The position numbers were made by a program, and so were the translations under genes. The notes beneath the pieces are model-generated. The model searched no databases. It was not told where the DNA came from and was given only the letters and a program-made list of their open reading frames with translations. This document shows positions 1 through 64,000 of a DNA stretch of 64,000 bases, in pieces; positions within the stretch are counted from its first letter, which is position 1, and every line of letters starts with the position of its first letter. This DNA is from Thermovibrio guaymasensis (GTDB lineage: Bacteria > Aquificota > Aquificia > Desulfurobacteriales > Desulfurobacteriaceae). The stretch spans positions 62,001-126,000 of the forward strand of contig NZ_RBIE01000001.1 in NCBI RefSeq assembly GCF_003633715.1. The letters run 5' to 3'.

Positions 1-662
1 TAACAGCTCTGATAGGGCCTTCAGGCTGTGGAAAGACAACTCTCCTTAGGTGTTTTAACAGGATACACGATCTCTATCCAGGTAACAGGTATGAAGGGAG
101 GATCCTCTTAGACGGAGAAAACATCCTTGAAAAGGACTACGACCTTATAAAGCTTAGAAGTAGAGTTGGAATGGTTTTTCAAAAGCCTACAGCTTTTCCC
201 ATGTCAATTTTTGACAACGTTGCTTACGGTTTAAGGTTAAAGGGAATAAAGAATAAGAGTGAACTTGAGGACAGGGTTGAAAAGGCCCTTAAGGATGCAG
301 CCCTTTGGGATGAAGTTAAGGACAGGTTAAAAGACCCAGCATCTGGGCTTTCGGGGGGGCAACAGCAGAGGCTCTGTATTGCCAGGGCTATAGCCGTTGA
401 ACCTGAGGTTCTACTCTTTGATGAACCTACAAGTGCCCTTGACCCTATTTCAACTGCAAAGATAGAGGAGCTCGTTGTGAGCTTTAGGGACAGGCTAACA
501 ATAATAATTGTTACTCACAACATGCAGCAGGCAGCTAGGGTTTCTGACTACACAGCCTTTATGTACCTTGGGGAGCTTATAGAGTTTAACAGGACGGAGG
601 ACATCTTTATAACTCCTAAAGTAAAACTTACAGAGGATTACATTACTGGAAGGTTCGGTTAA
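1..662 (+). CDS. pstB: Phosphate ABC transporter ATP-binding protein PstB (5' end outside window)
   Basis: Partial gene: the frame is open from base 3 and the start lies before the window. It is the cytoplasmic ATPase that drives phosphate uptake by the PstSCAB importer. The visible part begins at the Walker A motif GPSGCGKTT (about bases 15-41) and carries the Q-loop FQKP, the signature LSGGQQQR (about 348-371), Walker [13 protein letters not shown] and the switch histidine in VTHNMQQA. The C-terminal [14 protein letters not shown] segment is typical of PstB. The usual partner phoU does not follow. The next gene on this strand is nuoA after a 156-base gap that carries repeats resembling a Pho box. 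The family call is very secure. Confidence 0.95.
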
Positions 663-742
663 GATATCAAACTTCTAATTTTAGACTTCCTTAATACCTT
701 GACCTTTAGGTTTTCTTTATCTTAAAATTCTCTTATGAATCT

Positions 743-781
743 TTTACAAATCGTTTACAAATTCTTAACATTTTGATAACA
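743..781 (+). promoter_or_regulatory. Four-unit 11-bp-spaced direct repeat resembling a Pho box, upstream of nuoA
   Basis: Four hexamers lie at exactly 11-base steps: TTTACA at 743-748, TTTACA at 754-759, TTAACA at 765-770 and ATAACA at 776-781. A weaker match, CTTATG, sits one step earlier at 732-737. Direct hexamer repeats of TT(A/T)ACA type with one-turn spacing are the known architecture of PhoP-type Pho boxes in Bacillus, and PhoB boxes in enterics also use 11-base units. The array follows pstB and points to nuoA. That it binds a PhoB/PhoP regulator is inference; AT-rich UP-element sequence is an alternative. Confidence 0.45.
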
Positions 782-782
782 T
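754..782 (+). promoter_or_regulatory. Candidate sigma-70 promoter for the nuo operon
   Basis: A -35-like TTTACA (754-759) is followed after 17 bases by TAACAT (777-782), a 4/6 match to TATAAT. It overlaps the 11-bp repeat array, so a regulator bound there would touch the polymerase site. The nuoA start is 36 bases beyond the -10 and has its own Shine-Dalgarno, AGGAGAG. Confidence 0.35.
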
Positions 783-818
783 AGTGTACTGACCGGTAAT
801 TTCAGTTAGGAGAGGGTT

Positions 819-1154
819 ATGCTGTACAACTTCATCGTATTTGTTGGGGTTATAGCTGCTATTGGGCTTATTCTCTGGATCGTCTCGGTTGCAGTAGCTC
901 CGAGGGACCCTCACCCTGTTAAGGAGGATACTTACGAGTGTGGCCTTCCGGCTCCAGAACCCATTATCTCAAGCGTTAACTTCCAGTACTACTTCTATGC
1001 GATCATCTTTATCGCTATGGATATAGCAGGGGTATTTTTTGTCCTCTACTCTGTAGGTAAGGGAGATCCAAAATTTGGTTGGGTCTTTATTCTCTTTTCT
1101 CTCCTTCTGATGGTTCCCCTCTCCTACATAATGATTGGAGGAAACAGGAAATGA
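819..1154 (+). CDS. nuoA: NADH-quinone oxidoreductase subunit A
   Basis: Small membrane subunit (111 aa) at the junction of the complex I arms. Three hydrophobic segments are visible (about residues 4-26, 54-80 and 86-106). The signature loop between helices 1 and 2, containing YECGLPAPEP (about residues 39-48), holds the conserved Cys of NuoA/ND3 that gates the quinone tunnel. It is the first gene of an 11-gene nuo operon, preceded by a good Shine-Dalgarno. Its stop overlaps the nuoB start as ATGA. Length and order are normal for the family. Confidence 0.95.
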   Translation: MLYNFIVFVGVIAAIGLILWIVSVAVAPRDPHPVKEDTYECGLPAPEPIISSVNFQYYFYAIIFIAMDIAGVFFVLYSVGKGDPKFGWVFILFSLLLMVPLSYIMIGGNRK

Positions 1155-1621
1155 TTTTAAAGTTTTTTGATTGGAGCCGTTCAAACTCTCCCTGGGGAGT
1201 TCACTTCTGTAGCGGCTGTTGTTCTTTAGAGGTTTTAGCCTTAATGGGCCCCAGGTTTGACTGGGAAAGATACGGTTTTATGATGACACCAAGTCCAAGG
1301 CAGGCAGACTTCATAATCGTTACAGGATTGGTTTCAAAGAAAGTTCTGCCTGTACTCCTTAGGGTTTATCAGCAGATGCCTGAGCCCAGGTACGTTTTTG
1401 GAATGGGTGCCTGTGCAGCAGGAGGCGGTCCCTACTGGGATTCAGACTTCGTTGCTGTTGACGTTTCCCAGTACATACCGTTTGACGTTTTCGTTGCAGG
1501 TTGTCCGCCAAATCCAGAAGCAACTTTAGAGGGTCTGTTAAGGCTTAAGGAAATAATACTTAGGGACAGGGAAAACGCTGCTAAGAAGTATCCCAACAGG
1601 ATGGAAGAGATACCTTACTAA
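1151..1621 (+). CDS. nuoB: NADH-quinone oxidoreductase subunit B
   Basis: Carries the N2 [4Fe-4S] cluster, the last iron-sulfur centre before the acceptor site. All four ligands are visible: the tandem pair Cys23-Cys24 in FCSGCCSLEV, Cys88 in MGACAAGG and Cys118 in AGCPPNPEA. I start the gene at the ATG at 1151, which overlaps the nuoA stop by four bases and follows GGAGGAAACAGG. A start at 1079 would lie deep inside nuoA and add unrelated sequence. The resulting 156 aa is close to family length. The GGGPYWDSD stretch after the third ligand is unlike the common SGGMYD form, consistent with a divergent complex. Confidence 0.94.
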   Translation: MILKFFDWSRSNSPWGVHFCSGCCSLEVLALMGPRFDWERYGFMMTPSPRQADFIIVTGLVSKKVLPVLLRVYQQMPEPRYVFGMGACAAGGGPYWDSDFVAVDVSQYIPFDVFVAGCPPNPEATLEGLLRLKEIILRDRENAAKKYPNRMEEIPY

Positions 1622-1633
1622 AGAGGAACTGCC

Positions 1634-2101
1634 ATGCTTGAGGATGTAAAGGTGAAAGTAAAGGAAACTTTCGGTTTTGAAAGCGAACCCTACGATACGA
1701 ACGTTCTGTTGATCCACGCAGAGAGGAACTCTGTTAGAAAGCTCCTTGAGTTCCTTAAAGAACAAGGTTTTAACTACCCTCATACTGTTTCGGTGGTTGA
1801 TTACATTCCTAAGGGTGAAGGCTTTCAGGTTAACTACATTTTAGAGAACTTATCTGAGAAGAAGTTTGTAATGGTTAGGGTTAATCTGACTGAGAGTGAC
1901 TTAACAGTTCCCAGTGTCCACGACATATTTCCTCCACTTCAACCCCATGAGAGGGAAGCCTGGGAGATGTTCGGTATTGAGTTCATAGGAAATCCAAGGC
2001 TTGAAGTTATGCTCCTTCCAGATTGGGCTGAAGGTTTATACCCCTTGAGGAAATCTTACGACTTTAAGAAGCACAGAAAGCCTTCTAAGGAGAAAAAGTG
2101 A
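1634..2101 (+). CDS. nuoC: NADH-quinone oxidoreductase subunit C (30-kDa subunit)
   Basis: Peripheral-arm subunit (155 aa) that scaffolds NuoB and NuoD. The family signature is seen near the C-terminus as EREAWEMFGIEFIGNPRLE followed by LLPDW and PLRKSYDFKK. It is a stand-alone NuoC, not a NuoCD fusion. It ends in GTGATG, where its TGA overlaps the nuoD start region. It has no cofactor ligands of its own, as is usual for the family. Confidence 0.93.
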   Translation: MLEDVKVKVKETFGFESEPYDTNVLLIHAERNSVRKLLEFLKEQGFNYPHTVSVVDYIPKGEGFQVNYILENLSEKKFVMVRVNLTESDLTVPSVHDIFPPLQPHEREAWEMFGIEFIGNPRLEVMLLPDWAEGLYPLRKSYDFKKHRKPSKEKK

Positions 2102-3270
2102 TGGGAAACAGTATAGCTTCTTCTGGATACACCTTTGTCCTTGAGGAGAGGAAAGAGGTTTCTGGAGAGGACTTAGGTCTTCTCCAGGAAAAGCTTTTAC
2201 AGCTCAACTGGGGGGTTCAGCACCCTGCTTCTGGTCCTATGAGGTTAAAGGTATGGGTTGACGGCGATGAGGTTGTAAAGGTAGATCCAGATATCGGATA
2301 CGTTCTTAGGTTGCTAGAAAAGCTCGTTGAGTATAGGACTTGGATTAACGCTATAGTGAACGTAGAGAGAGCCTGTTTTATTGATAACTTTGGAACTATG
2401 ACAGGTTACTCAATTGCTGCAGAGAAGATTGCTGGGGTTGAGGTTCCAAAGAAGGCAGATTACGTAAGGACAATCCTGTGCGAAGCCGGAAGGATTGTGA
2501 GCCACCTTTTAGGTTTGGGAGGAATTGTAGGCGTTCTTGGAGTCCATACTCCTACCCAGTGGGCTCTGATTGCAAGGGAGAAGTTCCTTGATGCTTTTGA
2601 GGTTTATTCAGGGCAGAGGATTGCGACTTCCTCAATTGTTCCTGGAGGGGTAAGGTTTGAGCCTACCGGTAAGTTTATAGAGAAGATGGTTACTGCAGTA
2701 GATTTCTTGGAGAAAGAGTTTATTCCCCGTTACGGTGAAGTCTTCATAGACAACCCGACCCTTAAGATAAGAACGGTTGGAGTAGGTAAGGTTTCTAAGG
2801 AAAAGGCAGTTGAAATAGGACTTGCAGGGCCTGCACTTAGGGCTTCTGGAGTTCCTTCGGACGTAAGGAAGGATTACCCATACGCAGCCTACGGAGAGCT
2901 AGACTTTAAAGTGGTTATCCGTGAGGAAGGAGATGCCTATGCAAGGTACCTGGTTCTGTGGGAGGAAATTCAGGAGTCTGCAAAGATTATAAGGCAAGCA
3001 ATTGAAGGCCTTCCTGAGGGGGATTACAGGACTAAGTTCCCAGTTAAGGTCCCTCCAGGAGAGGCTTACGTAAACGTTGAGTGGGCAAGGGGCTGCTTCG
3101 GTTTTCACCTGATTAGCGATGGTGGAACGGGGCCCTACAGGTTGAAGATGAGAGCTCCATCCTTTGCCAACCTTTGGGCTCTACCTGAGATTATGAAGAA
3201 CGTTAAGCTTGCTGACGTTCCTGTTATCTTTGCATCCCTCTATATGTGCCACGGTGATATAGACAGATAG
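2101..3270 (+). CDS. nuoD: NADH-quinone oxidoreductase subunit D (49-kDa subunit), variant acceptor site
   Basis: Related to [NiFe]-hydrogenase large subunits; with NuoB it forms the site where electrons leave N2. I choose the ATG at 2101 (389 aa), 8 bases after AAGGAG; a GTG three bases earlier is possible. The family is clear from NWGVQHPASGPMRL, DPDIGY, EKLVEYRT and the C-terminal GDIDR. Two residues known to contact quinone in Thermus Nqo4 are not conserved. The loop after QHP (40-42) is shorter and lacks the second His, and the Tyr87 position aligns with Phe93 in ERACFIDNF. Neither CxxC nickel motif is present, so it is not a hydrogenase. The acceptor may be quinone bound differently or something else; this is inference from alignment by eye. 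Confidence 0.9.
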   Translation: MGNSIASSGYTFVLEERKEVSGEDLGLLQEKLLQLNWGVQHPASGPMRLKVWVDGDEVVKVDPDIGYVLRLLEKLVEYRTWINAIVNVERACFIDNFGTMTGYSIAAEKIAGVEVPKKADYVRTILCEAGRIVSHLLGLGGIVGVLGVHTPTQWALIAREKFLDAFEVYSGQRIATSSIVPGGVRFEPTGKFIEKMVTAVDFLEKEFIPRYGEVFIDNPTLKIRTVGVGKVSKEKAVEIGLAGPALRASGVPSDVRKDYPYAAYGELDFKVVIREEGDAYARYLVLWEEIQESAKIIRQAIEGLPEGDYRTKFPVKVPPGEAYVNVEWARGCFGFHLISDGGTGPYRLKMRAPSFANLWALPEIMKNVKLADVPVIFASLYMCHGDIDR

Positions 3271-3280
3271 GAGGATTAAA

Positions 3281-4225
3281 ATGGAGGCATGGTTAAAGGC
3301 CCTTCTATTTCCCGGTTTTGTTTTCCTCTTAATAGTTTTCCTAATGATTTTCTACCTTGAGAGGAAAGTCCTTGCCGACGTTCATTTAAGAACGGGGCCT
3401 TTCTACGTTGGTAAGTGGGGTCTGCTTCAAACAACTGCTGATGTCTTTAAGCTCATTCAGAAGGAGTTCATTATTCAGAGGAGAGCCAATAAACTCCTCT
3501 TTTCCCTCATACCTTTCGTTGCCTTTATAATGGTCGTGATGATGGTTGCCTTCATTCCTTTCTCTGAGGGAAGTTGGGTTGTAAGTACCAGTTTTGACCT
3601 TTTAATAATCCTTGCCCTTGTAACTGGAATGCCTCCAGTCTTCTTCTATGCAGGTTGGGTTTCAAGGAGTAAGTACTCCTTTATCGGCGGTCTAAGGGTT
3701 GTTAACCAGATGATTTCAGGGGAGATTCCTCTTTGGCTCTCAGCCCTTGCAGCAGCAGTGTTCTTTGGGACTCTAAACTTTATTGAAATAGTCCATAAGA
3801 GCTCCTTAGTTTCCTTCATCGTCCTCCTGCCCGCTTTCCTGATATTTATTACTGCTGCGCTGATCGTTTCAGACCGTCCTCCTTTTGATATACCTGAGGC
3901 CGAGCAGGAGGTAGTTTACGGATTTTTAACTGAGTTCGGTGGTTTTAACTATGCAATTTTGGCTTTATCAAAGCTTATAGAGCTCTTTGCTATTTTCTCA
4001 GTTGGTGTAATCCTCTTTTTAGGAGGATTTAAAGGTCCCATCCTTCCGGGGATTGTGTGGTTTTTCATAAAGCTCGCTCTACTTTACCTGTTCACTTTCG
4101 TTGTAAGGGCTTCAACTCCCCGTATTAGGATGGATCAGCTGTTAAGGTTCTGCTGGAAAGTTTTAACTCCACTGGCGCTCTTAAACTTAGTTTTCGTGAT
4201 TTTAGTAAAGATGTTTATCTCTTAA
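3281..4225 (+). CDS. nuoH: NADH-quinone oxidoreductase subunit H
   Basis: Membrane subunit (314 aa) that forms the quinone-access channel and links the arms. About eight hydrophobic helices are visible. Family motifs are FYLERKVLADVHLRTGP, GLLQTTADVFKLIQKE, the acidic loop RPPFDIPEAEQEV and VRASTPRIRMDQLLR. The conserved glutamate in MISGEIPLWLS is kept. It follows nuoD after 10 bases with GGAGG upstream; no nuoG lies between them, unlike the 13/14-gene operons. Small deviations such as HLRTGPFYVGKWG instead of the usual RxGPNRVGP fit a divergent lineage. Confidence 0.95.
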   Translation: MEAWLKALLFPGFVFLLIVFLMIFYLERKVLADVHLRTGPFYVGKWGLLQTTADVFKLIQKEFIIQRRANKLLFSLIPFVAFIMVVMMVAFIPFSEGSWVVSTSFDLLIILALVTGMPPVFFYAGWVSRSKYSFIGGLRVVNQMISGEIPLWLSALAAAVFFGTLNFIEIVHKSSLVSFIVLLPAFLIFITAALIVSDRPPFDIPEAEQEVVYGFLTEFGGFNYAILALSKLIELFAIFSVGVILFLGGFKGPILPGIVWFFIKLALLYLFTFVVRASTPRIRMDQLLRFCWKVLTPLALLNLVFVILVKMFIS

Positions 4226-4240
4226 AAGGAGAGGTAGCCG

Positions 4241-4765
4241 ATGGAAATTAAAGATACTCTCTCTTTTCCGTTAGAGACTACGAAAAAAGTTATTAGGGTA
4301 GCAAAGGCTCTCCTTGCACCTAAGGCTACTGAGATTTGGTGGGACAAGGGAGTTAAGAGGGAGCTCCACTACAGGGGAAAGCACGTTATCAAGGTAGAGC
4401 TCTGCATAGGTTGTGGAATGTGCGCAAGAGCCTGTCCTGTTAAGTGTATAGATATGATCCCAACCGGGGTTAAAAAACCCCGTGCGGTTCCGAAAGTTAG
4501 GGCAAACGAGTGCATATTCTGCGGTTTATGTGAGGATGCATGTCCTACGAAACCTCAAAAGGCTATTCAGCTAACCGATGAGTACAGAATGATCGTTGAG
4601 CCTGGAACCTGGGATAACCTCAGTCAGTTCATATTTGAGCCTGAAAACTTAGATGAGGCCATTGAGAAGGCGAAGAAGATGGAGGAGCTCATAGAGAAGA
4701 AAAAGCAGGAGGCTTTAAAGAAGAAAATGGAGGCTGAGAAGAAGAGTAAGGGAGAGGAGAAATGA
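4241..4765 (+). CDS. nuoI: NADH-quinone oxidoreductase subunit I (two [4Fe-4S] ferredoxin-like)
   Basis: Holds clusters N6a and N6b in the connecting module. Two ferredoxin motifs are visible: CIGCGMCARACP (Cys55, 58, 61, 65) with a further Cys69, and CIFCGLCEDACP (Cys91, 94, 97, 101). After about residue 140 the protein runs into a charged Lys/Glu helix (EKKKQEALKKKMEAEKK) of some 35 residues. In a complex without NuoEFG the electron donor must dock near this subunit. A role of the tail in docking a ferredoxin or other donor is speculation. Confidence 0.94.
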   Translation: MEIKDTLSFPLETTKKVIRVAKALLAPKATEIWWDKGVKRELHYRGKHVIKVELCIGCGMCARACPVKCIDMIPTGVKKPRAVPKVRANECIFCGLCEDACPTKPQKAIQLTDEYRMIVEPGTWDNLSQFIFEPENLDEAIEKAKKMEELIEKKKQEALKKKMEAEKKSKGEEK

Positions 4766-5244
4766 TGGGAAACGTCTACTTCTGGCTTATATACGTAATA
4801 ATAATCGCTTCAGCTATAGTGGCTCTAGAGGCAACGTCACTTCTTTGGGCGGCGATTTCGTTTGTCGTTCTTCTCTCTGAAATTGCCCTTGTTTACTTTG
4901 GTTTAAATATGCCGGTTCTCGGTGGCGTTCAGTTAGCAATTTACGCAGGTGGAGTAACTATCCTCGTTCTCTTTGCGATAATGATGGTAGGTGAAAGTTA
5001 CAGAAAACCACCTGGGAAAGCAGTTAGAGCAATAGTTATTAGTCTATCTCTCCTTGCTGTTGGGGTGCTTTTCAGCTTTGCCAGTGCGATAGATACTTTT
5101 CCCTTTAAAGCTTACTCAACACAGTTTCTCGGAACGATTTTTGTTGAGAAATACTCATTCTTTACCATCGTCCTCGGTTTCATTGTTGCAGCACTCCTTT
5201 ACATGGGTAACGCCATAATTACTAAGAAGAGGGAGGCCGGCTAA
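4765..5244 (+). CDS. nuoJ: NADH-quinone oxidoreductase subunit J
   Basis: Membrane subunit with five hydrophobic segments. The family motif GGVQLAIYAGGVTILVLFAIMM (third helix, which changes conformation during the complex I cycle) is recognisable. Two adjacent ATG codons exist at 4762 and 4765. I prefer the second because it sits 5 rather than 2 bases from AGGAG; it begins directly after the nuoI stop. The 159 aa is normal, and the nuoK start follows one base after its stop. Confidence 0.93.
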   Translation: MGNVYFWLIYVIIIASAIVALEATSLLWAAISFVVLLSEIALVYFGLNMPVLGGVQLAIYAGGVTILVLFAIMMVGESYRKPPGKAVRAIVISLSLLAVGVLFSFASAIDTFPFKAYSTQFLGTIFVEKYSFFTIVLGFIVAALLYMGNAIITKKREAG

Positions 5245-5245
5245 T

Positions 5246-5554
5246 ATGCTTTTAGAAGCAGACGTTCATGCTTACTTGTTCCTCTCATTTTCTTTACTTG
5301 CCGTAGGAGTTTACGGGCTTCTTTCAAGGAAGTCTGTTATTAGAATGCTGTTTGCAGTTGAGATGATAATCAACGCTGCAAACATAAACCTTGCCATTTT
5401 CTCAGCCCAGAGGAACGTTGACGGTGAGATCTTTGCCTTCTTCACCATAGGCCTTGCGGCCCTTGAAGCTGCCGTTGGACTTGCGATAGTAATAGTCTTT
5501 TACAAGAGATTTGGAGAAGTTATTCCTTCAAAAATAAGGAACTTGAGGTGGTAG
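5246..5554 (+). CDS. nuoK: NADH-quinone oxidoreductase subunit K
   Basis: Small three-helix antiporter-like subunit (102 aa). The two buried glutamates needed for proton transfer are visible, in MLFAVEMIINAANINL and in AALEAAVGLAIVIVFYK. The start follows GGAGGCCGGC with suitable spacing. The gene overlaps the region that carries the nuoL ribosome-binding site. Length and motifs match the family. Confidence 0.95.
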   Translation: MLLEADVHAYLFLSFSLLAVGVYGLLSRKSVIRMLFAVEMIINAANINLAIFSAQRNVDGEIFAFFTIGLAALEAAVGLAIVIVFYKRFGEVIPSKIRNLRW

Positions 5555-5556
5555 GG

Positions 5557-7389
5557 ATGGAGAGTATTGTATACCTGACGATAGCTCTTTTCTTCGTAGG
5601 AAGTATCCTTGCCTTCCTTGTAGGTCACTTCTTTGAGAAGTGGTCTTCTTTCTGGGTTGCGGCTGCAACAGGCCTTTTAGGTTTCATCATGACCTGTTTC
5701 ATTGCTTTAAACCTTCATGAGCACCCAATCGTTCATCACTTTAACTGGTTCTCTTTCGGTTCCTTTAACGTTCCGTTGGGAATTTACGTTGATAACCTTG
5801 CAGTCATAATGGCCTTAATCGCTACTGGAATCGGTTTCCTTGATATTGTCTTTTCAAGGGGTTATATGGAGGAGGATGAGTCCCCTGAAAGGTACTACTT
5901 TGAGAAGCTGTTCTTTATAGGTTCAATGGTCGGCCTCGTCTTCGTGAGTAATTTACTCGGTCTTTACATCTTCTGGGAAGGTGTTGGACTCTGTTCATAC
6001 CTATTAATTGGTTACTGGTATTGGAAGAAGAGTGCTGCAGAGGCGGCACTTAAAGCCTTTGTGATGACACGTTTTGGTGACGTCTTTATGCTAGCAGGGA
6101 TAATTGTTGCATGGGTTTTACTTGGAACTATTGAATTTCAAGATTTAAACGCACTTGCAGTTGCAGGTGCTTTTAGCGTTAAGTTGGGACTTTTAATTTC
6201 AATCCTCCTCTTCATCGGTGCAATTGGTAAGTCTGCCCAGTTCCCCCTCTTCCCGTGGTTACTTGATGCTATGGAAGGTCCTACTACAGTATCAGCCCTT
6301 ATTCACGCTGCTACTATGGTTAATGCCGGTGTTTATATGGTTGCAAGGCTCTTCCCATTCTTTGATTACTCCCACGCTTTAATAGTTGTTGCCTTTGTAG
6401 GTGCTGTTTCTGCCTTTATTGCCGCTACTGGAGCTCTTGCCCATACGGAGATTAAGAAGATTCTTGCCTTCTCTACGATGGAACACCTTGCCCTTATGTT
6501 TGTTGCAATTGGCGTTGGCTCTGCCGTTGCGGGAGTATTTCACCTTATGAACCATGCAATATTTAAGGCCTTACTCTTCCTAGCTGCTGGTGCAGTTATC
6601 CACATGACCCACCATACTAAAGATGCTTTTAAGCTTGGAGGTCTATTAAAGTACATGCCCCAAACGGGTATTCTGTTCTTAATAGGTATTCTCGCACTTG
6701 CGGGAGTTCCTCCCTTTAACGGATTCTTCAGTAAGGACTGGATTTTGGCTTCAGTCTATTCCTACGGTAATCCAATAATTTTCTGGCTTACATTTATAGC
6801 TGCTGTCCTTTGTATAGCTTATGGTTTTAGACTCTGGTTTGTCGTCTTTACTGGAGAGCCTTCAGAGAACTCAAAACACGCAAGAGAGGCTTACCCAATA
6901 ATGCTTGTTCCTCTTTACGTTTTAGCTTCAATGACGATACTCATTCCCTTCTTTAAGGAAAAGATTATTCACTTTATAGCAGGTGGAGAGGTTCATGAGC
7001 CCCTGTTCCTTAACCTCCTTGTTGCAACCCTCACCGTTATGTTTGTCCTGTTTGGGATAGTTTTCCTCATTTACTACAAGAGGGTACTTTCAACTGCAAA
7101 GTTCCTTGCCCATCCCCTTGGAAAGGGTATAAACCAGTTCCTTTACAACGGCTGGTACGTCGATGCGGCTATAAAGTGGATATGCAGGAACGTCTTTTAC
7201 GGCTCAATTGCAAAGGCTGTTGAGTGGATAGATGTAAACGTTGTTGATGGAGCAGTTAACGGCACTGCAAAGCTTTCCCTTGCCTGCTGGGATAGGTGCA
7301 GGAAGGTACAGACCGGAGATCTTGTAGATTACCTAACTTACTTTGTCGCAGGTGTAGTGACGCTGATCCTTATCATTCTCTTTATTTAG
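5557..7389 (+). CDS. nuoL: NADH-quinone oxidoreductase subunit L
   Basis: Distal proton-pumping subunit (610 aa) with the long lateral helix at its C-terminus. Key residues are retained: the glutamate in FWEGVGLCSYLLIGYW, the lysine in IGKSAQFPLFPWLLDAMEGP, the histidine-rich HAATMVNAG helix and the lysine in NHAIFKALLFL. I use the ATG at 5557, which is 5 bases after AGGTGG. A GTG at 5548 would overlap nuoK. Unlike NuoD, this subunit looks entirely canonical, so proton pumping is probably intact. Confidence 0.95.
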   Translation: MESIVYLTIALFFVGSILAFLVGHFFEKWSSFWVAAATGLLGFIMTCFIALNLHEHPIVHHFNWFSFGSFNVPLGIYVDNLAVIMALIATGIGFLDIVFSRGYMEEDESPERYYFEKLFFIGSMVGLVFVSNLLGLYIFWEGVGLCSYLLIGYWYWKKSAAEAALKAFVMTRFGDVFMLAGIIVAWVLLGTIEFQDLNALAVAGAFSVKLGLLISILLFIGAIGKSAQFPLFPWLLDAMEGPTTVSALIHAATMVNAGVYMVARLFPFFDYSHALIVVAFVGAVSAFIAATGALAHTEIKKILAFSTMEHLALMFVAIGVGSAVAGVFHLMNHAIFKALLFLAAGAVIHMTHHTKDAFKLGGLLKYMPQTGILFLIGILALAGVPPFNGFFSKDWILASVYSYGNPIIFWLTFIAAVLCIAYGFRLWFVVFTGEPSENSKHAREAYPIMLVPLYVLASMTILIPFFKEKIIHFIAGGEVHEPLFLNLLVATLTVMFVLFGIVFLIYYKRVLSTAKFLAHPLGKGINQFLYNGWYVDAAIKWICRNVFYGSIAKAVEWIDVNVVDGAVNGTAKLSLACWDRCRKVQTGDLVDYLTYFVAGVVTLILIILFI

Positions 7390-7398
7390 GAGGAGTGG

Positions 7399-8841
7399 AT
7401 GGTTCTACTGAGCATGATACTAATTCCTGTTATAGTTGCACCCTTTGCCTGGTTCCTTGAGAGGGTAAATAGGGATATTCCAAAGTACTTATCCCTTGCC
7501 GTTGGAATTTTCCTTTCCATCTGTACGGCTTACCTGATAGCTAAATATCCAGGTAACGGTTTTGCCTTTAAAGAGTTCTATACCATTTACCCTCCATTTG
7601 ACTTTAACCTACACCTTGCTGTAGATGGAATTTCCCTTCTACTCCTTGGAGTTACCGCTTTCTTGGCGATAACTGTTACCCTTTCATCCTGGCACGTTGA
7701 GAGGCCGGGTGCTTACTTCTTCTTAATTCTTGTTTTCTTGGGGCCTATGGTCGGCGTTTTCTCTTCCCTAAACCTCCTTTGGTTCTTTATCTTCTGGGAA
7801 TTTACTCTAGTTCCTATGTTTTTCCACATAGGTATATGGGGAGCTGAGAACAGAATTTACGCTGCTATGAAATTCTTTATCTACACCCACTTGGCAAGTA
7901 TATTCCTCCTTCTCGGAATCATCGTTCTCTATCTGAACGCCCATACGTTTGAGTTTGAAAAGCTTGTTGGAATAAACCTAGATCCTGGAATTGCAAAGCT
8001 TATCTGGATACTAATGTTTATAGGTTTTGCAGTTAAGATGCCGGTTGTTCCTTTCCACACTTGGCTTCCCGATGCACACGTTCAGGCTCCTTCTCCTATT
8101 TCTGTCTTCCTTGCAGGTCTCCTTCTGAAGATGGGTGCATACGGTCTTTTAAGGTGGGAGATTTTCGTTTTTCCACAGGTGAGCAAGTTCTTCGCTCCGT
8201 TAATGGCAACCCTTGCCGTTTTAACGATATTCTATGCAGGCTTTAGAGCACTTGCTGAGGACCACATTAAGAGAATGGTTGCCTACTCCTCAATTAACCA
8301 TATGGGCTTTGTTCTACTGGCTCTTGCTTCACTAACTGCTGCCGGTATCTCTGCTGCAGTTTATGAGATGCTTGGACACGCTTTAGTAATTTCTCTCCTA
8401 TTTATGGTTGCTGGATATATCCACCATAAAACTCATACCTGGTACATCTCAGAGCTCGGCGGTCTTATGAAGAGAATCCCTCTTTTAATGACTATGTTCG
8501 TTATCGGCGTTCTTGCAGCTGTAGGACTTCCTGGAACTGCAGGCTTTGTAGGAGAGTTTACAGTTATGCTTGCAGCCTTTGATTATTGGGGCTGGATTAT
8601 GATTATCGTACCTTTTGCTAGTGCTCTCTCTGCAGGTTTCTTTATGTGGATGCTCCAGAGAGCAGTTTTTGGTCCTTTAAAGGAGAGCTTGAAGGAGTTA
8701 AAACTTACAGAACTTCCTCTCATTGAAAATATTCCACTGGCGATGTACATAGTTGCCTTTATCTTTGTCGGACTAATTCCTTCAGTCGTTTTTAACCTAT
8801 ATAACCCTGTTGTAAATACTTTTGCACAACTCTTTAAGTAG
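7399..8841 (+). CDS. nuoM: NADH-quinone oxidoreductase subunit M
   Basis: Antiporter-like proton-pumping subunit (480 aa, about 14 helices). It shows FWEFTLVPMFFHIGIWG with the conserved Glu, KMPVVPFHTWLPDAHVQAP and the pumping-helix lysine in AGLLLKMGAYGLL. It starts at an ATG 9 bases after the nuoL stop, behind AGGAGG. Membrane arm order L-M-N is standard. Confidence 0.95.
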   Translation: MVLLSMILIPVIVAPFAWFLERVNRDIPKYLSLAVGIFLSICTAYLIAKYPGNGFAFKEFYTIYPPFDFNLHLAVDGISLLLLGVTAFLAITVTLSSWHVERPGAYFFLILVFLGPMVGVFSSLNLLWFFIFWEFTLVPMFFHIGIWGAENRIYAAMKFFIYTHLASIFLLLGIIVLYLNAHTFEFEKLVGINLDPGIAKLIWILMFIGFAVKMPVVPFHTWLPDAHVQAPSPISVFLAGLLLKMGAYGLLRWEIFVFPQVSKFFAPLMATLAVLTIFYAGFRALAEDHIKRMVAYSSINHMGFVLLALASLTAAGISAAVYEMLGHALVISLLFMVAGYIHHKTHTWYISELGGLMKRIPLLMTMFVIGVLAAVGLPGTAGFVGEFTVMLAAFDYWGWIMIIVPFASALSAGFFMWMLQRAVFGPLKESLKELKLTELPLIENIPLAMYIVAFIFVGLIPSVVFNLYNPVVNTFAQLFK

Positions 8842-8851
8842 GGGGTAACAG

Positions 8852-10264
8852 GTGAATATTAACTTCTTAACGGCAGTTATGCTTTTAACTTTAACTGGGG
8901 CTTTTCTTCCCGTAATTAACAGGTTGTTTAGAATATCCACCCTCCTTGGAGCTGTAATTTCAACCTTTGGCTACTTACTGGCCCTTTTCTTCGTTTTGAT
9001 ATCGGACCAGGGGAGGACCATACTTAACTCGTTCTTTACAACGGATGAAGTTTCTAGACTTATTGGAGTGCTTATCTTAGTGGCGTCTTGGATGTTGATG
9101 CTTGTCGTTTATTGGATTGTCCAGAAGGACAAGTTTGTCAATGAGCTCATTGGATCGGTAATGATTTCAACTGCCGGAGCTCTCCTTTTAATATGCGCTA
9201 ATAACTTCGTTTCCCTTACCATTGCTATGGAACTTATGACTATGCCGACTTACCTTATGGTTCTCTTTTCCTTTGATGAAAAGTCAATTGAAGCTGGTGT
9301 AAAGTACTTCTTTAACGGAGCTCTTGCCGTTGGTTTTATACTCTTTGGAGTCTCAATTCTCTATGGATTGACAGGGGAGTTTACCTTTAGAGCTCTCGTT
9401 GAGAACCTCTTCAGTGATCCCCTCGTGGCCCTTGCAGGAATTTTTATACTTGCAGGGTTTGGCTTTAAAATTACTGCCTTTCCCTTTCACTTCTGGGGAC
9501 CAGACGTTTACGATGGAACCTGTCCAGGAGTTGCTGCCCTTTTAACAGGTATTTCAAAGAGTGCTGCCTTTATAGGTCTTATGAGAGTTGTCTTTGAAGC
9601 AATTCCTGTTGTTGCTCCTCACTTTAGTTTTATCTTTGCCCTTATCGCTGCAGTTACTATGACTGTTGGAAACTTACTTGCCCTTGCCCAAAAGAGGGTT
9701 TCAAGGATCCTTGCTTACTCTTCTGTTGCCCATGCTGGATATACGCTGGTGGCTTTTGCAGCCCTTTCAGTTCCTGTGAGTATTACAGGAATTCTTTACC
9801 ACTCTGCAGCTTACGCCTTTATGAAGACTGCAGCTTTTCTATCCTTTGCCGCTCTCCTCTACATCTGGGGTGCAAGGACGATGGATGACTATAAAGGGCT
9901 CGGTAAAAGGGAACCCATCCTTGCCGCCCTCTTCCTTATTTTCCTCCTTTCCCTTGCAGGGGTTCCTCCTATGGCGGGATTTATAAGTAAGGTATTCGTA
10001 TTTACAGCTGCTGTAGATGCTGGTATGACGTGGCTTGCTCTCTTAGGTCTCCTTAACAGTGCCTTTTCCGTTGCTTACTACATCTGGATTGCAAAGCAGA
10101 TGTACCTGGAGGAGCCAACAATTGAAAAGCCGATTAATGACACAAGTAGGCTATGGGTAGTTATTCCTCTGGCTGTCATGGCCGTTATCTTGATAGTTCT
10201 CGGTATCTATATTAACCCCGTTGTTGATGCATCCCTACACTACGCAGCAAAGGTCGGATTTTAA
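8852..10264 (+). CDS. nuoN: NADH-quinone oxidoreductase subunit N
   Basis: Third antiporter-like pumping subunit (470 aa) and the last gene of the nuo operon. Motifs are AMELMTMPTYLMVL with the conserved Glu and FGFKITAFPFHFWGPDVYDG with the buried Lys and His. The start is GTG at 8852 behind GGGGGTAACAG. A cluster of small inverted repeats follows the stop, which may mark the operon end. With this gene the operon holds A-B-C-D-H-I-J-K-L-M-N and no E, F or G. Confidence 0.94.
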   Translation: MNINFLTAVMLLTLTGAFLPVINRLFRISTLLGAVISTFGYLLALFFVLISDQGRTILNSFFTTDEVSRLIGVLILVASWMLMLVVYWIVQKDKFVNELIGSVMISTAGALLLICANNFVSLTIAMELMTMPTYLMVLFSFDEKSIEAGVKYFFNGALAVGFILFGVSILYGLTGEFTFRALVENLFSDPLVALAGIFILAGFGFKITAFPFHFWGPDVYDGTCPGVAALLTGISKSAAFIGLMRVVFEAIPVVAPHFSFIFALIAAVTMTVGNLLALAQKRVSRILAYSSVAHAGYTLVAFAALSVPVSITGILYHSAAYAFMKTAAFLSFAALLYIWGARTMDDYKGLGKREPILAALFLIFLLSLAGVPPMAGFISKVFVFTAAVDAGMTWLALLGLLNSAFSVAYYIWIAKQMYLEEPTIEKPINDTSRLWVVIPLAVMAVILIVLGIYINPVVDASLHYAAKVGF

Positions 10265-10290
10265 AGGGCTCCCTTTAAGGGAGTTCCCTT
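10263..10290 (+). terminator. Overlapping short inverted repeats after nuoN (possible weak terminator)
   Basis: Three mutually exclusive short stems overlap: AAAGGG/CCCTTT (10263-10276), CTCCC/GGGAG (10269-10283) and AAGGG/CCCTT (10277-10290). None is followed by a clear T run, so intrinsic termination would be weak. The alternation of stems would also suit an attenuation-type switch; that is speculation. Confidence 0.3.
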
Positions 10291-10326
10291 CAGCTATAAT
10301 TTCCCTATTAACAATTCCCTTTAAGG
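10270..10326 (+). repeat. 11-bp direct repeat, second copy overlapping a Shine-Dalgarno
   Basis: TCCCTTTAAGG occurs at 10270-10280 and again at 10316-10326. The second copy provides the AAGGAG ribosome-binding site of the OB/HD nuclease gene starting at 10334. The first copy lies in the inverted-repeat cluster after nuoN. Confidence 0.5.
10295..10300 (+). promoter_or_regulatory. Candidate -10 element for the yhaM-purMN operon
   Basis: A perfect TATAAT lies 33 bases before the GTG start at 10334. No convincing -35 is seen 16-18 bases upstream, where the sequence is the inverted repeat. It may be a real but activator-dependent promoter, or chance. Confidence 0.3.
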
Positions 10327-10333
10327 AGCAGTT

Positions 10334-11323
10334 GTGGATTTGTTAGTTAAAGAACTCTACGAACTTCCCGTTGGAGCTCCATTTTCCGGAACTTACGTCG
10401 TTGAGCATGTTGAGATAAAGAAGCACAGAACCGGAGAGCCCTTCTTAAGGTTAGTCCTTTCGGATAAATCGGGTTCCTTTACTGCCCTTTGGTGGAAGCC
10501 TCCAGCTGATGCAGACCTTACCCAGTTTCAAAAGGGCGATGTGGTTTTCGTGTCCGGGAGGATTGAATACTTTCAAGGAACCCTCCAGCCCAAGTTAACA
10601 GAAATTAAGAAGTTAAAAGAGGGAGACTTTAAGCCCGATAAGTTTATCTGTCAGAGTAGGTACCCTATTGAGGAGCAGTTTGAGGAGCTCCTAAACAAAA
10701 TTGAGACTATAAAGAACCCGTACCTTAAAGTTCTCCTCGAAAAGTTCTTCTACGATGACCAGTTCGTTGAGCTCTTTTTAAGAACTCCTGCTGGAAAGAC
10801 GATACACCACGCCTGTATAGGCGGTCTCCTTGAGCATACTCTCTCAGTCGTTGAAATCTGTGAAACTGTGGCAAAAAGGTTTAAAAGCATTGATAGAGAC
10901 CTATTGATAACTGCTGCAATACTTCACGATATTGGGAAAGTTCGTGAGTACTCCGTTAATGTAACTATTGAGAGGACTGATGAAGGACTGTTACTTGGTC
11001 ACCTGTACATGAGCTGCGAGATGGTTGCCTTTAAGATTTCCGAAATAGATAACTTCCCGGAGGATTTAAAAACTAAACTCCTCCACTGTATTCTGGCCCA
11101 CCACGGTAAGTACGAGCACGGTTCTCCTAAGATGCCTAAGACCCTTGAGGCAGTAACCCTTGCCTATGCAGATGCTCTTGACTCAAGGGTTAAGGGTTTT
11201 GAAGAGTTTATAGAGAAGCAGCTCGGGAATCAGAAGGGGTGGACCCGCCGCCACTTTGCATTTGAAGTTCCAATTTTCTTTGACGGGGAGATAAACTATG
11301 AAGAAGAAGGGACTAACCTATAA
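10334..11323 (+). CDS. OB-fold/HD-domain 3'-5' exoribonuclease, YhaM family
   Basis: The protein (329 aa) has an N-terminal nucleic-acid-binding OB fold (about residues 12-95, with [12 protein letters not shown]) and a metal-dependent HD phosphohydrolase domain. HD ligands are visible as [20 protein letters not shown], the downstream [10 protein letters not shown] and an Asp in YADALD. This architecture is that of YhaM, a 3'-5' exoribonuclease of RNA turnover. The start is GTG at 10334, five bases after AAGGAG. Its 3' end overlaps purM by 26 bases, so the two are probably co-transcribed. The exact substrate is inferred from the family only. Confidence 0.82.
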
Positions 11324-12335
11324 GGATGCCGGCGTTGATATAGAGGCCGGAGAGAGGCTCGTTGACCTTATTAAACCTTACGCTAAGAAGACTTTTGACA
11401 AGAACGTTCTTGCCGGAATAGGTGGGTTTGGTGCCGGTTACCTCTTACCTAAAGGTTATAAGGAGCCAGTTTTAGTCTCTGGGACGGACGGCGTTGGAAC
11501 GAAGTTGAAAGTTGCCCAGATGGCAAACGTTCACGATACCGTTGGTATTGACCTTGTTGCAATGTGCGTTAACGATATCCTGACTGTTGGAGCAAAGCCC
11601 CTCTTCTTCCTTGATTACTTTGCCACCGGAAAGCTCTCCGTCGAAACTGCTGCAGACGTTATAAGGGGAATCGCAAAAGGTTGCGAGATTGCAGGGTGTT
11701 CCCTTATCGGCGGAGAAACTGCAGAGATGCCCGACTTCTACCCTGAGGGAGAGTATGACCTAGCAGGCTTTGTTGTAGGAATAGTTGATAGGGGTTCTTA
11801 CATAACCGGCCAGGATATAGAAGAGGGAGATGTAATACTTGGCCTTTCTTCAAGCGGAATTCACAGTAACGGCTACTCCTTGGTAAGGAAGCTCTTCTTT
11901 GAAGTCCTCAACTTAAAGGTAGACGACGTTGTTGAGGAGCTTGGAGGTAAAAAGGTTTATGAAGTTCTCCTTGAGCCTACGAGGATTTACGTAAAGAGTA
12001 TCCTCTCACTGATTGATCAAGTTAGGGTTAAAGGTATGGCACACATAACCGGTGGGGGAATTCCGGGTAACCTAGTTAGAGTCCTTCCTGAAGGGGTTAA
12101 GGCGGTTATCGAGAAAGGCTCTTGGGAAATCCTACCAATTTTTAAGTTCATTCAGGAGAAGGGTAACGTTCCTGAAGAGGAGATGTTTAGGACCTTCAAT
12201 ATGGGTGTAGGCTATGCTGTCATAGTTTCGCCTGAGGATGAGGTTAGGGCTAAGGAAATCCTGGAGAGGGCCGGGGAGAAGGTCTATACGATAGGAAGGA
12301 TAGAGAGAGGGGAGAGGGGAGTAGAGATTAGATGA
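11298..12335 (+). CDS. purM: Phosphoribosylformylglycinamidine cyclo-ligase
   Basis: AIR synthetase (345 aa), which closes the imidazole ring in step 5 of purine synthesis. Family motifs include the start of the domain at [36 protein letters not shown], the glycine-rich [10 protein letters not shown] and [11 protein letters not shown]. The ATG lies inside the 3' end of the preceding nuclease gene behind GGGGAG. It overlaps purN by four bases, giving a purM-purN pair. Confidence 0.96.
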
Positions 12336-12982
12336 AGAGAATAGCGATTTTAGCTTCAGGAAGGGGCAGTAACTTTGAGGCTATAGTTAAGGCGGTTAAA
12401 AGCGGTAAGATAGACGCTGAGGTTTCAGTCCTAATTGTTGATAGGAAGAAGATAGGTGCTATAGAGAAGGCCGAGAAGTTAGGGGTTAACTGGCTATTTT
12501 TTGACCCGTCCTCCTTTCCAAGTAGGGAGGAGTACGATAGGAAGATAGTTTCTGTTTTAAGGTACTTAAACGTAGATCTGGTTTGTTTGGCTGGTTATAT
12601 GAAAGTCGTTTCTTCAGTTTTCATAGAGGCTTTTCCAAATAGGATTTTGAACATTCATCCCTCTTTACTTCCCTCGTTTCCAGGTTTAAAACCCCACTGG
12701 CAGGCTATTACTTACGGAGTTAAAATTTCCGGAGCTACAGTTCACATAGTTGATAAGGGAGTAGACACCGGTCCTATAGTTATTCAATGTGTCGTACCAG
12801 TTTCTCCTGAGGATACTCCTGAGACCCTATCTGAGAAAATCCTTAAGTGGGAGCACAGAATCTACCCTCAGGCTGTAAAGTGGTTCGTTGACAGTAGGGT
12901 TAAGGTTGATGGAAGGAAAGTTACTGTTGAAGGAGCCGATTACAGTAAACTCCCCGTAGTTCCAGCCTTAGAGGACTTTTAA
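12332..12982 (+). CDS. purN: Phosphoribosylglycinamide formyltransferase (folate-dependent)
   Basis: Transfers a formyl group from 10-formyltetrahydrofolate to GAR in purine synthesis. N-terminal [15 protein letters not shown] binds the phosphate. The catalytic Asn-His-Asp set appears as [15 protein letters not shown] and the later [10 protein letters not shown]. The 216 aa is normal, with a short C-terminal extension after the WEHRIYP helix. It overlaps the purM stop as ATGA and abuts the next gene. Confidence 0.96.
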
Positions 12983-14185
12983 ATGGAAGTTATAAAATTA
13001 AAAAACGGCTTAAAAGTTCTTATTAAACATGAAAAAGGCTATCCAGTTATTGCAGGCTCTCTTTTCTTCCCTCTAGGCTGTTCTAAGGATAGGGTTGGAG
13101 GAATAACTCTCTTAACCTTGAGAACGGCTTTTAAAGGTTCTTTGAACTACTCTCCTTTAGAATTTTCAAGGATTCAAGAGAGTACTGGCTCTCCCTTCGT
13201 TCCTGACGTTTCCTGTGACTACTCCCTAGTTAAGTTTCAGCTCGTTTCAAAGGGAAGAGAAAGGTACTTTCAACTTTTAGTTGAAACCCTTGAAAAGCCG
13301 GGGTTTAGGGAGGAGAGTTTTCAAGTAGAGAAGTCCTCCTTGATTGCTTCAATTCGCTCAAAGAGAGAGAGCTCCTTTGCCCTTGCCTATGAAGAAGTTA
13401 TGAAGAGGACTTACTCGGGCCACCCTTATTCAAAGTTACCCTACGGAACCGTTGAAAGTGTCTCTTCCCTTGGGCTTGACGATTTAAAGGTTTGGTTTTC
13501 AGAAAACTTCATCCCTGAAGGTTCTATCCTCTCTCTCTGTGGAGAGCTTAAGGGGATAGAGAAGGTATTGGTAGAGTTTGAAGATTTTGAAACTAAACCG
13601 GTTAAACTGAACTACTTTGACTGTCAAATGGCTGAGTCCTCTGAGAGCGTGATAAAGAGAGAAGGTTCTCAGCAGAATTTTATTCTCGTTGCCCTTAATG
13701 CACCTTCTGTAGAGGGTGAGGATTACCCAACCTACAAGCTCCTTAACACAATTTTGGGAGAAGGAATAGGTTCCCTCCTATTTCAGGAGCTCAGGGAAAA
13801 GAGAGGATACGCCTACTCAACCGGTTCTCTTTTTCCTACCAGGAAGAGTAGCGGGAGGTTACTGGTCTACATAGGGACTTCTCCAGATAAGGAGGAGGAA
13901 GTTAAGAGGGAGCTCCACTTCCTTCTTGATAACCTTCCTGAATTTATAACTGATGAAAGGATTAGGAGGGCAAAAGAGTACTTTAAAGGCTCCTATCTCC
14001 TTGACCACGAACTTCGTTCAAAGAGGGCCTGGTACAACGGTTTCTGGGAGGTTCTAGGTAAAGGTTATGGTTACGATAGAGAGTTTGTAGAGAGGGTTCT
14101 TTCAGCAGATAGGGAAGAGCTCCTTAGAGCTGCTGGTGAGCTCTCAAAGAGCCCAAGGTTTACGGTGGTAGTTAAGGATGGGTAG
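12983..14185 (+). CDS. M16-family peptidase-like protein lacking the zinc motif
   Basis: The protein (400 aa) has the two-lobed pitrilysin/M16B fold: N-terminal LKNGLKVLIKHEKGYPV and C-terminal LFQELREKRGYAYSTGS with the Arg-Tyr pair used in substrate binding. The expected HxxEH at the first lobe is replaced by GGITLLTLRTAFKG, so no zinc site is visible. This is the pattern of the non-catalytic partner in heterodimeric M16B proteases, whose active subunit would be encoded elsewhere. No signal peptide is seen. It abuts purN and overlaps the DUF523 gene, so it sits in the same operon without an obvious pathway link. Confidence 0.82.
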   Translation: MEVIKLKNGLKVLIKHEKGYPVIAGSLFFPLGCSKDRVGGITLLTLRTAFKGSLNYSPLEFSRIQESTGSPFVPDVSCDYSLVKFQLVSKGRERYFQLLVETLEKPGFREESFQVEKSSLIASIRSKRESSFALAYEEVMKRTYSGHPYSKLPYGTVESVSSLGLDDLKVWFSENFIPEGSILSLCGELKGIEKVLVEFEDFETKPVKLNYFDCQMAESSESVIKREGSQQNFILVALNAPSVEGEDYPTYKLLNTILGEGIGSLLFQELREKRGYAYSTGSLFPTRKSSGRLLVYIGTSPDKEEEVKRELHFLLDNLPEFITDERIRRAKEYFKGSYLLDHELRSKRAWYNGFWEVLGKGYGYDREFVERVLSADREELLRAAGELSKSPRFTVVVKDG

Positions 14186-14675
14186 GAAAGTTCTCATTGT
14201 AAGTGCCTGCTTAGTTGGGTTTAACTGTAAGTACAACGGAGGTAACAACTCCTGTTCTCTCCTTGAAGAGGCCTTCAGTAAGGGGCTTTTAATTCCCCTT
14301 TGTCCCGAGCAGTTAGGGGGTCTTCCAACTCCAAGGCCTCCCTCTAAGATAACCGATGGCGACGGTTTTTTGGTCCTTGAAGGGAAAGCTAGAGTTCTTA
14401 CTGTTGATGGAACTTGCCTTGACGTCACCGATAACTTCCTAAGGGGGGCTTACGAAACTTTAAGGGCAGCGGAGAAGCTGGGAGAGAGGGTAGTTGCCTG
14501 CGTTTTAAAGGAAAAGAGTCCCTCTTGTGGAGTGAGGAAAATCTATAGGTTTAGTGAAGACTCTCTTAAGGATGGTATGGGAGTAACGGCTGCACTTTTA
14601 AAGTCAAAAGGGTTTAAAATTCTATCTTCAGATGATACAGAAACTATAAAAGAAATCTTAAGGGAGCTTAGATGA
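14178..14675 (+). CDS. DUF523 family protein
   Basis: The protein (165 aa) has the DUF523 N-terminus VSACLVGFNCKYNGG and LCPEQLGGLPTPRPP, and a C-terminal KEKSPSCGV. The conserved cysteines in these motifs are typical of the family and could bind metal or act in redox. No biochemical role is established to my knowledge. The ATG overlaps the preceding M16-like gene by eight bases and its stop overlaps the next gene as ATGA. Confidence 0.85.
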   Translation: MGRKVLIVSACLVGFNCKYNGGNNSCSLLEEAFSKGLLIPLCPEQLGGLPTPRPPSKITDGDGFLVLEGKARVLTVDGTCLDVTDNFLRGAYETLRAAEKLGERVVACVLKEKSPSCGVRKIYRFSEDSLKDGMGVTAALLKSKGFKILSSDDTETIKEILRELR

Positions 14676-15748
14676 GTAGACTTCCAAAACTAAACATAAA
14701 AGGTTTGGTTCCTAAGTACCCGATAATTCAAGGTGGTATGGGAGCAAAGGTCTCTCTCCACAGACTTGCCTCTGCAGTTGCTAACGCAGGAGGAATAGGA
14801 GTAATATCTGCCGTCCTTCTCCACGAGAAGGATCGCTCAAAACCTATGAAAACTACCTGTAAAGGAATTCCCGTTGAGGAAGTCGGTTTAAAACCCTACC
14901 ACTACGCCCACGAACTTGCCCAAGAGATTAAGAAAGCTAAGGAGCTTGCTCCTAATGGGATAATCGGCGTTAACATTATGTACGCCCTTACCCACTTTTA
15001 CGAACTCCTTATGACTGCTATAGATGCAGGGGCAGACCTTATTATTCAAGGTGCAGGTTTTGGAAAGGATGTTTTTAAGATCTGTAATACTTTTGATATG
15101 CCGCTAATTGAGATTGTCTCTACCCCTAAAGGCGCAAAACTCTCAGAGAGATTGGGTGCTGCTGCTGTGATAGTTGAGAGTGGCGAGGCTGGGGGACACC
15201 TTGGAACAATGGAGAGTTTGTGGGACGTTCTCCCGAAGATAGTTGAGTCGGTTAACATTCCCGTAATAGCTGCCGGTGGAATATTTGACGGTAAAGATAT
15301 GGCAAGGGCTTTTGAAATTGGAGCAAAGGGCGTTCAAATTGCAACAAGGTTTATTGCTACTTACGAGTGTGACGTTCATCAGAACTTTAAAGATTACATA
15401 ATTAAGGCAAAGGCTGAGGACTCAATTTACATAAAGAGTCCCGTTGGAATGCCCGCCCATGCGGTTAGGAACCCGTTTACTGAGAGGTTGGAGAGGGAAG
15501 GTAAGATTCCCCATAAGTGTCCCTTCAACTGTCTCAAGACCTGTTCTGGGGAGGATTCAATCTACTGTATAGCTGAGGTTCTCCTTCGCTCGGCCGCCGG
15601 GGATACTGAGAAGGGACTTGTATTCTCTGGAAGTAACGTTGGAAGAGTTAATAGGATGTACTCGGTGAAAGAGTTAATTGAGGAACTTGTTAGAGAGTGT
15701 GAAGAGGAGCTTAAGAGAAAGAACCTAAACTTTGGGGAGGAAGTATGA
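14672..15748 (+). CDS. NAD(P)H-dependent flavin oxidoreductase, nitronate monooxygenase/FabK type
   Basis: A TIM-barrel FMN enzyme (358 aa). The NMO/FabK family is shown by YPIIQGGMGAKVS, NAGGIGVISA, AVIVESGEAGGHLG, VIAAGGIFDGKDMARA and GAKGVQIATRF. It could be a nitronate monooxygenase or a FabK-type enoyl-ACP reductase; the sequence alone does not decide. Odd is a cysteine cluster near residue 285, CPFNCLKTCSGEDSIYC, spaced Cx3Cx3Cx8C, which could bind a metal or cluster. It overlaps its neighbours on both sides, so it is transcribed with them. Confidence 0.82.
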   Translation: MSRLPKLNIKGLVPKYPIIQGGMGAKVSLHRLASAVANAGGIGVISAVLLHEKDRSKPMKTTCKGIPVEEVGLKPYHYAHELAQEIKKAKELAPNGIIGVNIMYALTHFYELLMTAIDAGADLIIQGAGFGKDVFKICNTFDMPLIEIVSTPKGAKLSERLGAAAVIVESGEAGGHLGTMESLWDVLPKIVESVNIPVIAAGGIFDGKDMARAFEIGAKGVQIATRFIATYECDVHQNFKDYIIKAKAEDSIYIKSPVGMPAHAVRNPFTERLEREGKIPHKCPFNCLKTCSGEDSIYCIAEVLLRSAAGDTEKGLVFSGSNVGRVNRMYSVKELIEELVRECEEELKRKNLNFGEEV

Positions 15749-16443
15749 GGAAGCTAATTCTCCTTATTCCTTTGAGCTTAATAGCTTTTAGCTGTGTTCA
15801 AAATCAACCAAACACTAACGTTAGTCAGCTTCAGTCAAAGGTACAGGAGTTAAGCGTAAAGGTTGACTCTACCGATAAGAAAGTTTCCTCTCTAGAGGAG
15901 AGAGTTGCAAAGCTTGAAGATAAGACAGCTGCAAACGAGGAGCAGATCTATCAGATAAAGAAGGACTTGGAGGAGATAAAAAAGACCCTTTCCCAAATAA
16001 CAGTATCCTCTCAACCGTACCCTTCAGGTGAAAAGGGAAAGTCTAAAAGGCAGGCCGTTGTTCAGTACGGTCCTAAGGACCTTTACAGGGAAGCCTTTAA
16101 CGCTATGGAAGCCGGAGATTTTGATAGGGCAAAGGAGCTCTTCCAGCAGCTAGTTAGTCAGTATCCGGATAGTGACCTTGCAGACAACGCCTTCTACTGG
16201 ATAGGGGAAATATACTATTCCCACAACGACTATGAGACTGCAGCAGATTACTTCCAGAGAGTGATTGATAAGTACCCTGAAGGGAATAAAGTTCCTGCTG
16301 CGATGCTTAAACTTGCCCTCTGCTATAAAGGCATGAACGAGATAGACAGGGCAAAGGAGCTCTTAAAAGAGGTAATTGAGAAGTACCCTGGAACTCCCGA
16401 AGCTGGAATAGCGAAGGTGAAACTAATGGAGCTTGAGAGGTAG
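15745..16443 (+). CDS. CpoB/YbgF-like periplasmic TPR lipoprotein
   Basis: The protein (232 aa) begins with a lipoprotein signal ending in LIAFSC (lipid-modified Cys about residue 17). A coiled coil follows (about 29-88) and then TPR units (about 112-230) with repeated YxxAxxxxxxGDFDRAKELFQQL and FYWIGEIYY patterns. This layout matches YbgF/CpoB, which coordinates the Tol-Pal system and peptidoglycan synthesis during division. The Tol genes are not in the window. The start follows GGGGAGGAAGT and overlaps the preceding stop. Confidence 0.8.
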   Translation: MRKLILLIPLSLIAFSCVQNQPNTNVSQLQSKVQELSVKVDSTDKKVSSLEERVAKLEDKTAANEEQIYQIKKDLEEIKKTLSQITVSSQPYPSGEKGKSKRQAVVQYGPKDLYREAFNAMEAGDFDRAKELFQQLVSQYPDSDLADNAFYWIGEIYYSHNDYETAADYFQRVIDKYPEGNKVPAAMLKLALCYKGMNEIDRAKELLKEVIEKYPGTPEAGIAKVKLMELER

Positions 16444-16445
16444 TT

Positions 16446-16847
16446 ATGGAAATTGACGATAGGGCACTAAAGGGACTTGCCTGTAGGGCCGTTGACCTTT
16501 GGCTAAACCTCGAGATAGGTAAGTGTAGGCCGGATAGTAACTACCAGCAGGTTGTGGAGCTCCTAAGGCAAAGGTTTAAGGCTGAAAAACTTAACCCTCT
16601 ACTTTTAACCTTGGGGCTCCTTGAGATGGCCCTTATAGAGGACGCCTTAAAGGGGAAAACGTACATGTCGGATGAGGAGAGGGAGAAGGTTATTCAGGAG
16701 GTGGTTAATTCCCTTGCCGATAACTTTCCCCGGATAGTTGAGGAGATGGAGAAACTCTTAGGAGATATTTCAGATAGAATTAAGGAGTTTAAGCTTTACG
16801 CACAAAAGTACAGAGCGGGAGGAGAACCAGATGTCAAGGAAGGTTAA
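16446..16847 (+). CDS. Hypothetical small helical protein
   Basis: I do not recognise this 133-aa protein. It appears all-helical and soluble, with no signal peptide or membrane segment. It has only two cysteines, near the N-terminus ([15 protein letters not shown]). Charged heptad-like stretches occur at about residues 75-125. It starts two bases after the cpoB-like stop behind GAGAGGT, and its end overlaps the ino1 start, so it is translated as part of the operon. It might support either neighbour; nothing in the sequence decides. Confidence 0.7.
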
Positions 16848-17928
16848 GCTAGCGATAGTTGGAGTTGGAAACTGTGCAAGTTCCCTCGTTCAGGGGATTT
16901 ACTACTACAAGGGAAAGAATCCTGAGGAAATTACAGGTTTAATGCACTATGACGTTGGCGGTTATAGGCCGTGGGACATTGAAGTTGTTGCTGCGTTTGA
17001 TATAGACGCTAGGAAAGTAGGTAAGGACGTAAGTAAGGCGATCTTTGAAAAGCCCAACTGTACAAAAGTTTTCTATCCTGATGTTCCGGAAATGGGCGTA
17101 GAAGTTCAAATGGGTCCTATAATGGATGGCTTTGCAGAACATATGCTTGAGTACCCTGAAGACCAGAGGTTTGTTCCTGCAGACAGAGAGCCGGTTGACG
17201 TAGTTAAGGTCCTTAAAGAGAGTGGTGCAGAGGTAGTTGTGAACTACCTTCCTGTTGGTTCTGAAGAAGCTACAAGGTTCTACGCCCAGTGTGCTCTTGA
17301 GGCCGGATGTGCCTTCGTTAACTGTATTCCTGTCTTTATAGCTTCCGATGAAGCTTGGGCTCAAAAGTTTAAAGATGCCGGACTTCCCATAGTTGGGGAC
17401 GACATAAAGTCCCAGGTTGGAGCTACTATTACTCACAGGGTCCTTGCTACTCTGATGAGCGATAGGGGAGTTCCAATAGATAGAACCTACCAGTTGAACT
17501 TTGGAGGGAATACAGACTTTTTAAACATGCTTGAGAGGAAGAGACTGAAGACGAAGAAAGTTTCAAAGACGGAAGCCGTTCGCTCCCTCATTCCTTACCC
17601 CATTGATAGCAATAACATCCATATTGGACCCAGCGACTACGTTCCTTGGTTAAAGGACAACAAGATTGCCTACATAAGGCTTGAAGGAAGGCTCTTCGGA
17701 GACGTTCCAATGTACATTGAGCTAAAGCTCTCAGTTGAGGACTCTCCAAACAGCGCAGGTAGTGCAATAGACGCTATAAGGTGTGCAAAACTTGCAATGG
17801 ATAGGGGAATCTCAGGTCCGCTTTACTCAATATCATCTTATACGATGAAACACCCACCGATTCAGTATCCAGACTGGAAGGCTAAGGAGCTCGTAGATAA
17901 GTTCATTAAAGGGGAAATTGAGAGGTAG
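16831..17928 (+). CDS. ino1: Inositol-3-phosphate synthase
   Basis: NAD-dependent enzyme (365 aa) converting glucose 6-phosphate to myo-inositol 3-phosphate. It has the N-terminal NAD motif [15 protein letters not shown], then [30 protein letters not shown], the catalytic-region [14 protein letters not shown] and [12 protein letters not shown]. It resembles the shorter bacterial/archaeal form, not the long eukaryotic one. In thermophiles the product feeds di-myo-inositol phosphate, a thermoprotective solute, or inositol lipids; the downstream enzymes are not in the window. The ATG follows GGGAGGAGAACC inside the preceding gene. Confidence 0.93.
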
Positions 17929-17947
17929 GGATTTTCTTCTCCCTACC
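17924..17947. terminator. Hairpin between convergent ino1 and panD
   Basis: A perfect 8-bp stem, GGTAGGGA (17924-17931) and TCCCTACC (17940-17947), encloses an 8-base loop and overlaps the ino1 stop codon. It lies two bases from the panD stop. T runs on either side are short, so it may act as a modest bidirectional terminator. Confidence 0.5.
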
Positions 17948-17949
17948 CT

Positions 17950-18330
17950 TTAAACTAACAAACCTCCAGAAGAGCGGCTTACCTTTACCGGTCTGTTTTC
18001 CTCATCAACCAGCACTACGGTTGGGGAGAAATTCTCTATTTCATCCTCTGAGAGCTCACAGTAGCTTACAATTATTACTATGTCACCTTTTTGAACCTTC
18101 CTTGCTGCTGCTCCGTTTAAGCATACCTCACCGCTTCCTGGCTCTCCCGGTATTACGTAGGTGGAGAACCTCTCTCCGTTGGTGACGTTGTAGATATCAA
18201 CTTTCTCGTAGGGGAGGATGTCTGCAAGTTTAAGGAGCTCACTGTCAACTGTGATGCTTCCTTCGTAGTTTAAGTCAGCACCGGTTACTGTAGCCCTGTG
18301 TATTTTTGACTTGAACATAATCCTCTTCAT
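17950..18330 (-). CDS. panD: Aspartate 1-decarboxylase (pyruvoyl enzyme)
   Basis: Makes beta-alanine for pantothenate and CoA. The 126-aa proenzyme starts [16 protein letters not shown], and the self-cleavage site Gly24-Ser25 is in NYEGSITVD at the classic position. Further motifs are Y-x-x-V-D-I-Y-N-V and NGAAAR. I start at the ATG at 18330, preceded by GAGGGGAG four bases away; the open frame continues 108 bases upstream but adds only unrelated sequence. It is a single gene transcribed away from the MEMO gene, with no other pantothenate gene nearby. Confidence 0.95.
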
Positions 18331-18361
18331 CAATCTCCCCTCGTGAAAAAATTCGCTACTT

Positions 18362-18390
18362 AATATATGTTTAGAGTATAGAGACAACAA
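18362..18390 (-). promoter_or_regulatory. Candidate panD promoter
   Basis: On the minus strand TTGTTG (18385-18390) is followed after 17 bases by TATATT (18362-18367), a 5/6 match to the -10 consensus. It sits 31 bases upstream of the panD ATG. The -35 match is weak (3/6). Confidence 0.35.
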
Positions 18391-18408
18391 ACTAAAGTGG
18401 AGGGAGAG

Positions 18409-19215
18409 ATGGTAAGGTATCCGGCCGTTGCAGGTCAATTCTACCCCGGTTCTCCGGCAGAGTTAAGGGCCTACTTAGAGAGCTTCTGCAGGAGAGATTT
18501 ACCTAAGGTAAAGGCTAAAGCAGTTGTAGTTCCGCATGCAGGTTATATCTACTCAGGTAAAGTGGCTGGAGAGACCTACAGCAGGGTTGAAATACCTTCA
18601 GTTAACGTTGTTATGGGGCCTAACCATACTGGACTTGGAAAACCGGCTTCTGTCTACCCAAGTGGAGTCTGGTTGACTCCCCTTGGCGAAGTACCTGTGA
18701 ATGAAGAGATAGCCTCTGAGCTTGTAACTAGAGAACCTTACGAACCGGATACTACTGCCCACATCTACGAACACTCTTTGGAAGTTCAGATTCCCTTCCT
18801 TCAGCACTGTTCCGGCTATAGAGAGGACCTTTCAATAGTCCCTATTGTCTTTCAACATATTCCTTACTCTGAGTGTGTTAGGGCTGGCGAGGCCCTTGCT
18901 GAGGTTTTGGCCGGTAGAGAGGACTCTTTGATAGTTGTCAGCACGGACTTTTCCCACTACGTAAGCCAGGAAGTTGCTCAGAAGCTTGATTCTCTTGCTA
19001 TTGATGCGATATTAAACCTTGATCCTGAGGAGCTCTACAGAAGGGTTCACTCTTACAACATAACCATGTGTGGTGTTATCCCTGCTACCGTTGCTCTAGT
19101 TGCGGTAAGGGCTCTCGGTGCCACAGGTGCTGAACTTGTTATGTACAGGACCTCAGGGGACGTTACGGGAGATTACCAGCAGGTAGTTGGTTACGGAGGG
19201 ATAATCATATATTAA
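18409..19215 (+). CDS. MEMO1 family protein (AmmeMemoRadiSam system protein B)
   Basis: The protein (268 aa) carries the MEMO family residues: [17 protein letters not shown], the [12 protein letters not shown] block, STDFSHY and MCGVIPA. The fold resembles class III extradiol dioxygenases, and the His residues may bind a metal; the bacterial role is unsettled. In many genomes it occurs with an AMMECR1 and a radical-SAM gene, but neither is here. I use the ATG at 18409, five bases after GGAGGG; a GTG at 18397 would remove the ribosome-binding site. Confidence 0.88.
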
Positions 19216-19252
19216 CTATGATAGAATCTGCTTAAACTTTTGGAGGCCGAGG

Positions 19253-19525
19253 GTGGATAGAGAGACAAAAATAGCTGAGATCTTTAAGGCGCTTGGCCAT
19301 CCTACGAGGTTGAGAATTCTTGAGTACCTCAGTGAAGGTGAAAGGTGCGTTAAGGACATATGGCAGGAGCTTGGAATCCCTCAGCCGACTGTTTCTCAGC
19401 ACATAAATACTTTAAGGGAGGTAGGTATTATTTCCTGTAGGAAGGAGGGAGTTAAGACCTGCTATAAGATAGAAATGCCAATAGTTGTTAAAATAATGAA
19501 ACTTTTAAAAGAGGAGGTAGAGTAA
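19253..19525 (+). CDS. ArsR-family winged-helix transcriptional regulator
   Basis: A 90-aa winged-helix protein typical of the ArsR/SmtB family: [18 protein letters not shown], then the recognition helix region [19 protein letters not shown] and the wing [11 protein letters not shown]. It starts at GTG 19253 behind GGAGGCCGAGGG. Three cysteines (Cys32 in GERCVKD, one in IISCRK, one in KTCYK) could sense metal or thiol redox state. Its stop overlaps the trxA start by one base, so it probably controls the thioredoxin genes that follow; this is inference from position. Confidence 0.85.
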
Positions 19526-19851
19526 TGGCTCAAGAAATTAGGACAGTTGAAGAGTTTGAAAGGGAAGTTCTTCAATCAGATATTCCAGTCCTTGTTGACT
19601 TCTGGGCTCCTTGGTGTGGACCTTGTAGGATGCTTGCTCCAACAATTGATGAACTTGCCCAGGAGTATGAAGGAAAGGTAAAGGTAGTTAAAGTAAACAC
19701 TGACGAGCTTCCGATGGTTGCTATGCAGTACGGAATAAGGGGAATTCCAACCGTTATGCTCTTTGTAAACGGTGACGTTGCCGATGTAAAGGTCGGACTT
19801 CAGCCAAAGGCCGTTTTTGAAAACATGATAGAAAGGGTTTTGGGAGAGTAA
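19525..19851 (+). CDS. trxA: Thioredoxin
   Basis: General cytoplasmic disulfide reductant (108 aa). Active site WCGPC with Cys31 and Cys34, the cis-proline in [11 protein letters not shown] and the buried Asp25 in LVDFWAPW. The start is preceded by GAGGAGGTAGAG. It is followed after three bases by trxB, so the reductase and its substrate are co-expressed. Confidence 0.96.
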
Positions 19852-19854
19852 TTA

Positions 19855-20775
19855 ATGGAGGTTTGGGATACTCTGATAGTTGGGGCTGGGCCTGCTGGCC
19901 TTGCCGCCGGCATTTACGCCGGTCGTTCCCAGCTTAAGACTCTAATACTTGATAGAATGCCAGGAGGCCAGCTTTTAATAACAGAGGAGATTGAGAACTA
20001 CCCCGGCTTTCACGGGGGGATAACGGGTTTTGAACTTTCTGAGAAGTTCCGCCAGCACGCAGAGAAGTTTGGAGCAAAGATTGAAAACGGCCATACTGTA
20101 ACTGAAGTCACTTTGGATGGTGAAATATTCGTTGTTAAAACGGACTACGGTGAGTTTAAGGGACGGACCCTCATATGGGCGGCAGGTTCTAACCCTAGGA
20201 AGTTGGGGGTTCCTGGAGAGGCTGAGTTTGTAGGTAGGGGAGTGTCCTACTGTGCCGTTTGTGACGGTGCCTTCTTTAAAGACAGGGTTGTTGCAGTAGT
20301 AGGTGGAGGAGACTCAGCACTAGAAGAGGCCCTTTACCTGACGAAGTTTGCTAAGAAAGTCTACTTAATACACAGGCGTGATAAGTTTAGAGCGGTTAAG
20401 ATTATCCAGGATAGGGTAAAGAGGAACGAGAAAATAGAACCTGTCTTGAATAAGGTTGTAGTTTCAATAAACGGAAAGGACTTCGTTGAGAGCCTTACCC
20501 TTGAGGACACCAGAACTGGCGAAAAGATGGAACTCCCCGTTGACGGTGTCTTTATCTTTATAGGAAACGAGCCAAACGTTTCTCCTATTATTCATTTTGT
20601 AGATACGGACCCTTCAGGTTTCATACTGACAGATGAGGAGATGAGGACTAAGACTCCAGGCCTCTTTGCTGCAGGTGACGTTAGGAGCAAACCCTTAAAG
20701 CAAGTTATTACTGCTGCTTCAGATGGAGCAGTTGCAGCAATGAGTGCAACTAGATACCTTGAAGAAAAGGAGTAA
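19855..20775 (+). CDS. trxB: Thioredoxin-disulfide reductase
   Basis: FAD/NADPH flavoprotein (306 aa) that reduces thioredoxin. It has the FAD motif VGAGPAGLAAGIYAGR, the redox pair Cys133/Cys136 in YCAVCDGAFF, the pyridine-nucleotide motif VVGGGDSALEEALYL with HRRDKFRA, and the C-terminal FAD contact LFAAGDVRSKPLKQ. The HRRD set suggests NADPH preference, though that has not been tested. It is followed by a TlpA-like lipoprotein that could extend the thiol pathway to the envelope. Confidence 0.95.
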   Translation: MEVWDTLIVGAGPAGLAAGIYAGRSQLKTLILDRMPGGQLLITEEIENYPGFHGGITGFELSEKFRQHAEKFGAKIENGHTVTEVTLDGEIFVVKTDYGEFKGRTLIWAAGSNPRKLGVPGEAEFVGRGVSYCAVCDGAFFKDRVVAVVGGGDSALEEALYLTKFAKKVYLIHRRDKFRAVKIIQDRVKRNEKIEPVLNKVVVSINGKDFVESLTLEDTRTGEKMELPVDGVFIFIGNEPNVSPIIHFVDTDPSGFILTDEEMRTKTPGLFAAGDVRSKPLKQVITAASDGAVAAMSATRYLEEKE

Positions 20776-20780
20776 AGGGA

Positions 20781-21341
20781 ATGAAGAGGCTTCTAACCGT
20801 CTTACTTCTCTCTTCTTTGATTTCCTTCAGCGGTTGTCAGAAGGAAGTTCAAAACTCTAAGCAAAAGACTCAGGAAGTTTCTACAACTTCACAGGCTCAA
20901 AAGGATTCTGCTTACGATTTTACCTTTACCGACGTTAACGGGAAGACTCACAAACTTTCAGATTATAGAGGGAAGGTTGTAATAGTTCAGTTCTTTGGAA
21001 CTTACTGTCCGCCCTGTAGGGCTGAAATGCCTGTTTTACAAGAGCTCTATAACAAGTACAAGGATAAACTTGTTGTTATTGGACTTTCTGTTGACTACAT
21101 TGGTGAGAGTCCGGAGAAGTTAAAGCCGTTTGTGGAGAGAATGGGTATTACCTATCCTGTAGGTCCGGCTTCTGAAAAGGCGTGGGAAGAGTACGCCGGC
21201 AGGATTACAGGCCTTGATTCAATTCCTCAAACTTACATAATAGATAAGGAAGGAAGGGTTCGTTACTACGAGGTCGGTTTTGCTCCGTCATACGGAAAAC
21301 TCTTTGAGAAAGTAGTGATAGAGCTTGCAAGCGAGAAATGA
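20781..21341 (+). CDS. TlpA/ResA-like thiol-disulfide oxidoreductase lipoprotein
   Basis: The protein (186 aa) has a lipoprotein signal with Cys19 in ISFSGC, then a thioredoxin-fold domain with the active site CPPC (Cys76, Cys79) in FFGTYCPPCRAEMP and the cis-proline loop DSIPQTYIID. Such proteins act outside the inner membrane in cytochrome c maturation or general disulfide reduction. No electron-donor membrane protein (CcdA/DsbD) is adjacent. It follows trxB after 5 bases and overlaps the engB start as ATGA. Confidence 0.88.
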   Translation: MKRLLTVLLLSSLISFSGCQKEVQNSKQKTQEVSTTSQAQKDSAYDFTFTDVNGKTHKLSDYRGKVVIVQFFGTYCPPCRAEMPVLQELYNKYKDKLVVIGLSVDYIGESPEKLKPFVERMGITYPVGPASEKAWEEYAGRITGLDSIPQTYIIDKEGRVRYYEVGFAPSYGKLFEKVVIELASEK

Positions 21342-21922
21342 AGATAAAGAACGTAAAACTCTACAAAGCCGTTTACAGACCTGAGGATATTCCTCAGACT
21401 CCCTACAACGAAGTAGCCTTTGTAGGTCGTTCAAACGTAGGGAAGTCTTCCCTTCTTAATACTCTTGCTAACAACTTTAAGCTTGCAAGGGTAAGCTCTC
21501 AGCCGGGTAAAACCCGTTCAATAAACTTCTACCTCATTGACGGTAAGTTCTTTCTAGTTGACCTTCCAGGTTACGGTTTTGCAAAGGTTCCCCTTTCTGA
21601 GCAGAAGAGGTGGAGGGATTTAATAGAGAGCTACCTTAAGGGGAGGGACAGGCTAAAGGGGATATTCTTACTTGTTGATTCAAAGGTGGGCCCTACAGAA
21701 AAAGACCTTCAAATGAAAGAGTGGCTTGATTTCTACGGAATTCCCTACGTAGTGGTTGCAACTAAGGTTGATAAGCTTAAGCAGAAGGAGAGGAGAAAAC
21801 TTGAGGAAAGAATAAGGGAAGGCTTTAAGAATAATTCTATCAAGATCATCCCCTTTTCTTCTAAAACGAGGGAAGGAAGGGATAGGCTCTTAAAGGAGCT
21901 TTCACACTTTCTAGAGAGTTAA
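21338..21922 (+). CDS. engB: Ribosome biogenesis GTPase EngB (YsxC/YihA)
   Basis: Essential small GTPase (194 aa) for late large-subunit assembly. G1 is GRSNVGKSS (30-38), G2 is in KTRSINFY, G3 is DLPGYGFAK, G4 is TKVDK and G5 is IPFSSKTREG. The N-terminal strand VKLYKAVYRPEDIPQ is typical. It overlaps the upstream gene by four bases and is followed by recN after two. Confidence 0.95.
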   Translation: MKIKNVKLYKAVYRPEDIPQTPYNEVAFVGRSNVGKSSLLNTLANNFKLARVSSQPGKTRSINFYLIDGKFFLVDLPGYGFAKVPLSEQKRWRDLIESYLKGRDRLKGIFLLVDSKVGPTEKDLQMKEWLDFYGIPYVVVATKVDKLKQKERRKLEERIREGFKNNSIKIIPFSSKTREGRDRLLKELSHFLES

Positions 21923-21924
21923 CT

Positions 21925-23520
21925 ATGTTGGAGGAGCTTAGGCTCTTTAATTTCGGTTCAATTACGGGGGAGCTCCTATTTTCCCCCGGTTTCAACGTAA
22001 TAATCGGAGAGACCGGGACGGGAAAGTCCTTACTCCTTTCATCTATCAATTTCCTGAAAGGAGATAGGAGCTCAATATCAGGTGAAGGAACTTTTGTTGA
22101 GGCCCTCTTTAGGGTTGGGGATGAAGAAGTTTCTGTGAGGAGAGAGATTAAGTCTTCCCGCTCCCGCTTTTTTTTAAACGGAATGAGGGTTCCTCAAAAG
22201 AGAGTTGAAGAGGTTGTATCTCCTTTAATTCTCTTTCAGTCCCAAAGGCTTTCAGCAGAGTTCCTTAAACCTTCCTATCAGCTTTCCCTTATTGATGAAG
22301 TTTCTGGAAATAGGGAAATCTTAGCAAGGTATAGGGAACTCTATCAAAGGTACGTTTCCTCTTTAAGAGAGCTTGAGGCTTTAAGGGATGAACTCTCGGC
22401 AAGGGAGAGGGAAATTGACGTTCTTAAGTTTCAGATTTCAGAGATTGAGGAGGCAAACATTGGGGAAGGGGAGGAAGAGGAGCTCCTTGAGCTAAAGAAG
22501 TTGGTATCAAGAGCTCAGGAGCTAGAGGAGCTGAGAAGGAAGAGTCTCTATCTCCTTTACGAAGGGGAGTCTTCCGCTCTCTCTCTGATTTCTGAAGTTT
22601 TAAGGGAGTTTGAAAAGGTCTCTCTGTTTCCGGAGATAAGGGAGAAGTTAGAGGAGCTCTACTACAGCCTGGAGGGTCTAGTTTCTGAAATAGATAGTAA
22701 AATTGAACCTCCCCAGACGGAGATGAGCCTCTCAGAGATTGAGGAGAGGCTTTACCAGATAGAGAGGATAAAGAGGAAGTACGGTCCTACCCTTTCAGAT
22801 GTTAGTTCTTTTCTCAGTAGGGCAAAGGAGAGGTTGGAGTTCCTTGAGAGGGGAGATGAGAAGTTAGAGGAGAAGGAGAGAGAAGTTGAGGGTTTAAAGA
22901 AGGAGCTCTTGGAAGTGGCTAGGGAAATCTCTAGGAGGAGGAGGGAGGGGGCTGAGAAGCTGAAAGAGCTCTTGGAGGAAGAGTTCAAGGACTTAGGCCT
23001 TTTGGAAGCCAGGTTTGAAGTTGAGTTTATCTCCCTTGAAGAACCTTCTCCTTCCGGTCTTGAGAGGGTAAGGTTCCTCTTTTCCGGAAACCCTAAACTT
23101 CCTCTTTCTCCTCTATCTCAGTCAATTTCAGGTGGGGAGCTCTCAAGGTTCCTTCTATCTGTTCTAAAGATTCTATCCCCTGAAAATATAGTTATGGTCT
23201 TTGATGAGGTAGATAGCGGTATATCGGGTAAAATCCTTAGGAAAGTAGCTGAAAAGTTAAGAGAGATAAGCAGGAGAGTTCAGGTGATAGCTGTTAGTCA
23301 CTGGCCCCAGGTAGTTGCTGCGGCTGATAGGGTTTTTAAATTAGAAAAGGGAGCTCAGGGAGAAGTTAAGGTTAGACTCCTTCAAGGGGAGGACCTCTTA
23401 AGGGAATTATCTATAATGATTTCTGGTCAAGTTAGCGCTGGTGGCCTTAAGGCTGCTAAAGACTTACTAATGAGTTGGGAGGAGAGATGGCACACGGAAC
23501 GGGAGAACACCAAACTGTAG
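21925..23520 (+). CDS. recN: DNA repair protein RecN
   Basis: SMC-like ATPase (531 aa) acting in double-strand-break repair. Walker A IIGETGTGKS (about 26-35) is followed by a long coiled coil (about 140-355), then the signature SISGGELSRFLLS and Walker B IVMVFDEVDSGISG. A C-terminal switch histidine is in IAVSHWPQVVA. Length is slightly short for the family (often about 550). Its end overlaps the transporter gene by 34 bases. Confidence 0.93.
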   Translation: MLEELRLFNFGSITGELLFSPGFNVIIGETGTGKSLLLSSINFLKGDRSSISGEGTFVEALFRVGDEEVSVRREIKSSRSRFFLNGMRVPQKRVEEVVSPLILFQSQRLSAEFLKPSYQLSLIDEVSGNREILARYRELYQRYVSSLRELEALRDELSAREREIDVLKFQISEIEEANIGEGEEEELLELKKLVSRAQELEELRRKSLYLLYEGESSALSLISEVLREFEKVSLFPEIREKLEELYYSLEGLVSEIDSKIEPPQTEMSLSEIEERLYQIERIKRKYGPTLSDVSSFLSRAKERLEFLERGDEKLEEKEREVEGLKKELLEVAREISRRRREGAEKLKELLEEEFKDLGLLEARFEVEFISLEEPSPSGLERVRFLFSGNPKLPLSPLSQSISGGELSRFLLSVLKILSPENIVMVFDEVDSGISGKILRKVAEKLREISRRVQVIAVSHWPQVVAAADRVFKLEKGAQGEVKVRLLQGEDLLRELSIMISGQVSAGGLKAAKDLLMSWEERWHTERENTKL

Positions 23521-24857
23521 GGGGACTCTTAGCTGCTTTTAACGTTCACCTGTCAAAGGCTCAGCTTGCTGAGCTCAGCGTTTTACTCTTCGTTTTTACC
23601 TACGCGATGATACTTCTGGAAAAGTTTTTCCACAGAACGATTGCTGCTTTAATAGGAGCTTCTCTGGTTCTGGTTATTGGAGTTATAACCCCAGAAAAGG
23701 CCTGGGAGGCAATAGATCAGAATACTATTTTCCTTCTCTTTGGAATGATGAACATAGTTACAGTAATGGGTAAGAGTGGCTTTTTCCACCTAGTTGCTGC
23801 AAAAGCGGTTAAGCTGACTAAAGGTTCTCCTGCAAGGGTCCTTTGGATATTTTCACTCTTGACCGCCTTATTCTCGGCTTTCCTTGACAACGTTACAACC
23901 GTTCTCTTCATGGCTCCAGTTATGATAAACATAGCTGAGAAGTTAAAGCTAAACCCTATCCCTTACCTTATTGCTATAGTTTTGGCTTCGAACACCGGCG
24001 GTACTGCAACTTTAATTGGTGATCCTCCCAACATTATAATTGGAAGTATTGCAGGGAAGACCTTTAATGATTTTCTAATAGAGGTAGCTCCCTACGCAAC
24101 TTTGGCTTTCCTCATTGGCCTTGTAGTTATGCATTTTATGATGGCCAAAGGAGGTTTCCTGAAGTCAAAAGCTACTTCAGAAGAGCTCCAAGAGATCCTA
24201 TCTGGAAAAGTTGATGAGAGCCTCCTTGATAGGAGGTTAATGAAGAAGTCGGTTACAGTTTTCCTCATAACGATTGTCCTCTTCATAGTTGGCCATAACT
24301 TGGGCCTTGAGCCGGGAGTTATAGCCCTCTTTATGGCAACCATACTTGCCCTTATAAGCGGTCTTTCTCCAGCGTGGATTTTGGAAAAGGTAGAGTGGAC
24401 GACCCTTATCTTCTTCATGGGTCTCTTTATGGTTGTCGGTGCCCTAGAAGTAAACGGAGTTTTTGAGGAAGCAGCCCAGTGGCTCATAAAGGAAATTGGA
24501 ACTGACATTCACCGCGGAATTCTGATAGTAGGTTTTACTTCTGCTCTAATTTCCGGTTTTGTTGACAATATTCCATTTACCATGTCAATGGCTTACGTGC
24601 TAAAGGGAATGGAAGCTCAGATGGGAAGTGTCATGGATCCCCTATGGTGGTCCCTGTCTCTGGGAGCTTGTTTGGGAGGAAACCTTACGATAATTGGAGC
24701 TTCGGCAAACATTGTTACTGCTGATATTGCCGAGAGGAACGGCTATAAGATAGACTTCTTTAGGTTTATGAAGTATGGAACGCCTGTAGCAGTTATAACT
24801 GTTGTTGTAGCTATACTCCTTTTCTACGTTGAGCATGCCGTTTTCGGAGGTATTTAA
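23487..24857 (+). CDS. NhaD/ArsB-type ion transporter (IT superfamily)
   Basis: Membrane protein of 456 aa with about eleven helices. The duplicated family motif is visible in both halves: FLDNVTTVLFMAPVMI with NTGGTATLIGDPPNIIIG, and FVDNIPFTMSMAYV with GGNLTIIGASANIV. This pattern occurs in NhaD Na+/H+ antiporters and related ArsB or dicarboxylate carriers, so the ion is not certain. The ATG at 23487 sits four bases after GGGAGGAGAG's core; a TTG four codons upstream is less likely. It starts inside recN. Confidence 0.82.
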   Translation: MAHGTGEHQTVGGLLAAFNVHLSKAQLAELSVLLFVFTYAMILLEKFFHRTIAALIGASLVLVIGVITPEKAWEAIDQNTIFLLFGMMNIVTVMGKSGFFHLVAAKAVKLTKGSPARVLWIFSLLTALFSAFLDNVTTVLFMAPVMINIAEKLKLNPIPYLIAIVLASNTGGTATLIGDPPNIIIGSIAGKTFNDFLIEVAPYATLAFLIGLVVMHFMMAKGGFLKSKATSEELQEILSGKVDESLLDRRLMKKSVTVFLITIVLFIVGHNLGLEPGVIALFMATILALISGLSPAWILEKVEWTTLIFFMGLFMVVGALEVNGVFEEAAQWLIKEIGTDIHRGILIVGFTSALISGFVDNIPFTMSMAYVLKGMEAQMGSVMDPLWWSLSLGACLGGNLTIIGASANIVTADIAERNGYKIDFFRFMKYGTPVAVITVVVAILLFYVEHAVFGGI

Positions 24858-25364
24858 ATGGAATTTCTAGAAAAGCTTTTTGAGGCTTTTCTCTGGAGGA
24901 CCCGCTGGTTTGTCCTATTTGCTGTTATTTTCTCCTTAGTTGCTTCCTTAAGTCTCTTTATTCTGGCGTCAGTGGAGATTCTAGAGCCTGTAGAACATCT
25001 GTTTAGCAATCATTTTCACGTTAGTGCTGAAGAGCACGAGTATTTGGTTGGAACTATTGTTGGAGCAATAGACCTTTACCTTATAGCTACGGTTTTAATA
25101 ATCTTTTCTCTCGGCCTTTACGAGCTCTTCATAAGTAAGATAGATGAGGCTGAGAACGACGAAAAGTCTTCAAGGATTCTGGCAATTCACAGCCTTGATG
25201 ACCTTAAGGATAAGCTTGCCAAAGTTGTATTAATGGTTCTCATCGTTACGTTCTTTAAGTATGCAATTCACATTGAGTACAAAACGCCGATAGATACCCT
25301 TTACTTGGCAGTTGGTGTTTTTATGCTGGCATTAGCCCTCTACTTTACTCATAAAAAACACTGA
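24858..25364 (+). CDS. YqhA family (UPF0114) membrane protein
   Basis: The protein (168 aa) has four predicted membrane helices (about 17-37, 62-90, 115-135 and 147-165). The family is suggested by RTRWFVLFAVIFSLVAS near the N-terminus and VGAIDLYLIATVLIIFSLGLYELF. Function of the family is unknown. Its Shine-Dalgarno GGAGGT lies in the last codons of the transporter gene, so the two are translationally linked. It ends 14 bases before fliG. Confidence 0.8.
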   Translation: MEFLEKLFEAFLWRTRWFVLFAVIFSLVASLSLFILASVEILEPVEHLFSNHFHVSAEEHEYLVGTIVGAIDLYLIATVLIIFSLGLYELFISKIDEAENDEKSSRILAIHSLDDLKDKLAKVVLMVLIVTFFKYAIHIEYKTPIDTLYLAVGVFMLALALYFTHKKH

Positions 25365-25378
25365 AGGAGCGCTGACTT

Positions 25379-26419
25379 ATGCCTGAAGAGAAGGGGGGAG
25401 ATAAACATAGGACCGAGAGGATAACCGGAGCTCAGAAAGCCGCAATACTGATACTGACCCTTCCAGAAGATGTAGCAGTAAACGTCCTTAAAAGGCTGAA
25501 GGATCATGAACTGGTAAAGCTCGCAAAGACGATATTTTCGCTGGGAACTATAAAGAAGGATATGGTTAAGCTGGTTTTAAGAGAAGCTTACGATGAACTG
25601 GGGGAAATTGCTCCATTAAAGACCGCACCTGAGGAACTTCGTAGGCTTCTTGAGAAGGCCTTACCTCCCGATAAGTTAAAGGAGCTCTTAGAAGAGTCAA
25701 TGCTCACTGAGAGCGGTAGGGTTGTCTTTGAGGAGCTCAAGAAGATGGATCCAAAGTTTATTGCAAAGCTCATAGAGAAGGAGCATCCCCAGATAATTGC
25801 CATTATTCTATCTCAACTTCCACCTATGAAGGCTGCTGAAGTAATCCAGTACCTTCCAAAGAGGTTGGGAGTTACGAACGTTAGGGAAGAGGTTATAAAA
25901 CGCCTTGCACAGCTTGAGAAGATATCTATGAAAACTCTAAAGATCGTTACAGAAGCCCTTGAAGAAGAACTTGCCAACATTGGTGCAGGTAAAGAACAGA
26001 CCTTGAGTGGACTTGATATCGCTGCTGAAATTGTTAATAACCTTCCAAAAGATATAGCTACGGAGTTACTTGAGGAGATTAGGAAAGAAAATCCGTCTCT
26101 TGCTGATGCTATTGAAGAGAGGATGTTTAAGTTTGAAGATATTATTAAGCTTGATAACCGTGCAATTATTGAGATCCTTAAGGCTGTTGATAAGAACGAC
26201 TTACTCCTTGCTCTTAAGGGAGCTCCACAGGAGATCCTTGATAAGTTCTTATCCAACATGTCTAAAAGGGCAGCCCAGATGTTCCTTGAAGACCTGGAGG
26301 CTCTCGGGCCTGTGAAGAAGTCGGACGTTGAGAAGGCTAGGAAGAAGGTCATTGCTATAATAAAGAAGTTAGCGGAGGAAGGAAAGATAGAGCTCGGTGG
26401 AGCAGAAGAGCTCGTTTAA
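25379..26419 (+). CDS. fliG: Flagellar motor switch protein FliG
   Basis: Rotor protein (346 aa) that contacts the stator and sets torque and direction. The N-terminal domain binds FliF (ITGAQKAAILILTLPE). The middle EHPQIIAIILSQLPPMKAAEVI motif is the EHPQ site, and the C-terminal domain carries the charged torque helix around LDNRAIIEILKAVDKNDLLLALKGA. The ATG at 25379 follows AAGGAG. It opens a 26-kb run of flagellar genes and may share transcription with the two upstream membrane genes, since no promoter is visible in the 14-base gap. Confidence 0.95.
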   Translation: MPEEKGGDKHRTERITGAQKAAILILTLPEDVAVNVLKRLKDHELVKLAKTIFSLGTIKKDMVKLVLREAYDELGEIAPLKTAPEELRRLLEKALPPDKLKELLEESMLTESGRVVFEELKKMDPKFIAKLIEKEHPQIIAIILSQLPPMKAAEVIQYLPKRLGVTNVREEVIKRLAQLEKISMKTLKIVTEALEEELANIGAGKEQTLSGLDIAAEIVNNLPKDIATELLEEIRKENPSLADAIEERMFKFEDIIKLDNRAIIEILKAVDKNDLLLALKGAPQEILDKFLSNMSKRAAQMFLEDLEALGPVKKSDVEKARKKVIAIIKKLAEEGKIELGGAEELV

Positions 26420-26437
26420 ATTTGGAGGAATTAACCT

Positions 26438-27469
26438 GTGTCTGACGAGTTCCTTTCCCAGGAAGAGATAGACGCTCTTTTGGGTGGTGGGGAAAGTAAG
26501 GAGGAAGAGGAGAAGCCTGAAGTATTTCCCTTTGATTTTTCCCAGGTAGAGCATTTAAAGAAGGGAGGGGTTCCTGGGCTTGAGCTCCTCTTTGAGCGCT
26601 GGGTTAAGGTTTACCGTGAGGCAATTAGAAGGTTAGTTCCTCAGGTTACGATGATTACAAAGGAGAGCGTTTATATAACTAGGTTCAACAACTTTATTTC
26701 CAAAATTCCTATGCCTGCAGCTTATAGTGTAGTTTCAATGAAGCCCTTCAAAGAAAATTTCCTGTTTGTTCTTGATTCAAGACTTGTTTTCGTTGTTATA
26801 AGCGTAATGTTCGGGGGACCTGCAAAACCTTTTAAGATTGAAGGTAGGGAATTTACAAAGCTTGAAACTAAGATAATTGAAGATATAGTTAAAATTGCTC
26901 TTGAATCCTTTAAAGACGTGTGGAAGGACGTTTATCCTGTTGAACTAGAGTTAAAGGGTATAGAGTTGAACCCCACCCTGGCTAGGATTGTTTCGGGTAA
27001 TGAGAAGGTCATTGTGGTTGAGTGTAGTATGGATGTTGACGGATATGAAGCCCCCTTTTTCTTCTGTTTTCCCCACGGAATGTTTATGCCTATTAAAGAG
27101 ATCATCTACTCTGAAGCCCTCTTTGCAGAGAAAGATCCTGTTTGGGAAGAGTACTTAAAAAAGAAGGTTCTTAAGACTGAATTGAAGTTGACTTTAGAGC
27201 TTGCAAGGATGAAATTCAGATTAAGAGAGATCCTTGACTGGAAAGTGGGGGATAAGCTTGATCTGGAAGTATCAAAAGACTCTCTTCTTAAGCTTTACGT
27301 TGAGGATAGTCCGAAGTTTATTGCAAGGTTAGGTAAAGTTAAGAATAGGTTTGCGGCTTTAATATATGAAGAGGTAGATGGAAATGGAGGAGAAAAATCA
27401 GGAGGAACTGGCGAAGGAATGGGAGGAAGCTCTGAAGGCTCAGGAGAAAGAACAGCAGGAGGAAACTGA
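26438..27469 (+). CDS. fliM: Flagellar motor switch protein FliM
   Basis: Switch protein (343 aa). The N-terminal LSQEEIDALLGGG is the CheY-P binding peptide. The central CheC-like domain includes VISVMFGGPAKPF and ETKIIEDIVKI. The C-terminal SpoA domain ends about residue 310. It starts at GTG behind GGAGGA. After the SpoA domain the frame runs 92 bases into fliN and gives a Gly/Ser/Glu-rich tail of about 30 residues ending ERTAGGN. The tail looks like a by-product of overlap, but it would be translated. Confidence 0.94.
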   Translation: MSDEFLSQEEIDALLGGGESKEEEEKPEVFPFDFSQVEHLKKGGVPGLELLFERWVKVYREAIRRLVPQVTMITKESVYITRFNNFISKIPMPAAYSVVSMKPFKENFLFVLDSRLVFVVISVMFGGPAKPFKIEGREFTKLETKIIEDIVKIALESFKDVWKDVYPVELELKGIELNPTLARIVSGNEKVIVVECSMDVDGYEAPFFFCFPHGMFMPIKEIIYSEALFAEKDPVWEEYLKKKVLKTELKLTLELARMKFRLREILDWKVGDKLDLEVSKDSLLKLYVEDSPKFIARLGKVKNRFAALIYEEVDGNGGEKSGGTGEGMGGSSEGSGERTAGGN

Positions 27470-27872
27470 GCCTCAGGAGTCTCTGGAAGGGGAGGAAAAA
27501 GAGGAGTCCTCTAGCCAGGAAGATGTTATGGCTGCGTGGCAGGAAGCCCTTGCTCAGCAGGAGAAATCCTCCTCTGAGCCTTCTGAATCGGAAGGGGAGG
27601 AGAAGTGTGATGGTAAGCTAGAATTAATTAAGGATATTCCTCTTGAAGTTTCGGTTGAGGTTGGTTCCACAAAACTTCCACTGGAAGAGATTCTTAACCT
27701 TCATTCAAACAGTGTAGTTGAGCTTGACAGGTTTGTTGATGAGCCAATTGATATAAAGATAAACGGTAAGTTGGTTGCAAAGGGGAAACTTTACGTGGTA
27801 AAAGATAGTTACGGAGTTGAGATAGTTCAGATAATTACTCCTGAGGAGAGGCTTAAACTTTTAGAGGAGTAG
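27378..27872 (+). CDS. fliN: Flagellar motor switch protein FliN with duplicated N-terminal motif
   Basis: C-ring protein (164 aa) whose SpoA domain occupies about residues 85-160 (IPLEVSVEVGSTKLPLEEIL). The acidic N-terminal 80 residues contain two copies of one motif: W15-EEAL-KAQEK and W54-QEAL-AQQEK. Enteric FliN has a single similar peptide (DDLWAEALSEQ). The start is ATG 27378 or ATG 27384, both inside the 3' end of fliM. A paralogous SpoA-only protein is encoded at 48155. Confidence 0.93.
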   Translation: MEMEEKNQEELAKEWEEALKAQEKEQQEETEPQESLEGEEKEESSSQEDVMAAWQEALAQQEKSSSEPSESEGEEKCDGKLELIKDIPLEVSVEVGSTKLPLEEILNLHSNSVVELDRFVDEPIDIKINGKLVAKGKLYVVKDSYGVEIVQIITPEERLKLLEE

Positions 27873-27874
27873 CT

Positions 27875-28591
27875 ATGGCTTTAACAGTTCAAGCTTTGTA
27901 CATTTTGGCTGCTGGAGAAGAGAGGGCTTCTGAGCAGCTTGATACCGTTACAAACAACATAGCAAATGTAAACACTCCAGGGTTTAAGAAGCTTCTTGAA
28001 GAGGAGATGTCTCAGCATATACCAAATAACGGCGGTAATGCTTACAACTTACTCGTTTTTCCCCGTTTCAAGGCTACTCACGTAGTTCTTTCTCAGGGGC
28101 CTTTGAAGAAAACGGGAGCTCCCCTTGACCTTGCCCTTGAAGGAAAGGGGTTCTTTGCAGTTAAGGCTAAAGGGGGAGAACTCTACACCAGGAACGGCCA
28201 CTTTTTCGTTGATGCCCTTGGTAGGCTGGTTGATTCTAAAGGAAACCCTGTTCTTGATATCTCTGGGAAAGAGATAGTACTTCAGGGCAATAAAGAAGTT
28301 ACTGTAACTAAGGATGGAGTTGTTTATCAGGATGGAGTTAGAGTAGCAGTTTTAAAGATTGTTGACTTTGATTCTGTAAACCCGGTTGGTGACTCTTACT
28401 ATCAGGGAAAGGGAACTCCCCGTGCAACTGATGCAAGAGTTTTGCAGGGATACCTTGAAGGTTCCAACGTTAACGTTACGAAGGAGATGGTTAACCTGAT
28501 AGAGGCCCAGAGGAGATTTGAGATGTACGGAAACATTCTTAGGGGCCTTGGTCAGATGAACTTAAAGAGTAATGAAATTGGAAAAGTATAG
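27875..28591 (+). CDS. flgF: Flagellar proximal rod protein FlgF
   Basis: Rod protein (238 aa) of the FlgF/FlgG family. The N-terminal rod motif is TVTNNIANVNTPGFKK, and the C-terminal one is EGSNVNVTKEMVNLIEAQRRFEMYG. The central domain is shorter than in FlgG, which supports FlgF. It follows fliN after two bases and precedes flgG, the usual order. There is no cleaved signal, as expected for a type III export substrate. Confidence 0.9.
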   Translation: MALTVQALYILAAGEERASEQLDTVTNNIANVNTPGFKKLLEEEMSQHIPNNGGNAYNLLVFPRFKATHVVLSQGPLKKTGAPLDLALEGKGFFAVKAKGGELYTRNGHFFVDALGRLVDSKGNPVLDISGKEIVLQGNKEVTVTKDGVVYQDGVRVAVLKIVDFDSVNPVGDSYYQGKGTPRATDARVLQGYLEGSNVNVTKEMVNLIEAQRRFEMYGNILRGLGQMNLKSNEIGKV

Positions 28592-28604
28592 GGAGGGATG
28601 AGCT

Positions 28605-29405
28605 ATGCTTAGAGCTCTTTGGACTTCGGCAACTGGAATGGAAGCCCAGCAGACTAACCTTGACGTTATTTCCCACAATATAGCAAACGTTAATACTGTA
28701 GGTTTTAAGCGTTCAAGGGCAAACTTTGAGGATTTAATTTACCAGGACATAAGGGATCCGGGAGTTATGAGTTCTGAGGAAAACAGGGTTCCTTCTGGCA
28801 TTCAAATAGGCCTTGGAGTTAAACTGTCTGACGTTAGTAAGATCTTTACTCAAGGTAGCTTAATTAAAACGGATAAGCCCCTTGACGTTGCCATTCAAGG
28901 TAGAGGTTTTTTCAAGATAGAGCTCCCTGGAGGAGGAGAGGCCTACACGAGGGCCGGAAACTTTCAACTTGACGATGAAGGTTACATAGTTACCCCTGAG
29001 GGCTATAAACTCTCTCCAAACATCCAGATTTCTTCTCCAGAGACCGTAGTGAACATATCAATTTCGCCAAATGGAAAGGTTTACGTTGTTAGGAACAGCG
29101 GAGGAGAGCAGGTAACTGAGGAAGCAGGAAGTATTAAGCTTTACGTCTTTATGAACCCTGCTGGCCTTAAGTCTATAGGTGGAAACCTCTTCGTTAAGAC
29201 AGACGCTTCTGGGGAGCCTATAGAGGGGGACCCTAATACTGACGGTTACGGGAAGTTGGCTCAAGGTTTCCTTGAGGCTTCAAACGTTAATATAGTGGAG
29301 GAGATGGTTAACCTAATTGTTGCCCAGAGGGCATATGAGATTAACTCCAAGGGAATAATTGCCGCCGATGAAATGCTCAGAACGGTTGCTAGCCTTAAGA
29401 CTTAA
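28605..29405 (+). CDS. flgG: Flagellar distal rod protein FlgG
   Basis: Rod protein (266 aa), recognised by LWTSATGMEAQQTNLDVISHNIANVNTVGFK split over residues 4-34, the DLIYQD segment, GQGSL-like TQGSLIKTDKPLDVAIQGRG and the C-terminal EEMVNLIVAQRAYEINSK. Length is typical (about 260). The start lies behind GGGAGGATGAGC. Its 3' end overlaps flgA. Confidence 0.95.
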   Translation: MLRALWTSATGMEAQQTNLDVISHNIANVNTVGFKRSRANFEDLIYQDIRDPGVMSSEENRVPSGIQIGLGVKLSDVSKIFTQGSLIKTDKPLDVAIQGRGFFKIELPGGGEAYTRAGNFQLDDEGYIVTPEGYKLSPNIQISSPETVVNISISPNGKVYVVRNSGGEQVTEEAGSIKLYVFMNPAGLKSIGGNLFVKTDASGEPIEGDPNTDGYGKLAQGFLEASNVNIVEEMVNLIVAQRAYEINSKGIIAADEMLRTVASLKT

Positions 29406-30339
29406 CCTGTTCTTTTTTGTTCTCTTCCTTTTCTTTCCTTCACTGGTCTCTTTTGCTGCTGAGGTTTTGGTTAAGGAGGAGGCTACTGTAGGGGGGAACA
29501 GGGTCTTCCTCTCTGATGTTGCGGAGATTAAGGGGAATCCCCTTGAGCTAGAGATTTTAAGGAAAGTTCCTATTTCCTCCAGCCCTCAGCCTTGTCGGAG
29601 TTTAACAATTTCGAAGAAGGAGATAGCTGAGAAAATAGTCCTATACCTTAAAGAGAATAGAGTTTCCTTTAAGGAAATTGAGGTAAAGGGAGCTCCTTAC
29701 GTAAAGGTTAGAAGGAACTGTACTGTTGTTGGGGGAGAGAGGATTAAGCGCTTGATAGAGGAGTTTTTAAAGAGGAATTATCCACAGTTGGTCCTTATTT
29801 CTGTTCCTACACCTTCCTTTAAACTTCCCGTTAAAGAATTTAAGGACGAAGTGTCACTTAAATCTCTGGGAAGGAACTACGCAAGGTTTGTTTACAAGGT
29901 TTACAGTAACGGGGAGCTAGTAAAGAAGGTTTGGCTTACTGCTAAAGTAGATAGGAAGGTGAAGGTAGTAACTGCTAAAACTCCTATTCCAAAAGGTTCA
30001 CTGATAAGGCCTGATATGGTTGAGTTTAGAGAAATTCCTTCAAGACAGGCTAGAGGGGCCCTTTCAGACTTAAAGAATGTTGTTGGAAAAGTAGCAAATA
30101 GGGATTTCCTTCCTGGAGAGGTTTTTAAGAGCAGGGACCTTAAACCAAACTTTATAGTAAGGAAAGGAAAGCCTGTAAAGGTAGTTTACATTAGAGGTCC
30201 TATTCACATAGAGCTTTTAGGAATTGCTTTAGAAAATGGAGCGGTGGGAAATATAATAAGGGTTAAAAATATCTCTACTGGGAAAATACTAAGATGCAGG
30301 GTAGAAAAGGACGGTTCGGTTACCTTTTTATCGGATTAG
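29368..30339 (+). CDS. flgA: Flagellar P-ring chaperone FlgA
   Basis: Periplasmic assembly factor for the P ring (about 323 aa). A signal peptide is visible (LRLNLFFFVLFLFFPSLVS then FAAE). The C-terminal SAF region begins around KTPIPKGSLIRPDMVEF and includes GKVANRDFLPGEVFKSRDL. The start is uncertain: ATG 29368 is my choice, with TTG at 29359 or 29386 possible. All lie within flgG and lack a clear Shine-Dalgarno, so translation may be coupled. It overlaps flgH by 46 bases. Confidence 0.85.
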   Translation: MKCSERLLALRLNLFFFVLFLFFPSLVSFAAEVLVKEEATVGGNRVFLSDVAEIKGNPLELEILRKVPISSSPQPCRSLTISKKEIAEKIVLYLKENRVSFKEIEVKGAPYVKVRRNCTVVGGERIKRLIEEFLKRNYPQLVLISVPTPSFKLPVKEFKDEVSLKSLGRNYARFVYKVYSNGELVKKVWLTAKVDRKVKVVTAKTPIPKGSLIRPDMVEFREIPSRQARGALSDLKNVVGKVANRDFLPGEVFKSRDLKPNFIVRKGKPVKVVYIRGPIHIELLGIALENGAVGNIIRVKNISTGKILRCRVEKDGSVTFLSD

Positions 30340-30983
30340 CAGTTGTATACTTGCTAAGTTCGTGTGCTGAGAGGAAGGGAGAGGTGGTTTCGTTTCCTCA
30401 AACTCCGCCTCCTGAGTACCAGTCACCTAAACCTTCTCCAGGCTCTCTGTTTTCCGGTTATGAGAACCTCTTTTCCGATCCCAAGGCCCGGAACGTAGGG
30501 GACGTTATAACGATTAAGGTTTACGAGAACATATCGGGAAGCGGTTCTGCAAAGAATACTACCCAGAAGAAGAGCTCTTACGATATAAACGTTAACAAGC
30601 CTGTTTTCTTCGGTAAGAAGTTCCCTGGTAAGAGTAAAGACCCTCTGGTGGGTTTCTCCACCAGTCCATCGTCTACCTTTTCAGGTAAGGGAGCTACCTC
30701 AAGGAACGCCAAGTTAATAGCAACTATCTCTGCAAGGGTTGTAAAGGTTTATCCAAACGGTGACCTTTACGTAGTTGGTAAGAAAGTTATAAGGATAAAT
30801 GACGATTACCAGGTTCTTAGGATCTCAGGAATTGTAAGGCCTTCGGATATTGGCCCGGATAACTCAGTCACTTCAGATAAAGTTGCAAATATGTACGTTG
30901 AGTATAACGGTAAGGGATACTTCAACGAAAGTTCTAGACCAGGTTGGCTTGCAAGGATTCTCTCTAAAATTTGGCCCTTTTAG
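30294..30983 (+). CDS. flgH: Flagellar L-ring protein FlgH
   Basis: Outer-membrane lipoprotein (229 aa) of the L ring. The signal ends with the lipobox LLSSC (Cys about 24). The family motif NVGDVITIKVYENISGSGSAKNTTQKKS lies at about residues 66-93, with later KLIATISARVVKVYPNGDLYVVG and GIVRPSDIGPDN. It starts within the flgA end. Presence of an L ring supports a Gram-negative envelope. Confidence 0.93.
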   Translation: MQGRKGRFGYLFIGLAVVYLLSSCAERKGEVVSFPQTPPPEYQSPKPSPGSLFSGYENLFSDPKARNVGDVITIKVYENISGSGSAKNTTQKKSSYDINVNKPVFFGKKFPGKSKDPLVGFSTSPSSTFSGKGATSRNAKLIATISARVVKVYPNGDLYVVGKKVIRINDDYQVLRISGIVRPSDIGPDNSVTSDKVANMYVEYNGKGYFNESSRPGWLARILSKIWPF

Positions 30984-30991
30984 GGGAAGGT

Positions 30992-32077
30992 ATGGTAAGG
31001 CTGTTAACTCTTATTCTCCTCCTTTTAACTGGGATTTCCTACGGAGCAGAGGTAAAGATAGGAACTATTGTAAATGTTGAAGGTGTTAGGCCTAACTACC
31101 TTACAGGGTACGGAATAGTTGTAGGCCTTAGCGGAACAGGTGATGGGACGACCAGCGTCTTCACGCTTCAGAGCGTTGCAAATATGCTCAGGAAGATGGG
31201 GATTTACGTTGACCCTAAATCTGTAAAGACTAAGAACGCTGCTGCCGTTATGGTTACTGCAAAGCTTCCTCCCTTTGCAAAGCCAGGAATGACCTTTGAC
31301 GTTGAGGTTGCATCGATTGGCGATGCTAAAAGTATTGCAAACGGCGTTTTAATAAGAACTCCTCTCTTTGGTCCCGACGGGAAGATTTACGCCTTTGCCC
31401 AAGGACCTGTATCAACGGGTGGCGGTTTCAGTGAGTCAAACAAAGGAGGAAAAGTTCAGAAGAACTTTTCAACTGCAGGGGTGATTCCAAACGGAGGGAT
31501 TGTTGAGAGGGCCCTTCCCTTTGAGTTGAGTCAGGAGAAGGAACTTGTTCTGACCCTCAATAACCCCGATTTTGCTTTAGCATCTGAGATTGCAGACGTT
31601 ATAAACAGTAAGTTTGGTAGAATCGCTAGAGCTGTTGACTCGGCAACCGTTAAAGTAAGTTTTCCTCTAGGAGTTGATAAGGTCAACTTCATCTCGGAAG
31701 TCCTTTCCTTAAAGGTGAAAACAAATCCTGAACCTACGATAGTTATTTACGAAAAGACGGGAACTGTAATAATGAGTGGAGACATAAAAATTGATCCGCC
31801 AGTTTATGTTTCCCACGGAAACATTTACGTTTCAGTCGTAAAGAAACCTGTTATTTCACAGCCACCTCCTCTTTCGGGAGGGAAAACTGTAGAAACTCAA
31901 CAGGTTGAGACTACCGTAGTTGAGGAAAATGCAAGGATTTTTGCAATAGAATCTCCTTCTTTAAAGGACTTGGTTAAAGCTCTAAATCAGCTTGGAGTTT
32001 CTCCCGGGGACCTAATAGCAATCCTTCAAGCGATAAAGGCGTCCGGAAAACTTCATGCAAAGATAATCGTTATGTAG
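30992..32077 (+). CDS. flgI: Flagellar P-ring protein FlgI
   Basis: Periplasmic ring protein (361 aa) with a Sec signal MVRLLTLILLLLTGISYG. It has the family's GYGIVVGLSGTGDGTT, TVQSVANMLRKMG-like LQSVANMLRKMGI, and NAAAVMVTAKLPPFAKPG. I take the ATG at 30992, just after AGGGGAAGGT; a TTG seven codons upstream inside flgH is less likely because it would precede the signal peptide. Confidence 0.94.
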   Translation: MVRLLTLILLLLTGISYGAEVKIGTIVNVEGVRPNYLTGYGIVVGLSGTGDGTTSVFTLQSVANMLRKMGIYVDPKSVKTKNAAAVMVTAKLPPFAKPGMTFDVEVASIGDAKSIANGVLIRTPLFGPDGKIYAFAQGPVSTGGGFSESNKGGKVQKNFSTAGVIPNGGIVERALPFELSQEKELVLTLNNPDFALASEIADVINSKFGRIARAVDSATVKVSFPLGVDKVNFISEVLSLKVKTNPEPTIVIYEKTGTVIMSGDIKIDPPVYVSHGNIYVSVVKKPVISQPPPLSGGKTVETQQVETTVVEENARIFAIESPSLKDLVKALNQLGVSPGDLIAILQAIKASGKLHAKIIVM

Positions 32078-32085
32078 GAGGAACT

Positions 32086-32376
32086 TTGATAGGGAAAGCA
32101 CAAATTGGAAGACTTTACTGGGATTTAAATTCCCTGTCCCAAATGAGAAGTTCAAAAGAGGCTGTAAAGGAGTTTGAAGCTTACTTGTTTCATATCTTTT
32201 TAAAGGAAGCCTTTGACGATAGCTCTTCCCTCTTTGGAAACTCCTTTCAGGGAAAGTTCTTTAAGGATATGTTTGCTATGGAGCTCTCTCAAGAGATAGC
32301 AGATACCGATCCTTTAAAGTTAGCAAGCTTTTTTGAAGAGGCAATTAAGAGGTACAAGAGTATCGGTGGAAGATGA
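32086..32376 (+). CDS. flgJ: FlgJ-like rod-binding protein (no muramidase domain)
   Basis: Short protein (96 aa) equivalent to the N-terminal rod-binding domain of FlgJ: EAVKEFEAYLFHIFLKEAF, then FKDMFAMELSQEIADTDPLKLA. It lacks the glucosaminidase domain of enteric FlgJ, so wall opening for the rod needs a separate enzyme not seen here. The start is TTG 32086, five bases beyond TAGGAGG. The flgI-flgJ order is standard. Confidence 0.85.
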   Translation: MIGKAQIGRLYWDLNSLSQMRSSKEAVKEFEAYLFHIFLKEAFDDSSSLFGNSFQGKFFKDMFAMELSQEIADTDPLKLASFFEEAIKRYKSIGGR

Positions 32377-34454
32377 GGGAAAGTTTAACTTTCTACTACG
32401 ATAGAATTTATAAGTACTCTGATGTTGTTTTCGTTGTTCTCATACTGGCAATACTGGCCAGTATGGTTTTGCCTATTCCCTCTTTTCTCCTTGATATCCT
32501 TTTAACTTCAAGTATAACCTTCTCACTTTTAATTTTAATGACTACAGTTTACGTTAAGCATCCCCTAGAACTTTCTTCCTTTCCCTCACTTCTCCTCCTT
32601 GCAACTCTCTTTCGCCTTTCACTTAACGTTGCAACAACGAGGAGAATTCTCCTTCACGGTCACGAAGGGCCAGATGCTGCAGGTAGCGTAATAAAGGCCT
32701 TCGGTCAATTCGTTGTAGGTGGTAACTACATCGTTGGAATAGTTGTTTTTGCGATTTTAGTGGTAATTAACTACATAGTGATTACAAAGGGTACAGAGAG
32801 GATTTCTGAGGTTGCAGCAAGGTTTATCCTTGATGCAATGCCTGGTAAGCAGATGAGTATAGATGCTGACCTTAACGCAGGTCTTATTGATGAAGAGGAG
32901 GCAAGGAGGAGGAGAGAGGAAATTGCTAGGGAAGCCGATTTCTACGGAGCTATGGATGGAGCTTCCAAGTTTATAAGGGGAGATGCAGTAGCTGGAATAA
33001 TAATCACTCTGATAAACATAATTGGAGGTTTACTAATAGGGGTTTTCCAGCACCACATGAGTTTTTCTCAGGCTGCCAAAACCTTTACTCTTTTAACGGT
33101 CGGCGACGGCCTTGTTTCACAGATTCCCTCCCTTATCACTTCAACAGCAGCAGGACTTATGGTTACAAGGGCTGCTGCTGAAACCGACCTCGGTAGAGAA
33201 ATATTTAAGCAGTTAACCCAGTATCATAAACCCCTCTTTATGGCCTCTTTAGCCCTTGCAGTTATCGGTTTAGTTCCTGGAATGCCAACTATTCCCTTTG
33301 CTATCCTATCTGCCCTTATAGCTGTTGTGGCCTATATGGTCTATAAATACGAAAAAGCTAAGGAGATTGAGGAAGCCGAGAAGAGGGCAAAGGAGTTATT
33401 GAAGGAGACGAAGAAGGAAGAAGAGAGTCCAGAGGATATAGTAGTTCAGCCAGAGCCTATAACTTTAGAAATTGGATATTCTCTGATTCAGTACGTTGAT
33501 GAAAATCAGAACGGTGAGGTGATAAAGAAGATAAAGAACCTTAGAAAGCAGCTAGCTAAAGAACTTGGAATAATAATTCCTCTTGTTCACTTAAGGGATA
33601 ACCTTGAGTTAAAGCCTAACGAGTACAGGATACTCCTTAGGGATGTTGAAGTTGCAAGGGGAGAAGTTGAGCCAGGTAAAGAACTTGCGATAGATACCGG
33701 TGGAATAAAAGGAGAGTTGAACGGTAAGCCTACGAGAGAGCCTGCCTTTGGTCTTCCCGCCTACTGGGTAAGCGGTGAGGAGAGGGATAAGGCTAAGCTC
33801 TTAGGGTATACTGTTGTTGACGTTCCAACAGTAATAGTTACCCACCTATCGGAAGTAATTAAGAAGCACGCCCATGAGATTCTAACGAGGGCGGATGTCA
33901 AGAAGTTAGTTGAGAACCTTTCAAAGAAGTACCCGATAGTTAAGGAGATCGTTCCAGAACACGTCTCTTATGGAGTTCTCACAAAAGTCCTTCAAAATCT
34001 TTTAAGGGAAGGTATTCCAGTTAGAGATCTGTTAAGCATAATTGAAGCAGTGGCAGATAACATTGAGAGGACTAAGGATCCTGACATCCTTACCGAGTTT
34101 GCCCGTCAGGCCCTTTCAAGGTTGATAACCAACCTTTACGCTAAAGATGGAACCCTCTACGCTCTTTCTTTAGATCCAGAGACTGAAGAGTTTATACTTA
34201 AGAAAGTGAAGGAAAATGGTTACCTTCCTCCCCTTGAACCTGTTTTTGTTCAGAACCTTGTGAAGAGCGTAAGTCAGCAGTTAGAGCCCTTTTTAAAGAA
34301 TCAACTTCAACCTGTGATTCTTACTTCTCCGGCAGTGAGGTCATACCTCAGGAAGATTTTGGAACCTTACCTTCCAAGCGTGGCCATTCTTTCCTATGCT
34401 GAGGTTGAACCGGGAGCAAAAGTAAACATTCTTGGAGTGGTTAAAGGACAATGA
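32373..34454 (+). CDS. flhA: Flagellar biosynthesis protein FlhA
   Basis: Export-gate protein of the flagellar type III system (693 aa). The N-terminal half has about eight helices with the FHIPEP-region motifs LFRLSLNVATTRRILL, RFILDAMPGKQMSIDADLNAG and GAMDGASKFIRGDA. The C-terminal cytosolic domain docks export chaperones. It overlaps flgJ by four bases and flhF by four, giving an flhA-flhF-flhG-fliA run common in polar-flagellate bacteria. Confidence 0.96.
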   Translation: MRESLTFYYDRIYKYSDVVFVVLILAILASMVLPIPSFLLDILLTSSITFSLLILMTTVYVKHPLELSSFPSLLLLATLFRLSLNVATTRRILLHGHEGPDAAGSVIKAFGQFVVGGNYIVGIVVFAILVVINYIVITKGTERISEVAARFILDAMPGKQMSIDADLNAGLIDEEEARRRREEIAREADFYGAMDGASKFIRGDAVAGIIITLINIIGGLLIGVFQHHMSFSQAAKTFTLLTVGDGLVSQIPSLITSTAAGLMVTRAAAETDLGREIFKQLTQYHKPLFMASLALAVIGLVPGMPTIPFAILSALIAVVAYMVYKYEKAKEIEEAEKRAKELLKETKKEEESPEDIVVQPEPITLEIGYSLIQYVDENQNGEVIKKIKNLRKQLAKELGIIIPLVHLRDNLELKPNEYRILLRDVEVARGEVEPGKELAIDTGGIKGELNGKPTREPAFGLPAYWVSGEERDKAKLLGYTVVDVPTVIVTHLSEVIKKHAHEILTRADVKKLVENLSKKYPIVKEIVPEHVSYGVLTKVLQNLLREGIPVRDLLSIIEAVADNIERTKDPDILTEFARQALSRLITNLYAKDGTLYALSLDPETEEFILKKVKENGYLPPLEPVFVQNLVKSVSQQLEPFLKNQLQPVILTSPAVRSYLRKILEPYLPSVAILSYAEVEPGAKVNILGVVKGQ

Positions 34455-35596
34455 GCGTTAAGGTTTATGAAGGAGAAGATTTAAACGAACTTATTGAAAA
34501 GGCTAAGAAGGATCTAGGAGACGTAGAGATTCTCTACTATGAGACTGAAAAGAGAGGGGTTTTTCCGTTCTTAAAGAAAAGGTGGTATAAGCTCTTTGTT
34601 CTAAAGAAAGAGGAATGTAGAAACGATGAAGGGATTGAGAATAAGGGAGAAGAGTTAACGAAGTTGGAAAGGGAAATTGAAGAACTGAAAGGGTTAATAA
34701 GGGAAATTAAAGATGTAGCTGCTAAGGAAATTCCTCCCCCGCCGGTTCCATCTCACATTGACGAAAAGGTAGTTTGTTCTCATGAAGAATTTAATGAGTT
34801 TACTGGAGATGCTTTGGAGCTCCTTTCTCTCCTCATAAAAAAGGGCGTTGAACCTGAAGTTGCTAGAGTTTTAGTAAAGGAAGCCTGTGGTTTAGACATT
34901 GAGAGTGAAAAGCTTGACCTTAGTGTTCCAACCTTTAGGGAGGCCCTATTAAAAGGGGTAAGTGAACATATAAAGTTTACAGGAGAGTTTAGAGTTGAAA
35001 CTGGTCAAAAAAAGGCGCTAGTTTTCTTAGGACCAACGGGGGTTGGTAAAACGACTAATTTATTTAAAATTGCGAGTAAGTTTGTTATAGAACAGGAACT
35101 TAAAGTAGGGGTAGTAACTACCGATACTTTTAAAGTAGGCGGTGTAGTTCAGGCTCGTACTTATGCTTCCATCTTAAATATTCCGTTCTTTGTGGCGACC
35201 GATCAGAAGAAATTGAAGGAGATTGTGGACAGTTTGAGGGAACTTGACGTTGTTTTAATAGATACCGTAGGAAGGAGCCATTACGATTACTGGCGTTTGG
35301 GGGAAATTAAGGCTATTCTCTCAGGTCTTGAAATTCCTTCAGAAATGGTTCTTCTTATAAGCTGTAACTATTCAACTCAAGAAGCCATAGAGGTGGTTAA
35401 CAGGTACAGGAGCTTTTTCCCTATTTCATCGATATTTTTTACAAAGATTGATGAGAGCTCAAGTCCCGGAGTACTAGTTAACGTTCCTTATATGTCAGGT
35501 CTTCCCGTTTCATACGTAAGTACAGGTCAAAGAGTTCCAGAAGACATTAAACTTCTAACTCCTGAGCTTGTAACTAAGTACTTGTTGGGAGAGTGA
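34451..35596 (+). CDS. flhF: Flagellar biosynthesis GTPase FlhF
   Basis: SRP-type GTPase (381 aa) that sets flagellar placement and number. A basic N-terminal domain and a linker with a short poly-proline stretch come first. The G domain has FLGPTGVGKTTNLFKIA, TTDTFKVGGVVQARTYA, DTVGRSHYD and TKIDESSSPG. Enteric SRP GTPases use DTAGR where this has DTVGR, a variation also seen in FlhF. It overlaps its neighbours on both sides. Confidence 0.93.
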   Translation: MSVKVYEGEDLNELIEKAKKDLGDVEILYYETEKRGVFPFLKKRWYKLFVLKKEECRNDEGIENKGEELTKLEREIEELKGLIREIKDVAAKEIPPPPVPSHIDEKVVCSHEEFNEFTGDALELLSLLIKKGVEPEVARVLVKEACGLDIESEKLDLSVPTFREALLKGVSEHIKFTGEFRVETGQKKALVFLGPTGVGKTTNLFKIASKFVIEQELKVGVVTTDTFKVGGVVQARTYASILNIPFFVATDQKKLKEIVDSLRELDVVLIDTVGRSHYDYWRLGEIKAILSGLEIPSEMVLLISCNYSTQEAIEVVNRYRSFFPISSIFFTKIDESSSPGVLVNVPYMSGLPVSYVSTGQRVPEDIKLLTPELVTKYLLGE

Positions 35597-36447
35597 TGGA
35601 GAACCAGGTAGAGAGTTTAGTTAAGTTAATAAAACAGAGGGAAAAGGAGGCTAGAGCTAAAGTCCTTTCGTTTGTGAGTGGAAAAGGAGGTGTTGGAAAA
35701 ACGGGGATAGTTACTTCCTTGGCTTACGTACTTGCCAACACTTTTAATAAAAGGGTTTTGCTCCTCGATTGCGACGTTGCTCTTGGGAACGTTCACGTTC
35801 TGTTGGGATTGTCTCCCGATAAAAATTTAAAGAACGTCTTAAAGGGCGTTCCCATAGAAAAGGTTATACAGAACGTTTACAACTTTGATGTTGTTCTCGG
35901 TTTTTCTGGGATAGATGGGATTGATGAACTTGAAAGTCTTGAAACGGCTAATCTCCTTCTTCAAATTGAACGGGTAGTTGAAAACTATGACTATATACTT
36001 CTTGATAACTCAGCAGGTTTGAATCGCTATACTATAGGCTTTTCAAGGGCTGCTGCTTCAACTTACGTTGTTACGACGCCTGAACCTACTGCTCTTACGG
36101 ATGCTTACGCTTTTATAAAGAGTCTTTATAAACTCTACAGTTATTCAAACTTTAAGGTAATTGTTAATATGGCTAAAAGCAGAAGGGAAGGTTTTGATAC
36201 CTACGAAAGACTTCAGCATTCGATTAACAGGTTTTTGGGTATAGATGTTACTCTTGCTGGAATTGTTCCTTATACCAATAGGTATAGGGAAGCTTTGAGG
36301 AAAAGGGTTCCTTTTGTAGAGCTTTACCCTTCAGATTCCTATTCAGTTGAAATTAAGAGGATAGCTCAGCTTGAGACGGGCCAGCTTTTAAAAGAGGAAG
36401 AGAGTTTTGTGGAAAAACTTGTTAAGTTCTTCTTCAAAGGAGAGTAG
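35596..36447 (+). CDS. flhG: MinD-like ATPase FlhG (FleN/YlxH)
   Basis: ParA/MinD-type ATPase (283 aa) that works with FlhF to limit flagellar number. The deviant Walker A is SFVSGKGGVGKTGIV, followed by LLLDCDVALGNVHVLLG and DYILLDNSAGL. The terminal KLVKFFFKGE region may be the membrane-targeting helix. I use the ATG at 35596, with GTG one codon earlier as alternative. A fliA gene follows immediately. Confidence 0.92.
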   Translation: MENQVESLVKLIKQREKEARAKVLSFVSGKGGVGKTGIVTSLAYVLANTFNKRVLLLDCDVALGNVHVLLGLSPDKNLKNVLKGVPIEKVIQNVYNFDVVLGFSGIDGIDELESLETANLLLQIERVVENYDYILLDNSAGLNRYTIGFSRAAASTYVVTTPEPTALTDAYAFIKSLYKLYSYSNFKVIVNMAKSRREGFDTYERLQHSINRFLGIDVTLAGIVPYTNRYREALRKRVPFVELYPSDSYSVEIKRIAQLETGQLLKEEESFVEKLVKFFFKGE

Positions 36448-37053
36448 ATGTATACAAAGACTAGAAAAGAAATAGTTCTAGAACACCTTCCTTTAGTTAA
36501 GAAAGTTGCTAATAAGATCTATAAAAGGATACCTGAAGGAGTGGTAGATTTTGAGGAGCTTGTTAATACTGGAGTTATAGGTCTTATAAAGGCTATTGAC
36601 AAGTATGATGAGAAAAAGGCAAAGTTCTCTACCTATGCTTATATAAAAATTAGAGGAGAAATTTTGGATTATTTGAGGAAGCTTGATTTTTTACCAAGGA
36701 GCGTTAGGGGAAAGATAAAGAAAGGGGAAATTGAAGATCTGAAGGAGGAGATAGCTTCTTTTATCTCGTTAGAAGAAAAGCTTTTTTCAGAATCGGATAG
36801 ATTTACCGTTAAGGATACTTTAGTTTCAAACAACCCTACTCCAGAAGAGGAATTAATTTTAAGTGATATGAAGAATAGATTGGCAGATGCAATCAGAAAG
36901 CTTTCAGAAAGGGAGAAGCTAGTTCTTCAGTTAATTTTTGTTGAAGAACTTGATTTGAAGTCAATAAGTGAAGTCTTAGGAATCTCCGTTTCTAGGGTTT
37001 CTCAGATTAAGAGCGCGGCTTTGAAGAAGTTGAAGAATCTTTTAGATGGTTGA
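36448..37053 (+). CDS. fliA: Flagellar sigma factor sigma-28 (FliA)
   Basis: Alternative sigma factor (201 aa) for late flagellar genes. Region 2 is seen in LVKKVANKIYKRIPEG, FEELVNTGVIGLIKAIDKYD and FSTYAYIKIRGEILDYLRKLD. Region 4 has LSEREKLVLQLIFVEELDLKSI and the helix-turn-helix ISVSRVSQIKSAALKKLK. It is somewhat shorter than the usual 230-260 aa, mostly between regions 3 and 4. Its target promoters were not seen inside this window, as expected if they control filament genes elsewhere. Confidence 0.93.
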   Translation: MYTKTRKEIVLEHLPLVKKVANKIYKRIPEGVVDFEELVNTGVIGLIKAIDKYDEKKAKFSTYAYIKIRGEILDYLRKLDFLPRSVRGKIKKGEIEDLKEEIASFISLEEKLFSESDRFTVKDTLVSNNPTPEEELILSDMKNRLADAIRKLSEREKLVLQLIFVEELDLKSISEVLGISVSRVSQIKSAALKKLKNLLDG

Positions 37054-37054
37054 G

Positions 37055-37060
37055 TATAAT
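37055..37060 (+). promoter_or_regulatory. Candidate -10 element upstream of the fliK-like gene
   Basis: TATAAT lies just after the fliA stop and 31 bases before the next start. The only -35-like hexamer, TTGAAG at 37030-37035, is 19 bases away, which is too far for a strong site. Confidence 0.25.
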
Positions 37061-37091
37061 TGAAATATGATCTATTAGTATTGAGGGTGGA

Positions 37092-38858
37092 ATGGTACTT
37101 TTAGACCTGCTTCTAGGGTTTAATTCTAGTTTGAAGGGAAAGGGGGATTTTCTAGAAGAGAACAAGGTAGGGTTTAGTTCTAAAGTTTCAGATTTCCAAT
37201 TCCTTTTTTTAAAGGAACTTTCTAATTTGAAGAGTTCCGAAATTTCATTCTTTAATATGAAAGAAAGTCCAAATCTTTTGAAGAAGTCTGTTAGTTTAGG
37301 TTTAAAAGATCTTTATTTAGGTATTGAAGAAGCTAAGGGAAAGGTTGAGAAAAATAAAAAAGTAGATATAAAGTTTGCAAATTTACTTCCTTTCTCTAAT
37401 ATTAAAGGTGATGTTTTAATGGAAAAAAATAAAACACCTTTTCGTTTAGGAAAAAAGAAGGTTGATAAAACTGATAAAACTTTTGATTTGAATTCAAAAA
37501 GGAATTACTATAGAAAAAGTAAACCTCTTTTTATTTTTAATTTTAGAAGAACTTCTATTAGGATTTTATCAAATGCTAAAAGTTTTTACGGGCTGAAAAA
37601 TGTTGTCAGGGAAAGTCAAAAAGATAAAAGAATTGATGAGAAGGTCTTTTTCAAACCAGGAAAAAGAAGGAAAAAGGGTCAAGTTTTAAGTTCTATTAAG
37701 TTGCAATCCTTTTTAGTAGGATTTCCTAGTTTAGGAGGGATGGTTCCGAGAAAATCTGTCATTCCAAAGGTAATTGATAGTAATGAAAATCTAAAAAATA
37801 ACTCTAAAACTGAAACAGATCTTAAGTCTAAAAACTTAGGAAATTTTAATAAGCTTTCCCTTTTAAAAGGGAAAGATAAAGCTTACTTTCCTGTTTCTGT
37901 AAAAGAGTTAAATAAAAGTGAAAGTGATGGAATTTCTTATGTGACGAAAAAATTTCAGATAAATTCTAGTGATAGATTAAAAGTGGAAAAATTTGATCTT
38001 GCTAACCAAAAGCAGAATGAAAAGGTTACTGTTCCTTCAAATCATGATCTTGATTTTAAAATTGAGGATGATATATCTTTGCTTACAGAAAGAAAAGGAA
38101 GAAAGTTTATTGAGTCTAAATTTCCTTCAAATGGCAAAGAATTAATAAATAAGCAAAATATTAAAGATTCGGAAAAAAGTTTAAATAGTGAGATTTTACT
38201 ACAACAAAAAGTAAAAGTTCAATTAGAGTTAGAGTCTAAGAAAGAAAAAGTTCGGTCTTCTAAACTAAATAAAGGGAAGTTAGAAAAAATTTTAATACAT
38301 TCCAATTCTAAACTGCTATCTAACTTAGGTAGTGAACGCTTTTCTAAAGTGGAGGATCAAGTTACTCAAAGTGATATTGCTAGCTCTGTGATGACTAGTA
38401 ATACTGGTAACTTCGAAACGGTGACTAAGCTTAAGCTTCAACTTCCTGAAGTCAAACTAGAAGGAGTTTCTCATTATAGGGAATATGGAAAAACAGTAGT
38501 TTCTTTACTTTCTCCTCAGGAACAAAGTGGCCACGGTTCCTCAGATTTTCGTGATGGTTTTAGTTCTTCTGATAGTTTTGAAAACAGGAAAAATGAGCTT
38601 CCTGTTCCTAAGCATGTAAATAGTAGTTTTCAGAATCTTGTCATAAGAAATGAAGATATGGCTATGAGACTTTCCTTTAACAGGGCCGGAATATTAAACC
38701 TCTCTCTCAGGCTTTCTGAAAGTTACACTCTAGAACCTTCTTTGATTGAGGACATTCGCTCAATTATCCGTTCTTCAGGTTTTACTCCAGGAAAAGTTTA
38801 CTTGAAGGTTAAAAGTAAAGGGGAAGCAAAAGAAAGAACAACGGAGTTGAAGGTTTGA
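37092..38858 (+). CDS. fliK: Probable flagellar hook-length control protein (FliK-like)
   Basis: A 588-aa protein with no globular domain in its first 510 residues, which are rich in Lys, Ser, Asn and Phe. Only the last 70 residues look conserved: MAMRLSFNRAGILNLSLRL, then a two-helix segment and KVYLKVKSKGE, which fits the FliK C-terminal hook domain. Position between fliA and flgB, and a long disordered ruler-like region, support the call. Bases 37092-38640 are markedly more AT-rich than the neighbours and use AAA/TTT codons heavily; the C-terminal part returns to the local composition. Confidence 0.65.
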   Translation: MVLLDLLLGFNSSLKGKGDFLEENKVGFSSKVSDFQFLFLKELSNLKSSEISFFNMKESPNLLKKSVSLGLKDLYLGIEEAKGKVEKNKKVDIKFANLLPFSNIKGDVLMEKNKTPFRLGKKKVDKTDKTFDLNSKRNYYRKSKPLFIFNFRRTSIRILSNAKSFYGLKNVVRESQKDKRIDEKVFFKPGKRRKKGQVLSSIKLQSFLVGFPSLGGMVPRKSVIPKVIDSNENLKNNSKTETDLKSKNLGNFNKLSLLKGKDKAYFPVSVKELNKSESDGISYVTKKFQINSSDRLKVEKFDLANQKQNEKVTVPSNHDLDFKIEDDISLLTERKGRKFIESKFPSNGKELINKQNIKDSEKSLNSEILLQQKVKVQLELESKKEKVRSSKLNKGKLEKILIHSNSKLLSNLGSERFSKVEDQVTQSDIASSVMTSNTGNFETVTKLKLQLPEVKLEGVSHYREYGKTVVSLLSPQEQSGHGSSDFRDGFSSSDSFENRKNELPVPKHVNSSFQNLVIRNEDMAMRLSFNRAGILNLSLRLSESYTLEPSLIEDIRSIIRSSGFTPGKVYLKVKSKGEAKERTTELKV

Positions 38859-40801
38859 GGTGGTTAGTTTTTTTTATCTTTCTCTTTATCTCAACCAGTT
38901 CGTTTGGAGGTTATGAAGTAGATAAGGATTGGAAAATTTATCAGAAGGGACTGCGCCAGTATAGAATCGGTTCCTACTCAACTGCCCTTAACTACTTTCT
39001 TGAACTATTAAAGCCCGATTCAAAGTACTATAAGGATGCCCTGTTGATGCTTTCAAAAACTTACTATGCTATTGGTAAAAAGACAGGTCTTAAAAAGTAC
39101 CTCTGGCAGGCATTAAACTACCTACAGTTATACTTTATAGAAGTTGGGGAGGGAGAGCTCCCTTGGGATTACTACTACACAAAAGCTAGAATCTACGAAG
39201 CTCTTTCCTTCTACGAACAGGCCCTTGCCGTTTATAGAGTTGCCTTTTTAAAGGCAAAGAGTAAGGAAGAGAAAGTTAAGACAACTGTTGGGATAATTAG
39301 GACTGCAGTTTGGGTTAGAAGGCCTGATATAGTAGAAGAGTACTTCATTTTGATTAGTACAGAGAGAAACCTTACCAAAGAGGAAGAGAAAGAAATTACC
39401 TTTATAAAAGGTTTAGCTCTCTTCTCTCAGGGTAAGTATCAAGAAGCATTTCCTTATTTTTTCAAACTGTATAAGGAGTACGAGGATTATTTAATAGATA
39501 ATCCGTCTTACTACCTTCTAGTTGCAGAAAACATTTATAGGTTAGGTAAGTATACTGTTGCTGAGCACCTGTTTAGGAGGATTATCAGCTTTACAAAGGA
39601 TAAGGAAGTTATTAGGAGAGCGATTTTAAGGTTGGGAGATATTGAGGTTAAAAGGGGAAATGATAAGTTAGCCTTTGTTTATTACTACTCTGTTATAAGG
39701 GATTACCCCGATTCTCTTGAGGCTGTAGTTGCAAGGTTGAAGATAATTCCGATGATGGAAAAGCCTGAAATAAAGTATAGGGCTCTTTTAACAAAGGACA
39801 AAGCCTTTAAAGACCCTATAAAGTATATAGCGACCGTTTTAGTCAACTTTAGGACCACCTATGCCGGGATTTACGCCCTTGCAGATTTAGGGTATTTAGT
39901 TTTTAAACTGGATTCTCCTGAAATGCCGTTTAAAAGGCTAACTTGGGAGGTCTCCCTTATCTTTCCCGAGGAGGTAAAGTATGAACAGAGGGAGTTTATT
40001 AGATACCTTTGGGAACCCTATCTTTTGAAACTCCCTTCAGATAGAGGCTGTTCTCTTTACCGTTCAAATCCCAGGTTCTTTCAAGAACTCTTTGGAAGGA
40101 AAGTTCTCCTTAAGTTTGCCTCAGACCTTAAACACTGTAATATGAGAAGATTAAGGATAGAACTTCTGTCCTTCATCCTTAGAAAGTGGAAAGATGATGA
40201 TAGTAAGGTAATGATGGCAAGGGCCTTATTTGAAACTAGGGATTTTTCTGAGGCTCTAAAAGTTTTAGAGACTGTTAAGGATAAGAACAGGTGCGATTAT
40301 CTAATTCTTAAGTCGGAACTTGGTATTTTCTTATCTTTGGATCTAAAGAGTTTTAATAAGTTAATAACTAAATGTAAGAAGGATAGCCTTGAAATTCCAA
40401 GTATAGCTATTTATTATCTTTCAGAAATTGGTAAGATTGAATTGGCATTCAAAGAATTTGTTTCCTATAAAAAGGCTTTGGTTAATGAGTATGAAAAGGA
40501 GCTTGTTGTGAAGGCAGCTCTTAATAAGTTAGTTGAAAAGTCTATCTTGGAAGATAAGTATAGGGTAGCTTACGAAGTTTCAAAGGCTCTCTATGAAAGA
40601 GGTTATAGGAACTGTCTAATTGGAAGTTATCTCCTCATTTCAGCTGTTAGATTAGGGAAACTATCAGAGGCCAAGAAGGTTTATACTACGATAGATGGGT
40701 GTATTGACTCTATGGCGTCTCTTTCTAAAACGGTTTATCAAGATACTCTTCTTGAGGAGGAGTTGAAAGATGGGGCTCTTTCATCAACTGAAGCCAATTG
40801 A
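38855..40801 (+). CDS. TPR-repeat exported protein in the flagellar cluster
   Basis: A 648-aa protein with a signal peptide (MRWLVFFIFLFISTSSFGG) and no lipobox, so probably periplasmic. Tetratricopeptide-like helices run through about residues 25-300 (YQKGLRQYRIGSYSTALNYF, YYTKARIYEALSFYEQALAVY, AEHLFRRIISF) and further helical repeats to the end. Only a few cysteines are present. It starts at TTG overlapping the fliK-like stop and its end overlaps flgB by 32 bases, so it is locked into the flagellar operon. I do not recognise an orthologue. A structural or scaffold role in the periplasmic motor is a guess from position. Confidence 0.78.
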   Translation: MRWLVFFIFLFISTSSFGGYEVDKDWKIYQKGLRQYRIGSYSTALNYFLELLKPDSKYYKDALLMLSKTYYAIGKKTGLKKYLWQALNYLQLYFIEVGEGELPWDYYYTKARIYEALSFYEQALAVYRVAFLKAKSKEEKVKTTVGIIRTAVWVRRPDIVEEYFILISTERNLTKEEEKEITFIKGLALFSQGKYQEAFPYFFKLYKEYEDYLIDNPSYYLLVAENIYRLGKYTVAEHLFRRIISFTKDKEVIRRAILRLGDIEVKRGNDKLAFVYYYSVIRDYPDSLEAVVARLKIIPMMEKPEIKYRALLTKDKAFKDPIKYIATVLVNFRTTYAGIYALADLGYLVFKLDSPEMPFKRLTWEVSLIFPEEVKYEQREFIRYLWEPYLLKLPSDRGCSLYRSNPRFFQELFGRKVLLKFASDLKHCNMRRLRIELLSFILRKWKDDDSKVMMARALFETRDFSEALKVLETVKDKNRCDYLILKSELGIFLSLDLKSFNKLITKCKKDSLEIPSIAIYYLSEIGKIELAFKEFVSYKKALVNEYEKELVVKAALNKLVEKSILEDKYRVAYEVSKALYERGYRNCLIGSYLLISAVRLGKLSEAKKVYTTIDGCIDSMASLSKTVYQDTLLEEELKDGALSSTEAN

Positions 40802-41144
40802 AGAGGGAATAAACTTCTTTTACAGGCGTTCGGAAGTTATTCAAAGTAACATAGCTAACGTTGATACTCCTTTCTATAAGCCGAAGGATTTAGTCTTTGA
40901 GAGAGAGCTTGATAAGAGTTTAAAGTTGAAGAGGACAGACCCCCGTCATATTGATCCTTACGGTGGCGAGAAGGTTACTTTTAAGGAAGTAACTCTTGAC
41001 GAGATATCCGGCTACGATGGAAATAGAGTGAACCTTGATAAAGAACTTGGGAAGCTTGCAGAAACTGCCATAATGGCAAGAACCCTCAATGAAACTTTGA
41101 GGAAGGAGATAGGGAAACTTAAACTGGTTATTGGGGGTAGATAA
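40770..41144 (+). CDS. flgB: Flagellar proximal rod protein FlgB
   Basis: Rod protein (124 aa) next to the MS ring. The N-terminal rod motif is RSEVIQSNIANVDTPFYKPKD, and the C-terminal helix has NVNLDKE-like VNLDKELGKLAETAIM. The ATG at 40770 follows GAGGAGGAG within the previous gene. The flgB-flgC-fliE-fliF-fliH-fliI order is the common one. Confidence 0.94.
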   Translation: MGLFHQLKPIEEGINFFYRRSEVIQSNIANVDTPFYKPKDLVFERELDKSLKLKRTDPRHIDPYGGEKVTFKEVTLDEISGYDGNRVNLDKELGKLAETAIMARTLNETLRKEIGKLKLVIGGR

Positions 41145-41551
41145 TGATATTTAAGGGGCTTGAAGTTTCCCTTTCTGGAATGCTTGTTCAGAGAGTAAGG
41201 ATTGATGTTGCTTCAAGTAACCTTGCCAACTCAAACTCTGTTGATGAAAACGGAAGACCTTATACTAGAAAAGTTCCTGTTTTTGAGTCTGTTTTGATTA
41301 AAGAAGGTGAAGTTCCTCTTTATAGGGTAAAGGTTAAAGAAATTAAAGAAGATCCATCTCCCTATAGACTGAAGTACGATCCTGGGAATCCTCTTGCAGA
41401 TAGTAAAGGTTACGTTAAACTTCCCAACGTTGATCCTCTGAGGGAGATGGTTGACGTAATGAGCGCTATGAGGAGTTACGAAGCTAACCTTACGGCTTTT
41501 AATACAGCTAAGGGGCTTCTTTTAAATGCAATAGATATACTTAAGGCTTGA
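41144..41551 (+). CDS. flgC: Flagellar proximal rod protein FlgC
   Basis: Rod protein (135 aa). N-terminal LEVSLSGMLVQRVRIDVASSNLANSNS and C-terminal YVKLPNVDPLREMVDVMSAMRSYEANLTAFNTAK are typical of FlgC. It overlaps the flgB stop by one base (TAATG). It ends 12 bases before fliE. Confidence 0.94.
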   Translation: MIFKGLEVSLSGMLVQRVRIDVASSNLANSNSVDENGRPYTRKVPVFESVLIKEGEVPLYRVKVKEIKEDPSPYRLKYDPGNPLADSKGYVKLPNVDPLREMVDVMSAMRSYEANLTAFNTAKGLLLNAIDILKA

Positions 41552-41563
41552 GGGAGGAGTTAG

Positions 41564-41854
41564 ATGAGGGTTGAAAGTTCCAAATTCCTTTTTGTTCCTA
41601 GCCTATCGGTGGAAAATGAAAAGGATAGTGAAAATTCTACTTTTGAAAAAGTAATGAAGGATTTTCTAAATGAAGTAAACTCTCAACAGCTTGAGGCGAG
41701 GGAGGTAGAGAAGAAACTGTCTGAAGGTAAAATAAAGAACTTTGAAGAAGCTCTCTTTACGGTAGAGAAGGCAGAACTCTCCCTCAGGCTCTTAGTTGAG
41801 ATGAGGAATAAAGCCCTTGAAAGCTATCAGGAAATTATGAGAATGCAGGTATAA
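41564..41854 (+). CDS. fliE: Flagellar hook-basal body protein FliE
   Basis: Small adaptor (96 aa) between the MS ring and rod. The C-terminal half fits FliE: DFLNEVNSQQLEAREVEKKLSEG, FTVEKAELSLRLLVEMRNKALESYQEIMRMQV. The ATG follows GAGGGAGGAG. The N-terminal 30 residues are variable, as is common. Confidence 0.92.
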   Translation: MRVESSKFLFVPSLSVENEKDSENSTFEKVMKDFLNEVNSQQLEAREVEKKLSEGKIKNFEEALFTVEKAELSLRLLVEMRNKALESYQEIMRMQV

Positions 41855-41856
41855 AG

Positions 41857-43431
41857 GTGGAAGTAAAGGAAATTCAAGAAAAGTTTAAGAATTTTCTTTC
41901 CAAAAATGCCAATCCAAGGAATATAGCTTTAGTTCTTGGGGCTCTCGCTATACTTTCGATTGTTTCCTTTGTTTTAATTAGAAGTAGTTCTAATCAAGAC
42001 TATGCTGTTCTCTACACACATTTATCTCCAGATGATGCTGGTCAAATCCTTTCTGTCCTTCAGGAAGAGAAGATACCTTATAAGGTTGTTGGTGATGGAA
42101 GTATAATTCTGGTTCCTAAGGACAAAGTCTATGATGTAAGATTAAAGCTTGCAGCGAAAGGTTTACCTCACGGTAAAGTTGTAGGTTTTGAAATTTTTGA
42201 TCAGCCAAAATTGGGTATAACCCAATTTCAACAGAACATAGAATACATTCGGGCCCTTGAAGGGGAGCTTGAAAGAACAATAAAACGTATTGATGCTGTA
42301 AGGGATGTGAAGGTCAACATAGCTCTTCCAAGGGATTCAATTTTCGTTAGAGAAACTTCAGAGCCAAAGGCTTCTGTCCTTGTTAACCTATGGCCCGGTA
42401 AAGATCTAACTAAAGAGCAGGTTAAAGCGATAGTTTTCCTCGTTTCCCACGCAGTTCCGGGTCTTAAGCCTGAAAACGTTACCGTTGTTGATAATAGAGG
42501 AAGGGTATTAACAGACCTAATAGAGGAAGAAAGTGGAGAGGAACCTTCAAAAGAACTTAAGATAAAGAAACAGCTTGAGAGGGATATTGAGAGGAAAGTT
42601 AGGGAGCTACTGTCTAGAGCTCTGGGAAGCAGTAAGGTAGTTGTAAGCGCTTCTGTTGAGATTGAGACGGGGAAGTTGGAGAGGAAGAGAGAGATTTATG
42701 ATCCAGATATGACGGCAGTTGTAAGTCAGAGGAAAATTCAGGAGAAAGAGACCTCAGTTAAGAGGAAGCCTCAGGGGCCTGCAGGAACTCCCACTAACGT
42801 TCCTCCCGTTATAAATACCCAAACTCAGGGGGAAACTTTAAAAAGGGAAAAGAAGGATGTTACTACGAATTATGATGTTTCAAAGACTGTAGAGAGTACT
42901 GTGGCACCTATATTTAAAATAAAGAGGATTACTGTAGGAGTTTTGGTTGATGGTAAGTATGAGGAGATAAAGGAAAAGGATGGAACTATCAAATACAAGT
43001 TCGTCCCACGCTCTCCGCAAGAAATCAAAACTTATGAGGAGATTGTTAAAAGTGCCATAGGGTACGATCCCAAGAGAGGGGATAAAGTGACAGTGGCAAG
43101 TATTCCGTTTGAGTCTGCCCTGTTTGCTAAAAAGGAAAAAGAGAAAGAATTTCCCTGGTACTACCTTCTTGCTGCTGCTCTTGTCCTCCTAGGAATTTCT
43201 GGGGTGGTTGTTTTTAAAATTCTTAAAGGCAGAGAAGAAAAAGTACCTTCTGAAATCCAGCAGGTTTCTCCTGAGTTAATTGAGCAGATGAGGGAAAAGG
43301 TTACTCAAGAAGAAGGATTTCGTGAAGTTAGAATTGAAAACGATCCAATTTACCTTAAAATAGTAGAGATAGCAAAGGATTACCCAGATTTAATAGTAAA
43401 CGTGATTAGTAAGTGGCTTAAGGAGAAGTAA
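41857..43431 (+). CDS. fliF: Flagellar MS-ring protein FliF
   Basis: Membrane ring protein (524 aa). Two transmembrane helices lie at about 24-44 and 429-449. Between them are the ring-building motifs LYTHLSPDDAGQILSVL, IPYKVVGDGSIILVP, LERTIKRIDAVRDVKVNIALP and ASVLVNLWPGK. A low-complexity loop around residue 310 (KRKPQGPAGTPTNVPPV) is the variable region. The start is GTG two bases after the fliE stop. Its end overlaps fliH by one base. Confidence 0.95.
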   Translation: MEVKEIQEKFKNFLSKNANPRNIALVLGALAILSIVSFVLIRSSSNQDYAVLYTHLSPDDAGQILSVLQEEKIPYKVVGDGSIILVPKDKVYDVRLKLAAKGLPHGKVVGFEIFDQPKLGITQFQQNIEYIRALEGELERTIKRIDAVRDVKVNIALPRDSIFVRETSEPKASVLVNLWPGKDLTKEQVKAIVFLVSHAVPGLKPENVTVVDNRGRVLTDLIEEESGEEPSKELKIKKQLERDIERKVRELLSRALGSSKVVVSASVEIETGKLERKREIYDPDMTAVVSQRKIQEKETSVKRKPQGPAGTPTNVPPVINTQTQGETLKREKKDVTTNYDVSKTVESTVAPIFKIKRITVGVLVDGKYEEIKEKDGTIKYKFVPRSPQEIKTYEEIVKSAIGYDPKRGDKVTVASIPFESALFAKKEKEKEFPWYYLLAAALVLLGISGVVVFKILKGREEKVPSEIQQVSPELIEQMREKVTQEEGFREVRIENDPIYLKIVEIAKDYPDLIVNVISKWLKEK

Positions 43432-44093
43432 TGCTTGACCTTGAGGATTTCTCCTCTTTTATAGAGGTTAAAAAGAGTAGTGATGAAGTTCCTCAGCAGT
43501 CTCAAGAGTTAACTTTAAAGAGGCTTGAGGAGAAGTACAGACAGGAAATTTTGAAACTTCAAGCTTCTTTTAAGAAAGAACTTCAAAGGGTAAAGGAGGA
43601 GGCTTATAAAAATGGCTTTGAGGAAGGCTACGCTAAAGGGTTAAAAGAGAAAGAGAAAGATTTAATTGATATGCAAAGAAGAATTTCTGAGCAGTTTCAG
43701 TCAGAGCTTAAGAAATTGAAGGTGAATTTGGATTCTTTGATAGAAGGCTTTAAGAATGAAAAGGAGGGTGTTTTAGAGAAAATTAAAGGTTTAATCCTTG
43801 ATTCTCTACTTGAAATTTTTGAGTTTCTTTATTTGAATCCTTCCAATTCTTCATATTTAAGGAAAAAAATTGATCAAATATTGGAGGAATTTGAAAAGGA
43901 AGAGCTAGTTAGTATTGAAGTGGGAGAGAAACTAGCACAGGTTCTTGAGGGAGAGAGAGTGAAAGTTAGTTCTGATATTGGAGCTTATGACTTTAGGATA
44001 GTCTTTAAGGATTTTTTTGTAGAATCAAACTTTAAGGAGAAGCTAAACATATTAAGGGAAGAGCTTGAAAGAGAGATTAAGAAGACTTCCTAA
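43431..44093 (+). CDS. fliH: Flagellar assembly protein FliH
   Basis: Stator-like regulator of the FliI export ATPase (220 aa). A long coiled coil (about 25-115) contains the glycine-repeat-type EEAYKNGFEEGYAKGLKEKE found in FliH/YscL proteins. The C-terminal 100 residues form the FliI-binding domain. Identity rests on this motif and on position between fliF and fliI, since FliH sequences diverge strongly. Confidence 0.87.
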   Translation: MLDLEDFSSFIEVKKSSDEVPQQSQELTLKRLEEKYRQEILKLQASFKKELQRVKEEAYKNGFEEGYAKGLKEKEKDLIDMQRRISEQFQSELKKLKVNLDSLIEGFKNEKEGVLEKIKGLILDSLLEIFEFLYLNPSNSSYLRKKIDQILEEFEKEELVSIEVGEKLAQVLEGERVKVSSDIGAYDFRIVFKDFFVESNFKEKLNILREELEREIKKTS

Positions 44094-45384
44094 GTACCGT
44101 GTTGTGGGTAAAGTTGAGGGAGTGAAAGGGGCTGTAATTGAAGCTAGACTCCCAAAGGTTCATATAGGGGATTTCTGTCAAGTTAACGGTTCAATTGAAG
44201 CTGAGGTTGTCGGCTTTAGGGATGGGAAAACACTTTTAATGGCTTATGATGATACGGTAGGTATAACGATAGGAACTAAGGTGGAGGCGAAACTATCCGG
44301 ACTAAAGGTTGGAGTTTCTCCTGAAATCCTTGGTGCAGTGATAGATCCTTTCGGAAGAGTTCTTAACGATAAAGACTTTACTCCAACGGATTTCATTCCT
44401 TTAAAGCCTTCACCGATTAACCCTTTAAAAAGGGGCAGAATAACTCAGCCTCTTGATCTTGGTATTAGAGTAATAAACAGCCTTTTAACTGTAGGTAAAG
44501 GGCAAAGAATTGGAATTTTTGCCGGTGCAGGAGTTGGTAAGAGTACCCTTTTAGGAATGATATCAAGGTTTACAGAGGCAGACGTTAACGTTGTGGCCTT
44601 GATAGGAGAAAGGGGAAGAGAGGTTAGAGAGTTTATAGAGGATAACCTTTCTGACGGTTTGAAGCGTTCAGTTATAGTTGTGGCTACTTCTGATATGCCG
44701 CCTCTTGCTAAGATAAGGGCTGCTTACACTGCCTGTGCCATAGCTGAGTATTTCTCTTCTAAGGGAAAGGACGTTTTACTTATGGTAGATTCTCTAACCC
44801 GATTTGCTATGGCTCAGAGGGAGATAGGGTTGACCGTTGGTGAGCCTCCTACCAGTAAAGGCTATACTCCGTCCGTTTTTTCCTCTTTGGCAAAACTGAT
44901 AGAGAGAGCGGGTAATTTCGTTGGGGGAGGAAGTATTACCGGAATTTTTACCGTTTTAGTTGAAGGTGATGAGATTGCGCTTGATCCTGTGGCAGATGCT
45001 TCAGTCGGTTTGCTTGACGGTCACATAGTTCTTTCAAGGGAACTTGCAAATAGAAGGCTTTTTCCTGCTGTAGATGTTTTAAAGAGTATAAGTAGGCTAA
45101 CTCCTCAGATAGTCAGTCAGGACATTTTAAAGTTACAGTCTTTAGTGTTTGAGTTAGAAACTCTCTATAGAGATAACCAGGAGGTTATCCAGCTTGGTCT
45201 TTATAAAAAGGGAACTTCTCCAAAGATAGACTTGTCAATTTTTGCTCATCAAAAGTTGGAAAACTTTATAAGGCAAGGGATTAGTCAAAGAGTTGGTATT
45301 GAAGAGAGTTTTAAAGAGCTCTCAGGATTGGTAGAATCTATTATTAAGGAGGGAGAGAAGTATGGGGTTAGATGGGATTTATAG
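44065..45384 (+). CDS. fliI: Flagellum-specific ATP synthase FliI
   Basis: Export ATPase (439 aa) related to F1-beta. Walker A is GIFAGAGVGKSTLLG, the catalytic Glu is in LIGERGREVREF, and Walker B is DVLLMVDSLTRFAMAQREI, followed by GEPPTSKGYTPSVF. The start is TTG 44065 behind GGGAAGAG inside fliH (29-base overlap). fliJ, normally next, has moved to the minus-strand cluster at 51.8-52.2 kb. Confidence 0.95.
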   Translation: MKERLRRLPKYRVVGKVEGVKGAVIEARLPKVHIGDFCQVNGSIEAEVVGFRDGKTLLMAYDDTVGITIGTKVEAKLSGLKVGVSPEILGAVIDPFGRVLNDKDFTPTDFIPLKPSPINPLKRGRITQPLDLGIRVINSLLTVGKGQRIGIFAGAGVGKSTLLGMISRFTEADVNVVALIGERGREVREFIEDNLSDGLKRSVIVVATSDMPPLAKIRAAYTACAIAEYFSSKGKDVLLMVDSLTRFAMAQREIGLTVGEPPTSKGYTPSVFSSLAKLIERAGNFVGGGSITGIFTVLVEGDEIALDPVADASVGLLDGHIVLSRELANRRLFPAVDVLKSISRLTPQIVSQDILKLQSLVFELETLYRDNQEVIQLGLYKKGTSPKIDLSIFAHQKLENFIRQGISQRVGIEESFKELSGLVESIIKEGEKYGVRWDL

Positions 45385-46015
45385 AATGAGTGATGAGTCA
45401 AAGGTCAAAGTTGTTCCGGCCAATTACGACAACTCTAAAATGTCCCACGAGGAGTTTTTAAAAGTTCTCCTTGCAAATATACAGTGGCAGGATCCCCTTG
45501 AAGCTCAGGATATAAGCCAGTTTATAACAAATACGGTGAAGCTCAGGGAAATGGAAGTTCTTAATTCATTTGAGAGTAATATAGATAAGATAAAAGATAC
45601 TGTTGATGCCTATTCACTCTTTTTTGCTTCTTCCTTTATAGGAAAATCTGTTCAGTATTCAGGAAATCAGACTTACGTGAAGGAAGGAAAGGGTAAGATT
45701 CAGTTTACTCTTTCAGAACCAGCAAGTCGGGTTCAAGTTTTCCTCCTCGATAGTTCAGGTAAGGTTGTTGAAGAGAAAACTTTTACTGACTTGTTTCCTG
45801 GAACTTATCCTGTAGAAATTGATAACTCTTCTCTTCCTGATGGTTACTACCAAGTAGTGGTTAATGCTGTAGCTTCTGATGGTTCCTCACTTGATGCTAA
45901 AGTTGAAAGTTACGCTTTAGTTAACGGTGTTAAAAAGGGAGAGGATGGAAAAGTTTATGCTGTTACTAAAATTTCCGAAATTCCTATTGAAAATATAACA
46001 GCAATTGGAGGTTAG
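45362..46015 (+). CDS. flgD: Flagellar hook-capping protein FlgD
   Basis: Hook assembly cap (217 aa). The N-terminal motif FLKVLLANIQWQDPLEAQDISQFITN (residues about 32-57) is diagnostic, followed by AYSLFFASSFIGKSVQYSG and a beta-rich FlgD Ig domain. The ATG at 45362 follows GGAGGGAGAG within fliI; a second ATG at codon 9 is possible. flgE follows after two bases. Confidence 0.93.
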   Translation: MGLDGIYRMSDESKVKVVPANYDNSKMSHEEFLKVLLANIQWQDPLEAQDISQFITNTVKLREMEVLNSFESNIDKIKDTVDAYSLFFASSFIGKSVQYSGNQTYVKEGKGKIQFTLSEPASRVQVFLLDSSGKVVEEKTFTDLFPGTYPVEIDNSSLPDGYYQVVVNAVASDGSSLDAKVESYALVNGVKKGEDGKVYAVTKISEIPIENITAIGG

Positions 46016-46017
46016 CC

Positions 46018-47631
46018 ATGCTTCAGTCTTTCTACACGGCATTTACAGGTCTTTCAGCAGATAAAGATTGGCTTTCAGTTATCTCAGACAACATAGCTAA
46101 CGTTAATACTGTAGGCTTCAAAGCAGAAAGAGCCGTTTTTGAAGATCTTCTATCTAGGAGTCTTACTACCTTTAAGAACGGTGCTCCCGTTAACAGGGAA
46201 GTTGGGGGAGGAGTTTTTGTAAGTGCAACTGTTAAAGACTTTAGCCAGGGAACCTTTAAGAATACGAATAACCCTCTTGACCTAGCCCTTGATGGTGAAG
46301 GTTTCTTCATGGTTAAGGATAAATCTGGAGTGACTTATTACACGAGGAATGGAGAGTTTCGCCTTGATGCTAACGGAGATCTTATCAATATGCTTGGAAT
46401 GAAAGTTCAAGGATGGATGTTAGATGACAACGGAAATCTTCTAGGGGCTGTTAGTAATATTAATATACCAAGGGACATAAAACCAAAGTCAACTTCTTAT
46501 GTCGCTTTTAAAGAACCAAGCAATCTTGATTCAAGAGCTCCTTTTATAGAGGATAATCCAAATACTGCAAATGTTGATGAATCCATTTTTAATACAGCTA
46601 ATTCATCAACTTTTAATTATGTTAATGCAATTACGGTTTATGATTCTTTAGGAAATCCTCATAACTTAGAATTTTATTTCATTCACAAGCAAGATAACTC
46701 TGGAAATGCCTTCTGGTTGGTATATTCAGCTATTGATGGAAAACCTGTGGAAATTCCTGCTGGTAGTGATAAATTTGCCTTTTTAAAGATTCAGTTTAAG
46801 CCTGATGGTACTATTGACGAAGCGAACATCAAAGGTTATGGAAAAGTTTCATCGGTGACTAATGAATCTCAAACAGAGAGCGCTGATGATGGAAAGTTTA
46901 CTTTATCAAATTCTCCTTTAGTTCCAGGTAGTGTTAAGGTATCTTATAATAGCGGTAATAAGGAAATTTTTGACGACGGTAAAGGAAATTTAATAGATAA
47001 ATCAACAGGAGATGTAAAAGGAACAGTTGATTACTCAAATGGTACTATTAAAGTATTTGATTTAGCCGGAAACGGAAATAATAATGATTCTATCAATGTT
47101 GACTACGAGTATTATGATAATACTGAAAGTACAAATAGCCTTGATCCTAAAAAAATCCAAACTGCAGAAGTTGATTTGAAAAATGGAGCTGCTCCAATAG
47201 AACTTTCTCTCAATATATTACCCTTAAAGCAAGTTGCCTCTGACTTTATCTTCTATTCAGAGCAGGATGGTAACAGTAAAGGTGATCTTATGGCTGTTGC
47301 AGTCAGTGAGGATGGTACTATAAAAGCAACTTATACGAACGGAAAAGTGAAAGACATTGCTCGTCTTGCAATTGCTACTTTTAAAGATAAAGAGATGCTC
47401 GTTAGAAAAGGAAGCTGGCTTTACGTTCCCAACGTTCAGACCTTTACTCCTGTTATTATGCCAGGAGGGGTTATCTCAAAAGTTAGAAGTGGAATGCTCG
47501 AGATGTCAAACGTTGATATAGCTAATGAGTTCATTAACCTTATTACTGCCCAAAGGACTTATCAGGCAAATGCAAGGGTAATAACGACTGACGATCAGAT
47601 TCTCCAGGAAACGATGAATATCAAGAGATAA
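46018..47631 (+). CDS. flgE: Flagellar hook protein FlgE
   Basis: Hook subunit (537 aa). Conserved ends are FTGLSADKDWLSVISDNIANVNTVGFK (residues about 9-35) and MSNVDIANEFINLITAQRTYQANARVI near the C-terminus. The middle, about residues 155-390, is an expanded variable region rich in Asn, Asp and Ser, more AT-rich than its surroundings, and would form surface-exposed hook domains. The ATG follows GGAGGTTAGCC. Length is above the enteric 400 aa but within the range of large bacterial FlgE. Confidence 0.94.
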   Translation: MLQSFYTAFTGLSADKDWLSVISDNIANVNTVGFKAERAVFEDLLSRSLTTFKNGAPVNREVGGGVFVSATVKDFSQGTFKNTNNPLDLALDGEGFFMVKDKSGVTYYTRNGEFRLDANGDLINMLGMKVQGWMLDDNGNLLGAVSNINIPRDIKPKSTSYVAFKEPSNLDSRAPFIEDNPNTANVDESIFNTANSSTFNYVNAITVYDSLGNPHNLEFYFIHKQDNSGNAFWLVYSAIDGKPVEIPAGSDKFAFLKIQFKPDGTIDEANIKGYGKVSSVTNESQTESADDGKFTLSNSPLVPGSVKVSYNSGNKEIFDDGKGNLIDKSTGDVKGTVDYSNGTIKVFDLAGNGNNNDSINVDYEYYDNTESTNSLDPKKIQTAEVDLKNGAAPIELSLNILPLKQVASDFIFYSEQDGNSKGDLMAVAVSEDGTIKATYTNGKVKDIARLAIATFKDKEMLVRKGSWLYVPNVQTFTPVIMPGGVISKVRSGMLEMSNVDIANEFINLITAQRTYQANARVITTDDQILQETMNIKR

Positions 47632-47642
47632 CGGAGCTTTAG

Positions 47643-48152
47643 ATGGCTGAAGAGGAAAAGCAGCAGCAGGAACAGGAGAGTAAAGGCGGAAAGAAGAAGC
47701 TACTCTTAATTCTTATCTTTTTGATACTGGCAGCTGCCGGAGGGGGGGCTGCCTATAAATTTTTAGTTCTTGACAAGAAAAAAGCTGAGACTAAAGAGAA
47801 GCAGGCAGAGAGGATTATTGAAGAAATAAAGGCTACTGAAAACGTAGGGGTTATGTTTGATCTTGGAACTTTTGTTGTTAACCTTGCAGATCCCGATATT
47901 GAGAGGTTTTTAAAAGTTTCTATTGTTTTGGAATTAAAAGATCAGAAAGTTCAGGCGGAGGCACAGAAGAGGCTACCTGAAATTAAGGACGCTATTACAA
48001 CTTTGCTTCTAACTAAGAAGTCCTCTGAAATTAGAACACCTGAGGGTATAGAATTCCTTAAGGAAGAGATTGCTAAGAGAGTGAACGCTATTTTGCCTTT
48101 AGGTGGTGTAAAGAACGTTTACTTTACCGAATTTATAATTCAAACAGGTTAG
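47643..48152 (+). CDS. fliL: Flagellar basal body-associated protein FliL
   Basis: Single-pass membrane protein (169 aa) linked to stator function. A charged N-terminus rich in Gln, Glu and Lys is followed by one helix (about 19-42, LLLILIFLILAAAGGGAAYKFL) and the periplasmic domain with VMFDLGTFVVNLADPD, RFLKVSIVLEL and the C-terminal GVKNVYFTEFIIQTG. It precedes the small SpoA-domain gene and fliOPQR. Confidence 0.9.
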   Translation: MAEEEKQQQEQESKGGKKKLLLILIFLILAAAGGGAAYKFLVLDKKKAETKEKQAERIIEEIKATENVGVMFDLGTFVVNLADPDIERFLKVSIVLELKDQKVQAEAQKRLPEIKDAITTLLLTKKSSEIRTPEGIEFLKEEIAKRVNAILPLGGVKNVYFTEFIIQTG

Positions 48153-48154
48153 AA

Positions 48155-48391
48155 ATGGTAGATAAGAAGTTAGAGAGGTTTAAGGATATCAAGTTAAAAG
48201 TATCTCTTGTTCTGGGGAGAAAAGAACTCTCCCTTTCTAAAGTCTTAAAGTTAAAAGAAGGGGACCTTATTACCCTTGATACCAAAGTTGAAGATTACCT
48301 TGAAATTTACCTTAACGATAAGAAGTTCGGCATTGGGGAGCTTATAGTTATTAACGATAAAATTGGTTTGAGGCTCGTTGACCTTGTATAG
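48155..48391 (+). CDS. Stand-alone SpoA-domain protein (second FliN-like)
   Basis: A 78-aa protein consisting almost only of a SpoA domain: IKLKVSLVLGRKELSLSKVL, LKEGDLITLDTKVEDYLEIYL, KKFGIGELIVINDKIGLRLVDLV. It aligns along its length with the C-terminal domain of the FliN at 27378. In non-flagellar type III systems a short SpoA product pairs with the large C-ring protein; here it could replace or pair with FliN in the switch or in FliH docking. It sits between fliL and fliO, where fliM/fliN often occur. Confidence 0.83.
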   Translation: MVDKKLERFKDIKLKVSLVLGRKELSLSKVLKLKEGDLITLDTKVEDYLEIYLNDKKFGIGELIVINDKIGLRLVDLV

Positions 48392-48689
48392 TGAGCTCCA
48401 GTTCCTCCTTAACTCTTTAACTGTAATTGGAGCTTTAGTTTTTCTCTACTATTTAATTAATAGGTACGGTTTTAAGTTCCCTTATAATAAAGGGGGAAGA
48501 AATTTAGAACTCCTTGAAAAACTTCCTTTAAGTGGTGACTCTGGCCTTATAGTTTTTCGAGCGGGAAAGAGGCAGTATTTAGGTTTTTACTCAAGAGGAG
48601 ACTTCAAGATCTTAAAAGAGATAAAAGATGACGAGGATAGTTCTACTACTGGTTTTAGTGCCAACGACGGCTCAAGGAGAAACTCTTAA
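48378..48689 (+). CDS. fliO: Flagellar biosynthetic protein FliO
   Basis: Small membrane protein (103 aa) that helps assemble FliP. One helix (about 9-28) is followed by a cytoplasmic beta-rich domain LELLEKLPLSGDSGLIVFRAGKRQYLGF, typical of FliO. The start is TTG 48378 (or TTG 48384), overlapping the SpoA gene. Its 3' end overlaps fliP by 62 bases. Confidence 0.82.
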   Translation: MTLYSELQFLLNSLTVIGALVFLYYLINRYGFKFPYNKGGRNLELLEKLPLSGDSGLIVFRAGKRQYLGFYSRGDFKILKEIKDDEDSSTTGFSANDGSRRNS

Positions 48690-49335
48690 CCAAATTGCCC
48701 AGAGGTTGGGGCAAGTTGATGTTACGTTAAAGGTTCTCTTCTTACTCACTGTCTTAGCCCTTTTACCTTCAATACTTATAGCTGTCACTAGCTTTACAAG
48801 GATTGTTATTATTCTCTCCCTTTTAAGGCACGCTTTGGGAACTCCCCAAACACCTCCAAACCAAGTTATCATAGCTATTTCTCTCTTTCTTACCCTCTTT
48901 ACAATGTATCCAACACTTAGGAAAGTTGATCAATTTGCTCTTAAACCTTATCTGAACGGTGAAGTTTCAGATATTGAAGCGATTGAGAGAGCTGCTGTTC
49001 CAATAAAGGAGTTTATGTTAAGGAATACAAGAAAAGAAGAGTTAAAGCTTTTTCTTGATATTAAAAGGGAAAGACCCTCTTCTCCTAAAGAGGTCTCTTT
49101 TATTACTCTTATTCCTGCCTTTATGGTTAGTGAAGTTAAGACTGCCTTTGAGTTTGTCTTTGTTGTTTTCCTTCCTTTCATTCTTATAGACCTGCTTGTC
49201 GCCAGTATTCTTATGTCAATGGGTATGATGATGATACCTCCTATGATGCTTTCTCTTCCCTTTAAGCTTATACTTTTTGTAGTATCTGGAGGTTGGGAAC
49301 TTCTAATTAAGTCGATAGTAGAGAGTTACAAATGA
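48628..49335 (+). CDS. fliP: Flagellar biosynthetic protein FliP
   Basis: Core export-gate protein (235 aa). It has a cleavable signal (IVLLLVLVPTTAQG), then LPSILIAVTSFTRIVIILSLLRHALGTPQTPPNQV, the family signature, and MSMGMMMIPPMMLSLPFKLILF at the C-terminus. The ATG lies within fliO. It is followed by fliQ with an ATGA overlap. Confidence 0.96.
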   Translation: MTRIVLLLVLVPTTAQGETLNQIAQRLGQVDVTLKVLFLLTVLALLPSILIAVTSFTRIVIILSLLRHALGTPQTPPNQVIIAISLFLTLFTMYPTLRKVDQFALKPYLNGEVSDIEAIERAAVPIKEFMLRNTRKEELKLFLDIKRERPSSPKEVSFITLIPAFMVSEVKTAFEFVFVVFLPFILIDLLVASILMSMGMMMIPPMMLSLPFKLILFVVSGGWELLIKSIVESYK

Positions 49336-49601
49336 CGGTAGATCAGGTTATAAGTTTGGGACAGAAAATGTTTGAAGTTGCCTTCTTAGTTGGAACGCCC
49401 GTTCTACTAACGACCTTTTTAGTTGGATTGGTTGTGAGTATTTTTCAGGCGGCAACTCAAATTCACGAGATGACTTTGACGTTTATACCTAAGATTTTAG
49501 TAACGATGGTTACGCTCTACGTTTTAGGTAATTGGATACTTATTAAGTTAGTTGACTATACAAAGGAAAACTTTTTATACCTCCTCCAGATACTAAAATG
49601 A
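49332..49601 (+). CDS. fliQ: Flagellar biosynthetic protein FliQ
   Basis: Two-helix export-gate protein (89 aa). LVGTPVLLTTFLVGLVVSIFQAATQIHEMTLTFIPK, across residues about 18-53, is the FliQ/SctS signature. ATGA overlaps join it to fliP and fliR. Confidence 0.95.
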   Translation: MTVDQVISLGQKMFEVAFLVGTPVLLTTFLVGLVVSIFQAATQIHEMTLTFIPKILVTMVTLYVLGNWILIKLVDYTKENFLYLLQILK

Positions 49602-50380
49602 ATCAGTTCTTTGACTACATCTCATCCCATTATTGGGGATTCTTGTTCGTTTTCCTTAGGCTTTCAGCCTTCATGATGGCTTTTCCTTTTTTCTCCACTT
49701 CTTTTATTCCAATATCTGTAAGGATTATCCTTTTACTATCGTTTTCTTTCTTTTTTTCCTCCCTTATTCTTACTATTTTCCAACCTCCTTCTTCTCTACT
49801 AACTTTTACTTTCCTAGTTTTAAAGGAGCTTTTAGTTGGCTTTTTACTTGCATTGGTTGGAAGTATCTTCTACGCAGTTGTTCTCTACGCTGCAGAGCTG
49901 ATTAGTTACCTTATGGGATTGACAGTTGCCAACCTCTTTGATCCTACCTTTGGAATGGTTTCTGTTTTGGGAAGGTTTTTTGCTTTTGTTTTTTACGCTG
50001 TTTTCTTTGCAACCGGTGGTGAAAAATTATTTTTGGGAGCCCTCTACCAGAGTTTTAAATTCATTCCCCCTGGAGGGGTTAACATAGGGGACTCTTTATT
50101 TAACTTTCTAATTAAGGAATCTAGCTTAATTTTCACTTTTGGGTTTAAGCTGGCATTTCCCTTTATTTTTGCCCTCTTTATAACGAACCTTGCACTTGCA
50201 CTTGTTAATAGGCTAATCCCTCAGATTAACGTCTTTATAGTTGGTTTACCTCTGCAAGTATTTGTAGGTTTGCTAGCACTAAGCGTAGGTTTTTCTGTTA
50301 TTGTTTACTTTACTGTTAACTTAGTTCAGAGGTATCTTGAGGATTTATTTAGGCTGTTGGAGGTCTTAAAGGGTGGCTAA
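49598..50380 (+). CDS. fliR: Flagellar biosynthetic protein FliR
   Basis: Export-gate membrane protein (260 aa) with six or so helices. Motifs include FFSTSFIPISVRIILLLS, LKELLVGFLLALVGSIFY and LVNRLIPQINVFIVGLPLQ, which are characteristic of FliR/SctT. It overlaps flhB by eight bases, and in some bacteria the two are fused. Confidence 0.94.
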   Translation: MNQFFDYISSHYWGFLFVFLRLSAFMMAFPFFSTSFIPISVRIILLLSFSFFFSSLILTIFQPPSSLLTFTFLVLKELLVGFLLALVGSIFYAVVLYAAELISYLMGLTVANLFDPTFGMVSVLGRFFAFVFYAVFFATGGEKLFLGALYQSFKFIPPGGVNIGDSLFNFLIKESSLIFTFGFKLAFPFIFALFITNLALALVNRLIPQINVFIVGLPLQVFVGLLALSVGFSVIVYFTVNLVQRYLEDLFRLLEVLKGG

Positions 50381-51416
50381 GGATCCTTCAAAGACGGAAA
50401 AGGCGACCCCACGGCGGCGCCAGAAGGCACGGGAAGAGGGTCAAGTACTAAAGAGTCAAGACGTTCCGATAGCAGCAACTCTATTCTTTACGGCAATCTT
50501 CCTCTACTTTTACTTGCCTTACTTATATAGAAATTTGCAGGCTCTCTTTTCCTACTCTTTTTCAGAGTCTTCTTACCTTCAGCTTTCTTACATGTTAAAG
50601 CTCTTTTCTTACAAGTTTTTTTTACTAATCTTGCCCATTTTCGTTTCCCTTTTGTTTGTTGGTGTCTTTTCAAACCTTGTTCAGTTCGGTTTTCTCTTTA
50701 CAGTTAAACCTCTCATTCCGAAGCTGGACAACATTAATCCTGTAAAAGGTTTAGGTAGAGTCTTTTCCTTAAAGACCTTCTTTGAGAGTGTAAAAAATAC
50801 CCTAAAGCTGTCTGTTGCTGCCGCTGTAGGTTATTTTACTGTAAAGTTTGCTCTTTCTGGTTTCTACTCTCTTCCCCTCTTACCCCTTCCCTCTCAAATA
50901 AATATGTTTGCAAAGTGGATTGTCGTCCTTTTTTTCGTTTTTGGTCTCCTGTCAATTCCCGTTGCAGCCATTGATTTCCTCTACAGGCGTTGGGAGTACG
51001 AGGAGAACCTGAAGATGAGTGTTCAAGAAGTTAAAGAGGAGAGGAAGCAGTATGAGGGACATCCTTTAGTCAAGTCTGCAATAAGGAAGAAGCAGAGAGA
51101 GATTGCAATGAGGAGGATGATGGCTGAAGTACCTAAAGCTGACGTCGTAATTACAAACCCTACCCACTATGCTGTTGCCCTAAAGTATGAAAGGGGGAAG
51201 ATGTACGCTCCTAAAGTTGTGGCTAAAGGAGTTGATAGGGTAGCTTTAAGGATTAAAGAGATTGCCATTGAAAGTGGAGTTCCTATTGAGGAGAACCCTG
51301 AACTGGCAAGGGCTCTTTATTCTTCGTGCGATATCGGAGATTACATACCTGAAGAGTTCTATAAAGTTGTCGCTAAGATCCTGGCTAGGATTTATCGGAG
51401 TAAGAGCTCTCTTTAA
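50373..51416 (+). CDS. flhB: Flagellar biosynthesis protein FlhB
   Basis: Substrate-specificity switch of the export apparatus (347 aa). N-terminal DPSKTEKATPRRRQKAREEG, four helices, then the cytosolic domain with the autocleavage site NPTH in ADVVITNPTHYAVALKY. The start is GTG 50373. Its last 32 bases overlap tail-to-tail with the MotE-like gene on the other strand. Confidence 0.96.
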   Translation: MAKDPSKTEKATPRRRQKAREEGQVLKSQDVPIAATLFFTAIFLYFYLPYLYRNLQALFSYSFSESSYLQLSYMLKLFSYKFFLLILPIFVSLLFVGVFSNLVQFGFLFTVKPLIPKLDNINPVKGLGRVFSLKTFFESVKNTLKLSVAAAVGYFTVKFALSGFYSLPLLPLPSQINMFAKWIVVLFFVFGLLSIPVAAIDFLYRRWEYEENLKMSVQEVKEERKQYEGHPLVKSAIRKKQREIAMRRMMAEVPKADVVITNPTHYAVALKYERGKMYAPKVVAKGVDRVALRIKEIAIESGVPIEENPELARALYSSCDIGDYIPEEFYKVVAKILARIYRSKSSL

Positions 51417-51861
51417 TGGAAGTTAAAATTTTCACTATTTGATTAACAACTTTAGGGTCAACGTAGTTTAGAATTTCTCCTGCTTTTCTGGATTTCATGT
51501 TATAGAGGATATATGCAGCTTCTTTGGGGTCCGTGAAGGATGAGATTTTTTGGCCTGCAAGTTCGGGATCCATTTTTGAAAACATTTGGGCAAGTTTCTT
51601 GTACCTCTCAGCTTCTACCTCTTTGATTCTCCTTTCAAATTCCTCTCTTTCCTTCTTTAGTTTCTCCCTCTCTTTCTTTATTTCTTCTAGTAACTTTTTA
51701 TTCTCCTCTATTAGTTTTTTGACCTCTTGTTTTAATTTGGTTAACCTCTCTATTTCCTTTTTTGCTTCTTTGAATTGAACCTTTCCCTGAGCGTAAGAGG
51801 GAAAGTTCATAGCATTAAGTACGATCAACAGAGTAAAGAGCTTGGTAAATAAACCTTTCAT
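51385..51861 (-). CDS. MotE-like periplasmic coiled-coil protein (MgtE_N-type C-terminus)
   Basis: A 158-aa exported protein: signal peptide LFTLLIVLNAMNFPSYAQG, a Lys/Glu coiled coil (about 28-90), then a helical MgtE_N-like domain with LAQMFSKMDPELAGQKISSFTDPKEAAYILYNMKSRKAGEIL split over residues 89-130. This is the MotE layout, a periplasmic chaperone of the MotC stator factor, often next to fliJ. It follows fliJ with a 47-base overlap and ends inside the flhB 3' end. Confidence 0.78.
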   Translation of the reverse strand: MKGLFTKLFTLLIVLNAMNFPSYAQGKVQFKEAKKEIERLTKLKQEVKKLIEENKKLLEEIKKEREKLKKEREEFERRIKEVEAERYKKLAQMFSKMDPELAGQKISSFTDPKEAAYILYNMKSRKAGEILNYVDPKVVNQIVKILTSIKESSYSDKS

Positions 51862-52222
51862 TTAAAACCTCATTAACTCGTTTCTCCTTAAGCTCTTTCC
51901 TCTTAAGGAGTTCTTTGACGAGTTTTACCTCTCCTCTTAGTCTACCTACATCCTCTCTTTTCTTATCTATCTCTAATGAAAGTCCTTTTAAACTCTCCTT
52001 TAGTTTTTCTTTCTCCTTTAAAAGCCTCTTCGTTTCCTCCTGTATTAAGGCAAATTGTAGTACAGATTCAGGTGTCATAGATTTAAGGCAGGAAATTTTC
52101 CTGTTGACCTCCTCAATTTCAAGTTTCAGTTCTTTTTCTTTTGCTAATAGCATGTTAAGTCTTTCCCTTTCCTTTTGTAGTTCCCTTTCCTTGATATCAA
52201 TAACTTTACTTAGCCCTTTCAT
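51815..52222 (-). CDS. fliJ: Flagellar export protein FliJ
   Basis: A 135-aa two-helix coiled-coil protein that couples FliI to the export gate. The sequence is almost entirely Lys/Glu/Leu heptads with one break around SCLKSMTPES (about residue 45-54). Identity rests on this architecture and on co-location with PilZ, motE and flagellar genes; FliJ proteins have few conserved residues. It starts directly after the PilZ gene stop. Its usual place after fliI is empty, which supports the call. Confidence 0.72.
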   Translation of the reverse strand: MKGLSKVIDIKERELQKERERLNMLLAKEKELKLEIEEVNRKISCLKSMTPESVLQFALIQEETKRLLKEKEKLKESLKGLSLEIDKKREDVGRLRGEVKLVKELLKRKELKEKRVNEVLNERFIYQALYSVDRT

Positions 52223-53251
52223 TTATCCCCTATTTTTAAAGACAAGTTGTGCAAGTTTTTTCTGCTCTTCCCTTACAAAGTCATGGATAAATTTCTGCTG
52301 CTCTGGTTTTATATCTTCGTACTTAACTCCATAACAGGTTGAAGTCCTTCTCTTATAGATATTTACTACAGTTGCTTTTAGTTTAAGTTCTCTACCTTTA
52401 AGGTTAAACTTTAGTGTAATTTCAGTATAGGGATTAAGCTCTTGAGGGAAGTTTTGGTGTGGAATGCAGACTTTAGCTCCGCCAGCTGAAATATCAATGA
52501 TTTCTCCTTTAATCCACTCTACTTTGTCCTCCTCCTTGTTGTAGATACCAACGTCTGCCGGGATTTCAACCTCTACCCTTGCGTATTCTCTCCTTTGATA
52601 CCTTGTAAGCTCAAAAGTATGGGGAACTTGAATTATCATTCTTCCATTTTCGAAGAAAACTTTTTCAACAACTGATTCAAACTTGTAAATACCGTCCCCT
52701 TTCCTTATAAAGGAAATAGTTACTTTAGAACCTTCTAAATTTGGAGGCTGTTTTTTATCAATCACTGCCCAGTACATATACTTTTCGTCTTTATCAAAGA
52801 GTGCAATTTCATAGCTACCTTTATTTGGAGTGTAGAGTTTTGCAGGTTGGAATAACTCTATATCCTTTGTACTAACAAGAGGAACAAAGGGAGGAAGGTA
52901 GTCAAAGCCCAGTTTCATTCTCATATCTTGAATTAGACTCTCGTCAGCTTGGGGATTTTCCTTTAGAAAAAGGTCGACAACTTTCTCAAAGGGAGATTTG
53001 AACTCTAAAGTTAAGAAAGGATCTCTTCCAAGTTTTAAAGAGTACTCCCACAGTATTTGAGCTTCCTCTTCTGTTAAACCTCTTTCAAGGGCTTCTTTAA
53101 AGAATGACTTTTTAATGTTGACTTTCTTGAGGTATTCCCTTAGAAGCCCTACTAGAATGAGAAAGAGTATAAAGACCGTTAGAATTAGTATAAATAAAAA
53201 TATTGTACTACTATCTGCACGTGGAATTCTTAAAAAACTTAAGTCTCTCAT
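52223..53251 (-). CDS. Membrane-anchored PilZ-domain protein (c-di-GMP receptor)
   Basis: A 342-aa protein with an N-terminal transmembrane helix (about 16-38). A mostly helical region follows (to about 95). A YcgR-N-like beta domain comes next, and a C-terminal PilZ domain has RYQRREYARV (the RxxxR c-di-GMP contact) and IDISAGGAKVCIP (the D/NxSxxG contact). Soluble YcgR proteins brake the motor by binding FliG or MotA; a membrane anchor is less usual. It is the first of three minus-strand genes with fliJ and a motE-like gene, so a flagellar role is likely. Confidence 0.85.
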   Translation of the reverse strand: MRDLSFLRIPRADSSTIFLFILILTVFILFLILVGLLREYLKKVNIKKSFFKEALERGLTEEEAQILWEYSLKLGRDPFLTLEFKSPFEKVVDLFLKENPQADESLIQDMRMKLGFDYLPPFVPLVSTKDIELFQPAKLYTPNKGSYEIALFDKDEKYMYWAVIDKKQPPNLEGSKVTISFIRKGDGIYKFESVVEKVFFENGRMIIQVPHTFELTRYQRREYARVEVEIPADVGIYNKEEDKVEWIKGEIIDISAGGAKVCIPHQNFPQELNPYTEITLKFNLKGRELKLKATVVNIYKRRTSTCYGVKYEDIKPEQQKFIHDFVREEQKKLAQLVFKNRG

Positions 53252-53284
53252 AGTCTTAGCCCTTTTAATTTAAGCTAAATTCTA

Positions 53285-54244
53285 TCAAAGTTCTCTTTTC
53301 TTTAGAAGGTTTAAAGCTTCTTCTACTGCAGCTTTAAAGCTTCCTTCGTCTGCAATACCTTTGCCGGCTATATCGTAGGCAGTTCCGTGATCTACCGATG
53401 TCCTTATTATCGGAAGGCCTAAAGTTGTGTTAACACTCTTACTAAATCCGAGGAGTTTAATTGGGATTAGACCTTGATCGTGGTACATTGATAGAACGAC
53501 CTCAAACTCTCCCCTTAAAGCCCTCACAAATAGAGTGTCTGAAGGGTAAGGACCAAAGGCCGGAATGCCTTCTTTCCTTGCCTTTTCTACTGCAGGTGTT
53601 ATCTCTTCTATCTCTTCTCTTCCAAACAGGCCACCTTCTCCAGCGTGGGGGTTTAGACCACATACTCCTATTTTCCTTGGGCGGAGCTCCTTCCAGATTA
53701 ACCTTAGTTTTTTAAGTACTTCTTCCCTTTTTACTTTATCTGGAATCTTTCTCAAAGGAAGGTGAGTTGTTAGGAGAACCGTTCTTAGCTTTTGATTGGA
53801 GAGCATCATAGCAAAATCCTTTATTTTAAAAGCGTCTGCTAAGTATTCGGTGTGTCCGGGAAATTTAAAACCGGCTCTTCTGATTACTTCCTTATTTATG
53901 GGAAAGGTAACTATTCCGTCAATTTTTCCCTTCTTTGCATCACTCACTGCCCTTTCAATGAACTTAAACTGGGCAGTTCCACACTGGAGGTTCGGTTTTC
54001 CTGGCTTTATTCCTTTTACCGGATACACGTCAATTAGGTAAACTCCACGTTCGTTTGGTGGTTCCTTAACCAGCTCTAGTGAATAGGATATTGAGAGGAG
54101 CTCAGAGTAGAAATCTAAAACGTCTTTTGAGCCGTAAATAGTGAAAGTCCCTTTAAGGGAGTGCAGGAAGTTGAGGGATTTAAGGAGAATTTCGGGTCCT
54201 ATTCCTGCAGGGTCTCCAAGTGTAATTCCTATTTTTGGTTGAAT
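53285..54244 (-). CDS. pdxA: 4-hydroxythreonine-4-phosphate dehydrogenase, apparent ATT start
   Basis: NAD-dependent enzyme of the DXP-dependent vitamin B6 pathway (319 aa). The N-terminal [16 protein letters not shown] and the metal-binding histidines in FPGHTEYLAD, GLNPHAGEGG and SMYHDQGLIPIK are all present. The frame has an upstream TGA and then no ATG, GTG or TTG before this conserved start; the first GTG is only at 54028, deep inside the protein. The codon in the right place is ATT at 54242-54244, six bases after a perfect GAGGAGGT. I therefore call ATT as start. A sequence error turning ATG into ATT is the alternative. Confidence 0.9.
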   Translation of the reverse strand: MQPKIGITLGDPAGIGPEILLKSLNFLHSLKGTFTIYGSKDVLDFYSELLSISYSLELVKEPPNERGVYLIDVYPVKGIKPGKPNLQCGTAQFKFIERAVSDAKKGKIDGIVTFPINKEVIRRAGFKFPGHTEYLADAFKIKDFAMMLSNQKLRTVLLTTHLPLRKIPDKVKREEVLKKLRLIWKELRPRKIGVCGLNPHAGEGGLFGREEIEEITPAVEKARKEGIPAFGPYPSDTLFVRALRGEFEVVLSMYHDQGLIPIKLLGFSKSVNTTLGLPIIRTSVDHGTAYDIAGKGIADEGSFKAAVEEALNLLKKREL

Positions 54245-54513
54245 TTCTCAACCTCCTCAAGGGCGTTTTCTGCCCTCTTTAGGAACTCAGAAGCTATTTT
54301 CTCGCTCAGGTTCTTCAGTTCGTTGCCTAACTGTCTCAACTTATACTTAAGCTCAACGTTCTCCTGTTCAAGTTCTTCAACCCTCTGTTGAAGGTCGTTT
54401 ACTTTGTTTTCATAGTCCCTTACAAGTTCCTCAACAAATACAGTGAACTGTTTATTAATCTGGTTAAGCTTCTCCCTTATTCCTTCTGGAACCTGAAACT
54501 CCTTGTTATCCAT
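54229..54513 (-). CDS. Hypothetical coiled-coil protein upstream of pdxA
   Basis: A 94-aa soluble protein, almost all predicted coiled coil from about residue 20 ([21 protein letters not shown] and onward). I do not recognise a family. The ATG at 54513 lies five bases after GGAGGG; a start six codons upstream would fall inside ribBA without a ribosome-binding site. Its last codons contain the pdxA Shine-Dalgarno and overlap the pdxA start by 16 bases, so the two are translationally coupled. Confidence 0.72.
54251..54258 (-). promoter_or_regulatory. Strong Shine-Dalgarno that decides the pdxA ATT start
   Basis: GAGGAGGT on the minus strand, complementary to the 16S rRNA tail, is followed by six bases (TGAGAA) and then ATT at 54242-54244. 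No canonical start codon lies at 4-12 bases in the pdxA frame. Confidence 0.7.
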
Positions 54514-55741
54514 TTTTTCCCTCCAGTTCAATTAGGTGTCCCATCTTTTCCTTCTTGGTTTTAAGGTATCCGATGTTATACTGACAAACACCTGTTATGA
54601 TAGGTACTCTCTCTACTATTTCAAGGCCGTAACCTTCAAGGCCAATTAACTTCCTTGGGTTATTCGTCATTAACCTCATCTTCTTAACGCCAAGGTCTCT
54701 CAGAATTTGGGCTCCTATTCCAAAATCCCTCATGTCAGGAGGAAATCCAAGTTTTTCGTTAGCTTCAACTGTATCAAAACCGTGGTCCTGAAGGTGGTAG
54801 GCCTTTATTTTGTTCACAAGACCTATTCCCCTACCTTCCTGTCTTAAGTAGACGATTACCCCTTTACCCTCTTTTGAAATCATCTCCATAGCTCTGTGGA
54901 GTTGGCTCCTGCAGTCGCACTTCAATGAACCAAAGACGTCTCCTGTTAAGCATTCAGAGTGGACTCTCACGAGAACAGGTTCGTTTTCATCTATATCTCC
55001 CATTACTAAAGCTACGTGTTCTTTTCCATCTACTAGTGAGGTATAGGCGTAGATCTTCCACTGGCCGTAAACCGTTGGGAGGTTTGCCTCGGCCTCTCTC
55101 CTTATCAGGCTTTCACTCTTCATCCTGTATTCAATCAGGTCGGCTATGCTTATTATTTTGAGGCCGTGTTCCCTTGCGTAGTCAATCAGTTTTGGAAGCC
55201 TCATCATGCTTCCATCTTCATCCATAATCTCACAGATTACACCGGCCGGGTAGAGGCCGGCCAACCTTGCTAAATCAACTGCAGCTTCTGTATGGCCTGA
55301 GCGTTTGAGAACTCCTCCTTTCCTTGCCCTTAAGGGGAAAACGTGCCCTGGCTTTACAAAGTCTTCAGGTTTTGCATCTGGACTTACTGCCCGCTTAATC
55401 GTTATAGCCCTATCGTAGGCGGAGATTCCCGTTGTAGTTCCAAACTTTGGATGAGCGTCAACGGAAACACAGAACCCGGTTTCTTTAGGATCTGAAGGCT
55501 TTGGGGTCATAGGCTCAAAGCCTAGTTCTTCACACCTTTCTTCAGGGAGGGCAAGGCAGATTAATCCCCTTCCGTACTTTGCCATAAAGTTTATAGCTTC
55601 AGGAGTAACCTTTTCAGCGGCAATAACGAGGTCCCCTTCATTTTCCCTGTTTGGGTCATCAACAACGATGACCATTTTCCCCTGCTTTATGTCCTCTATG
55701 GCCTCTTCAACTCTATCTAAGGGAAACTTTCCCTTTACCAA
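54506..55741 (-). CDS. ribBA: Bifunctional DHBP synthase / GTP cyclohydrolase II
   Basis: Fusion of the two enzymes that start riboflavin synthesis (411 aa). The RibB half (about 1-205) has [16 protein letters not shown] and [16 protein letters not shown]. The RibA half has the zinc cysteines in [27 protein letters not shown] and NNPRKL. The start is TTG 55741, directly at the clpP stop. No other rib gene is in the window. Confidence 0.95.
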
Positions 55742-56344
55742 TTAACCGCCCCTCTTAGTTAGAACTTTATCTATAAGGCCGTACTCTTTTGCCTCTTCTG
55801 CGCTCATAAAGTAGTCCCTTTCTGTGTCCTGTTCAATCTTTTCGATTGGCTTTCCTGTATGTTTGGCAAGTATTTCGTTTAGCATTCTCTTTAACCTTAG
55901 GATTTCCTTTGCGTGAATTTCTATATCCGTTGCCTGTCCCTGGAATCCTCCAAGTGGCTGATGAATCATTATCCTTGCGTGGGGTAGTGCAAAGCGTTTA
56001 CCAGGGGCTCCAGCAGCCAAGAGAACTGCCCCCATACTTGCAGCTTGTCCCATACAGATAGTCACAACGTCAGGCTTTATGTACTGCATGGTGTCGTAGA
56101 TTGCAAGTCCAGCAGTAACTACTCCTCCTGGGCTGTTTATGTAAAGGTAAATGTCCTTTTCAGGGTCTTCGGCCTCTAAAAAGAGAAGCTGGGCAACTAT
56201 GAGGTTTGCAACGTGGTCGTCTATGGGGGTTCCAAGCATTATTATCCTGTCTTTTAAGAGCCTTGAGTAGATATCGTATGCCCTTTCGCCTCTACCTGTT
56301 TGCTCAATCACTATAGGAACGAACTGGTTGAGGATCTCTTCCAT
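55742..56344 (-). CDS. clpP: ATP-dependent Clp protease proteolytic subunit
   Basis: Serine protease core (200 aa) of the Clp system. Catalytic triad: Ser in [12 protein letters not shown], His in [15 protein letters not shown] and Asp in [16 protein letters not shown]-terminal [21 protein letters not shown] is typical. The ATG follows AAGGAGG. The clpX partner gene is not adjacent. Confidence 0.96.
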
Positions 56345-56392
56345 AAATTCCTCCTTGTCTGTTTTCTACTGGTAAAGATAGATGGAAAAGTA

Positions 56393-58543
56393 TTAATGAA
56401 CAACTCTCTTAATTTTTTTCCTGTGAACTCTCTTTGCAGATATTACACCTTTGACTCCCCTTACTGCTTTGAGGACCTGGTTGAACTCTTCCCTACTCTT
56501 TACTTGGAGGATGAAGTCAAGTACCGTTTTCTCGTTTGCCTTTCTAACCTTTATGTCAGCTATATTTATGTTGTGCTTTGAGATTACGGCGGATATTTCT
56601 GCTAGCATTCCGGGTTTATCAATAACCGATACCCTCAACTTTGCAGGGTACAGCTTCTCTGATGGGACGAAATTTACCTTAAGTATCTTCCCTGGAGAAC
56701 TCTCCATAACCTGCCTTGCAACAAGGCAGTCTTTAGTGTGGATTACTATTCCCTTACCAGAGTTAACAACTCCAACAACCTCATCTCCTGGAAGTGGATG
56801 GCAACATTTTCCAAGGCTTACTGCCATGTTCTCTATTCCATCAACCTCTATTGCAACTTCACTCTTAATAGAGCTCTGCCTCCTCTTCTTCCTCTTCTCA
56901 ACCGGAAGGCCTAGAAGCTTCCTAGCTGCAACGTCCGGTTCAACTTTCCCAAAGCCTACGTCAACTAAAAGTGAGTGAAGGTTTGAGTAGCCTAAAGGTT
57001 TTAGTTTCTCCTGTATCTCCTCTTCGTCTAGTGTGTTTAAGCTCTTTCCTGATAGCTTCCTAATGGCTTTGTCAACCAAGCTCTCTCCAAGTTTCCTTGC
57101 CCTTTCGTTTTCCTCTTTCCTGATAAAGGAACGGATTGCGTGGCGGGCTTTAGAAGTTTTAACGAAGTTGAGCCAATCTCTACTCGGTTTTTCCTCACTG
57201 CCGGTTATTATCTCAACTTTATCTCCGTTTTTAAGGGTATAGTTCAGTGGAACTAATTTGCCGTTAACTTTTGCAGCTCTACACTTGTGGCCGACAGAAG
57301 TATGGATTGCGTAGGCAAAGTCAACGGGAGTTGCTCCAACTGGAAGGGTTTTTATGTCCCCTTTCGGGGTGAATACGTATATGTTCTCACCGTAAAGGTC
57401 TGTTCTTACTGAGTTTATAAACTCTTTCGGATCCTTTTCCTCCTTAACCCATTCAAGAAGGTTTCTAAGCCAGATAAACCTCTCCTTTTCGCTCTCGCTG
57501 AGAGCTCCTCCCCCTTCCTTGTACTTCCAGTGGGCTGCGATTCCGAGTTCTGCAACTTGGTGCATCTCCCAAGTTCTTATCTGAAACTCTATGAACTGCC
57601 CTTTAGGACCTACAACTGTAGTGTGGAGGGACTGATACATGTTCGGCTTTGGAACAGCTATGTAGTCCTTTATCCTTCCAGGAACGGGAGTCCAGATGTG
57701 GTGGATTAAACCCATAACCTGATAGCAGTTACCTACCGTATCAGTTATTACCCTGATTCCTGCCACATCGTAGACTTCTTCAAAGGGTATTCCCTTTGTT
57801 ACCATCTTCCGGTAAATACCGTAGATGTGCTTTATCCTCCACTGTATCTGTCCTTCTATTCCGTTCTTTTCCAGTTCCTCCCTTACTCGCTCTATTACCC
57901 CTTCAAGGTAGGGAAGTAGCTTCTTTTTCTTCTCTTTGACCTTTCTCTCTATTTCATAATAGGCATCGGGGTCTAGGTACTTGAGGGATAGGTCTTCAAG
58001 TTCGTTCTTTATCCTGTACATTCCCAGCCTGTTTGCAAGGGGAGCGTAGATTGTGAGCGTCTCTTTAGAATTCCTCAGCTGGCTCTCCCTCTTCATGTGT
58101 TGGAGCGTTCTCATATTGTGGAGCCTGTCTGCAAGTTTAACTATTAAAACCCTTATATCTTCAGCCAGAGAGATAAGTAGGTTCCTAAAGCTTTCAGCCT
58201 CCTTTTCCTCCTTACTCTGAAAGGAGTATCCTTCAAGCTTTGTTACTCCTTTTACTATAAACAGGACCTCTCTTCCAAACTCCCTTTCAATTTCCTCCTC
58301 CGTTGTATCCGTATCCTCAAGGGTGTCGTGAAGGAGACCTGCAACTATCGTTGGAACGTCCATCTTCAGTTCTGCTAAGATGTAAGCAACTTCTGCAGGG
58401 TGGGAAAAGAAAGGTTCTCCCGATTTCCTAAATTGGCCTTCGTGTTTTTTCTTTGCAAACTCGTAGGCCTTCTCAATAAGCTCTCCGTTAAAGTTGGGAC
58501 GGTATTCCTTTACTTTATCTATAATTTCCTTACAGCTTCTCAT
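56393..58543 (-). CDS. RelA/SpoT family (p)ppGpp synthetase/hydrolase
   Basis: Long Rel protein (716 aa) of the stringent response. Domains in order: HD hydrolase with FFSHPAEVAYIL and LLHDTLEDTD (about 45-75); nucleotidyltransferase with KHIYGIYRKM, GIRVITDTVGNCYQ and YQSLHTTV; TGS with YVFTPKGDIKTLPVGATPVDFAYAIHT (about 388-414); and a C-terminal ACT domain, VIDKPGMLAEISAVISKHNIN. Intact HD residues suggest both activities, as in Rel/SpoT. It lies divergently from murI with a 65-base shared upstream region. Confidence 0.93.
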   Translation of the reverse strand: MRSCKEIIDKVKEYRPNFNGELIEKAYEFAKKKHEGQFRKSGEPFFSHPAEVAYILAELKMDVPTIVAGLLHDTLEDTDTTEEEIEREFGREVLFIVKGVTKLEGYSFQSKEEKEAESFRNLLISLAEDIRVLIVKLADRLHNMRTLQHMKRESQLRNSKETLTIYAPLANRLGMYRIKNELEDLSLKYLDPDAYYEIERKVKEKKKKLLPYLEGVIERVREELEKNGIEGQIQWRIKHIYGIYRKMVTKGIPFEEVYDVAGIRVITDTVGNCYQVMGLIHHIWTPVPGRIKDYIAVPKPNMYQSLHTTVVGPKGQFIEFQIRTWEMHQVAELGIAAHWKYKEGGGALSESEKERFIWLRNLLEWVKEEKDPKEFINSVRTDLYGENIYVFTPKGDIKTLPVGATPVDFAYAIHTSVGHKCRAAKVNGKLVPLNYTLKNGDKVEIITGSEEKPSRDWLNFVKTSKARHAIRSFIRKEENERARKLGESLVDKAIRKLSGKSLNTLDEEEIQEKLKPLGYSNLHSLLVDVGFGKVEPDVAARKLLGLPVEKRKKRRQSSIKSEVAIEVDGIENMAVSLGKCCHPLPGDEVVGVVNSGKGIVIHTKDCLVARQVMESSPGKILKVNFVPSEKLYPAKLRVSVIDKPGMLAEISAVISKHNINIADIKVRKANEKTVLDFILQVKSREEFNQVLKAVRGVKGVISAKRVHRKKIKRVVH

Positions 58544-58608
58544 AACTTTAACCCGATTAAATTTTTGTCTAACTTACTTAAATTAGTCCAGTACCTTCTG
58601 GAGAAGCA

Positions 58609-59397
58609 ATGGCAGATAGAGCGATAGGGATTTTTGATTCCGGGGTTGGGGGGTTGACTGTTCTAAAGGCCATAAAAGACTTACTTCCCAGCGAGAACTT
58701 AATTTACTTTGGAGATACAGCTAGAGTTCCCTACGGGACTAAATCCCCCAGAACGATAATAAAGTACAGCATTCAAAATGCGAAACTCCTTGAGTCCTAC
58801 AGTATAAAGATGTTGGTTGTTGCCTGTAATACTTCTAGTGCCCACGCTCTTGATATCCTTAAAGAGGAGTTTCCCTTTCCGGTAGTTGGGGTTGTCAAAC
58901 CTGGAGCCAAGCTTGCAGTTTTTAGTTCTAAGGAAGGGAGAATAGGAGTAATTGGAACAGAGGCAACTATAAAGAGCCACGCCTACAGGAAGGAAATTGT
59001 CTCTTTAAATCCTTTTTGTGAAGTCTACGAAAAGTCCTGTCCTCTTTTGGTTCCCCTTATTGAAGAGGGTTGGCTTGACGATCCTGTGACGAGGGAAGTT
59101 GTTAAGAGGTACCTAGACGAACTTGTTGTTAAGGGAATAGACACGCTGGTCCTTGGATGTACCCACTATCCTCTTATAAAGGGTGTTATAGGGGAGCTCT
59201 ATCCTGAGCTTAACCTTATTGATTCTGCCGTTGCAGTCGCTAAGGAGGTTGAGAGGAGTTTACCTGCTAAGAGGGAAGAAGGTATAGGTTCTGTGAAGAT
59301 CCTCGTTAGTGACAGGACGGAGCGTTTTGAGAGAATAGCAAGGCTAATAATGGGAAGCGAAGTTGAAATTGAGGAGGTAAGTATTGATAAGGAGTGA
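58609..59397 (+). CDS. murI: Glutamate racemase
   Basis: Supplies D-glutamate for peptidoglycan (262 aa). N-terminal [17 protein letters not shown], the two catalytic cysteines in [11 protein letters not shown] and [10 protein letters not shown], and [13 protein letters not shown] are all visible. The ATG follows TGGAGAAGC. Its last codons carry the strong ribosome-binding site of rph. Confidence 0.96.
59371..59386 (+). promoter_or_regulatory. Shine-Dalgarno supporting the rph TTG start
   Basis: GAGGAGGT (59371-59378) is followed by five bases and TTG at 59384-59386. It is inside murI and indicates coupled translation. Confidence 0.6.
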
Positions 59398-60094
59398 TGG
59401 AAGGAGGCCTGACCAGTTAAGGCCCGTAAATATTGTCCTTGACTACATAAAGTACGCAGAGGGTTCCTGTCTTATAGAGTTTGGAGATACGAAAGTAATC
59501 TGTACTGCGTCAGTTGAGGAGAAGGTTCCTCCCTTTTTAAGGGGGACGGGGCAGGGCTGGATAACGGCTGAATACTCAATGCTTCCGAGGGCTACAGTCC
59601 AGAGAACCGTCAGGGAGGCGGCAAAGGGGAAGTTGACGGGTAGAACCCAGGAGATACAGAGGTTGATCGGCCGTTCTTTGAGGAGCGCTGTTGACCTTTC
59701 GCGCCTTGGTGAAATTACCCTTTGGATAGACTGTGACGTCATTCAGGCCGACGGAGGGACGAGGACTGCTTCAGTAACCGGCGCTTTCGTTGCCCTTTAT
59801 AGAGCTCTCCAGAGAATTGATAAGCTGGAAGCTGTTAATTTGTTCGTTGCTGCCGTTAGCGTTGGAATAGTTGATGGAGTTCTCCTTTTAGATTTAAACT
59901 ACGAGGAGGACTCAAAGGCTGAAGTTGATATGAACGTTGTTATGAACGAAAGGGGAGAGTTTGCCGAAATCCAAGGAACCGGCGAGGGTAGGACTTTTAC
60001 TAGAAGTGAGCTTGATAACCTCCTTGAGCTCGCCTCAAAGGGAATAGGGAAGCTTATACAGAAGCAGAAGGAAGTTTTGGAGGTTGGAAGTTGA
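59384..60094 (+). CDS. rph: Ribonuclease PH
   Basis: Phosphorolytic 3'-5' exonuclease trimming tRNA ends (236 aa). Motifs [46 protein letters not shown] and [15 protein letters not shown] are diagnostic. It starts at TTG 59384 within murI and overlaps rdgB by four bases; the rph-rdgB pair is widespread. Confidence 0.96.
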
Positions 60095-60684
60095 GGATAG
60101 TTTTTGCTACTACCAACTTGGGAAAGGTTAGAGAAGTTCAGGAGGCCTTAAAGGAGTTTGGAATAGAGGTTGTTCCCTTAGAGAAGGGAAAGGTTCCTCC
60201 TCCGGACGAGAAAGGAAACACTTTCTGTGAAAATGCTTATCAGAAGGCCGATTACTATGCTAGAGTCCTAAAGCAGCCGGTTTTGGCAGAGGACTCAGGT
60301 CTTGAAGTTGATGCCCTTGGAGGGAAACCTGGGGTTTACTCCTCAAGGTTTGCAGGGGAAGAGGCTACCGATGAAGAGAATAACAGGAAGTTGATAGAGG
60401 AGTTAAAGAAGCTCGGACTTAACTCCTCCCCTGCCAGGTATGTCTCTTTTCTATTTCTAGCCTTTCCTGAAGGTATGGGGCTCTGGAGTAGGGGAAAGGT
60501 TGAGGGTAAGGTGATAACTGAACTGAGGGGAAAGGGAGGCTTTGGCTATGACCCTCTTTTCGTTCCAGAGGGTTATGAAAAGACTATGGCGGAGCTCCCC
60601 CTAGAGGAGAAGAATAGAATCTCCCACAGGGGAGAGGCCGTTAGGAAGCTTGTAAAGTTAATTAGAGAGGTGAAATCTTGGTAG
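60091..60684 (+). CDS. rdgB: dITP/XTP pyrophosphatase (RdgB/HAM1)
   Basis: Removes non-canonical purine triphosphates (197 aa). Motifs: [38 protein letters not shown], the GFGYDPLF box and the [10 protein letters not shown] end. The start is TTG 60091 behind GGAGGT. It overlaps yggT by seven bases. Confidence 0.95.
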
Positions 60685-60929
60685 AGGTTGTTAAGAATTT
60701 CCTTCACTATCTGATTGAAGGACTGGTCTGGTTCATTATTCTTGGCTCTCTTTTAACTTTCATACCTCCTCATAAGAGGAACAGCCTCATTAACTCGGTT
60801 ATAGAGCTCCTTGATTACCTACTCTCTCCTATTAGGAAGGTAGTTCCTCCGGTAAGTGGAATAGACTTTAGTCCTTTGGTTGCTATAATCTTCTTACAGT
60901 TGATAGATAGTTTAATTAGAGGGCTTTAA
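60678..60929 (+). CDS. YggT family membrane protein
   Basis: An 83-aa protein with two hydrophobic segments (about 10-30 and 62-80) and the family motif LSPIRKVVPPVSGIDFSPLV between them. YggT proteins are linked to osmotic shock or division; the role is unclear. The start is TTG 60678 behind GAGAGGTG. It sits directly before divIVA, a common arrangement. Confidence 0.87.
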   Translation: MVEVVKNFLHYLIEGLVWFIILGSLLTFIPPHKRNSLINSVIELLDYLLSPIRKVVPPVSGIDFSPLVAIIFLQLIDSLIRGL

Positions 60930-60930
60930 T

Positions 60931-61470
60931 ATGGAAGAACAAACAGGGAAGGAAAAGAAAAGGGTCTTTACTCCGTCAGAAATAAGGAATAAGGAGTTCA
61001 GTAAAAAGCTCTTTGGTTACGATCCAGACGAAGTTGATAGCTTCCTTGTAGAGATTGCAAACGCCTATCAGGAGCTCCTTAAAGAGATAGAAAAGTTGAA
61101 AGTCAGTACGCCTGAGTATAAAACGAAGGAGCTTGTAGAGAGGGCTAAGAAAGAGATTGAGAAGATAGTTGAGGAGAAGAGGAAGGAGAAGGAGTTCCTT
61201 GAAAAGGAAAAGAGGACCCTTGAGCTTGAGATTGAGAAGTTAAGGTTTACACAGAAGACTATGTACGATAGGCTTAAAATAGCCATAATAGATATGACCA
61301 AAATCTTAGAGGAGCTTAAAAGGGATGCTTCAGGTCAGAAGGAGGAAGGAAGGGATAGAGATAGAGGTGAAGTTGCAGCCCAAGGCTTCCAGGAACAGAG
61401 TAGAGAAGGTGGAAGCGGGGAGGCTGAAGGTAAAGGTGACGGTTCCTCCGGAAGGGGGGAAGGCAAATAA
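60931..61470 (+). CDS. DivIVA-domain cell-pole/division protein
   Basis: A coiled-coil protein (179 aa). The N-terminal DivIVA lipid-binding domain is clear: FTPSEIRNKEFSKKLFGYDPDEVDSFL at about residues 13-39, followed by a Lys/Glu coiled coil to about 132. The last 47 residues are a Gly/Arg/Glu-rich low-complexity tail read in a different frame through the first 146 bases of the DUF167 gene. It follows yggT, the classic neighbour. Confidence 0.87.
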   Translation: MEEQTGKEKKRVFTPSEIRNKEFSKKLFGYDPDEVDSFLVEIANAYQELLKEIEKLKVSTPEYKTKELVERAKKEIEKIVEEKRKEKEFLEKEKRTLELEIEKLRFTQKTMYDRLKIAIIDMTKILEELKRDASGQKEEGRDRDRGEVAAQGFQEQSREGGSGEAEGKGDGSSGRGEGK

Positions 61471-61630
61471 AGCCTTGATAGAGCTCCTTTCAAAAGAGTT
61501 GAAAGTTCCTAAAAGTTCAATCTCAATAGTTTCAGGTCAGACCAGTAGGGTAAAGAGAGTTTTAATTGAAGATATTGATTTTGCGTATTTGCAAAAGAAG
61601 TTAGGGGTAGAAGTAGAAGAAATCTCTTGA
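61325..61630 (+). CDS. DUF167 (YggU) family protein
   Basis: A 101-aa protein with the YggU fold: EGIEIEVKLQPKASRNRVE, LKVKVTVPPEGGKANKALIELLSKEL and VSGQTSRVKRVLIE. Function unknown. Its start is inside the divIVA 3' end (146-base overlap); the true homologous domain begins within ten residues of this ATG, so a later start is not supported. Confidence 0.88.
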   Translation: MLQVRRRKEGIEIEVKLQPKASRNRVEKVEAGRLKVKVTVPPEGGKANKALIELLSKELKVPKSSISIVSGQTSRVKRVLIEDIDFAYLQKKLGVEVEEIS

Positions 61631-61655
61631 CAATGAAGGACTTTAATTGTATTTT
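61627..61655 (+). promoter_or_regulatory. Sigma-70-type promoter for the HU gene
   Basis: A perfect TTGACA (61627-61632) overlaps the DUF167 stop and is followed after 17 bases by TATTTT (61650-61655). It is the best promoter match in the window. The HU ATG is 53 bases beyond the -10. Confidence 0.55.
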
Positions 61656-61690
61656 CAAGTTAAAGTCTTGAAACACTTGACTTAAACTAA
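61655..61690 (+). repeat. Overlapping inverted repeats in the HU leader
   Basis: CAAGT...ACTTG and AAGTC...GACTT arms interleave between the -10 and the Shine-Dalgarno. They could form an operator or an mRNA hairpin; autoregulation by HU is known in other bacteria but is not shown here. Confidence 0.35.
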
Positions 61691-61707
61691 TATAAGGAGG
61701 GAGCGGC

Positions 61708-62007
61708 ATGACAAAGAGTGAACTTGTAGCCGCAATGGCAGAGAGAGCGGGAATCAGGAAGAAAGATTCCGAGGCAGCTCTCAACGCCTTTATTGAGGTG
61801 GTTACTGAGGCCCTCAAGAAGGGTGACAAGGTAGAGATTAGGGGCTTTGGAACCTTCCTCATGAAGGAGAGGGCTCCTAGGGTTGCTAGGAATCCTAAGA
61901 CAGGTGAAAAGGTTGAGGTTCCTGCTAAGCTCGTTCCTGCCTTCAAGCCAGGAAAGGACCTTAAAGAGGCTACAGAAAAAGAGCTAAAGAAGAAAAAGAG
62001 GAAGTAA
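61708..62007 (+). CDS. DNA-binding protein HU
   Basis: Nucleoid protein (99 aa): MTKSELVAAMAERAGIRKKDSEAALNAF split at residues 1-28, the IRGFGTFLMKERAPRVARNPKTG arm with the DNA-intercalating proline region, and a Lys-rich tail KELKKKKRK. The ATG follows AAGGAGG. It has its own promoter and terminator, so it is probably a single-gene unit that is highly expressed. Confidence 0.95.
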   Translation: MTKSELVAAMAERAGIRKKDSEAALNAFIEVVTEALKKGDKVEIRGFGTFLMKERAPRVARNPKTGEKVEVPAKLVPAFKPGKDLKEATEKELKKKKRK

Positions 62008-62013
62008 GGTTTA

Positions 62014-62036
62014 AGGGGGATTTCCCCCTCTTTTAA
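62014..62036 (+). terminator. Intrinsic terminator after the HU gene
   Basis: AGGGGG (62014-62019) pairs with CCCCCT (62024-62029) across a four-base loop, followed by CTTTTAATTT. It lies seven bases after the HU stop. Confidence 0.75.
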
Positions 62037-62037
62037 T

Positions 62038-62679
62038 TTAATTTATTATTTTGAATAACCTGTTAAACCTTGGTAAGTGTTTCTGGCCGTCCCAGGAAAA
62101 GAATATAATCCTAGCAATTCCTACTATCTTATCTCTGTCAACAAATCCCCAGTACCTGCTGTCGTAGCTGTTGTTCCTGTTATCTCCCATCATAAAGTAC
62201 TTTCCTTTGGGAACTACAAACACTTCTGTGTTGTCTCCCTGAATTCCAGTCTTTAAGATTAGGTGCTTTTTCACACCTCCTTCCCTTTTGGGTAGGAACT
62301 CGTAGTAGAGGTTTCCCTTGTAGAAGTTTCCTTTTTCCTCGTAGGAGTAGTTGCCTACGAATTGATACTTACAGGGTTTATCGTTAATGTAAAGTTTTCC
62401 GTTCTTAACCTGAACCTTGTCGCCGGGAACTCCAACAATTCTCTTTACGTAGTAGACATCTTCGTTTAGGGGGAAGTGAAATACGACTACGTCTCCCCTT
62501 TCAGGTTCTCTAAAGTGGTAGGTAACTTTGTCAACTAAGATGAAGTCTCCCACAAGGAGGGTCGGAATCATTGAACCTGAAGGAATGTGGAAAGACTGGA
62601 CTATGAAAGTTCTGATAATGAGGGCCAATATTAGGGCAATTGCAAAAGATTTAAGGTTTTCATAGATTTTCTTACCCAA
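62038..62679 (-). CDS. lepB: Signal peptidase I
   Basis: Membrane protease (213 aa from TTG 62679) that removes Sec signal peptides. One N-terminal helix (about 12-24), catalytic Ser36 in PSGSMIPTL, Lys79 in YYVKRIVGVPGD and the GDNRNNSYDSRYWG box are all present. The TTG is seven bases after GGAGGT. An ATG at 62694 lacks a ribosome-binding site and would leave only a few leader bases after the -10. The minus-strand gene converges on the HU terminator. Confidence 0.93.
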   Translation of the reverse strand: MGKKIYENLKSFAIALILALIIRTFIVQSFHIPSGSMIPTLLVGDFILVDKVTYHFREPERGDVVVFHFPLNEDVYYVKRIVGVPGDKVQVKNGKLYINDKPCKYQFVGNYSYEEKGNFYKGNLYYEFLPKREGGVKKHLILKTGIQGDNTEVFVVPKGKYFMMGDNRNNSYDSRYWGFVDRDKIVGIARIIFFSWDGQKHLPRFNRLFKIIN

Positions 62680-62686
62680 GTAAGAG

Positions 62687-62692
62687 ACCTCC
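62687..62692 (-). promoter_or_regulatory. Shine-Dalgarno that decides the lepB TTG start
   Basis: GGAGGT on the minus strand overlaps the upstream ATG at 62694 and stands seven bases before TTG 62679. Confidence 0.55.
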
Positions 62693-62706
62693 ATGAAGTT
62701 TGCAAA

Positions 62707-62736
62707 ATTATACCCTTATGTTTCTAAGAGAGTGAA
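62707..62736 (-). promoter_or_regulatory. Candidate lepB promoter
   Basis: On the minus strand TTCACT (62731-62736) is followed after 18 bases by a perfect TATAAT (62707-62712). Transcription would begin about five bases before the ATG at 62694, which favours the internal TTG start at 62679. Confidence 0.45.
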
Positions 62737-62748
62737 AGGAGTTTTCCC

Positions 62749-63438
62749 ATGAAGAAAACTATTTTGTTCCTTTGTCTCTTTACTCTCTTTCCTAAAGTTT
62801 CTTTAGGTTCGGGGGAATTTACACTGTCTTTTACGCAGACCTCGGGAAACAGCGGCACCAATACTCTGGCAGTTTCTTATCAGCTAAATAGGGAGCTATC
62901 CAGGTGGAAGTTTTCCTCAAGGGGAGATTACCTATACAAAGAAGATGACGGAGAAGAGACGTCTAACAAGCTGAACTTAGAAGGAACGGTTGGGAGGAAA
63001 TTTAAAGACAAATTCTTTTTGGAGTTCTACGGGTTTATCTTCAGAGACCCTTTTTCAGGGTACGACTTTAGAGGCGGTTTAGGACCTGGTCTATCCTGGA
63101 GAATAAGTGAGAATTTAACGGTTTCTGGAAGTTTCACTTATACCTACAATAACTACTCGGCAGGAGAGAGCTCTACCTACTCTCAGGCTGAACTAAAAGG
63201 AAATTACTTTAAGAAGTTAACTTCTAGTCTTCTATTTGAGCAGAGTCTATCGTACCAGGTTTCCTTTAAGGATAAGGATGACTACTTCCTCCACTCAAGG
63301 ACAACTTTTAAAGTGCCTTTTGGTTCAAACCTATCCTTGAACCTATCCTACAGAGTAGATTACCAAAACCTCCTTCCAGACGATGCTGAGTATCATACCG
63401 ATAGGACTTTCCTGCTTGGAGTAAGCTATAGTTTTTAA
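62749..63438 (+). CDS. DUF481-like outer-membrane beta-barrel protein
   Basis: A 229-aa protein with a signal peptide (LFLCLFTLFPKVSLG) and alternating beta strands: FTLSFTQTSGNSGTNTLAVSYQL, a central GGLGPGLSWRISENLTVSGSF, and a terminal strand ending FLLGVSYSF with the C-terminal aromatic expected for barrels. DUF481/YdiY proteins share this pattern; function unknown. A good GAAAGGAG precedes the ATG. It confirms an outer membrane. Confidence 0.8.
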   Translation: MKKTILFLCLFTLFPKVSLGSGEFTLSFTQTSGNSGTNTLAVSYQLNRELSRWKFSSRGDYLYKEDDGEETSNKLNLEGTVGRKFKDKFFLEFYGFIFRDPFSGYDFRGGLGPGLSWRISENLTVSGSFTYTYNNYSAGESSTYSQAELKGNYFKKLTSSLLFEQSLSYQVSFKDKDDYFLHSRTTFKVPFGSNLSLNLSYRVDYQNLLPDDAEYHTDRTFLLGVSYSF

Positions 63439-63462
63439 AATAAAAAATATTTGGAGTGATTG

Positions 63463-63981
63463 ATGGGAATTTTCCTGTTTCTGATAGTATTCCTCCTATT
63501 AATTCTCTTCTTTACTCTCGTAAAGGGAAAAGAGGTGGAAAGTAATGAAAAGCTTGAACTTAGGGGGCTTGACGGTTCAAGCCTTATTTTCACTCAAAGT
63601 GGTGTAACTTACGCCGGAAAGGACGGGGTAAAGTTTTTCTCCTCTTCTGCCATTAAAAGGTTTTCCATAGAGAGGGACGGAGAGAACTTTGTCATAGTAG
63701 TCTCTGACGGAACTCAGGAAGTTAGAGTTCCTGTTTCTTCCGATGAAGTGAGAAAGCTCTTTAGGGAGAAAAGCCCTTCAAGTCACGTTCTTGAACCACT
63801 TTTCCCTTACCTTCCAGTTTTAAGCGGGTTTACCGCTGGCCTATTGTTGGGAACTCTACTTGAACGCCCGCCTGTGATAGTTGAGGAAGGTAGTGATAGT
63901 AAAGGTTCGGAGAGGGATTTAAATTCACCTGATAGCGATTACTTTGATACTGAAGAGTGGTTTGATGACGATGAGTTTTAG
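63463..63981 (+). CDS. Hypothetical membrane-anchored protein with acidic C-terminus
   Basis: A 172-aa protein I do not recognise. It has an N-terminal hydrophobic helix (about 2-20), a beta-rich domain with LELRGLDGSSLIFTQ and VVSDGTQEVRVPVSS (to about 105), a second short hydrophobic stretch (about 118-137, [18 protein letters not shown]), and an acidic tail ending DTEEWFDDDEF. I use the ATG at 63463 behind GGAGTGATTG. The beta domain may resemble a PH-like domain. The gene is followed by 19 bases to the window end. Confidence 0.65.
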   Translation: MGIFLFLIVFLLLILFFTLVKGKEVESNEKLELRGLDGSSLIFTQSGVTYAGKDGVKFFSSSAIKRFSIERDGENFVIVVSDGTQEVRVPVSSDEVRKLFREKSPSSHVLEPLFPYLPVLSGFTAGLLLGTLLERPPVIVEEGSDSKGSERDLNSPDSDYFDTEEWFDDDEF

Positions 63982-64000
63982 CTTTAAGGATAGGATACTA

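Follow-up and report, generated by a model that had tools for sequence, protein, structure and literature searches.

What is a gene for a 648-residue TPR protein doing inside the flagellar operon of Thermovibrio guaymasensis, directly upstream of the first rod genes? The window, that is, the whole stretch of 64,000 nucleotides that was analysed, holds this gene between a fliK-like gene and flgB (Table 1), and an earlier note on the same DNA had described it as locked in place by start/stop overlaps on both sides. Both overlaps were confirmed: the TTG start overlaps the 3' end of the fliK-like open reading frame by 4 nt (TTGA), and the ATG of flgB lies 32 nt inside the TPR gene. A TTG as first start together with the 4-nt overlap is also found in relatives of family f1 (e.g., L004 and L005). 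Since the order TPR gene-flgB-flgC-fliE recurs in all 30 loci compared from families f1 and f3 (L001-L030, with L001 taken from the genome of the window itself), this arrangement is not due to chance.

Table 1. Position of the TPR gene, its neighbours and its proposed partner in the window
Feature	Position	Strand	Remarks
TPR protein, predicted to be exported, proposed motor spoke	38855..40801	+	648 aa, TTG start
Signal-peptide-like N-terminus	38855..38911	+	about residues 1-19, boundary by eye; hydropathy 2.48 at residue 4
Overlapping gene 5' of the TPR gene, fliK-like by position	37092..38858	+	
flgB, rod protein	40770..41144	+	NCBIfam FlgB 72.3 bits, cut-off 59.05
flgC	41144..41551	+	named by sequence and gene order; present in 30/30 loci
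fliE	41564..41854	+	named by sequence and gene order; present in 30/30 loci
FlgY/MotE/FlbB-type E-ring protein, proposed partner of the TPR spoke	51385..51861	-	158 aa

The fliK-like gene had no flagellar Pfam match in the window copy or in the five relatives scanned. Its C-terminal part forms one family across the copies from f1, f3 and the Campylobacterota (profiles, E-values from 3e-4 to 1e-24, in a set of 39), the profiles being weak for f4 and f2. The open reading frame preceding the TPR gene in f2 bears a weak likeness to this C-terminus (E-values 0.03 to 3.2), and its position and build weakly suggest that it is the counterpart of the fliK-like gene.

The Sec signal and TPR repeats proposed earlier are supported by a signal-like N-terminus in hydropathy plots and by Pfam models over their cut-offs (TPR_16, 9.4e-12; TPR_14, 4.9e-10). 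An N-terminal segment is hydrophobic enough to exceed the threshold in 28 of the 29 rows of alignment A2 (28 of 34 related loci, leaving out L036, L039, L046, L050, L066 and L068) and in all 16 diverged orthologs of alignment A4 (16 of 18 loci), and none of these 45 members has a transmembrane-like stretch beyond the signal. The protein is thus predicted to be exported to the periplasm, a call made with Kyte-Doolittle hydropathy rather than SignalP. The structure model of the window protein (pLDDT 90.6) is an all-helical TPR-type solenoid with no strands. Conservation is highest in blocks at about residues 61-130 and 191-260, and three conserved cysteine pairs (399/428, 480/507 and 587/616) probably form disulfides in this lineage, three at most. 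A PDB sequence search returned generic TPR proteins only, the best being YbgF (2xev_A; 0.025 with the single sequence, 1.7e-7 with the profile).

Among 61 Aquificota genomes, the TPR family was found in 51 of the 52 that encode FlhA; the exception, G034, has FlhA and FlgY and lacks both the TPR gene and a match to flgB. The earlier note had set beforehand, as its refutation, the finding of orthologs in non-flagellate genomes: the six FlhA-negative genomes that are 99% complete have no member of the family, and of all nine FlhA-negative genomes only G023, which is 64% complete, carries one. At the level of gene content, this co-occurrence shows a link between the TPR protein and flagella. The ortholog lies directly 5' of flgB in three families of the class (f1, f3 and f4) and is strongly diverged in f4. 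An initial reading that f4 lacks the gene was rejected when flgB-centred loci revealed a TPR-like gene directly 5' of flgB in 18 of the 18 loci fetched. Judged by profile comparison, which is above control level (hhalign 99.3%, E 7.7e-21 over 569 columns), these proteins are diverged orthologs of the TPR protein; profile E-values for f4 were computed on the open reading frames of one locus at a time, L144 matching at E 0.01 and L139, which has no match to the A1 profile, being counted by position and by its place in A4. Separate matches of 850 aa in f4 were rejected as orthologs, as they belong to another TPR family also found in non-flagellates.

The gene also occurs outside the Aquificota. 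At least nine of 298 Campylobacterota genomes (Nitratiruptor type), all nine FlhA-positive, carry it next to flgB. No canonical PflA was found in these nine, nor the TPR gene in any of the 234 genomes with canonical PflA, both absences being provisional as the best three to four candidates per genome were scored. The Campylobacterota rows form one clade (support 85/99) in a tree without two f2 rows and one identical row; the f2 rows had fallen inside the Campylobacterota in an earlier tree (branch 3.72), which we read as long-branch attraction, and they were dropped. The gene's presence in Campylobacterota suggests transfer between phyla.

A candidate partner is encoded elsewhere in the window. 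The 158-residue protein at 51385-51861 matches MgtE_N at 8.9e-5, under the cut-off, and the FlbB model at 0.0027, far under it; in its f4 relatives L216, L217 and L218, MgtE_N is over the cut-off. We assign it to the FlgY/MotE/FlbB type by its signal or anchor, long helix and ARM-like head: its model, built from one sequence (pLDDT 87.3), shows a signal-like N-terminus, a 75-residue helix and a small helical head, and a long helix with a head is the build described for FlgY in the accessible text of PMC13023049. Long f4 frames (265-335 aa) were considered as FliG and rejected, since all ten f4 loci read show a coiled coil with a FlgY-type head. At E <= 1e-5, the FlgY-family profile picks out exactly the 52 genomes (of 61) that encode FlhA. 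With the two distributions identical, co-occurrence alone cannot tie the TPR protein to FlgY. Two further alignments were A3 (20 of 32 PflA loci) and A5 (the window plus 19 of 20).

Taken together, sequence, models and analogy make it probable, in our view, that the TPR protein forms a spoke of the motor in the periplasm, with the FlgY E-ring as its partner and a role like that of PflA or MotC; the first rank of PflA in Foldseek, by a small margin, counts in favour. Expressed from one operon with the first rod proteins, the protein would be exported to the periplasm and fold into a long TPR solenoid, and copies of it would form a ring of spokes that radiate around the MS-ring. The inner contact of each spoke may be the E-ring of the FlgY-type protein, as can be extrapolated from the Campylobacter PflA that meets FlgY and the Sinorhizobium MotC that binds MotE (PMC13023049, accessible text), and its outer end might touch periplasmic parts of MotB and FliL, fixing the stators in position with no PflB rim. 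The periplasmic motor scaffold suggested in the earlier note therefore stands as the best reading of the synteny, the co-occurrence and the predicted exported solenoid, but its statement that no standard flagellar gene has such a profile does not: exported flagellar TPR proteins are known, namely PflA in Campylobacterota, MotC/MotK in alpha-proteobacteria and FlcA/FlcB in Borrelia. A 2025 preprint regards TPR proteins encoded close to flagellar genes, in bacteria generally, as candidate spokes, and the features it uses, as given in its available part (PMC11870540), are all seen here: at least three TPRs, a gene close to flagellar ones, a FlgY gene in the same genome and no enzyme domain. In the literature searched, we came across no paper dedicated to the TPR protein of Aquificota, nor any that images an Aquificota motor.

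The tight overlap with flgB and the constant place 5' of flgB-flgC-fliE in f1 and f3, and 5' of flgB in f4, would also suit a periplasmic helper of rod assembly, a chaperone or placement factor for FlgB, FlgC or FliE that does not stay in the finished motor. Binding other proteins is a common role of TPR proteins, and the co-occurrence with flagella fits such a helper equally well. Rods elsewhere are, to our knowledge, built without one, and in f2 (G022) the TPR gene lies on another contig than flgB, which speaks against it. The flagellar TPR proteins studied elsewhere are motor parts according to the accessible sections of PMC13023049 and PMC12222027, and we regard this role as unlikely.

Less likely still, the protein might be a true PflA ortholog whose N-terminal domain for docking PflB has been lost. 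In a Foldseek search of the PDB with the TPR model, C. jejuni PflA (9hmf_K) comes first (E 4.4e-9; TM-score 0.31/0.27, rmsd 25.5), yet the margin over eukaryotic TPR proteins (3.0e-8) is small and the 50 rows of the VIA re-alignment do not include PflA. In hhalign, the similarity to PflA does not exceed that to a non-flagellar family: A2 scores 97.2-97.4% against PflA versus 98.2% (f3 version) and 97.7% (f4 version) against a long non-flagellar TPR family, the two control sets being interdependent (matched to one another across 846 columns), and the f4 orthologs reach 36-51% against PflA. The PflA profile finds the TPR gene as its sole match in the window's own genome (E 8.0e-6), and across Aquificota other TPR proteins often match it as well or better; conversely, the TPR profile matches nuoN-adjacent proteins in three genomes (L078, L087 and L094; 1.4e-8, 2.4e-4 and 6.2e-4). 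An assignment to PflA from the profile matches and the 97% values was withdrawn after the TPR-family control and the reciprocal search. PflA shares with our protein export, a long TPR solenoid and a FlgY-type partner in the genome, but it is longer (~790 versus ~650 aa), adjoins nuoN in 31 of 32 loci scanned (L078 and L098 being one place) rather than sitting in the flgB operon, and has an N-terminal beta-sandwich (DUF7494; 8.5e-35 in the PflA of L078) and a linker that dock the PflB rim, both missing here. DUF7494 is absent from the window protein and from the 25 of 29 families listed for A2, and is over the cut-off in none of the 61 genomes. PflB itself differs in combining TPRs with a transmembrane segment. 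With the docking domain absent and the similarity no better than to a non-flagellar family, we do not claim PflA membership. None of the 298 Campylobacterota genomes has both genes among the best three to four candidates scored, which would suit orthology, but such a one-or-other pattern is also expected from replacement of the whole flagellar system. Nitratiruptor has been counted as having a PflA homolog without PflB (PMC11870540, available part), which favours orthology as well.

That a general envelope protein of the YbgF/CpoB or BamD kind merely lies in the operon is highly improbable: YbgF, BatC and BamD give the best NCBIfam scores, but so far under their cut-offs that these labels were rejected, a separate YbgF is encoded in the window at 15745-16443 (126.1 bits, cut-off 90.1), and the six near-complete non-flagellate genomes lack the family.

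The spoke reading finds parallels in other systems. MotK carries an AMIN domain, none of which is seen in the TPR protein, and motC adjoins fliK. The likeness to MotC (Sinorhizobium) and MotK (Cereibacter) lies in the pairing of a TPR protein of the periplasm with a partner of the FlgY/MotE type, and that to FlcA/FlcB and FlbB of Borrelia in a TPR collar protein with a FlgY-type ring protein (both PMC13023049, accessible text); the FlcA NCBIfam model has no match to the window protein at E up to 1. The PflA-like protein of Bdellovibrio, with ~1000 residues of TPR, is likewise a TPR protein of a flagellar operon, and the available text of PMC5758724 proposes that it forms a small ring at the inner membrane, with no further accessory rings.

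PflB, FlgP and FlgQ are absent in Nitratiruptor according to the accessible parts of PMC9321776 and PMC11870540. We put forward, tentatively and as somewhat less probable than the spoke itself, a minimal two-part scaffold in Aquificota, in which a FlgY E-ring and a rim-less TPR spoke would hold the stators with neither a PflB rim nor a FlgP/FlgQ disk; it would be core across the class, pass from one phylum to another together with the operon as a whole, and have arisen or diverged independently of PflA. If this is true, a large flagellar-operon gene named in the present Pfam and NCBIfam searches only for its TPRs gains a likely job, and thermophiles would offer a scaffold pair for structural work. 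Deep-branching thermophiles would then have a motor with spokes and no rim, which would bear on whether the E-ring and spokes are ancestral, and the rim and disks later additions.

The gene between an upstream fliK-like gene and flgB, which it overlaps by 4 and 32 nt, respectively (see table), encodes from a TTG start codon a protein of 648 aa that passes the Pfam cut-offs for several TPR models. By hydropathy its N-terminus is hydrophobic and signal-like, with no transmembrane-like stretch after it, in agreement with the earlier note, which had described an exported TPR protein of this length with overlapping neighbors. An AlphaFold2 model based on 29 sequences (pLDDT 90.6, pTM 0.78) predicts that residues 24-640 are helical, with zero strands. 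The six cysteines form three pairs spaced 27-29 residues; Cys 480/507 and 587/616 are kept in 29/29 alignment rows, and 399 and 428 in 27/29 each. Twelve of 18 orthologs from family f4 (see below) are cysteine-free and six have one to four (counted, not compared column by column). Predicted disulfides would be compatible with export, and not needed class-wide. Conservation is strongest at residues ~61-130 and ~191-260, which are candidate contact faces. The upstream gene owes its fliK-like name to position alone, with no flagellar Pfam family matched, and its C-terminal part forms one family across f1, f3 and the Campylobacterota copies.

Features of the window discussed in the text
Feature	Position	Strand	Description
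nuo (complex I) cluster	819-10264		named by eye, upstream of the TPR gene
Upstream gene	37092-38858		fliK-like
TPR gene	38855-40801	+	
FlgY-type gene	51385-51861	-	158 aa, signal-like start, 75-residue helix, small helical head
FliJ candidate	51815-52222		FliJ unconfirmed by Pfam and NCBIfam
PilZ gene	52223-53251	-	lies close to the FlgY-type gene; by eye, a transmembrane-like stretch at its N-terminus

A single-sequence search of 61 genomes of the class recovered the full-length protein in families f1 (Desulfurobacteriaceae), f2 and f3 (Hydrogenothermaceae; f1 and f3 named from matching records). The order TPR-flgB-flgC-fliE holds at each of the 30 loci retrieved, among them that of the window. 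The apparent absence from f4 (probably Aquificaceae) in this search was overturned by reading the flgB loci: a frame of 593-615 aa immediately precedes flgB in 18/18, 17 of which match the TPR family profile at E <=0.01 (search within one locus each). Profile comparison of the f4 set with the other set (99.3%, E 7.7e-21, 569 columns) exceeds the level of a non-flagellar TPR control. In f2, the TPR gene follows an ORF of fliK-like build, whose tie to the fliK-like family is weak, and the next gene differs from flgB; in G022 the TPR gene and flgB sit on separate contigs. A GGDEF/EAL-like gene (by eye) replaces flgB after the TPR gene at two f2 loci (L031, 8628-10319; L032, 4605-6299). The TPR gene is in pieces on a Persephonella contig (L066) and split next to unread bases in G010 (L016).

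The flagellum marker FlhA is present in 52/61 genomes, 51 of which carry the TPR family (f1 20/20, f2 1/1, f3 12/12, f4 18/19). The exception, G034, has FlhA and a FlgY-type gene; an assembly gap or a true loss is possible there, since a flgB match over the cut-off is missing along with the TPR gene. The check for orthologs in non-flagellate genomes that the earlier note had proposed favors its flagellar reading: among nine FlhA-negative genomes, the family occurs in G023 only (64% complete), and six f4 genomes, each 99% complete, gave at most short matches to other TPR proteins.

Nitratiruptor and other Campylobacterota made up 9/34 loci in the related-loci search. The full-length family occurs in 9/298 Campylobacterota genomes, all FlhA-positive and with the order TPR-flgB-flgC-fliE-fliF, and none among the 234 with canonical PflA, the spoke protein of this phylum's motor (one query, itself matching PflA chain 9hmf_K at 6.1e-64). 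Hand comparison leaves 20 genomes with neither protein among the 262 that are FlhA-positive; their PflA may have been missed by the single query, and in 19 the FlhA score is weaker than in the rest. The Campylobacterota sequences form one clade (support 85/99), which fits the published view, as far as consulted, that a Persephonella-like donor supplied Nitratiruptor with its entire flagellar system (PMC9321776). On a contig labelled Sulfuricurvum (L061), flgB is preceded by a strongly diverged member of the family (branch 1.36), which reflects either another transfer or misbinning.

The protein probably works like PflA; we do not claim membership in PflA. Foldseek placed 9hmf_K first of 350,542 chains (E 4.4e-9, TM-score 0.31/0.27), followed by eukaryotic TPR proteins (3.0e-8), and VIA-align left it outside the 50 rows listed. 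The hhalign likeness to a 20-sequence PflA profile (97.2-97.4%, 500-537 columns of PflA's TPR part) is TPR background, since both versions of a non-flagellar TPR family used as control reach 97.7-98.2%. Unlike PflA, the protein lacks DUF7494, the N-terminal domain that, with a linker, is described as holding the rim protein PflB (PMC12222027). No PflA-like gene follows nuoN in the window's nuo cluster. The portion of PMC11870540 consulted reports a PflA homolog without PflB in Nitratiruptor, whose relatives carry the TPR family here; this is consistent with a rim-less spoke. A second TPR protein (850-950 aa, signal-like start) is conserved in f3 and f4 (L147-L159), and is also found in the non-flagellates G032 and G038.

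The FlgY-type protein (single-sequence model, pLDDT 87.3) matches Pfam MgtE_N below its cut-off (8.9e-5) and, weakly, NCBIfam FlbB; the same build is described for the E-ring proteins FlgY, MotE and FlbB in the part of PMC13023049 consulted, which gives PflA, MotC or MotK, and FlcB as TPR partners. A profile of 20 such proteins marks 52/61 genomes at E <=1e-5, with weaker f4 matches (1e-7 to 1e-19). The 52 are the very genomes that FlhA marks, so the putative TPR-FlgY pairing draws on the literature rather than on the co-occurrence pattern. All ten f4 loci read have a coiled coil and a FlgY-type head, in nine (L210-L216, L218, L219) as the second half of a frame of 265-335 aa, which is either a fused gene or a pair of genes that run together in one frame. 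A coiled coil, maybe FliJ, and a hydrophobic segment precede that half. The PilZ match recurs in 13/14 f1 loci fetched.

Strict genetic linkage, co-occurrence with flagella and joint transfer, together with a signal by hydropathy and a predicted TPR fold, are best explained, we think with fair likelihood, by a periplasmic ring of TPR spokes that, with a FlgY E-ring, holds the stators; each spoke would contact FlgY, MotB and FliL. The family is apparently new, is widespread, and is of a known kind, since PMC11870540, in the portion consulted, already regards TPR proteins encoded close to flagellar genes as possible spokes, in ~52% of flagellated species. The genetic case for the family is solid, and the mechanism is a proposal.
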